A stretch of DNA of 64,000 nt from the NCBI GenBank assembly GCA_963920665.1, contig OY987272.1, positions 17,365,001 to 17,429,000 of the forward strand. The letters run 5' to 3'. Positions within the stretch are counted from its first letter, which is position 1, and every line of letters begins with the position of its first letter. This document shows, one piece after another, positions 1-64,000 of this stretch. Source of the stretch: Straminergon stramineum (Eukaryota > Streptophyta > Bryopsida > Hypnales > Calliergonaceae). The position numbers and the translations under genes were made by a program. Below the pieces are notes generated by a model, which ran no database searches, had not been told where the DNA came from, and saw only the letters and a program-made list of their open reading frames with translations.

Positions 1-1537
1 AACCTATGTTGATTGGAGTAGAGGAATTGGTGTTGGTAAGAAAGTTTAGGAGAAGAGATGACATCAATTTTGTAACAGCTTTAGTGTTGTCTATTTTGTG
101 ATCAACTAGTGAAGTGAGTGAGTGAGTGACTTTCAAAGTATTTAGGATATTTTTGTTAAAATTCTTGAAAATATATTGGCACATTGGCAACCTATTTGGA
201 TGAGATTGACTACAACTTGTCATTAGAAAAGTAGCAACTAAGTGGTTTTTGTATCTCTTCACAAAGAATTTGCCATCAAAGGTTTAGATCCCATCTACTA
301 AATCACTCTTGTCCACTCCACTTTTTGTTATTTTGTTGAGAGCTTTTGGTTTATAATTCATTGAAAATGATGATGTTTTGACAATTTGTAAGTTCACATA
401 GTTTTCTTTCATATATTTGACAAAATTCTTTAGTCACTTGACCCTCATGAGTCTATGTGCTTTATGGTAGAACCACCCATTACCAACCACTTAAGCATTT
501 TGTGCATGATTTGGAGTAGTAGAAGGCAATGTTAATTTTGTACCTTGTAGAAAGATAGAAATGATGGGTGTAGTCAAAATTTCATAATTTTTCCCCTTAA
601 ATTCAAATTGTTATAAATTTTAGAAACCAAAAGTTGGCTTGCTACCCATCCCCAACACATAGATTCTTCCATCACTACTCATTTAAAGACTAATTTGGTT
701 CTCAAAATGAAGCACATGTGTTATAATAGTGATGGCTAGAAGATGGTTGTAAACCAAGAAACTAATGGTTCATTATCAATCATTTCTTTGTTGAATTTCC
801 CATTTCCTAAATAATGTCCATGGGGCCTAGATGGTAGTGGGTGGTTCTACCATACATGACAAGAAATATGTGGCAAAGAGTACATAGTTGGCATTGACCT
901 TGATAATTGTATGATTTATTTGACACTTAATGATTAAATCTGAAATGTCTTCTTTGTGTATGTTGTTTTTATTACTAAATCCTTTGTTGGTAAAATTAAT
1001 AGTTTTGTTTGTTTGTTTGTTTTTTGTGGGGGGGGGTTCTATTTAATGAAGGGGTGAATATTTTTGTTCTAGTTGCCCTTGCTTTTGTATAGTACCCACC
1101 TTTTCCCTTTTTTCTTCAAAGTTGTAGATTGTATTTCATGAAATTGTTGTTACAGTAATGTATGTATTTTGTTCAAAGCTTCTAGGCTTCTTGTTTAAAA
1201 GTATGGCAATCTTGTCATATATGTTGAATCAACTTACAATTGAACTTTTTCCTAGCATAATCTTTTCTTGTGTACATCAAGGAAGACCTACTCCTTTCAA
1301 GACATGTAATTGAAGCAATCAAAGCCTTACAAGATGTAGGACACAACACATATGATCCAAATTGAGGAGTTTAATTTAACCAATAAATGTCAACACGGAC
1401 ATTTAGTGTTCGATGGATGACAAAGAATCTCTTTATGTAGGACATAATTACAACTATTCGTCCTTGGAATTTTGTGCAAAAAGGGGAGATCTTCAATAGT
1501 AATTAGACCTCCAATGAATATTTTTTAATTTTCTTTA
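1..1537. other. AT-rich non-coding sequence
   Basis: I see no credible coding region here. Stops are frequent in all frames and base composition is strongly AT-rich. A short GTTT microsatellite followed by a T run and a G run lies near 1008-1037. The stretch around 1385-1425 resembles 2578-2620 (a shared CGTCAACAC-type motif), so parts are probably old repeats. Confidence 0.6.
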
Positions 1538-2479
1538 CCCCTAAATGGATTTGACTATGTTTTCACCAAAAACACTCCCTAAACTGCCATTTCTAGTGCA
1601 AGTACTAAATTTTACAAAAAAAATAAATTTGGGACACAAGCAACCATAGGATCTTGTATTGCATTGGTTTTCTATGATGTGAAAAAAATTTCAAAAATTT
1701 CCACCATGTAGATTGCAAGATATTAGTGCTTGAATGGACAAAAATCATTTTTTTGACCTTGCGAAAAAAATAGGCAATTGCACTTTACAAGGTTACATTT
1801 TTATGAAAAAAATTCCAAAATTATGGTGCTTCTTTGGATTCATTTTTCAAGGCAAGTTGGCTACATGCTTGAAAAAATTCAGATGATTTGGAATTGTAAT
1901 ACATGTAGGAAAAAAAATAGTAAGTAGAAAGAACTAGAGAATGATTTAAATTACTAAATTGTTAAGAATTTAATTATGGAATTGAAAAATGCCAATCCAA
2001 TAGTTGTAATGTTGTAATTATCAATCTACATCCTATGATTTTATTTTTTCCAAAAATATTGAAAATTGAATTAAATAAAGGACTTCAAAATTTATTTTAG
2101 AGTAGAGAATCCATAATTGCCTTCAAACTAAAACTCCTCATAACTTTCATCTGATGAATCAAAATGGAATGAATCAAAACTTTCCATTTATATATAAATC
2201 TAAAAAACTAATTTCAAATTTTTATTTCTTATAAAAGTGTTTTTTCAAGAATTATTTTGGGGTTGCTAGGTTTGCCCCTTGAGCAATGAAAATGACCTAT
2301 CATACAATAACTTTTGAACCATTTAATCAAAAGTTATGAATTTTTTTGGACCTTAAAGCTACTCCTTGGACACATGTTGTGTGAAAGTTTCAAAGAAAAA
2401 GAATAAAAACTCCATCCGTAGTGAGCTGCCCAAAATTGCTATGTTGCCAAAAAACACAGTTTGGGCATTTAATGGTTAA
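1538..2479 (-). repeat. TTAA-associated interspersed repeat, copy C (inverted)
   Basis: This stretch is similar over most of its length, in reverse orientation, to 24734-25666 and to the shorter copy at 36472-36975. Shared landmarks on the other copies' strand are a CCCCTAAA-like end, a GTTTTTTGGCAACATAGCAA-like stretch, a GAGGAGTAGCTTTAAGGCC-like stretch and a TTGAAGTCCTTTATTTAA-like stretch. It has no open frame. The copies are about 0.93 kb with inverted ends next to TTAA or near-TTAA, so I read it as a non-autonomous DNA element, possibly piggyBac-like. That assignment is inference. Confidence 0.6.
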
Positions 2480-2708
2480 AGTAGATGAAAGGGGAGATCT
2501 TCCACAATACTTTGACATCATCACCTTTTAACAGTATTGCATCTGTCATTTAGATGATGTCAAAGTATTGTTAACCCTTAAACGTCAACACAAACGTTTT
2601 GTGTCTGATAGATGACTTCACTATTGATTGTAGAAAAACAAAATGCACCTATTGGTCCAATAATCGGAGCATTTTTTCTGACTACCTTGGTCATGGGGGC
2701 TGCGTCCT

Positions 2709-3677
2709 TTAACCCCTCACCGCCGAAGGGGACGAAAACTGTCCTTAGGTCAAATTCAAAGTCTTGTAACTTTTGCATCAGATGTCCAAATCCAATAAAA
2801 CTTGTTGGAAAAGTTTCACTCTCTCTTCTAGTTTGTGTCGTAAAATTTTCAGATCAATACAAGATGTACTGAATTTTTGGAAGCCAATCTAAGTTCACAA
2901 GTTCAATTCAAGTTCACCAAATTGCATTTGATGGCTGCAACTTTGGGGGCTTGTATCTCCTTCATACAATGTTCGTTTTCAATAAAATTTGTTGAATTGT
3001 GTTCCCCTTGAAGTCTAGTTATTGTGGTAGAATTTTCATGCCAATCCAAGTTGTTTTGAATGTTTGGGAGCAATTCGAAGTTCAAAATCCAGACATTTTT
3101 GAGTTAGAGTGAACTTCGGCAACTTGTTTCTTCTTCATACAATGTTGGTTTCCAATATTCTTTTTTAGAAAAGTTGTGCATACTTGTTTCGTTTGTGTGA
3201 ACAAAATTTCATATCCATCTAAGAAGTTATGAATGACTGAGAAGCATTTTAGTAGTAGGAGGTTCAGTTTTTGATGTGTTTTTTGCAACTTTTCTTGATG
3301 TTTTTTGACATTTCAAAGCCATTTTGGAGACACAATGTGTCAATTAAATGATATTTTTTTTCATCAATGTGTTTGCATGCTGATTTTGAATCACTTATTA
3401 GTTCAAAGTTTCTTCATTTGAATAGATTTAGAAACCGAATTTCGCCTCCAAATGTGTTTTTGGGAAAAATCTCAACATCCTTTTTCAACACTAAAACATT
3501 ATAATCTTTCAATCTATGCGGTCAAATGACACCAAATTTGTTGCAAGACATCTACAACAAGTGCATTACAAGATCATACGGTTGAGATCTCTATATCTTA
3601 TTAAAATTTATATTTATAACACTTCAAAAGGAATGCTGTTTTTAGAGCCATTTGGGCCTTTGGCGGTGAGGGGTTAA
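2709..3677. mobile_element. Candidate non-autonomous TTAA-flanked inverted-repeat element
   Basis: The left end reads TTAACCCCTCACCGCC and the right end is its reverse complement, extended by a further five or so near-matching bases, with about 0.97 kb between. If TTAA is the target duplication, the element proper is about 2713-3673. A second, shorter inverted pair (TTAACCCTTAA at 2571-2581 and its complement at 3674-3684) partly overlaps it. The interior has no convincing gene; short frames on both strands mirror each other and look incidental. Confidence 0.5.
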
Positions 3678-3889
3678 GGGTTAAAATATTTATGTGTGGC
3701 TCTGTAGTCCATAAAGAATTATTTGTAGTGATACAAATTTTGCCTAATCACCAATAGACTGATAAACCAGCGTAGCTTCATTCAAATGTCCATTGACTAG
3801 AATCAGATGACTAGATCAGAGTGTTGGTTACTACAGTATGTGCTTCTGGACAACAGATCCCTGGCCCTTTCCATAAGTTGACTGTTCTA

Positions 3890-4362
3890 TTTACTCTTCC
3901 CCCTCCTGTGTCCTTTGGATCTCAATTCTCGCTCTGTCTTCTACGATTGTTGTTGCCGTGAATCAACGGAAACTACGTTAGTCTTGCTGGAATCTTCTCC
4001 TCTCGAGCATCATCGGTTCTGCATGTCACCTGTCTAGCTTTGCTTGACAATTTCCGTTTCGAAATCTCACAGCTAGGGAGTCATCACTCTACTCCAAGAC
4101 CCAACTGCTGTTGCGATCGCTTCTCGCGTTAGTAGCGCATGCCCATGCCCACGCTCTTCCAAAGCCAAGGACGAGTTAACTATCAATGAATTTGGGTGAG
4201 TGGATGTTGCGGTGGGAGAGTGTCTTGTGAGTGTGGTGAGGGGTGTCGGTAAAGGAATTATATATTGCCTAGCTTGGAGAAATGGGAAGCCAGAGAAGGG
4301 TCTGACATATATAGAATGGTGCGCATGATCCCATATTGTGGTTTTGGCCCATTGATGGCTGG
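3890..4362 (+). promoter_or_regulatory. 5' leader exon and start of leader intron of kinase copy A
   Basis: This stretch aligns with 34064-34490, the leader upstream of the intact kinase in copy B. Shared parts include GGAGTCATCACTCT, TGCGATCGCTTCTCGC and a donor-like GGGTGAGTGGATG at about 4195. The leader continues at 21607 after the large element. The kinase mRNA therefore probably begins here and its first intron now holds about 17 kb of transposon. No start codon is proposed in this part. Confidence 0.65.
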
Positions 4363-4395
4363 GTGATTGCAAGAAACACTTGTCCTATTTGTTGC
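4363..4395. repeat. Left terminal inverted repeat of element 1
   Basis: It starts GTGATTGCAAGAAACAC and continues with CCTATTT and TTGCG blocks that also appear in the right end (complement of 21573-21606). Confidence 0.85.
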
Positions 4396-5661
4396 GTTTT
4401 CGGTTTTCGTTGCGTCAGTCCTATTAGTACTACGAGTACTGCGAGTACTATGAAGGGTACGGGAGATGAAACATGGACCATCGATTGGAATTGAGATGAA
4501 ACACTGGGAAGACACGTGGACGCATGGTAGTGGATGACAATAGGAGATGTCAAGGAAGGATGATGTTTTGGGACAGTCCCTGTCATCCGCAATTTTGTCG
4601 TCTCCTTCAATTTGGCGTTTTGCTTTAATTCGCCAAACACGATTATCTAGGGTTTCCTGCAAAATGCAAAATTCTGTGTTGTCGATGTAGCCCGTGCTCG
4701 ATAATCATCGTGCTTCCAATCGCCTCCCAATTTGACTATTTCATCGCAAGAGTGTTGACCGCGAGGCTTCTAGTGTTGTTCTTACTCGACATTGTGTATC
4801 TGTAGTTGTGGTGTGAAGGGCGGTTCAGACGACTGAGAGACAGTGCATACAATTCACAAAGTTCACGGAGTGGATCAATGTAGAGTTCGTTGATCGGTGG
4901 AGGTTGTCAAGGCGTGCGTCTACTACAGTCGCTGTTGCTCCGAGGGCACTACAAATCATAATTTTGGACGGCTGCGTAAGTCAGTGACACTTTCATACTT
5001 TTGTTTTGAATTCCATTATCAATTCCATTAGGAATCCGGGTTTTGGGTCGTCATCCGTTGGCAGAAGTTCTTGCCCCATCAGCATAGCTTCGTTCTCTCA
5101 TGGGGCTAAAGCATAGCATATTAGGGTTCAGGGTTCAATGACATGAAATGTCGCTTGTGGATGTACTTGTTGATTGCTTTCCTGTCCAATTTCAGCTTTT
5201 CTAGATTAACTATACCATAGGGTTCAAGTTTCACCTGCATTATCAATTCACGCTTGAAATCGATGCACCTGTTGTCACTTAGGGCAGTTTGTGCTAGGGT
5301 GGTGTAGCGCGCCTCGTGATGCAAGTTGTTTCCCGTCCGTCATGCAGCCTTCCCCTTCTTGTTCAATGATCCTTCCTCGTAGGCAGCCACATTCATTTAT
5401 GTTATTGAATTGACCTAGCATTTTTTCTCCCAACACTTGAGCTTCTCTCCTTGCGGGTCCTGCATGTACAGTCGTCATCCCTCTGTGCGGACTGTGTAGT
5501 CCTCTACAACTTCTGCTCCGTCCTACAGACTCCATTTAGTACTACATTAGTACTGTGGCATACATCTAGTCTTACATAAGTACTATAGGAACTACTAAAT
5601 GTGACATTAGGATGCCAATTGCATGTTTTCTGCATGTACACAACTGAAAGCAGTGTGCGCA
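4396..5661. other. Left subterminal region of element 1, non-coding
   Basis: No gene is supported. The overlapping short frames near 4260-4660 are mutual shadows. AGTACT occurs about six times (three times near 4425-4450 and again near 5536-5585), the same hexamer that marks the element's introns. The stretch may hold the promoter of the plus-strand gene that starts at 5662 and transposase binding sites; that is inference. Confidence 0.5.
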
Positions 5662-8600
5662 ATGGTGAAGATGAAGAGTACGACGGCGGATAACCGAGGC
5701 CAACCTCAACCAACTTAGCATGCACGTGTCCAGGACAACAGTGGCGTTGACGACGGCAATGCCATTACGTACGAGAAGAAGGGGAAGAGAAGAACAGCAT
5801 CACGTCCAGTTCAGTTAGACTTGGACAAAGGGGGGCTCGGGGGGGCTTCTGCTGCAGGAGAAGGTGGAAGCAACAACAACAAAAAGGGTGGAAGGACAGG
5901 ACCTAGTCCAAAGAAGAAGCATAAGCGGGTAGCTTCGCCATCCCCATCCTCAGGAAGTAGCGACGACACTTCAGATAGCGAAGCCTTGGAGCAGTAGCCG
6001 AAGAGGAAACCGGCCAAGTGCAAGAAACTCGCCCCCACTGACAGAGAGTACATGGAGGACGATTGCCGCCACCAGCTCAATCTCCTCACCCACCCATCCA
6101 AGCGCCTTCCCACAGCCATGTCGGAAGACATTTTCCACACTTCCTGCAAGCTCCCCCAAGATGGACAGAATCCGCATAGGCTTCGCATGGACAAAGACGT
6201 GCCCCTAGCTGATGTGCAGGCCTTGTTTGGTGAAGAGAAGGGCCGGAATGGTTTCCTTATCACAGAAAGGTTGACTCCCGCTTTGCAGAAAGAGGTGGAG
6301 TCACTATATTGCCGGATTTACTAGAAGACGCACTTCAGCACTCATGTAGGGAAGGAGTTGGCCATGGGGTGGACTCTACAGATACAAGGCCATGCCATCA
6401 ATTGGGCAGGCTTCACTGCTGAAACCAATTTGGGACAGCGGAAACAATATGCCCGACGTGTGAAGACGTGGTTGACAAGGATTGCCGAAGCGCAAAATAG
6501 ACCATTCGCTGAGGTCGTCCAAGAAGAGGCAATTTTGAAGTACTTGGATGTCAAGGACGATAATAAGCCAGACTTACAGCTATTCAGAGATGGATAGGAC
6601 ATTCTTCCCCGGAATGTGAAACCTGAGCAGGTGCATCAACATCTTCCGTCTATGACCGACACTTGCCGGGCTGAAAGGTACGTTCATCCTCTCTTCTCAA
6701 AGTTTGCTACTTCACCCTTACGAACTGGCATGGTCGTTGGCCATGCAGTACTTCAATGCATTCCGATGAACTTTGTGTCACTGCGTCGGGCAATGGATGA
6801 CTACTTCTAGGGTAGTACTACTCAGTGCATTAGTTCATCGTCAATGCCCCTTGTCCTCTCATCTACAGGACTGTATCCCTCGGAGTCCTCATACTACTTT
6901 AGTGCACTAGCGCACGGAATTTTATGGAGTAACGCTCCTGTACTTCTGCACTTGGGGTTGTCCTTCTAGATAAGGCAACTTTGCAAAGTCATGCCAGCTT
7001 CTTCCTTAATGCCTCATCCATGCTTACAGTACTGTCCAGTAGGACTTCTACCACTAACTACCTCTTATCCTTCGTTAATGATGCACTTCTCTTCCACATG
7101 CTGAGTTCGACGCACTACACTTGTGTCCTTCCTGTCCTACGCAATGTACTCCCACGGATTGTCGGTTGTAATCTGTGAGGAAGAAGGGACTCACCGGTAA
7201 TAAAATAGTACTACAGAAATAGTCTTCTATACTAATCATTCCTTGTACTTCCATAACGTACTGTCAACGTCCTCAACGACATGATAATGTGACCACCGCG
7301 GTGCTCACAGGACTAATAACAATCATGGTGCACATATTCAGTACTTAAACCATTCGAACCCGTGCACTGTGGACTTCGTTGGGACGAAGGCAATTGCTCG
7401 TATTCCCTTCAGGACTTTAGTGAGGTCTTCCATTATACTTAGAGTACTACAGTACTACATGTTCCTCGGAACATACATCACTGTACTTGTGTGCACAAAA
7501 GAAGTGATATGAAGTACTCTTAGGACTTCGATGAGTGCTTTGTTGTACTATGAGGAGGTCCGCTTGTCTGAGTACTAACCACCTACTTTACATTCCGTGG
7601 GTCACAGGAAGGCCGAGGTTGAGGACCTGGTGAAATTTGTCACTGGGAACTTGAGGAAACTCGAATGCGATGCTGAGGCACTGCAAACCAAGGTAGATTC
7701 TGTAGCAGAGCAACAACGAGCTAGTCTACTCGGAATTCAGCAAGTGTAAGACACAATGACGGAGATGGCAGTGGAAGGCGACTCCGAATTTCTGAAGCGC
7801 TCACTAGATAGCCTCTCAAAGAAGATGAAGGAATTGACAACCGTGGAAAGTGACATGCGCAGAGCTCTTGATGATGTGACAGGGAAAATATTGGGTACTC
7901 CATCTCGCCTTGCAACACTGGAAGAGCACCTCGAAGACCTAGTGCGGGGTGGAGAAGGAGCAACACTCCACCCCCATCCGCAATCCAATCACGTTGAAGC
8001 GATTTTTAAGGACGTATCCACTACCTTCAGTCTGGAGCTTCAGCGTTGTGCTGCATGCTTGGAGGGCTTCCTTTATACAGATGTGCTTGTCTGTGCTTGT
8101 AGGCATGTGTATCACCCATGGTGCGCGGCATAGTGGTTCAAGGCGACATCCCTATGTGCTCATAGTAATTGCGGCGTGGTTCATCCAATGTGGTTGAAAA
8201 GTTGGGGTTTCCCTACCTCACTTGACAAAGCTAGAAAAACAGAGGAGCCTGCAGTAGTCCAAGGCGTCTCTATTATTCTCGGTTGGGGTCCCTCTACCCA
8301 GAAACACCTACCGGGACATGTCATGGGTACGTGACTGCTTCTCCCTGCACTCAGAGAAGGCTATCTTGTACTTCCAATTCATAGTGTTCAACATAGCAGC
8401 ACCACATAACATTATTTTCCAATCATTAACGCCTTCTCTTTACTGGCTTCAGGACTAGCCCAATAGTACAAATGTAATAGGATGTACAGCAGTAGGACTA
8501 CAGTACTCCCTTCCTTGTTTCCTATATGTAAAAGTACCAGTCCAGGTTTGGACATTGGTACATTGCTGGTGCTCTTCTTGAATGTCTCTCTCTTCTTTCG

Positions 8601-9761
8601 TGCTCATTGCATTCATGAGAACAGAGAAGCAAATCACGACTCACCCTGACCACAAACACTGTGGACTGCATGTGCAAGCCTTTCCTCCATTGGAACTGGG
8701 GCACCTAGCGTGTCCGCTTCTGATATCACATTCACGAAGTGTTTTAGTGGGGACAAGTACTCCTCGTGTGGAAATATCGTTCTTTCAAGCAAACGACTAC
8801 GGGATGACAGTCGTGTAGCAGGCACTCCAGATGGCGATGCCACGTCTAATCCTTTTGAATCTAAATGCTCCGTTGTCTCTTCAGGAATCAAACATAGTCG
8901 TTGCAACACACCTCTTCCACTGTCTTCATTGGATGCACAGGAGTTTCCATTAGGGACTCACATTACTACAAAGAATGTGGAAGACGTTGTTGCAGTTACT
9001 CCTACCTCAGGAGCACCAATTGCCTCACCCTAGTGTCCAACAGTGGAGACTATGCTAGCGGACAAAAAGAAAGACAAAGGTCTTCCTACCCGTGAGTCCT
9101 TAGCATCATCGGCTGCAACAAAGCTCTTTCGAACTTCTTCCCCAGCGGTAGTACAAGGGGAACCCATAGCTCTTCCGGATTCACCAGCAACGGAGGTGGA
9201 CATTTTGAAGCTGCAGTTCAGCTAGAAAGACAAGACGCCCAGTGCTCTGGACCTGGAGTTACAGCAATTGGATTCGTAGTCCCTGGGATTCAGCGACATA
9301 GACAACGGTCATCCCAGTGCACCTATGTGCACTACGGAGTTCCACGTTCCTGTGGTATGTGGCCTTATAATGAAATCTGCTCTTCTCTACCCAATATTTC
9401 AATACAGAGTCGAGTCTTCTGAATTCCGGATGTAGATTGTCATCCTTTTCTGTATTTGAAGACAAAGAAACCCTTTTTGTTGTCGATGTAGGACTTCAGT
9501 GGCTTCTAGAGTAATCCATGTAATTTGATCATCGTGGGTGAATTCAGAAGGTGATGCGCGAAGAAAGTGATAGTGCCAATGAAGATGACCCCTGGGATTT
9601 GATAGTGAAAGAGGATGTTGCACTCATGGGTTCAACTGCCGCTGTTGTGGCCAATGTTTTACCACTAGCGTCGAGAGAACCAAAGGAGAAACCGTCACCA
9701 TCCGTAGAGGCCGACCAGGCTTGCAGCCCAGTGAAAGGCGTCATTAGAAACACCTCGTCAG
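5662..9761 (+). pseudogene. Coiled-coil / RING-like gene of element 1 with in-frame stops
   Basis: I do not recognise the N-terminal family. The reading frame runs from ATG 5662 to a donor GTACGT at 6678 (338 codons), continues in phase from an acceptor at 7607 to a donor at 8327, and then in exons near 8709-9354 and 9548-9761. Exon 1 encodes a basic, Ser/Lys-rich stretch, then a helical domain with TLQIQGHAINWAGFTAETN. Exon 2 gives a coiled coil and then a zinc-binding RING-like cluster: CAAC, then CACRHVYHPWC, WFK, and a later C-x4-C and HPMW. Exon 3 is Ser/Pro-rich. In-frame stops are TAG at 5716, 5995, 6322, 6595, 8131, 9031, 9223 and 9277 and TAA at 7747, with no TGA. The frame is otherwise intact, so decay looks recent. 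By its RING-like end it could be a ubiquitin ligase; it may also be joined to the downstream SET exons. Confidence 0.6.
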
Positions 9762-10062
9762 GTACGCCACGCAACAAGAATGACTAGTCCTAATACATGT
9801 GGAGTCATTTATGAAAGTAACCGTATTGGCCGACATTTTAGTTAGTAATAAGGACTCCTAGTACTCTCAATACTTGCAAGCAGTATACATGATGTACTTG
9901 CATGTACTATTTCAGTACTAGGGAGCACTCACATGAGTACTTTCTGTATGGCTGTATGTATTCTAATGTTGACCGTATATTGTCTTTGCGGTCACAATGC
10001 ACATTATGCGCGCTACGTTTGAAGTGATACACCTTCCATTCCTGTGGACTATGCTGTGCTAG

Positions 10063-10207
10063 GTAAAGGAAGAAGTCGTCGTGCGTCGAAGTCTAGCAAG
10101 TCGCCTGATGAATTCCGCAGGCAGTTGCGACCTCGGCCAGCTAGGGGTTCCCCAATTTCGATGTCTAGTCCTCCTTCGATAGGTCCTGCAAAAACTCCAA
10201 GTTCCAG
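10063..10207 (+). other. Small basic Ser/Arg/Pro-rich exon, element 1
   Basis: An open stretch after an acceptor-like GCTAG encodes KGRSRRASKSSKSPDEFRRQ and then a Pro/Ser-rich tail, ending at a donor-like GTGGGT. It has no recognisable domain. It could be the linker between the RING-like gene and the SET exons or the N-terminal region of the methyltransferase. The following 10210-10530 contains a short inverted repeat (GACTGCCTCC and its complement) and no clear exon. Confidence 0.35.
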
Positions 10208-10529
10208 AGAGGTGGGTAAAAAGTGACACTATTGCGCGACTGCAAGCACAAGGCACTGTGGTGGACTGTGCGTTCAAAGGGGGGACTGCCTCCGCCACTT
10301 TTGAGAGATGCTGGCCCGGAGCGCAGGAATTTCAAGCAGCAATGAGTGTCCGCTTTCCATGTAGTTCTTAGGCCGCATCTCAGAAGTAAAAGGAGGCAGT
10401 CCAGGGAAGGCCTGTGGGCCTGTGGATAGTAGTGGGTGCAGCACTTCGCCCTTTTCTTGGTATCCATGTACTTCATGCTTATGCAATATACAGTTTCGGA
10501 TGGCTTTGTGTTTGTTGTATAATGTGTTG

Positions 10530-12259
10530 GTCTCAACAGGAGGCACGGTCAATGACTCTATGTGATTTGTCACGTGGCATGGAAAAGGTCCCTATACTAT
10601 TTGCGGGATCCTGTACACTACTTTCCGTGTCGCCCTTGGACACGGACTATACATATGTTTGCAGTCCCATATTGCATCAATCAGTGAGTGTTGAAGCTCT
10701 AGCTACAGCATATTATGTACATATGTTTCCCTTATGCACTTCTGGAAGGATCTCTAGTCTTCCCGGCGGAGTGACTTCACCGTGGGAGGAGAATGCAGGG
10801 TCAGCATACTTGGATGACGGTACCCTTCACCCGCGGTACATCAAGCAGGTGAGTGGGGGCTTCTCCTTGCCTATCCCTCATGTCATTACTTCCTAGGACT
10901 ACAGAGTTGTATAGTACTCATTAGTTGTGCCATGCAGTATAGTACGTGAAATCCGTGTAGTCCTATAGTACTCATTTGCTCTGGCATAGAGTACAATGAA
11001 ATGAAGATCCATCCGGAAACTGAACCCGTTGTCCTATTTTCCTAACTAGTAGCAAGTGCCAGTTCTAGATGACCCGCACTTTGGCGAATGGAGGTCTAGT
11101 TCGTTGTCATGGGCAAAATGCCTGCCCTAAATTGCAGGGAGGTCGCTGCGCAGGGCATGTGCAACGACAGTACATTAGAGAATGCTTCCGTGTGTGTGGT
11201 TGCGGCCTACCCTGCAAGAACAAAGTGGTGCAAAGAGGTGTTACACACAAACTAGAGGTACGCAAGGTTCCTTTGCTTGCTTGTGCATGCTCAAGATGGA
11301 AACAATGAAAACGTGGCTGAGAAATGATTAGCAATGGTGAGGGCCTCGAAGGGAACTTGAATTCGGAAAGATTTGAAGTAGTTGTGTTAGTGGAGGACGG
11401 GCATGAAATCTGCACTTGCAATTTTGTTCAACGAATGACATGCAAACATCTCTCATTTTCAGCGACAGAACATATTGGATGTTCCAGGTAACTTGCTTTC
11501 CAGATTCGTGCATGATAACCTGTGCACGCACAATGTAATTATGTTTTCAGTCATCGATGCCGTGGGATGGTAGCAGGTTTTCTCCGTCTCTGCTACGAAG
11601 GGTTGGGGCATTCGTACACTACAACGGCTCAGAGGTGGTTCTTTTGTGTTTGAATACGGCGGAGAAATAGTGACAAATGCAGAGCTTCTGGCTCGTAAAA
11701 TATGTTAGAAGTATTGTGTTGCTCTAGATGCGCATTGGCAGTCTGAGATGAACCAGGGAGATGACTCACTGCTGACCATTGATGCATCCACAATCACAAA
11801 CGTCGCTAGGTGGCTGAACCACAGGTGCATCGTTGATTCTATATTAATTTTACTTTGGACTTCCCGATACAACCGTTGAATAGCTTCAGGGGCTTCTGTT
11901 GAAGGAATTCAACTTTTTTGTTTGATTTTGCCATTGCAGATGTGGCGATGCAAACCTGATGGATATTCCAGTCTCAGTGGAGCACAGCATCTCCACACTA
12001 TACCATGTAAGTACTACATGTGATTGTAGATAGTGTTTGGTTACATAGTATGTAACCGCTGTCCACCATGCAGGTCTGTATCATGTAATAAGTTGTACCA
12101 TCCTTGTTAATGCAGGTGGCCTATTTTACCGTCCGGGAAGTAGCGGAGGGGGAGGAATTAACATGGGATTATGGATGCCGATTTCAGAGAAAAGATGGAA
12201 GACATGTCCCATTCAAATGTACTTGCGGTAGTGACCTGTGTAGAGCGCCTGCGGATTAG
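10530..12259 (+). pseudogene. SUVR4-like SET-domain histone lysine methyltransferase
   Basis: The exons give a plant SUVR-type pre-SET/SET/post-SET protein in the correct order. About 10530-10683 has DLSRGMEKVPI, the usual pre-SET entry. 10758-10848 has AYLDDGTLHPRYI. 11066-11257 carries the Cys-rich pre-SET end with CFRVCGCGLPCKNKVVQRG and HKLE. 11577-11824 starts the SET domain with ATKGWGIRTLQ, EYGGEIV and WLNHR. 11940-12006 has CGDANL. 12116-12259 has EELTWDYG and the post-SET motif CTCGSDLC. All junctions have GT/AG. Family members methylate histone H3 lysine 9; Arabidopsis SUVR4 acts at transposons. TAG at 11706 lies in the SET domain, in a poorly conserved loop. The NHSC motif reads NHRC, as in SUVR4. 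The gene lies inside a transposon and converges on its transposase. The N-terminal limit is uncertain. Confidence 0.8.
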
Positions 12260-12695
12260 GACTATCCTATGTACATCCCAGGGGACTATTGTACCCTCAA
12301 ACATTACATAGTGAGCATTTCATTTTACCAAATAGGACGATTCGTAGTACTCATAATACAACATAGTAGTGATTTTCTGTGAATGACTAACTTCAATACA
12401 GGCGAATAATTGTGGTCCAGCAAAGGAAGCTTCTGAGAGCAACAATAAAAACATCGCATGTAATTACATCTGTAGCAATGAAAACAAAGATCACTGTAGA
12501 TACAAGTGTGGACGGCTCAAGTAATGCCTGCACACTATTTAATAAAATCGAGGCCTTCTTATATTGACTTCTCAGGACTGTTTTGAAGAAGAGAATTGCA
12601 TGCGGCAATGCATTGCACTTGCAAGTGTGCCGGCAAACTGTCATATTCTTATACCCTACTAGCGCTATGTTATGAGTCTAAGAAGTTTTGTTCCA
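12260..12695 (+). other. Possible Cys-rich C-terminal extension beyond the TAG of the SET gene
   Basis: After TAG 12257 the frame reads on as DYPMYIPGDYCTLKHY. Two further open, Cys-rich stretches follow with splice-like borders: about 12402-12520 (NNCGPAKEASESNN, CNYICSNENKDHCRYKCGR) and about 12576-12695 (DCFEEENCMRQC), ending at TGA just before 12696. One TAG (about 12658) lies inside. If real, the original protein was longer and its end comes within about 20 bases of the convergent transposase stop. Coding potential is modest and this may be chance. Confidence 0.3.
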
Positions 12696-15302
12696 TGAGA
12701 CATCAAGTTCCGTCATTTATGCATCCATTTCTTCTAGGGCTGTGTTGATGACATCAACAGTCTCATCTGAGAGAGTATACACTGCATCTCTCCCCTTCAC
12801 TCGGTGGTTTCTAGGAATCATTTGGAACTTACAAGCCAAGACTGAGTCGGCGTCCACGAAGGCCTCCTTGGAATTACGTAAGAACACATAGTTGTTAGCA
12901 TTTCTCCGTCCCCATTTCTGATAGTATGTTGCGGAAATGACGAAGTCTCCCGCTTGAAAATGCCCCCCCCATACGTAGTCCAAATCTTCTTCGACAATGT
13001 GTTTTGGCCTCTGACATTGTAAAATGTAGAATGACACCCCTTCGTCGTTATTTTCAGTGGCCGGGATAGCGAAATTGTCTCCTGCCTGCACTAAGTCACC
13101 CATGCTTTCATCGTTGTATTCGTACTCCCAACTATCATCGTCATCCTCTAGGACCATGAGTGCAGCTGCGAATTCTACATTTCGTGGTTGTATCTTAGTG
13201 ACCTTCCAAGCCTTTATGTAGGATTTCTTCTCGCAATGACTGAAATCTTCCTCCACACAAGGGCCGCAGAAGCATGACAACGGCCGTAGTAACAGTTTCG
13301 TGGGATCGTGCTTATCTGGAGCAAAGATGGAGTGTAGTTTTGAGGATCCAGGGATTGGATCACAAGATTGGGAATTCCCACGATCAACCTCATGTAGCCG
13401 TACATGATGGAAATATCAATATGACCTGCATGCACGTGAGAAGGAGTCAGTCAGTAACGAATGCACTATTCTTTACTGTGAAACTACAAGAATGCGTAGA
13501 ATTGCATAATTGTCAACAACAGCCTTTGAGGAAGATGGAGCATCTCATAGTACACGTACAGATCCTTCGCTAAGGCAATGAGTACTATGCGGCACCCATA
13601 GCTTACTTTACAAAGACTACTGCGCCATTCAATACTATGCAGTATATAGAGTTCATTGTAAGAAAACTATTGTGCTAGAGAATATCATGAGGTATACATA
13701 GCTTAATTTAAGAGGCATTTTTGGGAAACAGAGGAAGCTAGTACTGCATATATAATGTGAGACAGCAATAGCTTCTGAATAGACGTGTAAAACAATGGAG
13801 AAAAGCAAAGCATGGAATGAGGAACCTCATGCCCCTGTGTCGATTAGGAACTGGTCCTGCCATAGTAGCATTAAGGAACTGAACACAGTCTTGTGCATTT
13901 TGGAGGCGTCTATGAGGATTGACGAGTTGCTCATTGCGAAGAGACCTTTTGATGACTGCCCCAGCACTGTCCCATTCACCTTTTCCATAGCCCGTCCCAT
14001 AATAGTTCCAAAGCATATTGCAGCCGCCCGTAAGGGCTCGATATCTACATCCACTTAGAAGAAACACAATGTGAGTGAAGTGTAGGGTACTTGACCTTGT
14101 CAGTGATTTCTGGGAATGGGTTCATATATGAACGTGGCATGAACCATTATACATACCGGACGATGCCTTGGAAATTAGCTATACATATAGGACTCAAATT
14201 GTACTATGAGTACTACTGAGGACTGCGCAGAGCAATAGGACATGGTAAACGAGTTCCTTCCGACTTTTTTTTGAACACAAAGCATTATAGAGGGAAGCAT
14301 CACCTGGCTATAAAGTACATGGCCTTGGCACTCTTGAACTGACCTATACATCCATCACTAAAGACGTAGTGAATGGATGGGGTCAGTCCTTTTGATTGCA
14401 TCCACCTCTAGTGGAGCATGAAGCAATGTTGCGCAAAGTCCGTATCGTGCATTTTGTCATCGGAGATGTAGTAGTGCGTCTCTCTCATCATTTGCACCCC
14501 CCCTTGCCCCACATCTTCCCCAACATCTGGTGAGTACATCACTTGCACAAGAATAGTGATTTGGTTAGAATGGTAGTACATGGACTGAATCTCATTTTGA
14601 GGTTCGAATGTGTAATTCTCAGAGAAATTGATGTGCGTCAAGACAGCGCTTGCTTGCAAGCACACTTGGAGGAGCTTGGCTTGCTGCGTTTGCCACTTGG
14701 CTATGAAATTATGGCGAATGAATTGCTGAAGTGAAGGACAGAAGAAGTCGAGGAACTTAGAAAATGAAGTCGTCCTCAGCACCTTTTTGATGCGCTTCTT
14801 TGGCTGACCATCCGATGATGTGCCGACAACCTCGTATTGAAACTGCTTCCATTGAATGGTGCGAGTAGCGTCGATCACCCTTTCTCGTGGACAAATTGTC
14901 GCGAGCCGTAATCTTAGAAGTCACCATGTTAGTATTTAAGGGTGTATAAGTATATAGAATTTTTCAAAATTCTTAATAGGCAAAAAGGATTAGAACCCTC
15001 TTAGCCTTAACATCTCCCTAACACTGAACGAATGCTCCAGGTAATCCATAATGGAATCTAGGACGGATCCGGATTCTGGAAACCCGGATAGCGACAGCCT
15101 ACTATCTAGACTTCCGGTCTAGAAATAGGGACCCATTACGGGTGAATGGTCGGTATTTTGACAGGTACTTAACCTCGCCACTCCTATTTGTTTTCCCTCT
15201 TTCTCCACAACTATTTTGTGTGTGCATAGCTGAGTGAAAGAGTGGTGAGATTAGTACTCGGGTGAGAGGTGATAGTGTGTTCAGATTTTGGAGTGATTTA
15301 AG

Positions 15303-17288
15303 ATGGCGGAGGGAGATATCTGGAAGACTTTGGTCACCGGCCGGATGGTTTGTCCAACCATTCCGAAAAGGCTGAGAGACAGATCCCAGCTAGAGGATGA
15401 CCTTAGTGAGATAGGGTATGTCGGTTTGTTCATGCGGCCATGGACTGTAAAGAACGACCAGATGATTCAGGAACTCATAGTAGGTGCTTCCAACCAATAT
15501 GAGTTGACGGTGAGAGGAAGGCCTCAAACTTGGACTGATGAAGTCTGGGCTAAGGTTTATGGATTTCCGAAGAAGGGATCCAGTTTAGTGTCCCGGACCG
15601 ACAAGTTTACGGTCGGGAAGTTCAAGAACGCTGCCCATTCTAAGGAAGGGTATGCGATTAGTGACTACCTAGATCTACGACATAGACATGTCCTAGAGTT
15701 CCTGATCCCTATCCTGTATCTGGAAAAGCCTACCCGGGTTACGATTACGGTAGCAAACACCATATTTGGTGCTTTTGAGGGTAGACTAGTCAGTTGGGGC
15801 AAGGTGATTGCATCCGTAGTCGCCAAGCTTGCCGCCAACGTAGGAAAGGGAAAGACCAGCCCCATAGGGCCGTATCTTTTCCATATGTACCACCACGCAG
15901 AGCTTCTCAGCGATGCAGAAATGGTGGAGTATAATACCAGAGCGACCATCCTTCAATACGGCTTGACGGAAGAAGTGACAGTTGAGCAGCCGCCGATGGA
16001 AGAAGAGGAGGATCCGGAAGAAGACGAGCAACCCTTGGAGCGGAGGCACCGAAAGTCGACGGATCCGACATCGCAGGGAAAGCTTCCGACTCAACAGAGG
16101 ATCTTGGAAGAGGAGGAAGGAAGCATATCCGGGTTCTTCAAAACCAGATTCAATTGGGTACTCCAAGCTCAAGAGTAACATGAGAGCCTAACGGATCTGC
16201 TCAGAAGGATAGGCCGGGAGCTAAAGACGGAACCGGAAGACATCCTTGACGCGTTGAAGAAACTTCCAAATCTGGAAGTCCTCAAGCGGAAGGACAGGCA
16301 AATCGTAGCCCTGGAAAAGGAGAAAGCGGATCTTCAGGCAAGACTCAGTTGGGCGCAAGGGGAGATGGTTGCAACGAAGCAAAGGGAGAAGGAAGCCCTC
16401 CAACTGCTGAAGAACTTATCCGGTTTAGTAGACAAGCCGGCCGACATGGTGATGAAGGCGGCTCTAACCCAAAGCCGGTTGACTGAGGAAGGGCACCTCA
16501 CCGGATCCAAGGTCATCCGGATACTCGTGGACTTCTCCTCCCGGATGGAGCTCACACTCAAGGAGATGAGGCAGCTGCTTGGACAGATCGACCCCGACCA
16601 AGTAATGAACTTCTCCAACTTTCCAGAGATCCATTTCGACACGGAGACACCCGTCAAGTTCACCACCTCAATGCCGCTACCTTCAAAACCGGAAGCCCCG
16701 CGAGAGACTCTCCAGTACTCTACGGAACCCTTCTCGAAGCAACTGGAGAAAACAATCCGGGGGAGCATGAAGTCAGCACCTAAGCCAAGCATGCAGCCGG
16801 ATACAAGACGGGAGTTGGCGCCTCCAGAGATTATGGTTTCTCCACCCGTCCCAATGTTCAACCTTCCGGAAAAGGAGCTGCTGCTGACACCGTACACCCA
16901 AGCCCGTGGCCAACTGATAGAGCGGATCGGGGGGTTGTTGAATCCGGCCCGGTCTCATCCAAAGGAGTTCGAGCATATGGTGGAGGAGCAACAGCAACCA
17001 AGGAAGGAAATCGAGCCTATTGTGTTGGATGAGACATATCTAGGCGAGGAGAACGAGAGGGAGATAACTTAGATTGAGAAATCTGAGGAGGAAGAGTACC
17101 GAACCGGATCAGAGGACGACGACGAAGAAGTGGAATACTCTCCTCTGGAAATTTGGAAGATACAAACCCGGGCGGCGTTACAGATGACCCCCATCAAGGC
17201 CACCCCGAAGGCAACACCAAAGGCATCTCTACGAACACTAGCGAGTCAAGGCGGGAGCAGCTAGAAGAAAGCGCAGAAGGCGAAGTAG
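15303..17288 (+). pseudogene. Single long ORF of the nested insertion, gag-like or plant transposon protein
   Basis: One continuous frame starts at ATG 15303 and is broken only by TAA 16176, TAG 17070 and TAG 17262, with a last TAG at 17286. The first 220 residues form a compact domain with VYGFPKKG and HVLEFLIPILYLEKP. They are reminiscent of the N-terminal domain found in many plant retrotransposon-derived proteins, but I cannot name it firmly. An acidic Glu-rich linker follows, then a coiled coil (about 16260-16420, ALEKEKADLQARL) and a Pro-rich, acidic tail. No protease, reverse transcriptase or integrase motif is visible. A structural, gag-like role is plausible. Confidence 0.5.
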
Positions 17289-18356
17289 TTAGTTTTTAGG
17301 CAGTTAGTATTTTGAACTTTAATTCAGATCTAAATTTCCAGGGGTGGGATCGGGTTCTGGATTTGTAGGATCTCACTTTTCCGGATTTCTCGGAGTGTTT
17401 GTGAGTGGTCACCTGGATTTCCAGGTGGCCTTTTTGGCTTTTTGGCTTTGGATGTTTTTGAAGTTTTTAAGTGTGAGGTAGGTTTGTTGCCTCTCATTCC
17501 ATCCTAGCATTATAGTTTTTACCTTGTTATCCTTTCTTTAATCTAAGCCACCAAGTGGACCCTCAGGGATTGATCTGTCGTATATCCAGCTTCCTTGCAT
17601 TTCCTTGTGAGTGTGTAAAGTGTTAGAACGGAGGAGGAAAGGAGGAATCCGGATCTGAGGAGACTTGGAGCTAAGTTGAGTGGAACATTTGTGACAAAGT
17701 CTAGACTAGTGATTTTGGTCTTGAGCACGTGTCTTTAAACTCCTGGAACGGGAATGTGATTAGGAGTGGTGTGGGTGCAAATCCGGAATGCCAAGGAGGG
17801 TTCCGTGCGGAGATAAGCAACCGCCAATGGAAGAAACCCCATATCACTTACCTGAAGGTCAGCCAAACCCTAGGATCTATCTAGTGAACAACTTACAATC
17901 CCCATCTGGGTTCCGGTTTCTATTGGTCTATCATTGTAGTAGAGAAGACTTGTTACAGATCTGTGTGACCTACCTCCCGGGTTGGCCATCCGGAAGGTTG
18001 TGAGAGTCTTTTTGGTCAATCCAGTACAGTAGTTGGTCTAAGCGTGTGTTTTGTTGTTTTGAGAGAGAAGAGAGAGTGAGAAATACGAGTGGTGAGTCCC
18101 TACCCCTCTACACAATCAAAAGCGGACCCTCCGAGGGTAAAACAGAGGTACCAAAAAAACCAGTGTTTGTGAGTGAAGAGACGGATCCAGATTCCGGATT
18201 AGAGTGGATTCGGATTGGGTTCCGGAACGGTTGTGATTTGGAAAGAGAGAGAAGAGGTTAAGAGAGACCTTAAGTTGGTAGAACAGATAACCTAGGCTTG
18301 CAACAACATACTAGACGATATTTCGAGTTAGTTTACACGGTTGGGTGTTGTAGATG
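17289..18356. other. 3' part of nested insertion, no gene
   Basis: Downstream of the ORF I see only short frames. GATCCGGATT-type motifs recur (near 17345, 17647, 18182), as in the 5' part near 15065, but there is no clear long direct repeat. Near 18290 the sequence CCTAGGCTTGCAACAACA may be close to the element end. Confidence 0.4.
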
Positions 18357-20751
18357 GTATTTACCGCACGCTACGCGTACGACACAAACGTCAAAGAATT
18401 GCAGACCACATCTACTGCAAGCTCCTAGCAAGCATTTAGGGTGATGGAATTCCTCATCCTCCGTCTTTGGACACATGAGCGCTTCCTATAGTGCGGTGAC
18501 AGAAGGAAATCGACTTCGTCCAACATTACAGACTCCTTCTTGGTTGGTGTCACAAACAGTGCACTAGCAATCACAGAGGAAGATGACATGCGCCCCTCTA
18601 GAAGGATCGCGGAAGGCGTTCAAGGCCTCTAGAAGATAAAGCACTTGAATGTGGTATCGACAGCAGCAGACATTTCGCTCTTTGCACTTGATAACGAAAA
18701 AAGGACGGAGGTTGATGAAAGCCCGATGCTGGATGGCACACTCTAGGTGCTTCTCAATGAATCGTGTGTATAACTGCATCTGGAAGACATTCACAGAATA
18801 GAAGTTAGGGATGTCAACTTCAACTCACATGAAACTGTGAGCCCAAGAAGTAGTTCTGTCACAGTACTTCTAAAGTACTAGTGTCACTGCATTAAGTACT
18901 CAAATAAGCGCTACAAGGTCATTGATAGTACTATATAGTATTCGCATGAAAAGAAAGTAATATTCAGCTCACTCATGTTGTACAGAGGAGGATTGCAGTA
19001 GTACCTCTCAAAGACAGCACATGACGCTCAAGAGTTATGGGGATTCGAAGAGGATAGGCAGTGGATGACCCGTGTACTCCAGAGGACTCAGTGATCATGG
19101 AATAGTGATTCGGAAGGACTAAATCATTGCAAAGCACGACAAGCTCATGCCGTCCAAGTGCGTAAGAAGTAACTAGAAGTACATTACGCAATAAGGCATA
19201 AGTGAACTTAATACTACAATGTACTCCTCAGGAACCAGAAAGGCAGAGAAAGGAGTGCAAGCGGTCTATGTAGTACAGTGTCATCCACTCATGCATCACT
19301 GCCATCTTAGGACTGCATATGCAGTCCAAAGAGGACATCGGCTGTAGCAAAGCATTAGGAGGTGCCACTTCGGCATGTACAGGGTACTCCGCAAGCAATG
19401 CCTAGTAATGTTCATCAAGTCATGTCGTCAGTGACGTGTATGAATGACTACCTCACGGAAAGCAAGTACTACTTACTAAGAGGCGTGCAGTCATTTGCGC
19501 GTTGCCACTGGCTGAAAGGACTCTCGCTTACTTCAAAAGTACTGTCAGCCATGTATATAATACATTATGCACTATAGAGGAGTATGACGTTGTAATCTGG
19601 AAAGGCTGGGCAAACTACGAAAATCAAAGGAGGTCCTATGGGTAAGATGGGGAACTATATAATAGTGAGGACATGTCCTGAAAGTACCTCATGCGTGGAA
19701 GACTAGGTACATATTGGGTATAGGAAGACAACTAAGTACAGTTTCGTCATGAAACGAGGTGTAGAAAGGGATGATGCAGGATGTCCGAGGACTAAGTTAC
19801 TCGGTAATAACCTTGGGTCAATTGCTGATGTGGTGTATGTTAAACTGTTCTGCACATAATCATGAGCACTCAAAATGTCTACATTGCGGAGGATGGCATA
19901 ATCCTCCACATATGCAAGTTGAATTGTAACTACGAAACACACTACATTGAACTTTGAGGAACATGAAAGTGAATGGGAAAAGAGGAACCTGGCTTTCCAA
20001 GAGAAGATGAGCTACATGTGTATCATACAAACTCCATCCGAGGCGTTTCTTGCGAACTAACTCGAGTTTCTTCTGTCCACCACTGCAGCACAAGAGCCTT
20101 GACAGCGTCGTCAATCCCCCCTTCTTGTTTCTTCCGTGCTAGGACTTGGTATCAGGTAGACATAGACTCTGTAGTTGATCGGAGGTGCTCCACAACTGCC
20201 ACCAAATTCTCCTTTCGTGTACCAAGAATGTTGTGGAAGTTCGTGAGGTCTGAATCTAATTCGCCGACCACTGCTTCCAGGATGGCACGCTTCCGAGCCA
20301 ACATTCCAGAAGAATGTGGGATCTTCAGGGCCTGCAAATCGGCACGAATGTTCTGCAGTATTTCCCTTTGGGCCCGTGCTTCTTCAAGAATAGGGTAGTA
20401 ATCAGGAAGTAAAGGACGAACATGGCGACTACTGAAAACCTTATCGAGAACTTCCGCTCTGAAAGCAGGATTCCGAATTCGTGCCAGTAATCTCGTCAGA
20501 GAACTCGCGATTTGTTGAGCACTTCTCCAGACACTTGTCCAGTGCCTCCTGGAGCCCCATCAAAGTGTAATAGCGTCGTTTCCATCTACCGGCTCCCCTG
20601 CTTCTACACCTCGTCGTTGCGTGGTCGCACGGTTCGCTCGGTTGTGCCGTTGACGATCCCTCCAACAACTTCGTTGATGTTCCAACGCAACAGCCAGCAG
20701 TCGCTGTCGAGTCTGCGGACTTGGACAACCGTCACGACGGACACCATCCAT

Positions 20752-21572
20752 GCCAGCATTTCAAATCCAAGTATCTGCACACGTAATCCAGAACAACAAC
20801 ATACCCTAAACCCACCTACAAAAAATTGCAGAGAACCCATGGAAATCATTCCGCCTTCCCATGACAGCTTGGGGGACCGAAGGTAGACAGCAGTGTGCAA
20901 CCGAAGCTAGCAGTAGCATTCAACCGCTGGAACGCGTAGCCACCAAAAACTCAGCCATAAAGACGTCGCTGTGAAAGCAGTCCACGTTGGCAAATTTGCA
21001 GGCGTAGTGGGCCCCGCCCAATACTAAGGAGTCCTACACTATACCCTGGACTACTATTTTCTGATAGTGTCTTTGATTTACCCTAGAAAATGAAGCTGGA
21101 ACATTCCCATTTTTGAAAAAGAGTTAATGATTTTGGAAAAATAAATTTAAAAGTGGCCATTATTGACAACTGAGAGAACTACTGAATGGAGCAAGAAGAA
21201 ATTGGAAAACATTTTGTATTACTTAGAAAATGTTGTGTAAACGTCACACACATCAGAGCAATGCCAAAGGCAATTGAAACACGATTTTACAAATCCCTCT
21301 CCAAAAAAGTTGTAATTCCACTACATCAGCTCACTGTCCAGTTTTGACGATGTAATCCTTCAGAAAAGGTACTCGATAGTACTAAAAACTATCAAAACTG
21401 CAAATGTGACATGTAAATGAAATTCAATTTCACACCCTAAAATAATTTTGAAAAATTCAGATTAATTTGTGTTCATTCATCAGTGCTAGAGGAACCTACA
21501 TTTTGAATTTCATGTTCATTCAATCATTTCTCCAATAGTTATGGCACAAAACAACCACCGCATTGAAAGTGT
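20752..21572. other. Right subterminal region of element 1, non-coding
   Basis: No supported gene. This is probably the promoter side of the transposase, whose first recognised codon is at 20751. It includes an AT-rich stretch from about 21060 and one AGTACT near 21380. Confidence 0.5.
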
Positions 21573-21606
21573 GACGCAAAATAGGTTAGGTGTTTCTTGC
21601 AATCAC
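21573..21606. repeat. Right terminal inverted repeat of element 1
   Basis: It ends GTGTTTCTTGCAATCAC, the exact complement of the left end at 4363. The kinase leader resumes directly after it and matches copy B from about 34487 onward. Confidence 0.85.
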
Positions 21607-22024
21607 TTGGCTTCAATTAAGCGGTGCAGTGTTGGGTTCTAATTATATTACACTCTTTCCCTTGGACAGGTGACCTTGGAGAGATGGGAGGCCAGAGCAG
21701 GGTATGAGATAGAGAGCATCCCGATTGCATTGTGGGTTATAACTTTATTACACTCTTTCTATTAAACAAAAAGAAACGTGATGCATCTGTGCTGTTAATT
21801 AATGGAATTAGCTTTGTGTTCAGCTTCGGGCTGTGGAACAGCTCCATTTGTGTGGAGTGTGAGGACGTTGTGTTCTCTTAAGTTTAGCTTGGAGCCTGTT
21901 CTTTTGTTTGGTGGAGTGGTTGCAAGGTTTTGAATGTTGAAATCTTGGGTGTGAAAGTTTAAGGCCAAATCGTCATGGCTGTGTGAATGTAGTGCCTAGG
22001 AGAGGAGCTTGAATACTTGGCGAT

Positions 22025-23344
22025 ATGCAAAATTGTGCACGACGATTGACTGGTGGGGTATTTGAGGAGACAATCATGTTAGCCATTGGTCCTTCCGTCA
22101 CACCAGATGTAACCTCCAATTTCCACATCGCTGTTGAACAATGTAACTTGTCTTCCTTGGATGAGGTCGCACTTGGAGATCGTAGTGGTGCAAGATCCTC
22201 CTTGGAACCCAAGTCTGAGTACTTCTCTGCACGCGTGGAGGAGATGCTGCGAACTAAGAGCCAATTCTCTTCAATTGTGGAGCATGAGATTGAGCATTCA
22301 AAGGTGCATTGGAGCAAAGTGAATGGCCCTTCCAACACCTCAAAAGTGAGTGGCCTTTCTGATTCCTCAGAAGACGACGACGACGATGAAGAAGTGAATC
22401 GAGAGTATTATGAAGCAGTGGATCGAGAGAATGAGGAAGTCTTTGCAGAATTGCTGAACGACCCGCAATGGAGGCATTAGAATCTTGGATCTTTTTTCAT
22501 CTAGTGGCCGCCTAGCTTGAGGTTGGGTCAGAAGATTGCGGAAGGTGGACAAGCAAAAATCTTGGAAGTTATGGACATTGATGGCACCATAGAGCCTCTA
22601 ATGCTACTGAAGGTGTTCAAGAAAGGATCACGCCTATCAGACCTCAGAAAACAATGGCCTAGTGGAATCCTTCGACAAGAAGTTCTATGTATTGTAGGTG
22701 GTGGATATCTCTTGGACGATGGGAGGTTTGCGTTTGGGATGGTGAAGTGTTGGGGTGACTTATGCAAGCTCATTGATCAAGCCATGCAAGAGAAGAACAA
22801 CCAAGGTCCACCATTTCCATATCAGTGGAGTGGACAAACCTTGAATGTTAAGTATATTATGAGGAAAATTGCTTTTGAAATAGACAAGTTACACAAGCAA
22901 GGCATCATTCATAGAGACTTGAAAGCTACCAATATCCTTCTTCTTGTGCCTAGTAAATATGATTTTGCAATGCTTACAGTAGCAGACTTTGAATGTTGGA
23001 TTGGAGTTATGGGAACTGGATTTTGGAGGGCACCAGAGATATTGTTGGCTTTGAAGAATAGAAGTGCGATTAACTTCCTAGAGAAAGCGGATGTATATAG
23101 CTATGGTATGACTTGCTTTGAAATTGTAACTGGTCGCTTGCCATTTGAAGGTGAATTCGAGCCTTGGAGTAGTGCTAGCAAAGATTTTGTTATAGAAGGT
23201 GGGAGGCCTAATCTTCCTAGTGATTTAGATGTGACATTGAAGGATTTGATTGAGAGATGTTGGAATCCAATTCCTAATGAGAGACCTAGTTTTTCAAAAG
23301 TCATTGAAGTACTTGATTCAACTCTTGATATGTTATCATTGTAA
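22025..23344 (+). pseudogene. Protein kinase copy A, frame broken by two TAG codons
   Basis: ATG 22025 is at the position matching the start of the intact copy B gene. The same frame runs to TAA 23342, broken only by TAG at 22478 and 22502. Residues 1-151 form an acidic N-terminal region with EHEIEHSKVHW and SGLSDSSEDDDDDEE. The kinase domain follows: EGGQAKI (degenerate Gly loop), LLKVFKKG (Lys), HRDLKATNILL (catalytic loop), ADFEC in place of DFG, GTGFWRAPEIL (activation segment), DVYSYGMTCFEIVTGRLPFE and ERCWNPIPNERPSF. It belongs with plant TKL-like kinases. Copy B begins MGNC but this copy begins MQNC, so the myristoylation glycine is absent. Its leader intron holds element 1. Both TAGs could derive from Gln codons; without suppression, the product would lack the kinase domain. 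Confidence 0.85.
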
Positions 23345-24419
23345 AAAGATTATTTCCAACTTTTTCATACATTGTTTGGCCCCCCTATGGATAATTTATG
23401 AATTTTGAGAGTACCCTCTCCACATGTACTAAGAATTTGTACTAGGCAACTTAGAATATTACTTCTTGTCATCACTTCAAAAATTCATAGTTTATTCATA
23501 CACTGTTGAAACATACATGTTAAGAGAATTTGAAACCACGTTTAGACTCCTAACAAGGCAACTAGAACTTCTATAATTTTATTCTATATAGAAACTACAT
23601 TGCAATTCTAATTTAGATGATTGTAGGTGTAATTAATTTCTTGAGCCCTTTGTTGCAACGTTGTGATATGGATAGTCTCTTCTATTTTGGTGGTAATAAC
23701 TAGGTGTATTGACTTGCATGTATTCCTTGTGTTGAATCACTTTGCCTAAAGAGATCCATATTCTTTTAGTCAATTCTTGGTTTGGTCTAGGTTCAAGTGT
23801 ATAGTGTTGTCGCAAAGGTATCTTGGAGAGGGGCAAATTTGGATAATTGGATGTTTATTGGCTCTCATAAGTAATCATACACTTCAAGAATTGTCATAAG
23901 TAATTGAAAAATTAAATTTTTCAACAAATTTTGGACAAATTGAAGTGCATATAAGACACTTGTATAAAATGTTTTTTTTAAAGTTTCTATAAACTCCAAA
24001 AATTTCCAAAAAATCATGAAAATACATACATACATGTATATATTCTCCACTTTCCAAAATTTCTATAATTTTTTGGTGATTTGTGAAATAAATTGTAATA
24101 GTCGAAAATATTTGGAGTCATTTTTTAGTCAGTAGTATTCCACTCAATAAAGTTTTAAAATTTCTTATCAAAAAATACTAAGAAGAATTGTCAATCCACT
24201 TCACTAATTAAAAGAATTAGTCTTGAAAATTATTTACTTAATTTAGTTACTTTTCAAAAATAAATTTGATTAATTTTTTGAAATATCAAATTGGTGATAG
24301 TAAAGGGTCATACTAATCTAGTCTCTTGTGGGTCAATTTGATGCATTTTGTAAGATAATCTACATTTAGTGTCATCAAGAGCACACATGCAAATTGCAAA
24401 AATTGGGAATTGGGTGCTA
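23345..24419. other. 3' flank of kinase A, duplicated non-coding sequence
   Basis: The first part (23345-23880) aligns with 36036-36465 downstream of kinase B, including TTATTTCCAACTTT just after the coding end. About 24290-24417 aligns with about 37255-37380. No gene is seen. Confidence 0.6.
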
Positions 24420-25790
24420 TGGTAAATGTACCCATATCCGATCACTTAAGGGATTTAGAGCTAGTAGATCATGAACAATTTAAGGGGCAAAAAATTTATC
24501 CTATTTAGAGAGATAGGAAATATGGGGATTGTCATTTTTTTATACTTTTATTGCTGAAATTGAAATAAATGTGAATTTTGGGAGCCAAAAAGTGCTCAAA
24601 GCCAAAAATCAATGTCTAGATTATTCCGATTTCAATCATCCAAGAACTACAATTTTGTCTTTGCTTACTACTTACTACTTTCTTGCTCACTAATTTGGGA
24701 TATGTGTCATGACCTTATTAGTCCCAACCTTAATCCCTAAAGGACCAAATGGTGTTTTTTGGCAACATAGCAATTTGGAGTAGCTCACTACAAAAGGAAT
24801 TTTTATTTTGTTTCTTTGAAATTTTCACAAAGCATGTGCCCGAGGAGTAGCTTTAAGGCCCAACAATTTTCATACTACATTTGAATACCTTGTTAAAAAT
24901 TTATTGTATGATATATAGTTTTCATTACTCAACGAGTAGCCTAAGCAACAAAACTTATTTAAATTTTTATTTTTATAAAATAAAAAATTGAAATTGATTT
25001 TCTAGATTTATATATATGGAAAGCTTTGAATCATTCCATTTGATTTATGAGAAGAAAGTTATGAGGAGTTTTAGTTGTGGGTACAAATGAAATCTCTACT
25101 CTAAAATAAACTTTGAAGACCTTTATTTAACTCAGTTTTCAATATTTTTGGAGAAAAAAAAAGTATAGGGTGTAGATTTTTTATCACAATGTTAATTATA
25201 ACCCTTGGGATTGGTGTTTTTCAATTCTATAACTAAATTCTTAACAATTCCACATTTTAAATCATTCTCTACTCCTTTTTACTTACTAATTTTTTCCTAT
25301 GTCTTGTACAATTCCAAATTTTCTAAAATTTTCAAGCATGTAGCCAACTTGTCTTGAAGAATGAATGCAAAGAGTTACAACCATTTTAGACATTTTTTCA
25401 TAATGATTTGACCTTGTGAAGTGTAGCTGCCCAGATTTTTGCAGGGCAAAAAGCAAGATTTTTGTCACCTCAAACTCTAATATCTTGTAATCTACAAGGT
25501 GGAAATTTGTGAATTTTTTCCACATCTTCTCAAACTAACGGTCCAGCGTACTACAAGATGCTATGCTAACATGTGTCCAAAAATGTATTTTTTCTAAAAT
25601 TTGGTACTTGTACTAGAAATAGTAGTTTTGGAGCATTTTTAGTGAAAACATAGTCAAAACCCTTTAGGGATTAGAAAAGAGAAACAAAACATTCAAAGCT
25701 TCGATTAGAAATCTAATCCAGCCTTGGTTGGAAACAATGCCCCTTTGTAGATTGGGTATGGGTTGAGGTTGACAATGGGTACATTTACCA
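24420..25790. mobile_element. TIR element with TA duplication, present only in copy A
   Basis: The ends are TGGTAAATGTACCCAT and its perfect complement, flanked by TA on both sides. Copy B has the uninterrupted site at about 37379 (GGGTGCTA followed by the same downstream flank). The interior is non-coding and mostly occupied by the repeat at 24734-25666, so the outer element is only about 0.44 kb long. TA duplication suggests a Tc1/mariner-type or similar non-autonomous element. Confidence 0.65.
24734..25666 (+). repeat. TTAA-associated interspersed repeat, copy A
   Basis: The left end CCCTAAAGG follows TTAA and the right end CCTTTAGGG precedes TTAG. The body is similar to 1538-2479 (inverted) and to 36472-36975 (truncated). 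It has no coding potential. It is nested inside the TA-flanked element at 24420-25790. Confidence 0.65.
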
Positions 25791-27620
25791 TACTACCCTT
25801 AGTGAAGGTGCGTACTTTCCTAGGTTGACTTTATGTCATGATATTTTGTACTATTCTTCATTACTTTTTTTATTTTCCCCAAACCAACCAACCACTCTAA
25901 AGTGATAGATTGTGCTTCAATTAGATAGATTGTGCAACGCAATTAATATTCCTTGCACCTAAAGATTTCAAGTGAAAATAATTTTCTATACTTATAATAA
26001 CCAAGATTAGATCAAAGTAGTCAATATATATCTGAGTGCTAATTGTGGACATTGTGGACATATTAGTGAGCTTGTTACATGAACTTAGGGTTTCAAGGGT
26101 AGTAGTGTAGTTGAAGAAGTGCTTTGTGAAGATGTGTGGAACATATATTGTCCCATGTATTAGAGTAAAATAGATGTCTCTTTATAGAAACCAACTTTTG
26201 GCAAAGTAATTGTACCATCATGTTCAAATGTTCAAAATGAGTTACGATGTAAAGTTCAAATTTCAAATTACAACTATAATAAAGAAATATCTATGTATAA
26301 AATCTGGTCATTGTCACCCCAACATTGAAATCTCTACGAAGGGAATTCTAGAATCTTTGTTGGAGATGTTTGTTGTAGGAAAGATGTATGTATGTATGTT
26401 TCCTACTTATCTATGCAATTGAATTATAAAAATTCATCACCACTATTTTTCAATCAATTATCATATAATATCATGAATATGAAATGAAAAAATTCACCAA
26501 AAATGGAATTTTGATTTTCTTGAAATTGAAATTCGGTGTACTTGATTGGGATTGTGTAAGATGTGAATGTTAATTATGCAAGACAAAAAATGCCAATTGT
26601 ATTCTATATTATGAAAATATTTTTGAATGGCACAATTAGCAGTTTGTAAGATTATTGGACTTGATTGTATAGTACAATATAGAGACATTAACCCTAGAAA
26701 GGCCCTTGAGGTCCCTCTATACAACCCATATTTAACTTTAATTCTCTTCAATTGTGGTTTAATAGATGAGTTATGATACATTTTGATTTATGTACTATTC
26801 ATGATCATCACTTTACTCTATATTGAAACATATTTGGTCAATGTTTTCCTCATCAAGTACCACCAAATACATAATATACTATACAGTTGCAAAGGGCTTT
26901 CAAGCTCTTCTAGGGTTATCTGGTATTTGGATCCTATAGTCAATTGACTTTGGAGTCTCTTTAACCTTGGAAGATTCTCAATGGATCATCTTATGAAATA
27001 TATGGAGTATATAGGATAAGTATTGATACATTTAATTTCTGATCCATTGTCACATTAGAAGAGATTTGGGGAATTAAGGGGCAGTTTCAGGCTTATTCCC
27101 CATGTTATTCTTGCGTTCGTTAGCTATCATAAATACTAAAAAAATAAATTGGTCCTGAAATTGAAAAAAAAGTCGAGTTTATTTTTCAAAAAAATAAAAA
27201 TAAAAAATCTGACGTGGCCGCCTCCGACCACATCAACATGTTGCAGTGGTGAAGTTCATTGAATTCCCCATTGCTGGGAACTTGAGAACTCATAGCCTTC
27301 TATTTGGCCAAATATCTTCTAATGCAACATTAGTGTGCGATCCATTGACTAGGGTTAATATTCCGAGCAGAATTTGTTGAAAGGCAGTATTGGAAAAATT
27401 GAGGAAAAATTTGACAATATACCCTCCCTTTTCAATTATGGATGAAATCACTCATTTGTTCCAAACTATTGTGATGTGTTGTATTACTCTTTTATAGATG
27501 AATGGACACACATTGGGATGCCTGAATAATGACGGAAATGTTCATGCATATTTCATTGACATGTTTCGTCCCTTCTTATGGATGTAAATAATTTAACCAA
27601 TCCAGTGAGATAGATGCTTT
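25791..27620. other. 3' flank of kinase A with empty site for the CACTA element
   Basis: Non-coding. It aligns with copy B from about 37385 to 39203 and then, across the CACTA element, with 62064 onward. The stretch near 27010-27055 (TAAGTATTGATACATTT) is the paralogous uninterrupted site of element 2. About 27430-27600 aligns with about 62720-62895. The B-specific MITEs at 37431 and 37591 are absent here. Confidence 0.7.
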
Positions 27621-30600
27621 TCTGCACTGCACTACCCTGCCAAGCCAAAATTTCAACAATCACCTCTGCAAGAGCGATAGGTTGAAGAAGAAATGGAAAT
27701 GAAGGGAAAACATGTCAAAAAGAACCCTAAGGATGCTCCATGAATTGGGAACTTGCACGTCATTTCTTAATTCACGCCCTGAGTATATCAATGTGCAACT
27801 AGGAGACCTCGATCACAACAACAGAAGTGATGATTCCAATAATTTGTGTTTAATTTTCTGTCAAAATTTTTACGAATAGTTCTGTACGATCTGAAAGAGA
27901 TGGAACGCATTTATGTAATTAACTTACAAAAGAAAATTTGGAGAACCTCTTCATGGATTGGAAGATTATGAGCTTTCACGAAGCCACATCTTCAGCATTG
28001 ACTTTGAAAGGCAGCTTGCACAAGCACTCAGAGTAAGTTATGTCCTCTTTGCAGACATTGAGGTGGTGCTGAAAACAAAGAAAAATTAACTGATTGTACA
28101 CTTTCACAACAATGCTTCAGTTCTGAGCTGAAGTCTAGAACTTAATTTTTGTCATCAAATTGCAACTGTTCATTAAGCTTACCAGAAACAGAGCTTGCAA
28201 TAGAGTGCGGTCTGAAATTGCTCGTGTGACCCTGCCGGTCAAAGCAAAAACTGAAGAACTTTCTCAGTTGCCTGGAAGCAAATTCGCATTGTCCCAAGTA
28301 ACTTACCCGAGCTGCAACTGCATCTACGTACTGGACACCAGATGTGATGTTCCACAACATTGAGAGGCTTACATGATTTGCAATTCTCTATCTTCCATTG
28401 TTTGGATACTGAAAAGGTTAGCAAGTGATACAGAAGAGAAGATATATAAGTTTTGTTTCACTGAATTATGTGCCACATTTAACTGACTACTTCTGGACTT
28501 TTGAAAGTCTAGAATTAAGAAGGGTCATTGAAAGAAAAAAAATGGTCATCATGGGATAATCCAAAACATTGGGAGATCTGTGCAAAACATCAGGAGATCC
28601 ATACAAAGATTGTGGGATCTCACAATGTTATTATTTGGAGATCTACGGATGTTTAGAGGCTAGAATTCACTAAATAATCCAGAAGCAGTTAAATGTGACA
28701 TTTATTCTCATAAAACAGTTACAATAAGTTGCTCTTGGAATAATTAGCAAGTGATTTCAACATCGCTTGACTAAAAGTCAATGGATTCTTTTCTATGAAT
28801 GGGAAAAAAGTGTTGAGTGTCATTACATTTAATGGTCATTAACCTCCCACTTTGAATTTGAGTAAGAATCCATAGACAATGACATAAATTTGATCTTAAC
28901 ACATTTGACTCTCATTTCCATTAACATCTCTCCTTAGTTCAAAACATTTCCCCCATCCCACACTTAAACATGAGTGAAACTACTTTAAGTGCTACAAATG
29001 GTAACCTCTACCTTAAAAATGTACTCCCATTGTTATCAATATCCAAAAAATGTGATGGTATAGGGCTGAAGACAACAAATTGGAAGTAGAATGTGTGTTA
29101 AGAGGAACAAGGAAACAAATAGCTAGACTATAGACAACCTTGGTGGCATATTAGCACATCAAGTAACATCTTGACTTAAACTTCCTCAAATTCACATTGG
29201 AAATAGCTTTTGTCAAACCGAGGCCTCTCTTGCCAATAAACCATAGCAAGAAAAAACCAACATCAAATGAAGGCACTCTCAATGACATGCCCAAATATAA
29301 AAAGCATTTTTACAGAAAAAGCATACTTTTGGCATTCATGGCAATGTGCCCAAGGAGCATATGATTCTCCCCTTGCAAATTATAGCACCCAACTTGTGCA
29401 CTGAAACTATTGAATATGGGGAGTGTGGATCCATTACCAAAACCTCAAATGAGGGGCTCTAACAATGAGGGCATCAACTTGTAGGCGGCTTTCCAAGGAC
29501 ATTGTTTGTGATACCGGCCCACTGAAGCCACCTCTCTAGACACTTCCGAACCTGTAGATCATGTCCAATTCATCCTTGAAAAATGCCCTATTAGTGTTTC
29601 CATCTTACTATCTAAATGACAATAGAAGAAAAGAAAAAAATGATATGGATTCAATCAATGTAGGTGATAATAGAGCAATTGTAGCAATCAAACGGAAGGC
29701 CTTCTTCCAAATCCTTCAATGCAGGATGTATGAAAAAAAAAAGATGCTCAAGGATTGGACCAACTTAGACACTTAGATGCTTTTGTGAACAAGGAAGCAT
29801 CTAAGTTCCTATCAAGCTCCTCTCAAAAATAGGTGTGAAGAACTTCATAACCTTGAAAATTGGGTCTTTGAAATGACCACTACAGGTATTAGCTTTGGCT
29901 CAGGATGAAGGGGGAAAGGGCTTTGCATCGACAAACGACTTGTTCGCCGCGTCAACTTGCAAACATGTTTCTTGCTAGCTTGGCCACTTCTATATATCGT
30001 CCCTGCCATGCCGCAATTGCTTTCTTTGACTGTCCTTCTGTGGTATCGATTGGCGTTCTCCCACAGCCGTTACGTTTCCCAGTTTCTTACTCCCGTCCTT
30101 GGGGCTAACTTATTGTTACACGTTACATTTCGCCTACTTGGTGGGTGCAGCAGTGGTTAGTCTTTCGATATGCGTGTGGGTTTGGTTTGCTACCTTGGAG
30201 TTCGTCGAGGGGGAGGCGTTTGAATCATTGCAGAGGTGAATTGGAGCTCTGACCTAAATGCGAAGCGTTTCTGGCATGGTGTGTCATACCGAGTTTCTGA
30301 TTAGTTTGGGCATGGAGGAACAGTTTGGGGTTGTTTCAGCAGGAGAGTTGTGAGGGAGGAAGCTGTGTGGTGGGGAGGTCGAATTTTGGATTCGAAGCAT
30401 TGGCAGGAACGGGATCCATGTCTCTTTGGGACTTCAGCTGTAGCGATTCTTTAGCGGAGGATCAGGATTGCCAGAGGTTCGGTGTGGCAGCCTCACTCTG
30501 TTGAGTGAATGGCAATGTAGTTTGCTTCAATCTTAGTATCAAGCTCGGGACCCGAAACTGGGGCGCATTACACGCTGGTGTCGATCAACTTCCGATTGAA

Positions 30601-31463
30601 GGCATGGTCTGTAAGACTGTTTCTTTCCTGATCGGTTTGAGAATCGAGCCTCTTCGATCCAAAGTGGCAAGATGCAGAACTAAGGCGCTGAATTTCGAAC
30701 TTTAGGGCTGTTCTCGATCGGACAGATCCCAAACCCGAAATTTTATTTTCAAATCTGATTCGGAGGATCGATCGATTGACAGACAGGGTATTCTGATGCA
30801 GCCCAGCGGAAAGACTATGACTATGATTGCGGGGATTCAAGTGGATAGTGTGTACAGACAGATCACTGCTAGCTCTCCGTTTTATGAATTGTTTGCTCTG
30901 TAATTCACGATACCTCTCTGGTTTTAACAGTTCGAGATATTGTTCATTATTCTCCACTATCAAAGCGATCATCTGTAGAATCTGTGGAAAACAAACACTT
31001 TGTCATGAGATCATAACTAGAACTGATTCTATGTCGCATAGAACGCAATCGACCACCATTCCCATTGTCTCCTGCAAATCGAAAAAAAGGTTAAACAGAG
31101 AAGCATTTGATCATCACACTCGTCTGCATTGTCACCGAAAAAGGTCACACAAGAAAGATCACAGATGAAAACTAGAACCAGGAATGAAATGTCTATAAGA
31201 AAATGACAACAGGAAAGCTCTCTTGAAAGCCACAAACAGAAATTAAAGCGCTTATGGAAGCTGCAGACAAGAAAGCTGTCGTGAACACTACACACAAGAA
31301 GCCCTCGTGAGAACTTCAAATGGAAAGCTCGATCTCGTGGAAACTACAGACATTCATGACATCTACAAACACTCCAAGAAAGCTCTCATGAGAATTGCAA
31401 ACAGGATCGCGAAGCTTTCTCACGAACACAAGTTCCAATGATCACATTCATGAATGCGAGATT
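27621..31463. other. Spacer between duplicated copies, a few exon-like stretches
   Basis: No gene can be assembled. About 27940-28030 has a short open stretch reading EPLHGLEDYELSRSHIFSID before a GTAAGT, and 28240-28360 reads LPGSKFALSQVTYPSCNC. These could be decayed exons of an unrecognised gene. 29880-30700 is more GC-rich, with short open frames but no domain. 31050-31430 has imperfect repeats of an ACAAGAAAGCTCTCGTGA-like unit. I see no RNA gene. Confidence 0.4.
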
Positions 31464-33216
31464 TTATAGCAACAGGAAATTAAGCTTGATAATCGGAATA
31501 GCTTTGACTGAGCTTACCTTTCTAGAGCTTGAAGTGAGAGGATCTTCTTGTGACCGATCTCGATCTCCAGGAACTTGACAACTTTTCGGTCGGTAAGCGA
31601 GCAACGGCAAGACCTTGAGGCTCTTCGGCTGGATGAACTTGAACTGATCCACTTGTATCAGAATAAGCGGCTTGCCAGAACCCGATACAGAATTATAATT
31701 TATTTTGTAACCTCTGCAATCCTCCCACACAAACATAAACCAAATGGAGCAATATAACAGTTATTGCACACAGGGTAGGAGACACGAACTCCTGAATAAA
31801 GCGGCCAAAAATATCGAATGAGAGCTTCCACGCCAGAATTCATCACTTGTCACCTTGGCTAACATCAAATACAATAGATCAATTTGAAAGCATATTAAAG
31901 AGTAATGAGTACTTCACCGCCGTAACCACGAGTTCGACTTGAAAGGCAATATCAACAAGGTCTTATCCAGCGCCTGAATATTCTGAATTAAAGCAGGGAA
32001 AGGTAACGTCCGCTTCTCTACTTCAATTTGTATGCTCGCCAAGCCGCCTCGTACACCTCCTTCCTTCAATGCATCAAGCCGTGCGTTTCCAACACCATCA
32101 ATATCTTCCACTTGCGATTTCAACCTGCCAAACAAAGCGGCAGGATTAGTAAATAGGTTAACCCTTAAGCTCCCAATCGAGGAATAAAAAGTCCACTGTG
32201 GGAGCTAATTATTGACTATAGTTACTTTCAAAGATATAAAAATCCATCAGAAATGTAGAATATGATTCTTCTTTCTATTCGTACATTTTCCCAATTTCCT
32301 CAAAGCCTTCTAAATGATTCATTTTGACTCTTAAAGATATGGAAGCAACCACTTCTAGCAATACGGACACTTATGGCATAAGATAAGTCTACCATCTGAC
32401 AAAAGCACAACACATAAAAAAGAAATAAAATTATACTTGATAAAAAAATAAAAAAAAATAGTCGTCACTTACCTTCGAAGGTCATTAGCATTGATTACTC
32501 CGCAGACACTGTTCTCAGTCAGGAAATGAGCACTTGTTTGCACATTGGCCACCTCTTCTCAGAACTTAACCACTACAACCGAAGAAAAAAGCATGTAAAA
32601 CTCATGCCAAAATCCAGATCCTCAGCTCCTACACGACAGGACTAGAAAAAACCAAAAATTTCAAACGTACTACTTTTGTGGCCTTGCAATGTGTACCTAC
32701 GGTACTACCGTATGATGAAAACAGTTCGAGTCCCAGTAGAAAAACCAATGACTTGAGCTGCTGGAGTCACAAATACTGAAAAATCGAGGATTATAACATA
32801 TCATACAGAGAATTACTTGTAAAGAGACATATATACTTTTTCCGTTGTATTTGCAATTAGCTGCTTCTTCAATATTTTTAACAACGAATGCAATGTTCTT
32901 TGATGATATAAAATATGGCCCGGCCCTGACTGAACTATTATACCTTATTACAAAATATGATGAACGAAAATCAAATCAAGGCTTCTTTCGTTCAAATTTT
33001 TGTTTTAATATCGATCATTTGAAAAACATGAAATGTTGGCCAAGTTCATCGTCTGTTTGAAAAAGTCGACCCAGAAGGAAAATTGAAAGCTTACAAGTTG
33101 AAAAGAACTCAGACCCGCACGAATTACCGAGATTCGTCTTCTTCCCCTTTGCAGGCACACCCGAGCATTTCTTGAAACTGGTCTAGAAAGTCCTCATTTA
33201 CTCGAGCACCTTCCAG
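31464..33216 (-). CDS. Unrecognised multi-exon gene or gene fragments
   Basis: Several minus-strand open stretches have splice-like borders. 33216-33125 reads TVLEGARVNEDFLDQFQEML and then CACKGEEDE. About 32545-32471 reads NVQTSAHFLTENSVCGVIN and ends at GTAAGT. 32130-31914 follows an acceptor GGCAG and reads VEDIDGVGNARLDALKEGG to a TGA. About 31740-31670 reads WEDCRGYKINYNSVSGSGKP and then LILI, which resembles the start of a plant alpha/beta hydrolase domain just before its HG motif. I cannot identify the first three. Whether these belong to one gene is unknown. No in-frame start is fixed, so this is a low-confidence model. Confidence 0.3.
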
Positions 33217-34020
33217 CACAGTCCGGCTGGAAATCACAGACAGAGTAAGAACAGCATTTCCACGATCATGGGCACGATATTGAACTAATTCCAATACGGA
33301 GACTCACATTTCTCGAGCGAATTACAGAAATTTCAAATTCTCTTCACCCTGGAATATTTATTGATGATTCAACACTGTTGGCTCCGATCCACCAGCAAAT
33401 GTATCAAACAGAATTTTCAATTCCAGGTCTATTTTGTGCGCATTTCGAATTCAAGAGCACCAGTAGTGTAGGTTTCTCTAATCCAGCGATATTCTGCAAT
33501 CTCAATTTACGAAACGGGATTTCCGTTTAAAAACACTGGTCGGTCCTCATTGCTTCCCCTGTCAGAATCCCTGTGAAGAGCATTTCTGGGAACCATCACT
33601 GTGAGTAAGGAACGCTGCGCTGCTTGGCATCTTCTGCAACCCCAAAGTCCCTCGACTGGCCCGACTTGTGCAGACAAGTAGGCAAGCTGAACAGTGTCGC
33701 CGTGCAAAGCAACAGGCGTTCTCTGAAAAGCAGACTGCCCCTTCCATAAGCTTACATGCGAGCCCGTTGGGCAGCTCTGTGCTAATTTATAAGACCGAAT
33801 AGACTCCACCGATTCTCTAGCCCATCATCGGTAAACGACTCCATGTTTCACAGATGTCGGTGGACAACGCCATTGGTGGAGACTGGTCAATCATTCTGGA
33901 ATCAATATGTGTGGAATTCTTCCCCACCCACCGTCCACTGATCTTGTCCACGTGAAACTGTGAAAGTGCAATCGCTACTTGGTCCTGTAGGACCTGTAGC
34001 ACTACTGTCGTGAAGTTTGT
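33217..34020. other. No clear gene
   Basis: Short open frames on the minus strand near 33510-33810 do not show a known domain. The stretch ends at the promoter of kinase B. Confidence 0.4.
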
Positions 34021-34027
34021 CAACCAA

Positions 34028-34072
34028 CCTATGTATTTAAGGAGGCCCTCAATCCATTCATTATTCACCCTT
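34028..34072 (+). promoter_or_regulatory. Probable core promoter of kinase B
   Basis: A TATTTAAG box-like sequence lies at about 34034, followed about 30 bases later by a pyrimidine-rich ATTCATTATTCACCC stretch where transcription could start. Homology to copy A begins just downstream, consistent with the transcribed leader. Confidence 0.35.
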
Positions 34073-34888
34073 TAGTGTCCTTTGCCTCTCAAGTCTCTCT
34101 CTTTCTTCTGCAAATCCTGTTGCCTAGCACCAACGTAAACCATTCCTACTGCAATCTTCCTCACTCGAACATCTTCAGTTCTGTCACCCGTCTTTGCGCT
34201 TGCGTTTCCGTTTTGAAATCTCGGAGGGAGTCATCACTCTGCTCCAAGACCAGCTGCTGCGATCGCTTCTCGCTTCAGCAGCGCATGCCCGCGCTCATCC
34301 AAGGCGAAGGACGAGTCGACTGTCAGCGAATTCGGGTGAGTGGATGTTGCCCTGGGAGAGTATCTTGTGATTGTGGTGAGGGGGTTTGAGTAACAGAGAA
34401 TTTATGGGTTAGCTTGGAGAGGTAGGAGGCCAGAGAAGGGTCTGAGATAGAATGGTGAGTGTCCCACAGTGTGGTTTTGGTTCATTGAGGGCTTCGATTG
34501 GACTGTGTGGGTTATGATTTTGTTACTCTCTTTCCATCGGGTAGGGTACCCTGGAGAGATGGAGGCCAGAGCAGGATAAGAGACAGAGAGTGTTGCGATT
34601 GCATTATGGGTTATAATTTGATCTTGCTCTTTCTATTAAACGAAAGGAAACTTAACGCAGCTGCGTTGTTGGTGAAGTTAGCTTTCAGTTCAACTTGAGG
34701 CCCTGGGAAAACACCATTTGCGTAGAGCGTGAGTCAGGGTGCTGTGTTTCCTTCAGTTTAGGGAGCCTTGTGCTTTCGTTCGTAGGAGTGTTGGGAGGGT
34801 TTTGAATCTTGGGTGTCCAAGTTTAATGCCAAATCGTCATGGTTGTGTGAATGCAGTGCTTGGGAGAGGAGCTTGAATACTTGGCGAT
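34060..34888 (+). other. 5' leader of kinase B with probable leader intron
   Basis: It aligns with 3890-4360 and then 21607-22024 in copy A. A donor-like GGGTGAGTGG lies near 34337. The stretch at about 34485-34495 is the empty site corresponding to the insertion point of element 1. Conservation of the whole leader between copies supports transcription. Confidence 0.55.
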
Positions 34889-36028
34889 ATGGGGAATTGT
34901 TTACTACGATGGTGGACTGGTGGTGAACCAACGTCTGAGTACTTCTCTCCACGCATAGCGGAGATGATGCGGAGCAGGAGCGAATACCCTTCGGCTGTGG
35001 AGCATGAGATAGAGCATTCGAGGGTGCATTGGACCGAAGGGAGGGGCCTTCCCGATTCCTCAGAAGACAACAATTTTGAAGAAGAGGATCGAGAGAACAA
35101 GGAAGTCTTCAGAGAATTGATGAACGACCCGCAATGGAAGCAGCACGAATTCGGAGATTTTTTCATGGAGTGGTCACCTCTGTGGAATTTGAGTAGTCAA
35201 ATGATTGCGGAAGGTGGTCAAGCACAAATCTTTGAAGTTACGGTCGTAGATGGGAATGTGGAATCTAAGTTTCTTTTGAAGGTGTTCAAGAGAGGATCAC
35301 GCATATCAGATCTCAGAAAACAATGGCCTTGTGGAATCCTTCGACGAGAAGTTCTAAGTGTTGCAACTTTCGGATTTTTGACGGATGATGGAAGGTTTGG
35401 GTTTGGGATGTTGAAATGTTGGGGTGACTTGCGCAAGCTCATTGACCAAGCCATGCAAGAGAAGAACAACCGAAGTCCACCATTTCCATATGAGTGGAGT
35501 GGAGTGATTTGGCATGCCAAACATGTCATGTTTCGTATTGCTTTTCATATGGAAATGTTACACAAGAAAGGCATCATTCATCGAGACTTGAAATCTGACA
35601 ATATTCTTTTTCATGCAAATGATAAGGTTTTAGATCCCAATACTGTTACATTGACCGAAATGTTGAGTGACCGTTCAATATTTGTAGCAGACTTTGAGTG
35701 CTCGATGGAAGTTCTTGGAACTGGATATTGGCGGGCACCAGAGATATTGTTGGCATCTTTGGATGGAAGTGCAGTTGACTTCTCAGAGAAAGGGGATGTG
35801 TATGCCTTTGGTATGACCTGCTTTGAAATTGTAACTGGTCGCTTGCCATTTGAAGGTGAATTGGAGCCTTGGAGGAGAGCTCACAAGGTTCTTGTTATAA
35901 AAGGTCGAAGGCCTAAACTTCCTAGTGATTTGGATGTAGCATTGAAGAATTTGATTGAGAGATGTTGGAATCCAATTCCAAATGAGAGACCTAGTTTTTC
36001 AGAAATTTTAGAAGTATTGAAACCTTAA
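34889..36028 (+). CDS. Protein kinase copy B, intact, TKL-like with DFE motif
   Basis: This is an uninterrupted 379-residue frame in one exon. It begins MGNC, a candidate N-myristoylation and palmitoylation site that would anchor the protein at a membrane. An acidic region follows (EHEIEHSRVHW, DSSEDNNFEEED). The kinase domain starts near residue 110: EGGQAQI replaces the canonical Gly-rich loop, FLLKVFKRG has the ATP-binding Lys, HRDLKSDNILF is the catalytic loop, and GTGYWRAPEIL the activation segment. DVYAFGMTCFEIVTGRLPFE and ERCWNPIPNERPSF end the domain. The magnesium-binding DFG motif reads DFE (ADFEC), also in copy A, so the change predates the duplication. Catalytic Asp and Lys remain. 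Substrate and pathway are unknown. It could be an active but atypical kinase or a scaffold. Confidence 0.85.
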   Translation: MGNCLLRWWTGGEPTSEYFSPRIAEMMRSRSEYPSAVEHEIEHSRVHWTEGRGLPDSSEDNNFEEEDRENKEVFRELMNDPQWKQHEFGDFFMEWSPLWNLSSQMIAEGGQAQIFEVTVVDGNVESKFLLKVFKRGSRISDLRKQWPCGILRREVLSVATFGFLTDDGRFGFGMLKCWGDLRKLIDQAMQEKNNRSPPFPYEWSGVIWHAKHVMFRIAFHMEMLHKKGIIHRDLKSDNILFHANDKVLDPNTVTLTEMLSDRSIFVADFECSMEVLGTGYWRAPEILLASLDGSAVDFSEKGDVYAFGMTCFEIVTGRLPFEGELEPWRRAHKVLVIKGRRPKLPSDLDVALKNLIERCWNPIPNERPSFSEILEVLKP

Positions 36029-36471
36029 TTTAATATCATTGTAAAATGGTTATTTCCAACTTTATCATGCATTATTTGGACACTCTATGGATAGGTATTG
36101 AATTCTTAAAGTATTCTCTCTATATATACCAAGGATCAATATTAGGTGACTTGGAATATTATCACTTATCATCACTTTGAAAATTTATAGTTTATTTGTG
36201 TGCTATTGAAACATGCATGGTAAGAGAATTTGGATTCTCAACAATGTAACAAAAATTTATTATTATACTCTAGTATATTGATAGAAACTACGTTGCAATG
36301 TTAATGAGGATGATTATAGGTGTAGTTTTGTTATTTCTTTGTTGCAAATGTTTTGATTCTTAGTGTGGTCTACATTGGTAGTGTATAGCATTGTTGCAAA
36401 GGTATCTTGGACAAGGGTAAATGAAGATAATTGAATTTACAATGGCTATCATAGGTATTCATACACTTTAA
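36029..36471. other. 3' flank of kinase B, non-coding
   Basis: It aligns with the flank after kinase A (23345-23880). No gene is present. It ends at the TTAA where the repeat at 36472 is inserted. Confidence 0.6.
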
Positions 36472-36975
36472 CCCCTAAACACCCAAATTGCGTTTTTTGG
36501 CAATGTAGCAATTTTGGGCAACTCACTATGAATGGAATTTTTATTTTTATGTTTTGAAATTTTCACAAAAGATGTACTCGAGGAGTAGCTTTAAGGCTTA
36601 ACAATTTTCATAACTTTCACTACATGGTTCAAAAGTTATTGCATGATATGTAATTTTCATTGATCTTTGGGTAACCCAAAAATTTCTTAAAAAAACACTT
36701 TTTTAAGAAATAAAAATTTGAAATTGTTTTTTTAGATTTTTATGTACATGGAAAGTTTTGAATCATTCCATTTTGATTCATGAGATGAAAGTTATGAGGA
36801 GTTTTAGTGTGCGGGTAGTTTTGGATTCTCTACTCATAAATAAACTTTGAAGTCCTTTATTTAACTCAATTTTCAATATTTTCTGGAAAAATAAGATTAT
36901 AAGATGTAGATTGTTTATTACAACATTACAACCATTGGGATGGGCATTTTTCAATTCCATAACTAAGTGCATGAA
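36472..36975 (+). repeat. TTAA-associated interspersed repeat, copy B (truncated)
   Basis: It starts CCCCTAAAC after TTAA and matches the first half of 24734-25666, ending around ATTCCATAACTAA. The right half is missing. It sits at a different place in the duplicated flank than copy A's repeat, so the two are independent insertions. Confidence 0.6.
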
Positions 36976-37430
36976 ATATTTTGAGAGCCACTGTTAGTAA
37001 GAATAGTTATTTCATTTGCCCAACCTGATATCTACACATATTTCATTGTTTAAACCAAGGCATCTCTTGTATACCCACGAACACGATTTGAAATTTTTTG
37101 TAAGCATGACTTGCTTTGCATCGCATTTTACTTTTCATGACAAGTAGGCGTAGTATTGAAAAAAATCAATCCTTGCTCATGATTGGTGTACAATAGAACA
37201 ATTCGGCTATGTCACCGAATGTTGTGAAAATGTTGTGATTTATCTCATTTTAAAACTAGTGGAGGGTCATGCTGATATGAACAAGGTAGGTCTTTTAAGG
37301 ATTAATTTGATGCATTTTGTAAGATTATTTGCATTTAATGAGCACATGTGCAAATTGCAAACAGTGGAAATTGGGTGCTATTGGCCTTGGTGAAGGTGCA
37401 TATTTTCCTAGGCTAACATGATATTTCATA

Positions 37431-37512
37431 CTCCCTTTGTTTCGAAAAAAGACCTATATTTTCTTTGTGTTTAACAAAGGAAATATGAGTCTTTTTTAGA
37501 AACAAAGGTAGT
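37431..37512. mobile_element. Stowaway-like MITE, 82 bp
   Basis: The ends CTCCCTTTGTTTCGAAAAAAGAC and the near-complement at the right form an almost complete hairpin. TA flanks it on both sides. Copy A has the empty site with a single TA at about 25849. The CTCCCT(T/C)TGTTTC end type is typical of plant Tc1/mariner-derived MITEs. Confidence 0.8.
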
Positions 37513-37590
37513 ACTCTTCTTCAATATCTTGATTCTTTTTCCCGTACCAACCCACTATTTGAAAATAAACTTTGATTAGGTAGATTGTGC

Positions 37591-37794
37591 CCCTACAAGA
37601 GAAAGGGATATTTTAAGTCTAGTCCTAGTACTCTAGTTTTATAAGGAATGACTTTAAAGGGGTGTTTTTAGTAAAATTTTACTAGAAATACATGTGTTTT
37701 AAGCAAAAAAATTCTAAAAACACTCCTTTCACATCATTACTTATAGGACTATACTACTAGGACTAGACTTAAAATACTCCTTTCTCTTGTAGTG
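37591..37794. mobile_element. CACTA-like MITE, ~204 bp
   Basis: The right end, read inward, is CACTACAAGAGAAAGG; the left end reads CCCTACAAGAGAAAGG, one base different. The inverted repeats continue through TATTTTAAGTCTAGTCC for about 40 bases in all. The element is absent from copy A at about 25935. The target duplication is not clear (TGC left, GTC right), so it is old or mis-bounded. Confidence 0.6.
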
Positions 37795-39203
37795 GTCAAG
37801 ACAATTAATATTCCTTGCACTTAAATCTAAAATGTTCTGACATCCTCTTGGGGATGATGAACAAATTAAAATTCAAGTTTCATCCTCATTACCTCTTGGA
37901 TGAAAGTTATCCTAATTTGTGGAGATACTTTATCAAGTTTTTGTCCTATGTAATGGTTGGATTTGGTGTTACTAGAGTACATATTTTTCTAGAATTACAA
38001 ATGTGCAAGTATATCAAGGGTTGACTAAGCCAAAATTGCATTGACTCTAATTCAAAATGGGATTTGCCAAAATGAGGTCATAGATTTGAAGAACACAAAA
38101 ATCTCAAAAAATCACCATATCAAGATAACCTCATTTCAAATCCAATCCAACAAATTGTACTCAAAATGATTATATTTTACTTGTAATTGAATTTAGAGGG
38201 AATTTTGAAATTTCCTTTCAAAATTTATCAAAAAATATTGATAATAGCATTGGTGAATCTAACCATACATATGGAATCTACAATTCAAAATCTACAACTT
38301 TTATTTGTATGTTAATTCCAAAATATTCTTCCAAATAACACTTTATAATGGTTTTTCTCTAGAAGTTTAGCGGTTAAAGATTGCAAGTTACAAGAAATTT
38401 CCATAGTTGTAATAACCAAAATTAGACAGGTATATATCCGAGAGTGGTTTGCACTAATTGCAGACATTGTGGATGTCAAAGTGAACTTGTTGCAAGGTTT
38501 CTATGAACCGGAGGTCTCAAGGGTAGCGGTGCAATTGAAGGTGTGCTTTGGACTAGTGTGTGGAGCATATGATGTCCCATGCATTGGAGTAAAAATAGAT
38601 CTCTCTTTATAGAAGTTAGATTTTGGCAAAGTAATTGTACCATCATGCTCAAATGTACAAAATTTGTTACTATATGAAAGTCAAATAGCAAAATCAAATT
38701 ACTATAAAGAGATATCTATTTCACAAAATTTAGGCATTGTCACCCACACATTAAAATCTCTATAAAGAGAATTTTGAAACTTTGTTGGAGATGCTTGTTG
38801 AAGGAAAGAATGGTGTGTATATGGATGTTTCCTACATAATTATTTATGCAATTGAATTTTTAAAATTCATCACCAATAATTTTCAATCAATTATCATGTA
38901 ATATCATGAATATTAAATAAGAAAAGTTGCCAAAAATGAAGTTTTGTTATTCTAAAACTAAAATTTGGTATGCTTGATTGGGATTGCATTAGAATTGAAT
39001 GTTAACTATTGTATTCTATATTATGCAAATGTTTCTGGCTGTGGCACAATATGTAGTTTGTATGATTATTGAACCCTAGTGCCTAGAGAGACATGAACTT
39101 GATACGTGAAACTTGTAGTCAATTGACTTTGGAGTCTCTGTAACCTTTGTAGATCCTGCATCTTTTTGTGAAATATATGGAGTATATAGGGTAAGTATTA
39201 ATA

Positions 39204-39249
39204 CACTACAATAAAATGGATGTTTTATGATTGCAAAAAATGACTGCAG
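39204..39249. repeat. Left terminus of CACTA element
   Basis: Begins CACTACAATAAAATGG and then TGTTTTATGATTG, and leads into TGACTGCAG, the first of the subterminal TGACT motifs. Confidence 0.9.
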
Positions 39250-39907
39250 TGAGTCAAAAAATTTGAAAATATGACTCATGCAGAAATTACTATAGATGAC
39301 GGGCAACATGACTGGGTCTAGTCATTACCGACTAGTCACTTCGGACATGAGTCATATTTGTAGTCATCGTATTTGGGGGGTATAATCAACCATTTTTTGC
39401 CAATGTGGTGTATATGTTGACTACTTTTGGAGACTTGACTTTCTCTTGAGCTGCCCAGGCAAAGAAAAAAAGTCTACGTGGCATGTGACTACTTGTAGTC
39501 ATATGTTTTGATGATGTGGCATATGACTACATTGAGTCATTTTCCCTTGGACGTGGTATATGACTATGTGTAGTCATATTTTAAGGGTGGCATGGATTGT
39601 GACTGCATTGTGTCATTTTTCTTTTGACATGGTATATGACTATGTGTAGTCATATTTTAAGGGTGGCATGGATTGTGACTGCATTGTGTCATTTTTCTTT
39701 TGACATGGTATATGACTATGTGTAGTCATATTTTTGGATGGTGTAGAATGTGACCACATTGAGTCATTTTTCCTTTGACGTGGTATATGACTATGTGTGG
39801 TCATATTTTTAGATGATGTGGAATGTGACTATAATGAATCATGTTTTTGACATGGCAAACGACTATGTGTAGTCATATTTTTGGATGACATGAAATGTGA
39901 CTAGAAT
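39250..39907. repeat. Left subterminal repeats of CACTA element
   Basis: Imperfect direct and inverted copies of TATGACTATGTGTAGTCATA and TGACTACATTGAGTCAT occur about every 60 bases, two of them (about 39575-39715) nearly identical over 70 bases. In En/Spm elements subterminal repeats bind the element-encoded TnpA-type protein; by analogy these are candidate transposase-protein sites. Confidence 0.7.
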
Positions 39908-41343
39908 CACTAGAAGAAAAGCACGTCCACTACAACTAACTGAAATGCAACTATAGTCTTATGCAATTGCCTTGCAACTACAATCCTCTATATTTGCACC
40001 AACTTTGACATAGTGAAACTACAGTTGCAAAATAGTTGCAAAGTAGTTGCACAATGTAGTTACAGTTACAAGAATGTAACAGAAGAGTTGATGTGAGGTA
40101 TTTTACATCCAATATTCATCAAAATTGTCGATGTGGACAATTTTACATTTTGTAGAGTCCTATGTGTCTATCTACAATTGCTTATGATCTAAATTTGATA
40201 GCAATTCAATTAGAAAGCAACTCGAGTGCAACTAGATTGCAACTAGAAAGCAACTAGACTACAATTAGACTACAAATAGACTAAAACTACAATTCGACTA
40301 AAGTTTGTCTAAAAAATGACTAGACTTCAACTACGAAACAACTGGCATGCAACTAGAAACCAAGTAAGCTACAACTAGAAAATAACTAGTTTGCAACTAC
40401 AAAACAATTAAAATGCAACTACTACTAAGTCTTTTATTAATTGTCCCATATCAATTGTCAAGAATACAATTAAGTTAGACATATAAGAATTGTAAGTTAT
40501 AGCAATCTTGTGTAATGAATTTTGATTATGAAATTCTAATATTTCTAAATGTTGTAGATTTTTACACTTTGTAGATATCTATAAATTGTAGATTTCTATA
40601 ATCTACAAATATTTAAAATTTTAAGAAATTTTTGGATTTGGCAATGTAAAAAAAAGATAGATACAAAATTCTAAATCTACATATCTATGAATTATAGACA
40701 AGTTGCACGCTAGTTGCACGCTAGTTGCAAACTAGTTGCACGCTAGTTGCACACTAGTTGCACCCTAGTTGCAAACTAGTTGCAACCTAGTTGCACACTA
40801 GTTGCACACTAGTTGCACACTAGTTGCACACTAGTTGCACACTAGTTGCACACTAGTTGCACACTAGTTGCACACTAGTTGCACACTAGTTGCACACTAG
40901 TTGCACACTAGTTGCACACTAGTTGCACACTAGTTGCACACTAGTTGCACACTAGTTGCACACTAGTTGCACACTAGTTGCACACTAGTTGCAAACTAGT
41001 TGCAAACTAGTTGCACGCTAGTTGCAAACTAGTTGCACGCTAGTTGCAAACTAGTTGCACGCTAGTTGCAAACTAGTTGCACACTAGTTGTATACCAGTT
41101 GCAAACTAGTCGCATATAAATAACTTCCACATCAGCAACCACGTCACAGGAGTTCATCAACGAACTTCAAAGTAGGTTGTTGGATGAGAAACAACCTTGG
41201 CAATTTTTCCAACTGCTTTGCAACTAGTGCGACTTGTCCACTACAATTGCGGGCTCTTTTTTGTCACCTAGTTGCAAACGTTTCATGCAACTACAAAACT
41301 AGTTGCAAACTGTAGTCGCAAAACCCCTTGTTTTCTTCTAGTG
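39908..41343. mobile_element. Nested non-autonomous CACTA-type element, 1.44 kb
   Basis: The ends are CACTAGAAGAAAA on the left and its complement on the right, with AAT on both sides (39905-39907, 41344-41346). Rejoining the flanks across AAT restores a TGACTAxAATGAGxCAT motif like those around it, which confirms insertion into the subterminal repeats of the larger element. The interior lacks coding frames and is rich in GTTGCA/TGCAAC words, ending in the 11-bp array. Confidence 0.85.
40688..41105. repeat. 11-bp minisatellite, unit AGTTGCACACT
   Basis: About 38 head-to-tail copies of an 11-bp unit, nearly uniform in the centre (about 40796-40985) and with CGC, AAC or CCC variants at the edges. 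The homogeneous core and divergent edges are typical of recent expansion by slippage or unequal exchange. It lies within the nested CACTA-type element. Confidence 0.9.
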
Positions 41344-42056
41344 AATGAGCCATCTTATCCTTCACGAGACATATGACTATGTGCACTCATTTTTTAGTAG
41401 ACGACGAAAATGACTTCTGTGAGTCATTTTTTGAGGTACAATGGAAAAAGACTCTTCGTAGTCGTATTCCTTGTTCCTCTAAATAATGACAACCATTAGT
41501 CATTTTGCAGTTCATGTGGGACATGACTACTAAGAGTCATTTATTTCGAATGATGAGACCATGCTCAACGAATGTCATTTTAAAATTTCATAATTGAATG
41601 CAGTTAGATTACTCTAAGCATTGTTAGCGCACTATCACGTTTCTGATGTTTCTGTAATCACCATGTTACTTCAAGTAGTCATATTCATGTTCATTTGTAT
41701 TTTACACTAGAACTCAATCAAATGATATTTCACATGACTATACCTAGTCACACTCTTCTCATTTTCATGTGCCATTTGTGACTACTATAAGTGACACGTA
41801 CAATATCTTCCATTACAAATAACTAGTACCTTCTCCATGCATTTCAAACATATATGACAATTTGCTATCATATTCTACATATGATTTTTTGCCTCCTAAA
41901 ATCACCCACATGTACATGAATTCCAAGATGCAATTTCATGGCATATATTACTCAAATTAAAAACAAGCTTGAAAATCACTCACTCAATAAATACATATAT
42001 GCACACATCTAACCTTATCATGGATTGTGCACTTCACTACTTCATGGCTTCATTCA
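41344..42056. other. Continuation of CACTA left arm, non-coding
   Basis: TGACTA/TAGTCA motifs continue to about 41790 and then thin out. No gene is seen before the end of the accessory gene at 42057. Confidence 0.55.
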
Positions 42057-42496
42057 TTACATTGAAGGAGCCAAGGCCTCCATGGGCCACTTCGTCATAG
42101 ACTTCAAGGCATCGCCCAAGCGCACTACTGGAGGATCATCATTGTTGTTGCCTTCATATAAAAGAACCCCTTCCGATCCTGCAACAACGGAGGTTATCGT
42201 GATGGACACGTTGCCCTCCTCAATGAGCCGCCCATGAAGTGTACCTCCTGCAAGATTGACTATCTCTCCATATACAAGTACATTTTCTTCAGCCTTCTTG
42301 TCATCATCCACGTCAAATACTTTTACTTTTGTTCCTATGGCCAAAGGCAGAGCGCTTCCTTTCATTGAGATGCTAGTACCCTCAACCATCTTTGTTCCAC
42401 CTTTTGCAACTTGCATATATAGTTTCAACATTGATATTGAATGAACAAGTAATGAGGCTTTGCCTTAAAAAATTCATAGCAATAAAAAACATGTGT

Positions 42497-43144
42497 TCAA
42501 ATATGTACCGACTGCGATGCATTCAACGCTTGACCGATCCTCTTGTCTAGAAGTGTCACACAGTACTCAATATCAGAAAGGTTGCGGCTTAAAGCTTGAA
42601 AAGGTTCTATAATGCTTTTCAAAAAATTATCATTCACCACAACTGGATCCCATGGGGCAATGTTCAACACATTCATGACTGGTGATCGAGTAGTTGCACT
42701 CGAATCACAGTCTACTTGAAGAACACGGCCTGGGCCATGGCATGGATCTGGAATCATACTGAACAAATCATGGAGATCTCTGATAGCTCCACTAGCCTCC
42801 CTCCTCCACAAAAAACACCACTTCATACGTGTTCCAATGGCAAGGAATTTAGCCACTACTTGGAGAAGGGCCTCTTCAAGTGGAGCCCATATCCCGACAT
42901 CAAAATGAGCATTCAACATGGTTAAAAATGCCTCACAATGAGCCCTTTTCTTGATTTTTACCTTAAATTCTTTGTCATAATGGGTTGTGCCATCTAGCCC
43001 CCACTCTTGATTGTCTTGCAATGGACGAATGTCACAAAGAAGACCTACAACATTTAACACAAGGATCTTCGTCTGTGAATCATCCGAAACCCTCACTGGT
43101 GGAAACTTGAAGCTCCCTGAAGACTTCTTCTTCTTCTTCTTCAA
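42497..43144 (-). CDS. FCP1/NIF-like phosphatase domain exon within the CACTA accessory gene
   Basis: After a run of six Lys, residues about 25-180 follow the FCP1-homology layout: KILVLNVVGLL at the position of the catalytic DLDxT strand, KKRAHCEAFL, FDVGIWAPLEEAL in place of the usual FxVxIWSS, MKWCFLWRRE, and VLQVDCDSSATTRSP in place of the DDSP strand. Family members are haloacid-dehalogenase-fold phosphatases acting on proteins such as the RNA polymerase II tail. The two catalytic Asp of DxDx(T/V) are replaced (NVVG), so phosphatase activity is unlikely. This is probably a captured host domain now used for binding. The assignment rests on pattern only. Confidence 0.5.
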   Translation of the reverse strand: MKKKKKKSSGSFKFPPVRVSDDSQTKILVLNVVGLLCDIRPLQDNQEWGLDGTTHYDKEFKVKIKKRAHCEAFLTMLNAHFDVGIWAPLEEALLQVVAKFLAIGTRMKWCFLWRREASGAIRDLHDLFSMIPDPCHGPGRVLQVDCDSSATTRSPVMNVLNIAPWDPVVVNDNFLKSIIEPFQALSRNLSDIEYCVTLLDKRIGQALNASQSVHI

Positions 43145-43559
43145 AGAATTGCCTCCTTTAGTGACCCTACTTGCCCCCTTCCTTCTTGTTGGTTCTTCCT
43201 ATGTGACTTTTGAGTCTAATTGAAAATGTTGTTCCTCAGACCTTGCAGATCCACTCTACAAGCACATCAACAATTGACCATTAATTAGTACAGGATTTAA
43301 CCACTACTAAGGTTAGCAAATGCAGAACAACTACATCCATGATAAAATTCGTATGTGCACATGCCTTAGGGATGACTATGCTGGCTTATACATACATTAT
43401 TAGAGTAATTGCATATGCATTTTTTAGAATATGAGTTCCCCTTTGTACAAGTTTCCAAATACAATATCCCATTGTCATATAAAACAAAATATGACTAGGC
43501 CTTGTTACGTACATTTAAATGTGACTAACTCCAATTATGTATTGTTACATACAACTTAT

Positions 43560-44110
43560 GACTACATCCAGTTCTATACAATGAAATATGACTAGTCCTA
43601 GTAATATACAATGAAATATGACTGGTCCAGTTATATTCAATGAAATATGACTAGTCCTAGTTATATACAATGAAATATGACCAGTCCTAGTTATATACAA
43701 TGAAATATGGCTAGTCCTAGTTATATACAATGAAATATGACTAGTCCTACTTGTATATAACAAAATATGACTAGTCCTACTTGTATATAACAAAATATGA
43801 CTAGTCCTACTTGTATATAACAAAATATGACTAGTCCTACTTGTATATAACAAAATATGACTAGTCCTACTTGTATATAACAAAATATGACTAGTCCTAC
43901 TTGTATATAACAAAATATGACTAGTCCTACTTGTATATAACAAAATATGACTAGTCCTACTTGTATATAACAAAATATGACTAGTCCTACTTGTATATAA
44001 CAAAATATGACTAGTCCTACTTGTATATAACAAAATATGACTAGTCCTACTTGTATATAACAAAATATGATTAGTCTTTGTAATATACAATAAAATAAAA
44101 CTAGTCCTAC
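43560..44110. repeat. 30-bp tandem array containing TATGACTAGTCCTA
   Basis: About 18 copies of a 30-bp unit (TATGACTAGTCCTACTTGTA followed by TATAACAAAA). Eleven central copies are virtually identical and the outer copies are variant. Because 30 is a multiple of three, the minus strand stays open for 192 codons with a ten-residue repeat; I do not regard that as a gene. The unit includes the element's TATGACTA motif. Confidence 0.9.
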
Positions 44111-47100
44111 TTATATACAACAAATTATGACTAGTCTTAGTAATATAAAATGAAATAAAACTAGCCTACATTACATACAAATAAAAATGACTATGTGCAC
44201 TCGACTTTTCAACATTTACCATGGACAATAGTCATATTTGTAAACAAACAATTCAATTACATCATACAATACTTAACAAACTGTACTTTGAAGCATTTCA
44301 CTACCACACAACCATTCAATAATACAAGCCTTGAGTATACTTATTCATGGCAAACACACCTTTGCATCAGTCTTCCCTTTCTTCGTCTTCTCATAGACCT
44401 TCCCTATTGTCGATGCAGCACGTTTGGACTGAGGGATTTGGTCTGCCAATAGTTTCTCTGCCTCCCCCTTTCTCTTCTTTGCACGTTCTTCGTCCTTCCT
44501 TCCTTCGACTACAATTACTTCTTCTGCATTTGTTTGTGTTGTTGCTATTGTTTCTTTGCTCTGTTGCACATTGTTCAACTTCTTGGTGGCCCCTTGCTCC
44601 TCTAAAGTCATAACAACATCTCATGATTGATTGTTGTGAAAATGTGTCAAACTCTGTCAATGGACTTGTTATTCAAAAGAAATGTAATGGCAAGGAACAT
44701 GCTATTATTCTACCAACAAATATATAAAAAACATCACTTAGTACAAACCTTTGTTGCTGCTTCCTCTATCATGATTGTTGATGCATTGAGTGGATGTTGT
44801 TGTGCAACAACTTCTTCTTGTACTTGTTCCAAATCGCAGGTGTTCAGAATTGCCAATCCCTCCATCATTTCTTCACCAACCACATCTTCAGGTCCTGTAT
44901 TGCCTACTTGAGAACTTGATGGGTGTCTCCCTCGTCCATTTCCCTTGCGTACCTCACACAAAAGCTCCTTCACTAGGGCACTCATGTCACTTAATTGCCC
45001 CTTCACAAAGTCTTGAAAAGTATACAATTCATTCCGCAGCTCTTCTAGGCCTTGGTTGCCTGTCCTTGAATTCCTCACTACCCTTCTTGAACTTGATCCA
45101 CGATTGTGCCTAGACTTCTCCATAAGTGCAAGCTTTGCTTCCACTTCTAATTGTGTTGGAGGTCTAGCCAAATGTGCAACTTGCAAAAACAAATTGCATC
45201 TTGTCATTTTCAAAGACGAAAGGTTCTGCCTTCACACTCACACGTGACAACAACAAGTCATTCAACGGGTCATACACAATTACAATTACTTGATAGTGAC
45301 TACAAGTAGTCACATAAGTAACCACACTTGACTGCAACTAGTTGCAAAATTATCCAAATATGACTACATTCAGTCATATGACTGTGTTCCAATTGTCCTT
45401 ATGACAATAAGGACTCTTACACTTTTCCTCATTGGAATAGCAAGTTCTCATTTCCTTGTCTACATTATGACTATCAATTGTTCCATCATAAGAAACTTAT
45501 AGTTTATATTGCCACTTCTTTGGTCACACATGTAAGCCTTTAATGTCCTTGGAAACCATCCCCATCCCACTTTCACTAAGGACTGGCATCTATAATGGCA
45601 TGAGTAAAAAATTTGAAAGTGGATGAAAAGACACTTACAAGACGCGATTTAACTTCCCCCTCGGAGTGCCCACTGTGCGACACATTTTGTACAGTCTGTC
45701 GTGCAGCCTTCATCTGTTCGGACTCTGCTATCTTATCCGTCCTCTTGATCAAGTTCTTGAAATTCTCTAGATGGTGTTTTTTTACATACGTGGGGATGGG
45801 TCCATTGGACTCTATCAATTTCTTTACGTTTGACCTCCTCCTGTGCATTTGTGACCGTAGTATTTGAAAGAAGACATCCTTCGGAACATCACCTAGCCCA
45901 CCACGATATTCGAATTGTGATGCCAATTTCTCCTTGATTGCTAGAAGGAGAGTTCGAGGATGAGACTTGAAATCATCCACGCTCCAATCCAAGTCACGAG
46001 AGTATCCACGGAGCTTTGTCAACCAATTAGACCTATGTACACCTGTAGGAGTACCTACATGGTTGACTTCAACCCAATCTCTCTGATCAATTTTCTGTAG
46101 ATTCCTTCTCAAATGCTTCAGGTTCGACTGTCTCTGATGACTGGGATTGTCATCAAGACTGTTGACCTCCTTCCCCACCGTTTGGCCAATCTTCCGCATC
46201 TTCTCCCGTAAGTGCAATGGGTCCGTGCCTTTTTTGGCCATGCACTTCAATATGCCCAACTCTCGTAACTCCAACTCATCTAGTACATCACTGCAAGGCT
46301 CTGACCTTGCTTCATCTTCATCCTCCTCTTAACTGAAGTAGGTGTTGCTGTCCTCTTCCAATTCCTCTCTGAATACTGTATCCTCCATTTCTTGGGAGAC
46401 AACATTATCTTCTTCTAAGTTTGTCGTGACCATCGCATCCCTTGCTGAACTCATCTTCCTCTTACTACTAGGTTTTTGGGGCCACGGCCTTGGTTGATTA
46501 GGTTGATGTTCAATCCTCTGAGAACACCAAGTTATAAAACTTTATATATTAATCTATATTGCCAATCATTCAATCCCCTCTCTGTCTACAAGTACTGCAA
46601 TTGAAAAGATTTTCCAACAAATGCATGTCTCATACTAAACCAACTCACAAATTTAAGTTCCCAACCAAAAAAAGTAAAACATGACCTTTTGTGACTAGGC
46701 ACAGTCACCAAACCTCATTTGTGACTACAATTAATCACAATTTACCATTACTATAGAAGGTGGGTCAAAAAGTAGCATTTGCAACTACAACTAGTCATCA
46801 ATAATTTTTTGTCACTACATTGAGCCAAAACTTCTAAATTATGACTGTTGTTTGGTATAAATCATCCTTCATGACTAAAAGAAGTGAAAAATTATGAAGC
46901 ATGAATTCGTGAGGTTTCATTTCCTCTTTCTTCAATAACATTAAATTTGACAATTACACCGCCCTTGGCAAACACTCTCCTAGACATTCATACATCATGT
47001 AGGCACCACTTCCAACATTGACAATGAAGATGTTTGTCTTCTTTGTCTATGGAGACCTCTAGCATTGTCACTTGCAACTAGATGGGATGTGTATAGATCT

Positions 47101-47458
47101 TTACCTTAGGCCAATCATGTTCAAATGCCTCTTCCTCTACTTCTTCGTCACTACCATCTGTGTTGTTGCCACTGTCCGCTGGAGATGCTACCCTTTTCTA
47201 TGCTGCTCGTGTGTGCCTTTTGATTGTTGGATTAACAGCGCCGGAGCTTTCTCCTCTTCCCGCTTCCTTATTTGTACGTGGCTTCTCAAGGGGCACACTG
47301 CGGTTGCTCTCGAAAAAACCCGCAAGCACATTAGAAGTCAATTCTAATATTGGAAATGTAATTGCCGGAAATTGAGCAATAGTGCGAAACAAGTCTACTT
47401 GCACATCATCTGGAAGATTAGCAATCTCTCTAGTCATTTTTGTCAACGAATTCTCCAT

Positions 47459-49879
47459 ATTCTAATGACTAGCGTTGTCACTAAAACAACGTTTGTCAAA
47501 GTTGTTGATGGAGGAGCCGCTAGAATTGAATCATGATGATGTTGATTGCGTTGCATGCATATGCTCTGTCATGTGCTGTCATTTCCTATTTTGCATTGAA
47601 TGAATTGAAAAATCATTGAACTATTAGCACAACAAGACATGGAAAATGCAAATCTATGGAAAAAATACAATATGACTGAGTTGAGTCACAATGCCTTCCA
47701 ATGACTGCACTAAGTTAGAAAACAAGTATATTAAGGTTGTAGAACATGACAACAAGTAATCCCATTGCTACAATGTTGACTTGAATGAATAACACATCCA
47801 CAATGCTACATGACATTAGTTCTACCTACAATTCATCTTGCTACTATTTGATGCGTGAAATTAATGCTAGTATGTGTAACTTAATTTTATGAGTGACAAT
47901 TCAAGCACATTATACCATTATACTAATGTTTGAATTGCAAGATTCCATCACATTTTTATTACACTCCAAAAAAAATTAGGAAAGAGGATAGGTCAATAAC
48001 TTACCTCGTTTGTCTTGGGCCTATCAATTGTGCCGCAAGCTCCAACAAGCCTAGATCACTCAATTTTTGTGAGTTCATTTCAATGTTTTGATTTCTCAGG
48101 GTCTCGTATTCAGTGACCTTGGAAGCCATACTACACAGTTCACGGCAAGAAATCAAGTGGGTTAGGTGAGGTTGTAGCACTCAAGGATTATGTAAACACA
48201 TCAATATGGCAAACCACATTCACTTCACTTGCCCTAGAAATGTGACACTATTTACATAACTTTGCAAGTTTGCAATGTCTTTTGACTCATACTAATTATT
48301 CTTCCCAATTCTTAGTGCGAACATTATAAGATCTTTAAGAAATGTTCTCATATTCCAATAGCTTTGCATTTGTCACATTTAAATATGAAAGTACAAATCA
48401 AAAGTGTAGCATTGAAATTACTTTAGCAATTCCTAGTAGGTCACATGGACATTTGTCTATGTTCAATTGTATTAATTTGTGGACCAACACTTACAATATT
48501 ATTTGTTGCTGTTGAATTTATCAAATGTGACACATCTAATTTATTTTTTATCATAGTAAATTCACTTCCGAAGTAGGGACCCTTTAAACTTTGTGTAGGG
48601 GTTCAAGGAACATGTACAAGATAAACTACGTTGGATTCCAAAGAATATCATGTGTCCCAAATTTTCTTCTTCAATTCATTCTTATTAGTTTACTAGTGTT
48701 TTTCTATATATACTTCACATTACTAGCAAAAATCACAATTTCAAAAATTAAGTATCCAACACATATGAAAAACTTTTGTTTTTGTTTCCATGAATGAGTC
48801 CTCTTATAAAAAAACCATTGGAATTCTCTATTCTAGTTTATATGGTTAAATTGACCTAAGACTCTACAATGTTCAATTCTCTCCAAGAGACTTCCAAAAT
48901 TGTGGGATTGAATTTCATTTCACCTCCTATCATTTGTGGGGATGAAACAATGAATGTTGGTATTCCTTTCATGCAACTGTTGTGAAGAATAATTTTTTTC
49001 CTATACCATTATCCTTGATGTCCATTCTTTTTGGTGAATTTCTCATGTTGATCCAAATACATTTATAAGTGCAAAAATTGATTTTAGTTCAAGATTTGAA
49101 TATTCCTAAAGAAATTGCACTTTTGGCCCCTATTTCTTCTTGACACTATGTAAGGTTTCAATAATAATAGAAGACAGGATGACTGCAATACGTAGGGTAG
49201 TTCCACGGGATATTATCATAATACTTCACATGAAGCCCAAAATTTATGAAGTTGTAAGAAGATTTTCCATATAAGGGATTCCAAACTCAAATGTTTTCTT
49301 GGGGATTGGTTTCAAAACCCTAAAATTTGTACAACATTAACGGATTACATCAATTTGGCATTGCTTCCTCTCATTCAATCTTACCCTAAACCACTTCCAC
49401 TTTCAAAGAACTTTGAGATTGAAGAAATTGAAATGAATTCTGACTCTACAACTTTAGTCACTATAGCTTGCAAATTCTAAAATACAGTACTTGTGCAATT
49501 GAAATTTACACCTCCTATGTGATGTGTGCACACGTACCTGCAAGGATGATAGATGCACCAAATTGCCCAAAATCTCATTTATCAACCCCCACTTCCTGCA
49601 GCAGTTGAATTGCCGTCAACTTCCGTCATTGCTAGAAAACTTAAGCAACTCTAAATTAGCCAACACGGTAGCTTTTAAAAGCTAGAAACTGTGAACCTTG
49701 AGTCTACACAACATTTTGAACATGAGGAGTAGTTGTTACCTTTTTTGAAACAACTGTCGCAAAGGCCATTGCATTAAAGAAAAAAAGGAGCATCAACAGA
49801 AACATAAAACAATAGCCAAGTCACAAGGCTGGACAATGAAGAGAACACGAGCAAGAGAGATGACAACCAAACGAGAGAG
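47459..49879. other. CACTA interior, no gene identified
   Basis: AT-rich sequence with scattered TGACTxxA motifs to about 47720. It is probably the promoter side of the minus-strand accessory gene and intergenic filler. No domain was recognised. Confidence 0.5.
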
Positions 49880-50254
49880 CTAAGTGAAGAAGCAAAGAGA
49901 GGGGCCCCGCTTGCTCCAAATAACGGAATCACCGTGTCTACGACTTAGAACGGGGGAATGGATCCAGATATTGTCAAATTTGGACCAAAAGGAGGCAGCT
50001 CGCTGAGAAAACTGACGGGCATTGCGTTGGGTCTTCAGATGGGCTGCGCGACCTAAGTCTAATAAGGAGTTCCACAGGGGTTCTTGAATAAGGCCCAGGG
50101 GCCATGAGCTTTGGAAGAAAAATTTGTGGTTTCGGGAAATCCAAATAATCCATAGGGATGAGCCTCTGAGGAGGGACCAAATGGTACGAAAGTTGTTACT
50201 TTGAAAACAAAAGATGATTGCATCCGTCGCATTTAATATAACTACCAATAACAA
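49880..50254 (-). pseudogene. LINE-type retrotransposon 3' fragment
   Basis: A 124-residue minus-strand frame with FRTIWSLLRGSSLWIIWISR and RNHKFFF follows the pattern found near the C-terminal end of plant L1-type ORF2 proteins, downstream of the reverse transcriptase (W-x-LRG-x-LW-x-W-x-RN). No reverse transcriptase core is present, so this is a short, dead fragment inside the CACTA element. Confidence 0.55.
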
Positions 50255-51474
50255 ACAAATTAAAATAGGAAGATATAAAATCTTTACCTAATGCACGTTG
50301 CCTCGGAGATAGGTCTCATAAAGTTAATTGATGCCAACTAATTCTCAGACAATGATCGGAAGTCTGTCGTCTACCTGTCTCCTTGGAAGCAAGAACATGC
50401 ACGTACACAGGTTTGGCTGTTTTAGTGACGTAGCTCTTGGTGAACAAAAGTTCAATCTTCAAGATCTACAACACAGAGACTGCAGAGTAATTGAGGAAAC
50501 TGCAGACCTTGTGATTGCAAAAGATAGATGACTGCCTTAGCAAGCGCAACTTCTGACGGAATCTAGTGCAGGTAAGGGTTGTGGATGTGCATGGTGCAGG
50601 TACCTCTTGTTCGCAGGCGCTGCCATGAATTACGTGAAGTAATCAATTCGAGTAGGACCCACTGAACTCCGAAAGCAGTTCTCAGACTAGAGTTCTATAA
50701 CACAAAACACCCTATTAATAGAAGTGACTGATAGTAAGCCCATACCGCACTTACTGTAATTTTAGATGGGAATATAAAAATAGATCATCTGCATTGATGT
50801 TGTGCAGGTTGCCGCAGTCGAGCTGCTTTCCACCACTGGCCTCCGCAACTTCAGGACTCCGCCGTCAATGATGTTGTGCAGTCTGGCGCAGTCAGGTTCT
50901 CTCCACCATTGGCCTCCGGAACTTCATCATGCCGGCGTCGAAGATTCTGAAGTAGTGAGCTTCGCCAGTTCAAATTCCGCTTGTTACAGACTGAATTTCG
51001 AAATTGCTAATGCTACAAGGTTGGTTCATCATAGACACGTTCCTTGAATTTGGCATGTTTAGTTAGTTGCATTGCTTCCCAAAACTAGTTTCAGAAAAAA
51101 ATGATTGCATTACGACCTTGCAAGTTGGAATTCACCTGTAGTAGGAGGAGTACGATCTAGGGATTTTTGAATAAATAGTGCAATTAGCTCTGAATTACAA
51201 AACCTGAAGGGACCATTTGCAATCATAAAAGATGCTGTTTTATGACTTTTGGATTGGAATGGCTTAAGCCAGAAATGCACGGACGTGCCCACTTTCGGAT
51301 TGGTCTTAGGGTCCGGTAGGTGTATAATACTTCATGCTGTTGTTTTCATTGAGTTTTCAAATTCTCCATATCAAAAGAGGACAATTTCCTTCGCTCTATC
51401 CTAAGCTACAGGCGTTCTTTGTACTTATGCTTTGAGTTACAATATGTTAGGGGATGTTTGCACATATTTCTCAG
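50255..51474. other. Captured or intergenic sequence, unrecognised
   Basis: GC content is higher than in neighbouring intergenic sequence around 50790-50960, where a CCACCATTGGCCTCCG-like phrase is imperfectly repeated. Short frames show no domain. It could be further captured host sequence upstream of the ALG5 exons, for example its promoter or first exon. Confidence 0.35.
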
Positions 51475-52335
51475 CCCTTCGAGAAGTACATCTCTTTGAT
51501 ACTGCCAGCATATAATGAAGAGGCAAGACTTCGCATCACCCTTGATGAAATGTTGAGGTAACTCCTCTCATGCACTGAGCTTTTCTCGCAAATAAGTTAT
51601 GAAATTCTATTCTAGACGGAAATATGCCATATAGTATGTGGCAAAACTCCATCCAGATACAGTTGTAAGGTTACTAATCCTCTTGGCTAATATCCAATAT
51701 GTGATGACGTTTCCTCACTATCCTATTCTTTGCAGCTATGTTGAGAAGTGAGTTGAGAGCAACAAGTTGTTCACATTTGAGGTGCCTCCTTTGCAGAATT
51801 ATAGTTTTTTGATTAATTTTTTCCTTTTACACATCTTAGAAACTAATCTATTGATATCATCACCAGTCCTCTCATAGTCAATGTAGGTGGAATCCACGTT
51901 GAAAATAGCAGCAATGTTTTAGAACTGTTTTCGATTTGTCTTGTTGGCGGGGTCAGATAATTGTTGTGGACAATGGCAGCACTGACAAAACTGTGGAAAT
52001 TGCAGCTGAGTATGTGAAAGCATATGGCATTGATACGATACGCGTTCTTAAGCAAGTGGTGAACCAAGGCAAAGGAGCAGCTGTCAGAAAGGTGACAATG
52101 TCCTACCATGGGGTTTTTTTTTTTACCGTCTAAACTGATGTCATTCCTTTTGCATGTTAAGAATATCTAAAGTAGTGATCAAGCATTTTTGGAATTTTGC
52201 AAATGCCCGAAGTCCGCCCATGTTGAGAGTTGTATCGAATTGCAGGGTATGCTTTGTTCTTGTAGGGAACTACTGTTGATGCTCGACTCTGACGGTGCCA
52301 CTAGATTTACTGATTCCAGAAAGCTAGAATTACAA
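51475..52335 (+). pseudogene. ALG5: Captured ALG5 exons (dolichyl-phosphate glucosyltransferase)
   Basis: Four exons with GT/AG borders match the plant ALG5 order: 51475-51557 (FEKYISLILPAYNEEARL, the GT-A start), 51736-51781 (VESNKLFTFE), 51957-52091 (IIVVDNGSTDKTVEIAA, VNQGKGAAVRK) and 52246-52335 (ELLLMLDSDGATRFTD). ALG5 makes dolichyl-phosphate glucose at the ER membrane for N-glycan precursors. Here a TGA at 51749 stands where the family usually has Arg, VVDDGS has become VVDNGS, and I found no later catalytic or membrane exons. It lies between the accessory gene and the transposase of the CACTA element, so it is a transduplicated fragment rather than a functional gene. Downstream stretches (about 53030-53140, 53515-53610) are exon-like but unrecognised. 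Confidence 0.75.
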
Positions 52336-55223
52336 GTAAGGTCCCAAATTTTCTCGATTCTGTTGAATGCATGTATTTCGTAGGAAATACGGAAATCTTC
52401 TAATGCAAAACTTATCTCATTTACATCTACATTTTGACACAAAATTACTCAGCCAATTCCTGACAAAGTAGGAGGAGGGTTGAAATTGTCCACTTGGAAA
52501 ATTTGGATTGCCAACTTTGCATTCATCGTGACATTAGAATGCACTAGATCAGTAGTGTAAGCTAACAATTCAGTTGGTAGTCCTTGAAATTTTTAACAGG
52601 GTGAGACATGAATGAATGAATCAAGAGGCGCTGGTATTTCAGATTTTGACAACCGTCATCACGCTGTTGAAATTCCAGACAGTCTACGCATGCAAATGTT
52701 GGTTCAACTGAAACGTGCAAAGTTTGTCTCATGTTTGTCGACTGCTGGTTATTTTTTCATCCTCAAAGAACAAGGTTCGGTGATCTTACCTTCTTTTTCC
52801 ATTTTCCACTTGTAATTAGGGTTCTTGCTTTCTGTCCTTCGTTGTATTATGTTATAGCAATTGCCTGGGTAAGTGTACAGTACTACGTGGTGACAAGTCT
52901 GTTACAAAATGCTCTTTCATGGTTAATTGTTAATTTCAGTTGGATTATTCTTTAATATCTTCCTACTACCTTGCAAATAATTTTTTCATGGTTTAGTAGT
53001 AGTGATTTAATGTTTCACTTTACTTTGTAGGTGGGAGATTGGTGCAATAACACTTTTGGAGTGGGAAGGGATTTCGGAAACACATGCAGCACTAAATCAT
53101 TATTCTCCAAGGACGAATTTATCTTGAATCTGTAAGGAACATCCCAAATCATGGAAAGTGTTTGCTTAAGTTTTGTGGTCAAGGGTTCATGTGCTCATGC
53201 AGTTGTTCATGAAAGAACAACAAGAATAAGCAAGAGAGTGAGGAACTATAGAAAATGCCAAATAAGTAGTTGTCCTCTCTTTTGTCAAATCTAGATTGAT
53301 CATATGCATCTCCATTTGTAAATGAGAATCGTGTAATGTAGAGTAATTTTCACAGTGACAAATGAGATTTAGCAATTGATGATTTAAAAATGATACGTCA
53401 TCTTTCTAAATAACAAGGAAGAGTTTGTTAAATGATTAAGTCAAGCTTCCTTCTCTGGTGGACTCATGGCACACATTAAGGAACGTCGTTACTGACTATT
53501 GACACCATTGCATGTGCAGTTCTTGGAGTGCAGAGGGCGGACAAAAAATACTGTGTGAAAACTACCTTGCGTCCTTCAAGAACCCTGTTAGCAACCTTCC
53601 TATCCTTGTAAGTGAAGCTCATTCAAATACTAGGCTTCTCAAGTAGTTTACTTTTCAGTATGAGAGATTGAATGAATAGATCTTCCATAGTGTAGACATC
53701 TTATTTAATGTTGATTGGAAACATCATTTGCAATTTGCGAACGGATTGGAAATTGGAAGTGTATTGACTTTTATGTAGAATTGATGTCTACTAAAATTGT
53801 CATATAGTATTACTTCAAAAATAATTTTGCAATTGATATAAAGAATTTTTTTTACTTTGTCAATAGTAGATTTCATTAGTATTGTAACATTTGCAATTTT
53901 GCATACACAGTAGCTAATGTGGTATAATTTTGACCAAAAAAAATTTGGAATTAATTATATAATCCATTACAAGTAGAACATTATGAGATTGTGTTCACAA
54001 TTCATTGGAATGGATTTGATAACATGTCCTCTTCACCTATTTCTCTTAAAAGAAAATTTTGTTCTTCAAATTTATGACTCAATGTTGCAAATATTTTTCC
54101 AAAATACTATAAATGCAATTTTGCCTTGCTCCAATTGTTGTCAAAGATGCACATTTGCAATTTGACAAGAACATCATCTTTAGAAACAACAAATCCAACA
54201 TTAAAAGCAAGAAAAAAACTTGAGAAACTATACATCTCCAGATACTATGTTGAATTTCTTTTTTTTAGTAATTATGACAAACGAATGGGAGTTCCAATAT
54301 GCTTGTTCTCCACATTTTCACATTGTGGATGTCAAACAGGTTTAGAAGAAAGTCTAATATTATGATGGTTGGTGAAAAGGTAGGATCTTTGGTTTCTTGA
54401 AATGAAATTGATACAACGTATTCTTACTTTCATGGAGAATAAATTTGTGGATGAAAATCCATTTGGACTATTACCACGAGCATCTTATTACTATTTCGTG
54501 TAAAGATTATGTGAAGGTCATAGGTAAACTGCTTTTGTACAAGTTTCATATTGCTTTACTATTAGGAAGAAGGGAGATTTGAATACTCTCACTATTATTG
54601 ACTCTAGGTTTGATGTATGCTGTGTTTTGCATTGAAAGAAAGTGTGCATTTGTTCTGCCCTTTCAAAACCCTATTAACAAAGAATAGAAAAGTTAATTTG
54701 TAATAGTTGGAAAATATTAGTAGCCTTTTCTAGCTTTTGTCATGGATATCTTCTATTATCAAAGAATTTGCCTAGGTAGGACCATAGGAATCACTTAGGC
54801 AATCACTTACTAGTGGTGGCAAGTATACTACATTTATATTATGAAGAAAGCATAGACAATCTATATAAACCTTAGGTCATTCAATATGTTGAAGATGAAC
54901 AATGTTTTCATTTATTTACCCTGTGCAATTTGACAATGGGGAAGGCATGTTGTGTCTAGCATATCACTTCCATTTGTGAAGTCACTCTAGTCATGTGACT
55001 TCACGTAGTCATGTACCTTCATGTAATCATGTGACTTCACATAGTCATGTGACCCAAATGAGATGACTTATTGTAGTCATAAGACCAACAATAGTCATTT
55101 CAATGATAGAACAAAACTACCCTGAGGTCATTTTTTTAGGTTTTCAAAGATTTCAATTCGATGTACAATGGGAGTACCTGGAGGAAGTGAATGATGTTTT
55201 CTAACTTTCAATGTTGATGCACA
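52336..55223. other. CACTA interior with possible extra captured exons
   Basis: Two stretches have splice-like borders and no stops: about 53029-53130 (NNTFGVGRDFGNTCSTKSLF) and about 53518-53608 (SWSAEGGQKILCENYLASFK). I do not recognise either. From about 54980 to 55090 the TGACTTCACxTAGTCATGT motif recurs upstream of the SET/transposase genes. Confidence 0.4.
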
Positions 55224-56139
55224 ATGGATCCCAGTGAAGTAAGAAACATGTCTGAAGGGGAGTTGCAAAGTCTACAACATCTACGGTTATGGCAAGAAGA
55301 GGAGATTCAAGCAGACACCATGCGTCTAACAAAGTATCCATGTCCATGCATGGAGTGTGCAGGAGGGAAAATACTAGACAGACACACTATTCAAAAGCAC
55401 CTTAGAAGTAGAAGAAGGGACCCAGTTTTTACAGCCTCTATCCTGGTAAGAAATTGGGAAGAACCAGTTCTTGATTTTGGTAGTAGTCCACATTTGCGTT
55501 AAGATAGCCTCAGTCTTCATATGAATATTTGGATGATATGTGTAGGCTTCGTGGAGACCCTATGTAGAAGCTGCATGTATGGCATCGCTACAAAATTTTT
55601 TAAGAGAGAAACCATCTTCAGCACATGACACGTTGCAAGGAGTATACGGAAGAGTTTTAGCTTTGGAAAAGTGGAGGTCAAACGTGTTTGATGGACAATG
55701 GTGTCATGGGCCTATCCCAAAGCTCACGCATTTTTCCTATTGGAATAGAATGTGGGAAGTCAGGGTATCGAACTTTCCTTTCATGGGTTGGGGTCTTTTT
55801 TCACTCCAATCCGCAAGGAAGGGTGAGGAATTAATTCCCTTTGTAGGACCACAATATACGTTTCTAGAATATAGAACTTTGAAGACAACACGGCCTCGCA
55901 TGAAGTCATATGTGATGCAAGTTGAGCCAAATATGTACATAGATGGAGATGTAGTGAAGGGAAATGTTGCCGGCTTCATTAATAGTTCCATAGGTCGTGA
56001 GGAAGTAGGAAACGTGTTGTGGGAGTTCCGCATGTTGCCTAAACCATGGAACACTTTGGAATGGGGATATGTAATGACACTAGCATCAAGGGACATTTTG
56101 ATTGGAGAAGAATTGTATGCATGCTACAATGTCAATTGA
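55224..56139 (+). CDS. Transposase-associated zinc-binding domain fused to a SET domain
   Basis: Two exons, 55224-55445 (donor GTAAGA) and 55546-56139 (acceptor TGTAG), join in phase to a 271-residue protein ending in TGA, without stops. Residues about 28-65 form a CACTA transposase-associated domain: YPCPCMECAGG then DRHTIQKHL, a Cys/His zinc-binding pattern. Residues about 125-271 form a SET domain: VSNFPFMGWGLFS, KGEELIPFVGPQY, NVAGFINSSIG, NVLWEF, LASRDILIGEELYACYN. SET domains transfer methyl groups from S-adenosylmethionine to lysines. The usual NHSC motif reads NSSI and the ELTxDY motif reads ELYACY; the final Tyr is kept, so activity is uncertain. It precedes the TNP2 exons by 430 bases on the same strand. 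A role in modifying chromatin at element termini is inference. Confidence 0.8.
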
Positions 56140-56571
56140 AAAAGATGTTGTAATATGACTCCAGGAAGTCAGTTTTTTACATTACTTTGTTATTCATCTT
56201 TTGTCAAATATGATGATATGGTGTCATGCAAGAAATTTTCATCATGGTCATATTTTTTCACACAAGTACAAAGTTTACACTGATGTTCCCTTATAAAACT
56301 CCAAACTAGAATGTGAAATATGTACATGAGGTCCTTAGTAAGGAATGACATATATGAAGTTTAGATTGGTGCCACTTCAGAAGAGGAGGTAGAAATTGTA
56401 TAGTACATGTGATGAAAATCATTGGGAGAAGTAGTCTCCAAATAAAGATGATGAACCACTAATACAAAGTGCGGTATAGTAGTATGTGAAGGCACATGAT
56501 ATTGACAAGTTTGAATGATGAATATTACACTTATTGTGTATTTGTGTACACTAATAAATCGACCATTGCAG

Positions 56572-59500
56572 GATGACTATACTCCTCTTGACCTCCATTC
56601 TCGTAGACAAAGAAGAGTTCGACAGAAGGCTCCACAACGACAACCCTCTTCAAATCTTGGAGAAGTGGAGGTGCTTTGTATAGTGGCGGAGTGCTTCAAC
56701 AGATATGACAACTTAAATATCAATGGGCAAGGAATAGAGAATATTGAAATTGACCCAATTGAGGATGCACCAGTGGAAGATCCTCGCATGGTGGATCTTT
56801 CACCAGAGCAAGGACATGGCAATAGTGATGCAGCAGTGGATGAAAGGCATGATCCAAAGGAAAGAGAAGGGTCTTCTACAAATGTAGAGGACCCTACAGG
56901 TGTAGACGTGGAGCTCCTCTTACGAGAAGCTCAAACTCCACTTTATGCAAGAAGCACTTCCAACCGTTTGACCTCCACCTTCATGCTACTAGTTAGTTGT
57001 ACTACATTTGGTGTTTCAAACACCTATGTTGACAAGTTGTTGAAGTTGTTGAAGGAGACAATATTACCGAAGGACAACTCACTTCCCAAATCATTTTATG
57101 AAGCCAAAAGTATGTTGATGAAGTTGGGGTTGTCCTATAATTCCATACACGTGTGTAGAGATGGATGTTGCTTGTTCCGAAAAGAACTGGAGGATGCAAC
57201 TGAGTGTCCGGTTTGCCACAAATCTCGGTATGTACAAAACTCCACCACCGTAGCAATGAAAGTATTGAGGCACTTTCCATTGATTCCCCGTTTGAGAAGA
57301 ATGTATAGTTGCATGCAACTAGCAGAGCTCATGAAGTGGCATGTAGGCGGGAAAAGCAAAGACAAGGTCATGAGATCCGTAGTGGATTCGAGGGCTTGGG
57401 ATCATGTTAATAACAAATGGCCATTGTTTGCGAAAGAGGAGTGCAATGTTAGGCTAGGCCTGGCATTGGATGGTGTGAATCCATTTCAAAACCAAAGTTT
57501 GAGCCATTCTACTTGGCCAGTGGTGATGTTGAACTACAATCTCCCTCCATGGTTGGTGACCCAAATTTTTTTTATGATGCTCACACTAATCATACTAGGA
57601 AAAGAAAGTGTGACAGATAAGAACATCGATGTGTACCTTGCACCATTAATTGAAGAGTTGCAGATGCTATGGGAAGGGGTTGATTGCTTGGACAATTCAC
57701 GCAAAACCTATGAAGATGAAGCATTCAAGCTTCATGGCATTCTAATGTGGAAAGTGAACGATTTTCCTACATATGGATTAATTTCCCGCCAAGTGACAAA
57801 AGGATATAGGGCATGCCCTATATGTGGACCTAATGTAGTGACTCGTTGCTCAAAAGCATTGAAGAAAAATGTTTATCTTGGGCATAGACAGTACTTACCA
57901 ATGACCCACCAGTGGAGACAACAAAGGGGCACATTTGATGGTCAAGTGGATTTAAGACCTCCACCAAGAAGAATGAGTGGTCGAGAGCAACTTCGTTATG
58001 CTGAAGACCGAGAAGAGTGGATGAAGAAGGCTTCTGTAAATGAAGTAGAACAAGCTACAGATCTAGTGCACAAGCATGGAGTGAAGAGAAGGACGTGTCT
58101 ATACGACTTGCCTTATTGGAAAGTGAGTGTATATGTGGTTTGGATGTTGTAGGCATCTTAAAGGGTTTGGTGGTCATATACAAAAATGAAAGACACTATA
58201 TGCACAAGTATAGTCATGGAAACTAGAAAACAATGACTAGGCATAATCATATAAACTGCAATATAGTGACTATGTTCAGTTGTATGCATAAAATGAGTCC
58301 ATGTAGTCATAATTCCATGTGTGATACATGATTTCTAACAAGCCAAAGTGATTGTGCAGGATCTTTTGATTAGACATACATTGGACGTTATGCATTGTGA
58401 GAAGAATGTTGCCGACAATATATTGAAAATGTTAAGTGGAGAGAAGGACATGCTTGAGGTCCGCTTGGACATGAAGGAGGTTGGTATACGCAAACATCTA
58501 TGGCCCGTACCTGGGAAAAAACTTGGCAGTGCCATATTACCTCATTCATCATATGCTTTGAACAAAGAAGAGCAAAAAGTCTTTGCAAACGAAATCCGAT
58601 CATTGCGAACCCCCACCCAATATGTGGGTCAACTGAAGAAACGTGTACACATGAATGGGAGCATGAAGGGCTTAAAATCCCAGGACTTTCATGTCCTCAT
58701 GCAACAAGTGTTGCCACTATGTGTTCGCACCGTGCTAGCGAAGGAGGTGCGCACCACAGTAATCATGCTGAGTCGTGTATTCAAGAGGATATGTGCTAAG
58801 ACCATTGATCCCAATGGTATAGCAGAGCTAAGGTTGGACATGGCAATAGCATTGTGCATGCTAGAAAAAGAATTCCTACCATCATTTTTTGACATCATGA
58901 GCCATCTAGTTGTCCACCTTGTAGAAGAGGTAGAAATTTGCGGACCTGTGCACACACGTTGGATGTATCCAATTGAAAGGTATTTGAAAACACTTAAAGG
59001 ATATGTTTGCAATCATGCTCGACCGGAGGGGAGCATGGCTGAAGGCTACACTATAGTTGAAGCACTGGGATTTTGCACTAAATATATGCAAGAATACACG
59101 GTGACCACCCGAAGAGTGTGGGATGACAAAGAAGATCCTTCAACGTATGACGAGATTTTAGAAGGTAGCAGACGCAAAAGGCATCTCTCAGTTGAGCTTA
59201 GACAATGGATCCATGAGTTCGTAGTGAACAACACAACACCGTTGGAAGATTGGAGGAGGTAAGGTCCTATGATAAAGCGGAGTATTGTTTGTAGTACCTC
59301 GCCACCACAACAACCTAAGCCATACCGGATGAATATTGGTGTATTCAATGATGATTGCATTTAGTAATGTCTTTGCATTCATGACTATGATTGGTAGTGA
59401 AATTCCTTCTATGACTACATCTAGTGATGTAGTTGCATGGATGAGAGAAGGTAGTCATGGAGTTGCATCTTGAAAGGAACTGACACATTCAAGTATTGTA

Positions 59501-60385
59501 TGATGTAGGAGACACGAGGACGACATGTCCTCTCGAGAACAAGAGCGTCAACAGTATAGGCGTAAAAAACGAAAGAGTCGAATAGTATACCCAACAGAGA
59601 TGTGTCAGGAAGAGTTTAACATTTGGTTTCCTAAAGCAGTGGTACACGCCATAGAAGTCAGGACTGAACAAGTGGATGAAGACGTGAGGGCTCTAATGTT
59701 ACCTCCATCAGATAGAGCCAAGTCATATCGTTCCATGTATGCATTTGGAAACCACTTTCGTGTTCGAAGCTCTAAAAAACAATTGACGACAATGGACTCT
59801 GGAGTAGCTGCAACCTTTCAACAACTTTGTCGAGCAGGCATCAAGGATAGGAACTTGAAGGCCTCAGAGTTGGAGTATGTGGGATGGGTGGAGGAAATCC
59901 TATTTGTAGACTACGAGCACTTTGAGGTAGTGGTGCTCTATTGCAATTGGGTGGTTGCAAACATGAAGGGTGATGGAGCCACTATGAAGCGCGATGAGTA
60001 TGGATTCACTAGTGTCAATTTTGACAGATTGACTCCATATTCTGCACAATCATTTGCCTTCCCTTTCCACGTTGAACAAGTCTTTTTTGCATCCGACAAG
60101 GCCAAGCATGGATGGGAAGTTGTACTCCACAAAGAACCTAGGGGTATTCGATCATTCTCCAAATATGAAGCATCATTTGAAGTAGAGTGCATATCCCTGG
60201 GTAAGACAACTGATTTTCATAGACTTGAAGCCACAGGCTTGCATGAAGACCTCATACCAAAGGCACCCATCTTATATGATGTAGTGGAAGTTGAGCCCAA
60301 TGTAGTTGCGACTGCACTGCAACGTCTGAGACAAGAAGACATAGAAGCAAATGACGTACAATACTCTGATGAAGATTATGATTGA
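56572..60385 (+). CDS. TNP2-type CACTA transposase, three intact exons
   Basis: Exons 56572-58122, 58360-59258 and 59509-60385 join in phase into about 1,108 codons without a stop, ending in TGA. Exon 1 has the tnp2 core: HVCRDGCCLFRKEL, CPVCHKSRY, VRLGLALDGVNPFQNQS, STWPVVMLNYNLPPW, IDVYLAPLIEELQMLWEGV. Exon 2 starts HTLDVMHCEKNV and holds the DUF4218-type region with HLVEEVEICGPVHTRWMYP. Exon 3 carries the DUF4216-like C-terminal part (FAFPFHVEQVFFASD) and an acidic tail. It catalyses excision and insertion of the element. The true start is uncertain: the in-frame ATG at 56515 lies before the acceptor, and exon 55224-55445 ends in the same phase, so it may be the first exon. The complete frame contrasts with the decayed genes of element 1. 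Confidence 0.9.
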
Positions 60386-61101
60386 GTCCCCAATCATGGC
60401 AACAAGTATTGTAAATGAAATTGTCTTTAATATTTGAATTTGAATTTTGAATATAGCATTATCTTCAATACATCACATAGAAACACACCATGTAACCATG
60501 TTGGTCTTTGTAGGAAAAGATCAATGAAATGGATAGCATTCATCATACAACACATTAGGCACTAACTCTACCACTACACTCTCTTGCAAGATTGACCATC
60601 TCTTCTTGACCTAATATGTATGTGAAAGAATAAACCCTCTATGTAATGAAAACAAAGTCTATGTTTGAAACACTACTTTGAAGGACTCTCTCTATAACCA
60701 AAAGTATATGTGACCCTCAAAACCAAAGCACCATAAGAAATCAAAATATGTTTCACATTCATTTGGAGACCCTTTAGCAATCCCTTCCTACAAGATGATC
60801 CTAATATGAACCCATCTATTATCTCCTACCATTAATTGATTATTTTTTAATTCACTTGTTACCCCTATGAGTAATGTAAGTTAATGAATTGAAATATGAA
60901 CATGTGCCACTTGAATTTATTAGACACCAATTTTGTTATAGACAAAACATACAATAGAAAAAAAAATCCTTCTTTTGATAGAAAGAAAAGAAAGTAATGC
61001 ATACACCCCAAGGGATGGTCCCTATGGCCAAAATACAAGAAGGCCATTGTAGATTGCCGACCTTTTCCATGGTTTGCCCACAAAAAAAAGAAACAACTAA
61101 A
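60386..61101. other. 3' intergenic region of CACTA element
   Basis: Non-coding and AT-rich; it contains the 3' end of the transposase transcript. No distinct terminator can be named. Confidence 0.5.
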
Positions 61102-61690
61102 AATGTGACTACAAAATATGGCTGAAGCATAAATATGGCTGAAGCATAAATATGACTACAAAATATGACTCAAGCATAAATATGACTACAAAATTTGACT
61201 CAAGCATAAATATGACTACAAAATATGACTCAAGCATAAATATGACTACAAAATTTGGCTGAAGCATAAATATGACTACAAAATATGACTCAAGCATAAA
61301 TATGACTACAAAATTTGACTCAAGCATAAATATGACTACAAAATATGACTCAAGCATAAATATGACTACAAAATTTGACTCAAGCATAAATATGACTACA
61401 AAATATGACTCAAGCATAAATATGACTACAAAATTTGACTCAAGCATAAATATGACTACAAAATATGACTCAAGCATAAATATGACTACAAAATTTGACT
61501 CAAGCATAAATATGACTACAAAGTATATAACTACAAAATATGACTACAAAATTTGACTCAAGCATAAATATGACTACAAAGTATATAACTACAAAATATG
61601 ACTACAAAATTTGACTAAAGCGTAAATATGACTACAAAGTATATGACTACAAATTATGACTGAAGCAAAAATATGACTACAAGATATGAC
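61102..61690. repeat. 30-bp array with 60-bp higher-order period in right CACTA arm
   Basis: About 19 copies of a 30-bp unit built from AAATATGACTACAAAAT and TGACTCAAGCAT. Alternate copies read ACAAAATATG and ACAAAATTTG, giving a 60-bp higher-order unit over about 61140-61510. The right edge changes to a variant with AAGTATATAACTAC. Open frames on both strands are a by-product of the 30-bp period. TATGACTA is the same word as in the left arm and in the 43.5-kb array. Confidence 0.9.
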
Positions 61691-62017
61691 TGAAGTAGAA
61701 ATATATGTAGGACCTCTCCAAGCATGTTTCCCACCCAAATTGACCTTAGGCTGCCCTAAAAGAAAAAAAAATCACAACCATGAAGATATGACTGCAAAAT
61801 ATGACTACTATAAAAATATGACTACCAAATATGACTAGGCGTTCTCCAAACATATTCCTTGTCATTCCCTATGAAGTATTTCAATGTTCCCAACGGGCAT
61901 ATACTATACGTCCTCAAAATACGACACAGGAACATGACTGGCAGTCATATTTGTAGTCATATTTTTTTTCAAGATCTTGGGCTCCAAGAATATGATTGTG
62001 AGCAGTTGGCAGTCATC
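61691..62017. repeat. Right subterminal TGACT motifs
   Basis: Dispersed TATGACT/AGTCATA words continue to the terminus, including inverted pairs near 61930-61965. Confidence 0.6.
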
Positions 62018-62063
62018 TCTAGTCATATTTTCACAATCATAAAACACTCGTTTTCTTGTAGTG
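62018..62063. repeat. Right terminus of CACTA element
   Basis: Inverted it reads CACTACAAGAAAACGAG then TGTTTTATGATTG, matching the left end. It is followed by the ATA duplication at 62064. Confidence 0.9.
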
Positions 62064-62903
62064 ATACATTTGATTTTTGGATCAATTGTCACAACATTGT
62101 TGTGCAATCCATTGATTGTAGGGTTTATAAGGTAAACCTGCCTATAACAGGCAAACCATCCATGATAGGCACTTAAGAAATGACACATTAGAGTCTTACA
62201 GCAATCCGTGACAAACTTTCTCTAATAAATAAGATTAGGACTACATTAGGTTGGTTAGTGACTAAAATCAATGGCTTGGGTGATGGTGATTGAGTTATTA
62301 GTACCTGTTTTAGGAACTTCTAGCTTTTCAAAGTAAATTCATCAATGCAAGTGATTTTTTAAAATTCTTCATGATTGTTCTAGCCATGTTAGGAAATATT
62401 GTACTCATGTTAGGAAATATTATGATTGCTTTAGGTGGTAGGATAGCCATCATGCATACACTTTTTGTTGGTTTTGGGATAGTCTACAAACTCTTTTGGG
62501 CCAATTGATAAGCACACTTTAAAAATTCATACTTCATTAGAAAAATAAAAGTTCAATTGCTCTCTTCTTTTCTCATAGTTGTCTTTGTATGGAAAAAACT
62601 CTAAATTTTTATGCTAATTGTAACAAGGCAAACACTCATTCTACTTGTAATAGGCAAGTTTATCTTATTTTGAGCAAAATTTGCCAAAAGGCGATAATCA
62701 TTAGAAAAAAATGAGAAAAAAATTTACATTATAGTCCCAATCTCCCTTCTCAATTAATGGATGAAATCACTAATTTGTTACAAACTATTGGGATATATTG
62801 CTCTTTTGTAGATGAATGTATACACTTTTGGATGAATGAATAAATGTTCATTCATATTTGACATGTTTCATCCCTTCTCATGGATGTAAATAACTTCAAC
62901 AAT
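62064..62903. other. Resumed flank of copy B, non-coding
   Basis: It starts ATACATTTGATTTTTGGATC, matching copy A after about 27025. About 62700-62895 aligns with about 27420-27595. No gene is seen. Confidence 0.65.
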
Positions 62904-63362
62904 GCTAGCATATGAGCTTAGAAATGAGAGCCTATGAACCTTGAGCCTAGGTGTAAGTAGATATTCTACAACTATTGAAGGTGTTTATAACATACATACT
63001 TATAATATGAGTACCCTATAATCATGTAAGGTGCTTGTAACATAGGTACCTATAATATAAATATCCTATAACCATGTAAGGTGCCTATAACATAGGTACT
63101 TATAAAATAGACACCCATAATATAATGAGGTACTTATTATATAAACATCCTATAACCATGGAAGGTGCTTATAACATAGGTACTTACAAAATAGACACCT
63201 ATAATATGAAGATCCTATAACCATGAAAGGTGCTTATAACATAGGTACCTACAACATAGACACCTATAATTATAAACATCCTTTAACTATGGAAGGTACC
63301 AATAACATAGGAACCTAGGCTCCTAAGCTCATGGGCTCAAGATCCTAGACTCACATGCTAGC
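62904..63362. mobile_element. MITE-like insertion with GCTAGCATRTGAG ends and degenerate internal repeats
   Basis: The ends GCTAGCATATGAG and (inverted) GCTAGCATGTGAG are flanked by GTAAATAACTT-like sequence on both sides; copy A is uninterrupted near 27590. The interior is a degenerate array of about 60-bp units with CCTATAAxCATGxAAGGTGC and ACATAGGTAC. Non-coding. The target duplication is not resolved. Confidence 0.55.
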
Positions 63363-64000
63363 AACTTTGTAAATAACTTTACCATTCTAGTGAGATCAAT
63401 GATTGGGAAAAAATGGTGGCTACTTCAAACTTAGCCAGTAGAAGTGGGAAAAATCAGTTTGCATTTTGAAAGCAAAGGATGCATAATCAGACGAAATTTG
63501 GTGGGGTTGAAAATCAACCATTGTTTCCAAAAATTAGAGGATATTATACCTGCCTTCTTTCAATACTTGGTGGATTTTAGTTGCTATAGAAGAATATTCA
63601 TTGGCTAATAACGAGGCAAGGTGATGGTCATACCTAGGTATCAACCTTGTGGTACAAGTTAACAAACTAGGAAAGCTTACAACTTGGGCAATTTTAAGGA
63701 ATTTGGGTGATAGGATTAAATGCATACTAAGAATATTGCTTGTGCAATTCTATGGCTTTGATTTGTAACTTTTGTAATGCATTCAATTCACATTGAGACA
63801 GTTTGTCCAAGCTTGAATGTGCAGAAATCCTACATACTTATAGAATTTGAACTTGAACCTCTAGCCCCTTGAAAACCAAATCAAGAGGTTGAAGGCTACA
63901 CATGCAATATTCTTCATTGATTCCTATGATATGAATATGACCATAACTGAATTATAATTCTGAAATTATGACAAGTTAAATTGGTCATTTTCAAATAATG
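63363..64000. other. Non-coding flank
   Basis: Homology to copy A fades soon after 63395. No gene or RNA feature was recognised to the end of the window. Confidence 0.5.

Follow-up and report, generated by a model that had tools for sequence, protein, structure and literature searches.

The association of a SET domain with a transposase is known from SETMAR/Metnase, a host fusion gene that joins a SET domain to a mariner transposase, and passenger capture of host genes is known from Pack-MULEs and CACTA elements; to our knowledge, few transposon-encoded systems act on silencing. A known DNA transposon carries a methylcytosine-oxidising enzyme, proposed to aid escape from silencing. The HarbingerS and MuDR DNA transposons of oomycetes (Phytophthora) are described as encoding a SET histone lysine methyltransferase (PMC12730594, citing Kojima and Jurka 2014, Repbase Reports), and plant Vandal elements, according to the same paper, encode a system acting on silencing (PMC12730594). 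In Arabidopsis, H3K9 methylation is described as silencing invasive and repetitive sequences (PMC7218100). Elements of the Sola superfamily, reported also from the moss Physcomitrella, are described as having a DDD transposase, 4-bp duplications, lengths up to more than 15 kb and terminal inverted repeats (TIRs) from 11 bp (PMC10741241, PMC9033089).

Within the window, the whole stretch of 64,000 nucleotides that was analysed, positions 4363-21606 are one 17-kb cut-and-paste DNA transposon with TIRs, present as a broken copy (Table 1). Our main reading, to which we assign a probability of roughly 0.7, is that of an old, dead transposon carrying SUVR4-like SET and RING-like genes, inserted in a kinase segment; that its extra genes would have acted on the chromatin of the element is put forward with less confidence. 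It resembles HarbingerS and MuDR in being a cut-and-paste DNA transposon with a SET-domain histone methyltransferase gene; by description only, it differs from these members of named superfamilies in that its 38 transposase relatives match no Pfam transposase family, and in that its SET gene is of the plant SUVR4 type, has introns and is accompanied by a RING-like gene. The methylcytosine-oxidising transposon likewise bears an enzyme of an epigenetic mark, its place being taken here by a histone methyltransferase-like gene, and in SETMAR/Metnase a SET domain is also partnered with a transposase, whereas here the two are separate genes inside a transposon. A DDD transposase is shared with Sola, by description and not by sequence, but the duplications of Sola2 are reported as AT-rich (PMC3627910) and the candidate GGCT duplication found here is not; among the Sola elements met in the literature search, none carried a SET or RING gene. 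KDZ, IS3EU and Lanisha also surfaced in the literature and were considered by description only. The initial annotation knew of no described element with this gene set; this holds for the combination of SET, RING-like and DDD transposase genes on one element, which the literature search did not find, but SET-carrying DNA transposons as such are already known (PMC12730594).

Table 1. Features of the transposon, its later insertion and the corresponding empty site (positions in the window).
Position	Strand	Feature	Basis
4357..4360		Candidate left target-site duplication GGCT (TGGCT if from 4356)	Flank alignment to empty site
4363..4390	+	Left TIR, 17 nt exact; inverted arms 28 nt long at 89% identity	Repeat search
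5662..6678	+	First exon of RING-like gene; conserved domain, unnamed in Pfam; 4 stops	201/339 identical to P0039
7609..8328	+	RING-like gene exon 2, 2 stops, no relative aligned	zf-RING_2, residues 485-522 of joined translation
8709..10850	+	Putative further exons upstream, belonging to the SET gene or to a RING-SET fusion	Open stretches
11060..11257	+	SET gene exon carrying the second half of the pre-SET Cys cluster; third codon is an in-frame stop, outside relative-matched part	Alignment to plant SUVR-type proteins
11577..11825	+	SET core, first part, 1 in-frame stop	Pfam SET; 72% identity to P0045, a fragment
11941..12006	+	SET gene, short 22-codon exon	13/22 identical to P0044 and to P0047
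12116..12256	+	SET end (ELTWDYG) and post-SET (CTCGSDLC)	Pfam, alignment
12720..13415	-	Final exon of transposase, C-terminal region with Cys, stop-free	120/228 identical to P0001
13831..14043	-	Transposase exon with third catalytic acid (WDSAGAVIKR), no stop	43/65 identical to P0001
14303..14905	-	Transposase exon, catalytic positions 1 (Asn) and 2 (SDG), 1 stop; high end overlaps insert by 9 bases as drawn	152/198 identical to P0008
14897..18384		Later insertion in transposase gene, TGTCG..CGACA, flanks CAAAT/CAAAC	End and flank inspection
18375..18773	-	Transposase exon, CCCRYH cysteine motif, 2 stops; low end overlaps insert by 10 bases as drawn	101/130 identical to P0008
20029..20751	-	Candidate first transposase exon, 2 in-frame TGA	Reading frame only, no relative aligned
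21579..21606	-	Right TIR	Repeat search
21609..21612		Candidate right target-site duplication GGCT	Flank alignment
34490..34493		Single GGCT of empty site, paralogous kinase segment	Flank alignment

The element ends in an exact 17-nt TIR, GTGATTGCAAGAAACAC (4363-4379 and 21590-21606), and a search of the window allowing up to three mismatches found only these two inverted copies. TIRs alone are not decisive for a single element: the window has 13 separate blocks in which inverted 17-mers match exactly over a distance of more than 1 kb, the terminal pair among them, and the eight blocks near 1550-2441 have their partners at 25 kb or 36 kb, inverted repeats being present there too. It is the empty site that settles decisively that 4363-21606 inserted as a transposon. 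The left flank, ending in GGCT at 4360, aligns to the paralogous kinase segment at 34217-34493, and the right flank, starting with GGCT at 21609, aligns to the paralog from 34490; the flanks thus rejoin at a single GGCT, where the element has one on each side, which marks the paralog as the empty site of the insertion. The candidate target-site duplication is GGCT or TGGCT, 4 or 5 bp, of uncertain length, and is separated from the exact inverted ends by one or two bases. The matched termini and the empty site noted in the initial annotation were both confirmed, and its view of the locus as a mobile DNA element is supported.

The transposase gene lies on the minus strand and is convergent with the SET gene; its multi-exon, convergent structure is as had been described, but its assignment as DDE needs correction, the catalytic pattern in its relatives being D-D-D, which is not specific to Sola. 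The protein search returned 38 relatives, in 15 of which the spacing of the catalytic motifs was measured. In these 15 rows the second and third acids lie 40-47 residues apart, and an alignment of six relatives contains no C(2)C between them, both results depending on the chosen third acid and the C(2)C type being taken as defined in PMC12730594; one row, P0037, has an aberrant first catalytic spacing of 35. With Foldseek, neither PDB nor the viral models yielded a match to the transposase at an E of 0.001 or lower, and the integrase resemblance depends on a second look at Foldseek's own list with VIA-align, by which the structure model of the relative P0001 has an integrase-type RNase H core, with the Metnase transposase domain as one of the fold matches. 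At the level of the relatives, this model and the motif spacing in 15 of the 38 identify a DDE/D transposase of the RNase H fold. Pfam, at E 0.1, matched four families among the 38 relatives and no transposase family; the matches are scattered, DUF6597 occurring in two relatives (best E 2.4e-4) and DUF4326 (6.7e-4), CAMSAP_CKK (0.0054) and DUF7869 (0.043) in one each, and the literature search found no paper on DUF7869. The transposase gave no relative in viral contigs (queries P0001, P0008, A2, P0013 and A5) or in prokaryote genomes (query A5), in scans that require short matching peptides, so that distant relatives may escape them.

The SET gene has a strong Pfam SET match (E 4.3e-14, 53.2 bits against a cut-off of 22.4), and its protein is most similar to plant SUVR4-type proteins, with which it shares NHRC.DANL and EELTWDYG-like motifs and the post-SET cysteines, whereas the N-terminal half of their pre-SET cysteines is barely recognisable in this copy. 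Three plant proteins were matched at 49-50% identity, including one from Euphorbia (49%), the sole match bearing the name SUVR4; the gene nearly copies none of the SUVR proteins recovered, in a search that scored 126 candidates of 0.55-1.75 times the length of the 218-residue query, a limit that keeps out longer SUVR proteins, the host's own among them. From the pre-SET/SET/post-SET architecture proposed earlier, the SET and post-SET parts and the second half of the pre-SET cluster were recovered, the first half being weakly matched. Pfam Pre-SET was not reported for the 218-residue piece, which does not include that first half. Further upstream, 10537-10848 weakly resembles the SUVR pre-SET region (shuffles scoring as high: 1/500 with P0042, 16/500 with P0044), which is only suggestive of the first half. 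The active-site motifs of the NHxC and ELxxDYG types are still in place, despite one in-frame stop in the core. In a tree of seven rows and 83 residues the core SET exon of the element groups with two fragments with moderate support (92/88); the seven-exon SET tree has no starred branch, and 47 of 500 label shuffles cluster equally well. This grouping fits, but does not prove, an older, element-type lineage. Query P0046 found no relative in viral contigs, in a scan that likewise requires short matching peptides and may miss distant relatives.

The RING-like gene, as it was called, retains a weak resemblance to zf-RING_2 (E 7.4e-4), which at 20.2 bits falls under the Pfam cut-off of 27.3 and covers about 8044-8157 of exon 2; a stop lies inside the finger, whose last two cysteines have the spacing C-x4-C. 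Weaker Pfam matches in this gene are to Gasdermin_C, zf-RING_Vps41 and baeRF_family3. Its front exon has three relatives at 49-59% identity among the 7988 candidates scored, those sharing most words. Query P0039 found no relative in prokaryote genomes, in a scan of the same kind that could overlook distant ones, and the predicted model of the front domain (pLDDT 37) was too poor for fold comparison.

The history proposed here starts from the empty site, which shows that the transposon inserted into one of two duplicated kinase-gene segments, probably moving by its own DDD integrase-fold transposase in the cut-and-paste manner expected of the family. The introns of the SUVR4-like histone lysine methyltransferase gene suggest that the element probably took it up in the form of genomic DNA, a processed copy being less likely, and the RING-like gene, with a front domain conserved in three other sequences, would have been carried along. 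The SET enzyme may methylate H3K9 at element copies or compete there with the SUVR proteins of the host, and the RING-like protein might provide ubiquitin or remove a silencing factor; for SUVR4, a ubiquitin-assisted step has reportedly been observed in vitro. That the two extra genes act on chromatin or silencing factors at the element's own copies is their likeliest role but a tentative proposal, deduced from family knowledge. More tentatively still, a lineage of large plant DDD transposons may keep a SUVR-type H3K9 methyltransferase and a RING-like partner for writing or blocking the silencing mark, possibly with the assistance of ubiquitin. An element combining a SUVR-type enzyme with a ubiquitin-ligase-like protein would offer a natural system for testing SUVR/ubiquitin action on transposon chromatin, and would add a probable plant to the fungi (TET/JBP) and oomycetes (SET) whose DNA transposons bear epigenetic cargo.

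This copy of the transposon is dead, a pseudo-element, because its genes contain in-frame stops, the first catalytic Asp of its transposase reads Asn and the gene of this enzyme is interrupted by a 3.5-kb insertion. The 13 stops are spread over seven of the 11 exons and all three genes, and eight fall where relatives align. All three kinds of damage had been overlooked in the first reading. The insert bears its own broken ORF (15297-17290, plus strand), and Pfam found no match at E 0.05 for two stop-free pieces of it. The genes would be intact if TAG and TAA were read as amino acids, and indeed TAG accounts for 10 of the 13 stops and table 6 gives long open frames, but the residues of relatives at the aligned stops vary by position, so that no single codon reassignment fits. 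Two stops are TGA, one paralogous kinase gene is open for 383 codons under the standard code, and the catalytic Asp is lost as well; a recoded genetic code, rejected on these grounds, has next to no probability.

Whether the SET and RING-like genes belong to the element bears on two other explanations. An AGTACT-rich signature is common to noncoding DNA near the RING-like gene, in the gap before the SET core and in the transposase introns. Host flanks lack it, as do the later insert and, at 1.7 per kb, the SET core stretch 11060-12256. By Markov composition the RING intron, the RING-SET gap, one SET intron and the pre-SET gap are element-like, three of the four SET intron sets are host-like (negative score), as is every host and insert piece, and the evidence is mixed overall. 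An ordinary DNA transposon that on one occasion took up SUVR and RING genes of the host, or parts of them, without their ever being useful to it, would match the host-like introns and the missing motif signature of the SET core, as well as the introns and broken state of both genes, and capture of host genes by plant MULE and CACTA elements is described as ordinary (PMC10741241). Such an event is nevertheless rather unlikely, given that SET reaches no more than 49-50% identity to the plant proteins that the length-limited search returned, that it clusters with two further SET fragments, that its active-site motifs persist and that the front exon of the RING-like gene has its three relatives at 49-59%. 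A composite, in which the RING and SET genes came from another nested element or a host segment and the transposon proper is the transposase part, is improbable: the element does contain at least one later nested insertion, and the composition of the SET core departs from that of the remainder, but the AGTACT signature runs from the 5' part through the RING intron and pre-SET-core gap to the transposase introns, only the terminal pair among the nine inverted-repeat pairs listed encloses the RING and SET genes, and one empty site accounts for the whole 17 kb. As for function, a SET enzyme that helps to repair the excision break, as proposed for SETMAR/Metnase, and does not act in silencing, is very improbable; the SET matches with solved structures include SETMAR (3bo5), and the fold matches include the Metnase transposase domain, yet SET and transposase are separate convergent genes here, and among solved structures the SET protein is closer to EHMT2 (1.4e-29) than to SETMAR (1.3e-22).

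The initial annotation described matched inverted termini, and these are present as exact inverses at the two ends of the element, within terminal arms of 28 nt that are 89% identical. By themselves the ends are not decisive, because inverted 17-mers are common in the window, forming 13 separate blocks. It is the empty site, reported at the same time, that settles the interval as an inserted element. The DNA at 34217-34493 and beyond is a paralog of both element flanks, the left one aligning through the GGCT ending at 4360 and the right one from the GGCT at 21609, and both meet at the single GGCT of the paralog, at 34490-34493. On this alignment the duplicated target site measures 4 or 5 bp, GGCT or TGGCT, where the paralog reads GGGCT, and it is separated from the exact inverted ends by 1 or 2 bases. 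The paralogous segments, about 12.7 kb apart, each carry a protein-kinase gene; the copy adjoining the transposon is broken by a stop, and the other is open.

Positions of the element, its parts and other features of the window
Feature	Position	Strand	Description
Element	4363-21606		ends GTGATTGCAAGAAACAC and its exact inverse
RING-like gene	5662-8328	+	two exons
SET gene	11060-12256	+	four exons: second half of pre-SET, then SET, post-SET
Later insert	14897-18384		3.5 kb; TGTCG..CGACA ends, CAAAT/CAAAC flanks; interrupts transposase gene
Protein-kinase genes	22013-23344; 34877-36028	+	paralogous
Tandem arrays	40701-41114; 43584-44136; 61131-61648		11- and 30-bp units
Phosphatase-like ORF	42497-43198	-	NLI-interacting-factor-like domain (NIF, 2.3e-8)
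Second SET-domain gene	55546-56139	+	Pfam SET, 1.9e-8
CACTA-type transposase genes	56515-60385	+	Transposase_21/tnp2 (2.6e-68), then DUF4218, DUF4216 in consecutive ORFs

The proposed SUVR4-like gene with pre-SET, SET and post-SET regions holds for the SET domain (53.2 bits to Pfam SET), the post-SET and the second half of the pre-SET. For the first half of the SUVR pre-SET region there is only a weak likeness in the translation of 10537-10848, which lacks the majority of the cysteines and whose score was matched by 1 of 500 shuffles against P0042 and 16 of 500 against P0044. Among proteins of up to about 380 residues, the range of the search, the named homologs are from plants, namely proteins of Corchorus and Eutrema and a SUVR4 of Euphorbia, with 49-50% identity over 85% of the query. 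In a seven-row tree of the core exon the gene groups with two SET fragments, P0045 and P0046, apart from these three plant proteins (92/88, branch not starred). Inspection of the translated strings of both fragments, which seem to enter introns on either side of the same 83-codon exon, suggests that introns are shared. All three SET introns, and the RING intron too, allow GT-AG borders at the exon ends as drawn or a few bases away.

The front exon of the RING-like gene shows 59% identity to P0039, and P0040 and P0041 are further relatives, with one strongly conserved block; none of the three matched Pfam at E 0.1. Exon 2 has a RING-H2-like finger that scores under the Pfam cut-off, and no relative aligned to this exon. 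The RING-like and SET genes lie on the same strand, separated by 0.4-2.7 kb depending on the exon model, and a GTACGT donor follows the RING exon; they could be one gene.

Each of the four element parts has a summed frequency of AGTACT, GTACTA and TAGTAC between 4.1 and 7.6 per kb, against 0.86 for the later insert and 0.67-0.97 for host flanks. These motifs are concentrated in noncoding DNA: the 5' part has 10 per kb, the RING intron 18, the gap preceding the SET core 24 and three transposase introns 9.6-12. The enrichment shows that the RING part and the transposase have a common history. Over the pooled exons and introns of the SET gene the frequency is 1.7 per kb, and the Markov score is negative in three of four SET intron sets; for the SET core the test favours neither side or argues mildly against shared history. 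Across the element, insert excluded, many introns and spacers are unusually rich in the three motifs, unlike the flanks.

The predicted genes carry 13 in-frame stops (10 TAG, 1 TAA, 2 TGA) over 7 of 11 exons. Eight fall within stretches aligned to relatives and affect all three genes. Of the other five, RING exon 2 and the first transposase exon hold two each, and one opens the first SET exon; no relative aligns at these places, and the stops there may stem from the way the exons were modelled. Stop reassignment was rejected, since residues at the aligned stops vary among relatives. The transposase has Asn at the first catalytic Asp position. This copy is unable to mobilise itself. Within the later insert lies an interrupted ORF, about 660 codons long and matching no Pfam family, and no direct repeats beyond 20 nt were found between the two halves of the insert.

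An intact transposase would cut the element out and paste it elsewhere, the action typical of such enzymes. For the SUVR4-like gene, a chromatin role of some kind, in whichever direction, is given a probability of about 0.4. Its product might place H3K9 methylation on the element's own copies, limiting damage; alternatively, it might shut down competing elements or defence genes of the host, or disturb the host's SUVR complexes. According to PMC7218100, SUVR4 of Arabidopsis is a ubiquitin-binding protein that in vitro raises H3K9me1 to higher methylation states, and the title of a paper cited there sets its activity on transposon chromatin.

According to PMC12730594, HarbingerS and MuDR transposons of Phytophthora took up SET histone methyltransferase genes, and 11 lineages of fungal DNA transposons took up TET/JBP genes, likewise epigenetic enzymes. 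A DNA transposon carrying such an enzyme is therefore a known kind. The full combination of DDD transposase, intron-bearing SUVR-type SET gene and RING-like gene was not found in a literature search partly aimed at it, with Repbase and most subscription papers outside its scope.

The second SET-domain gene, unlike that of the element and without a PDB match at E 0.01, lies directly upstream of the CACTA tnp2 gene. Plants typically have the Transposase_21, DUF4218 and DUF4216 set, and together with the plant origin of the named homologs of the element's SET gene it points to a plant host. A search for CACTA ends gave no convincing pair, the best one matching at 15/25 without a 3-bp duplication. 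If the second SET gene belongs to the CACTA element, the window would hold two pairings of a SET gene with a transposon. Elsewhere lies the phosphatase-like ORF, and two of the three tandem arrays have AAATATGACT-like units in common.
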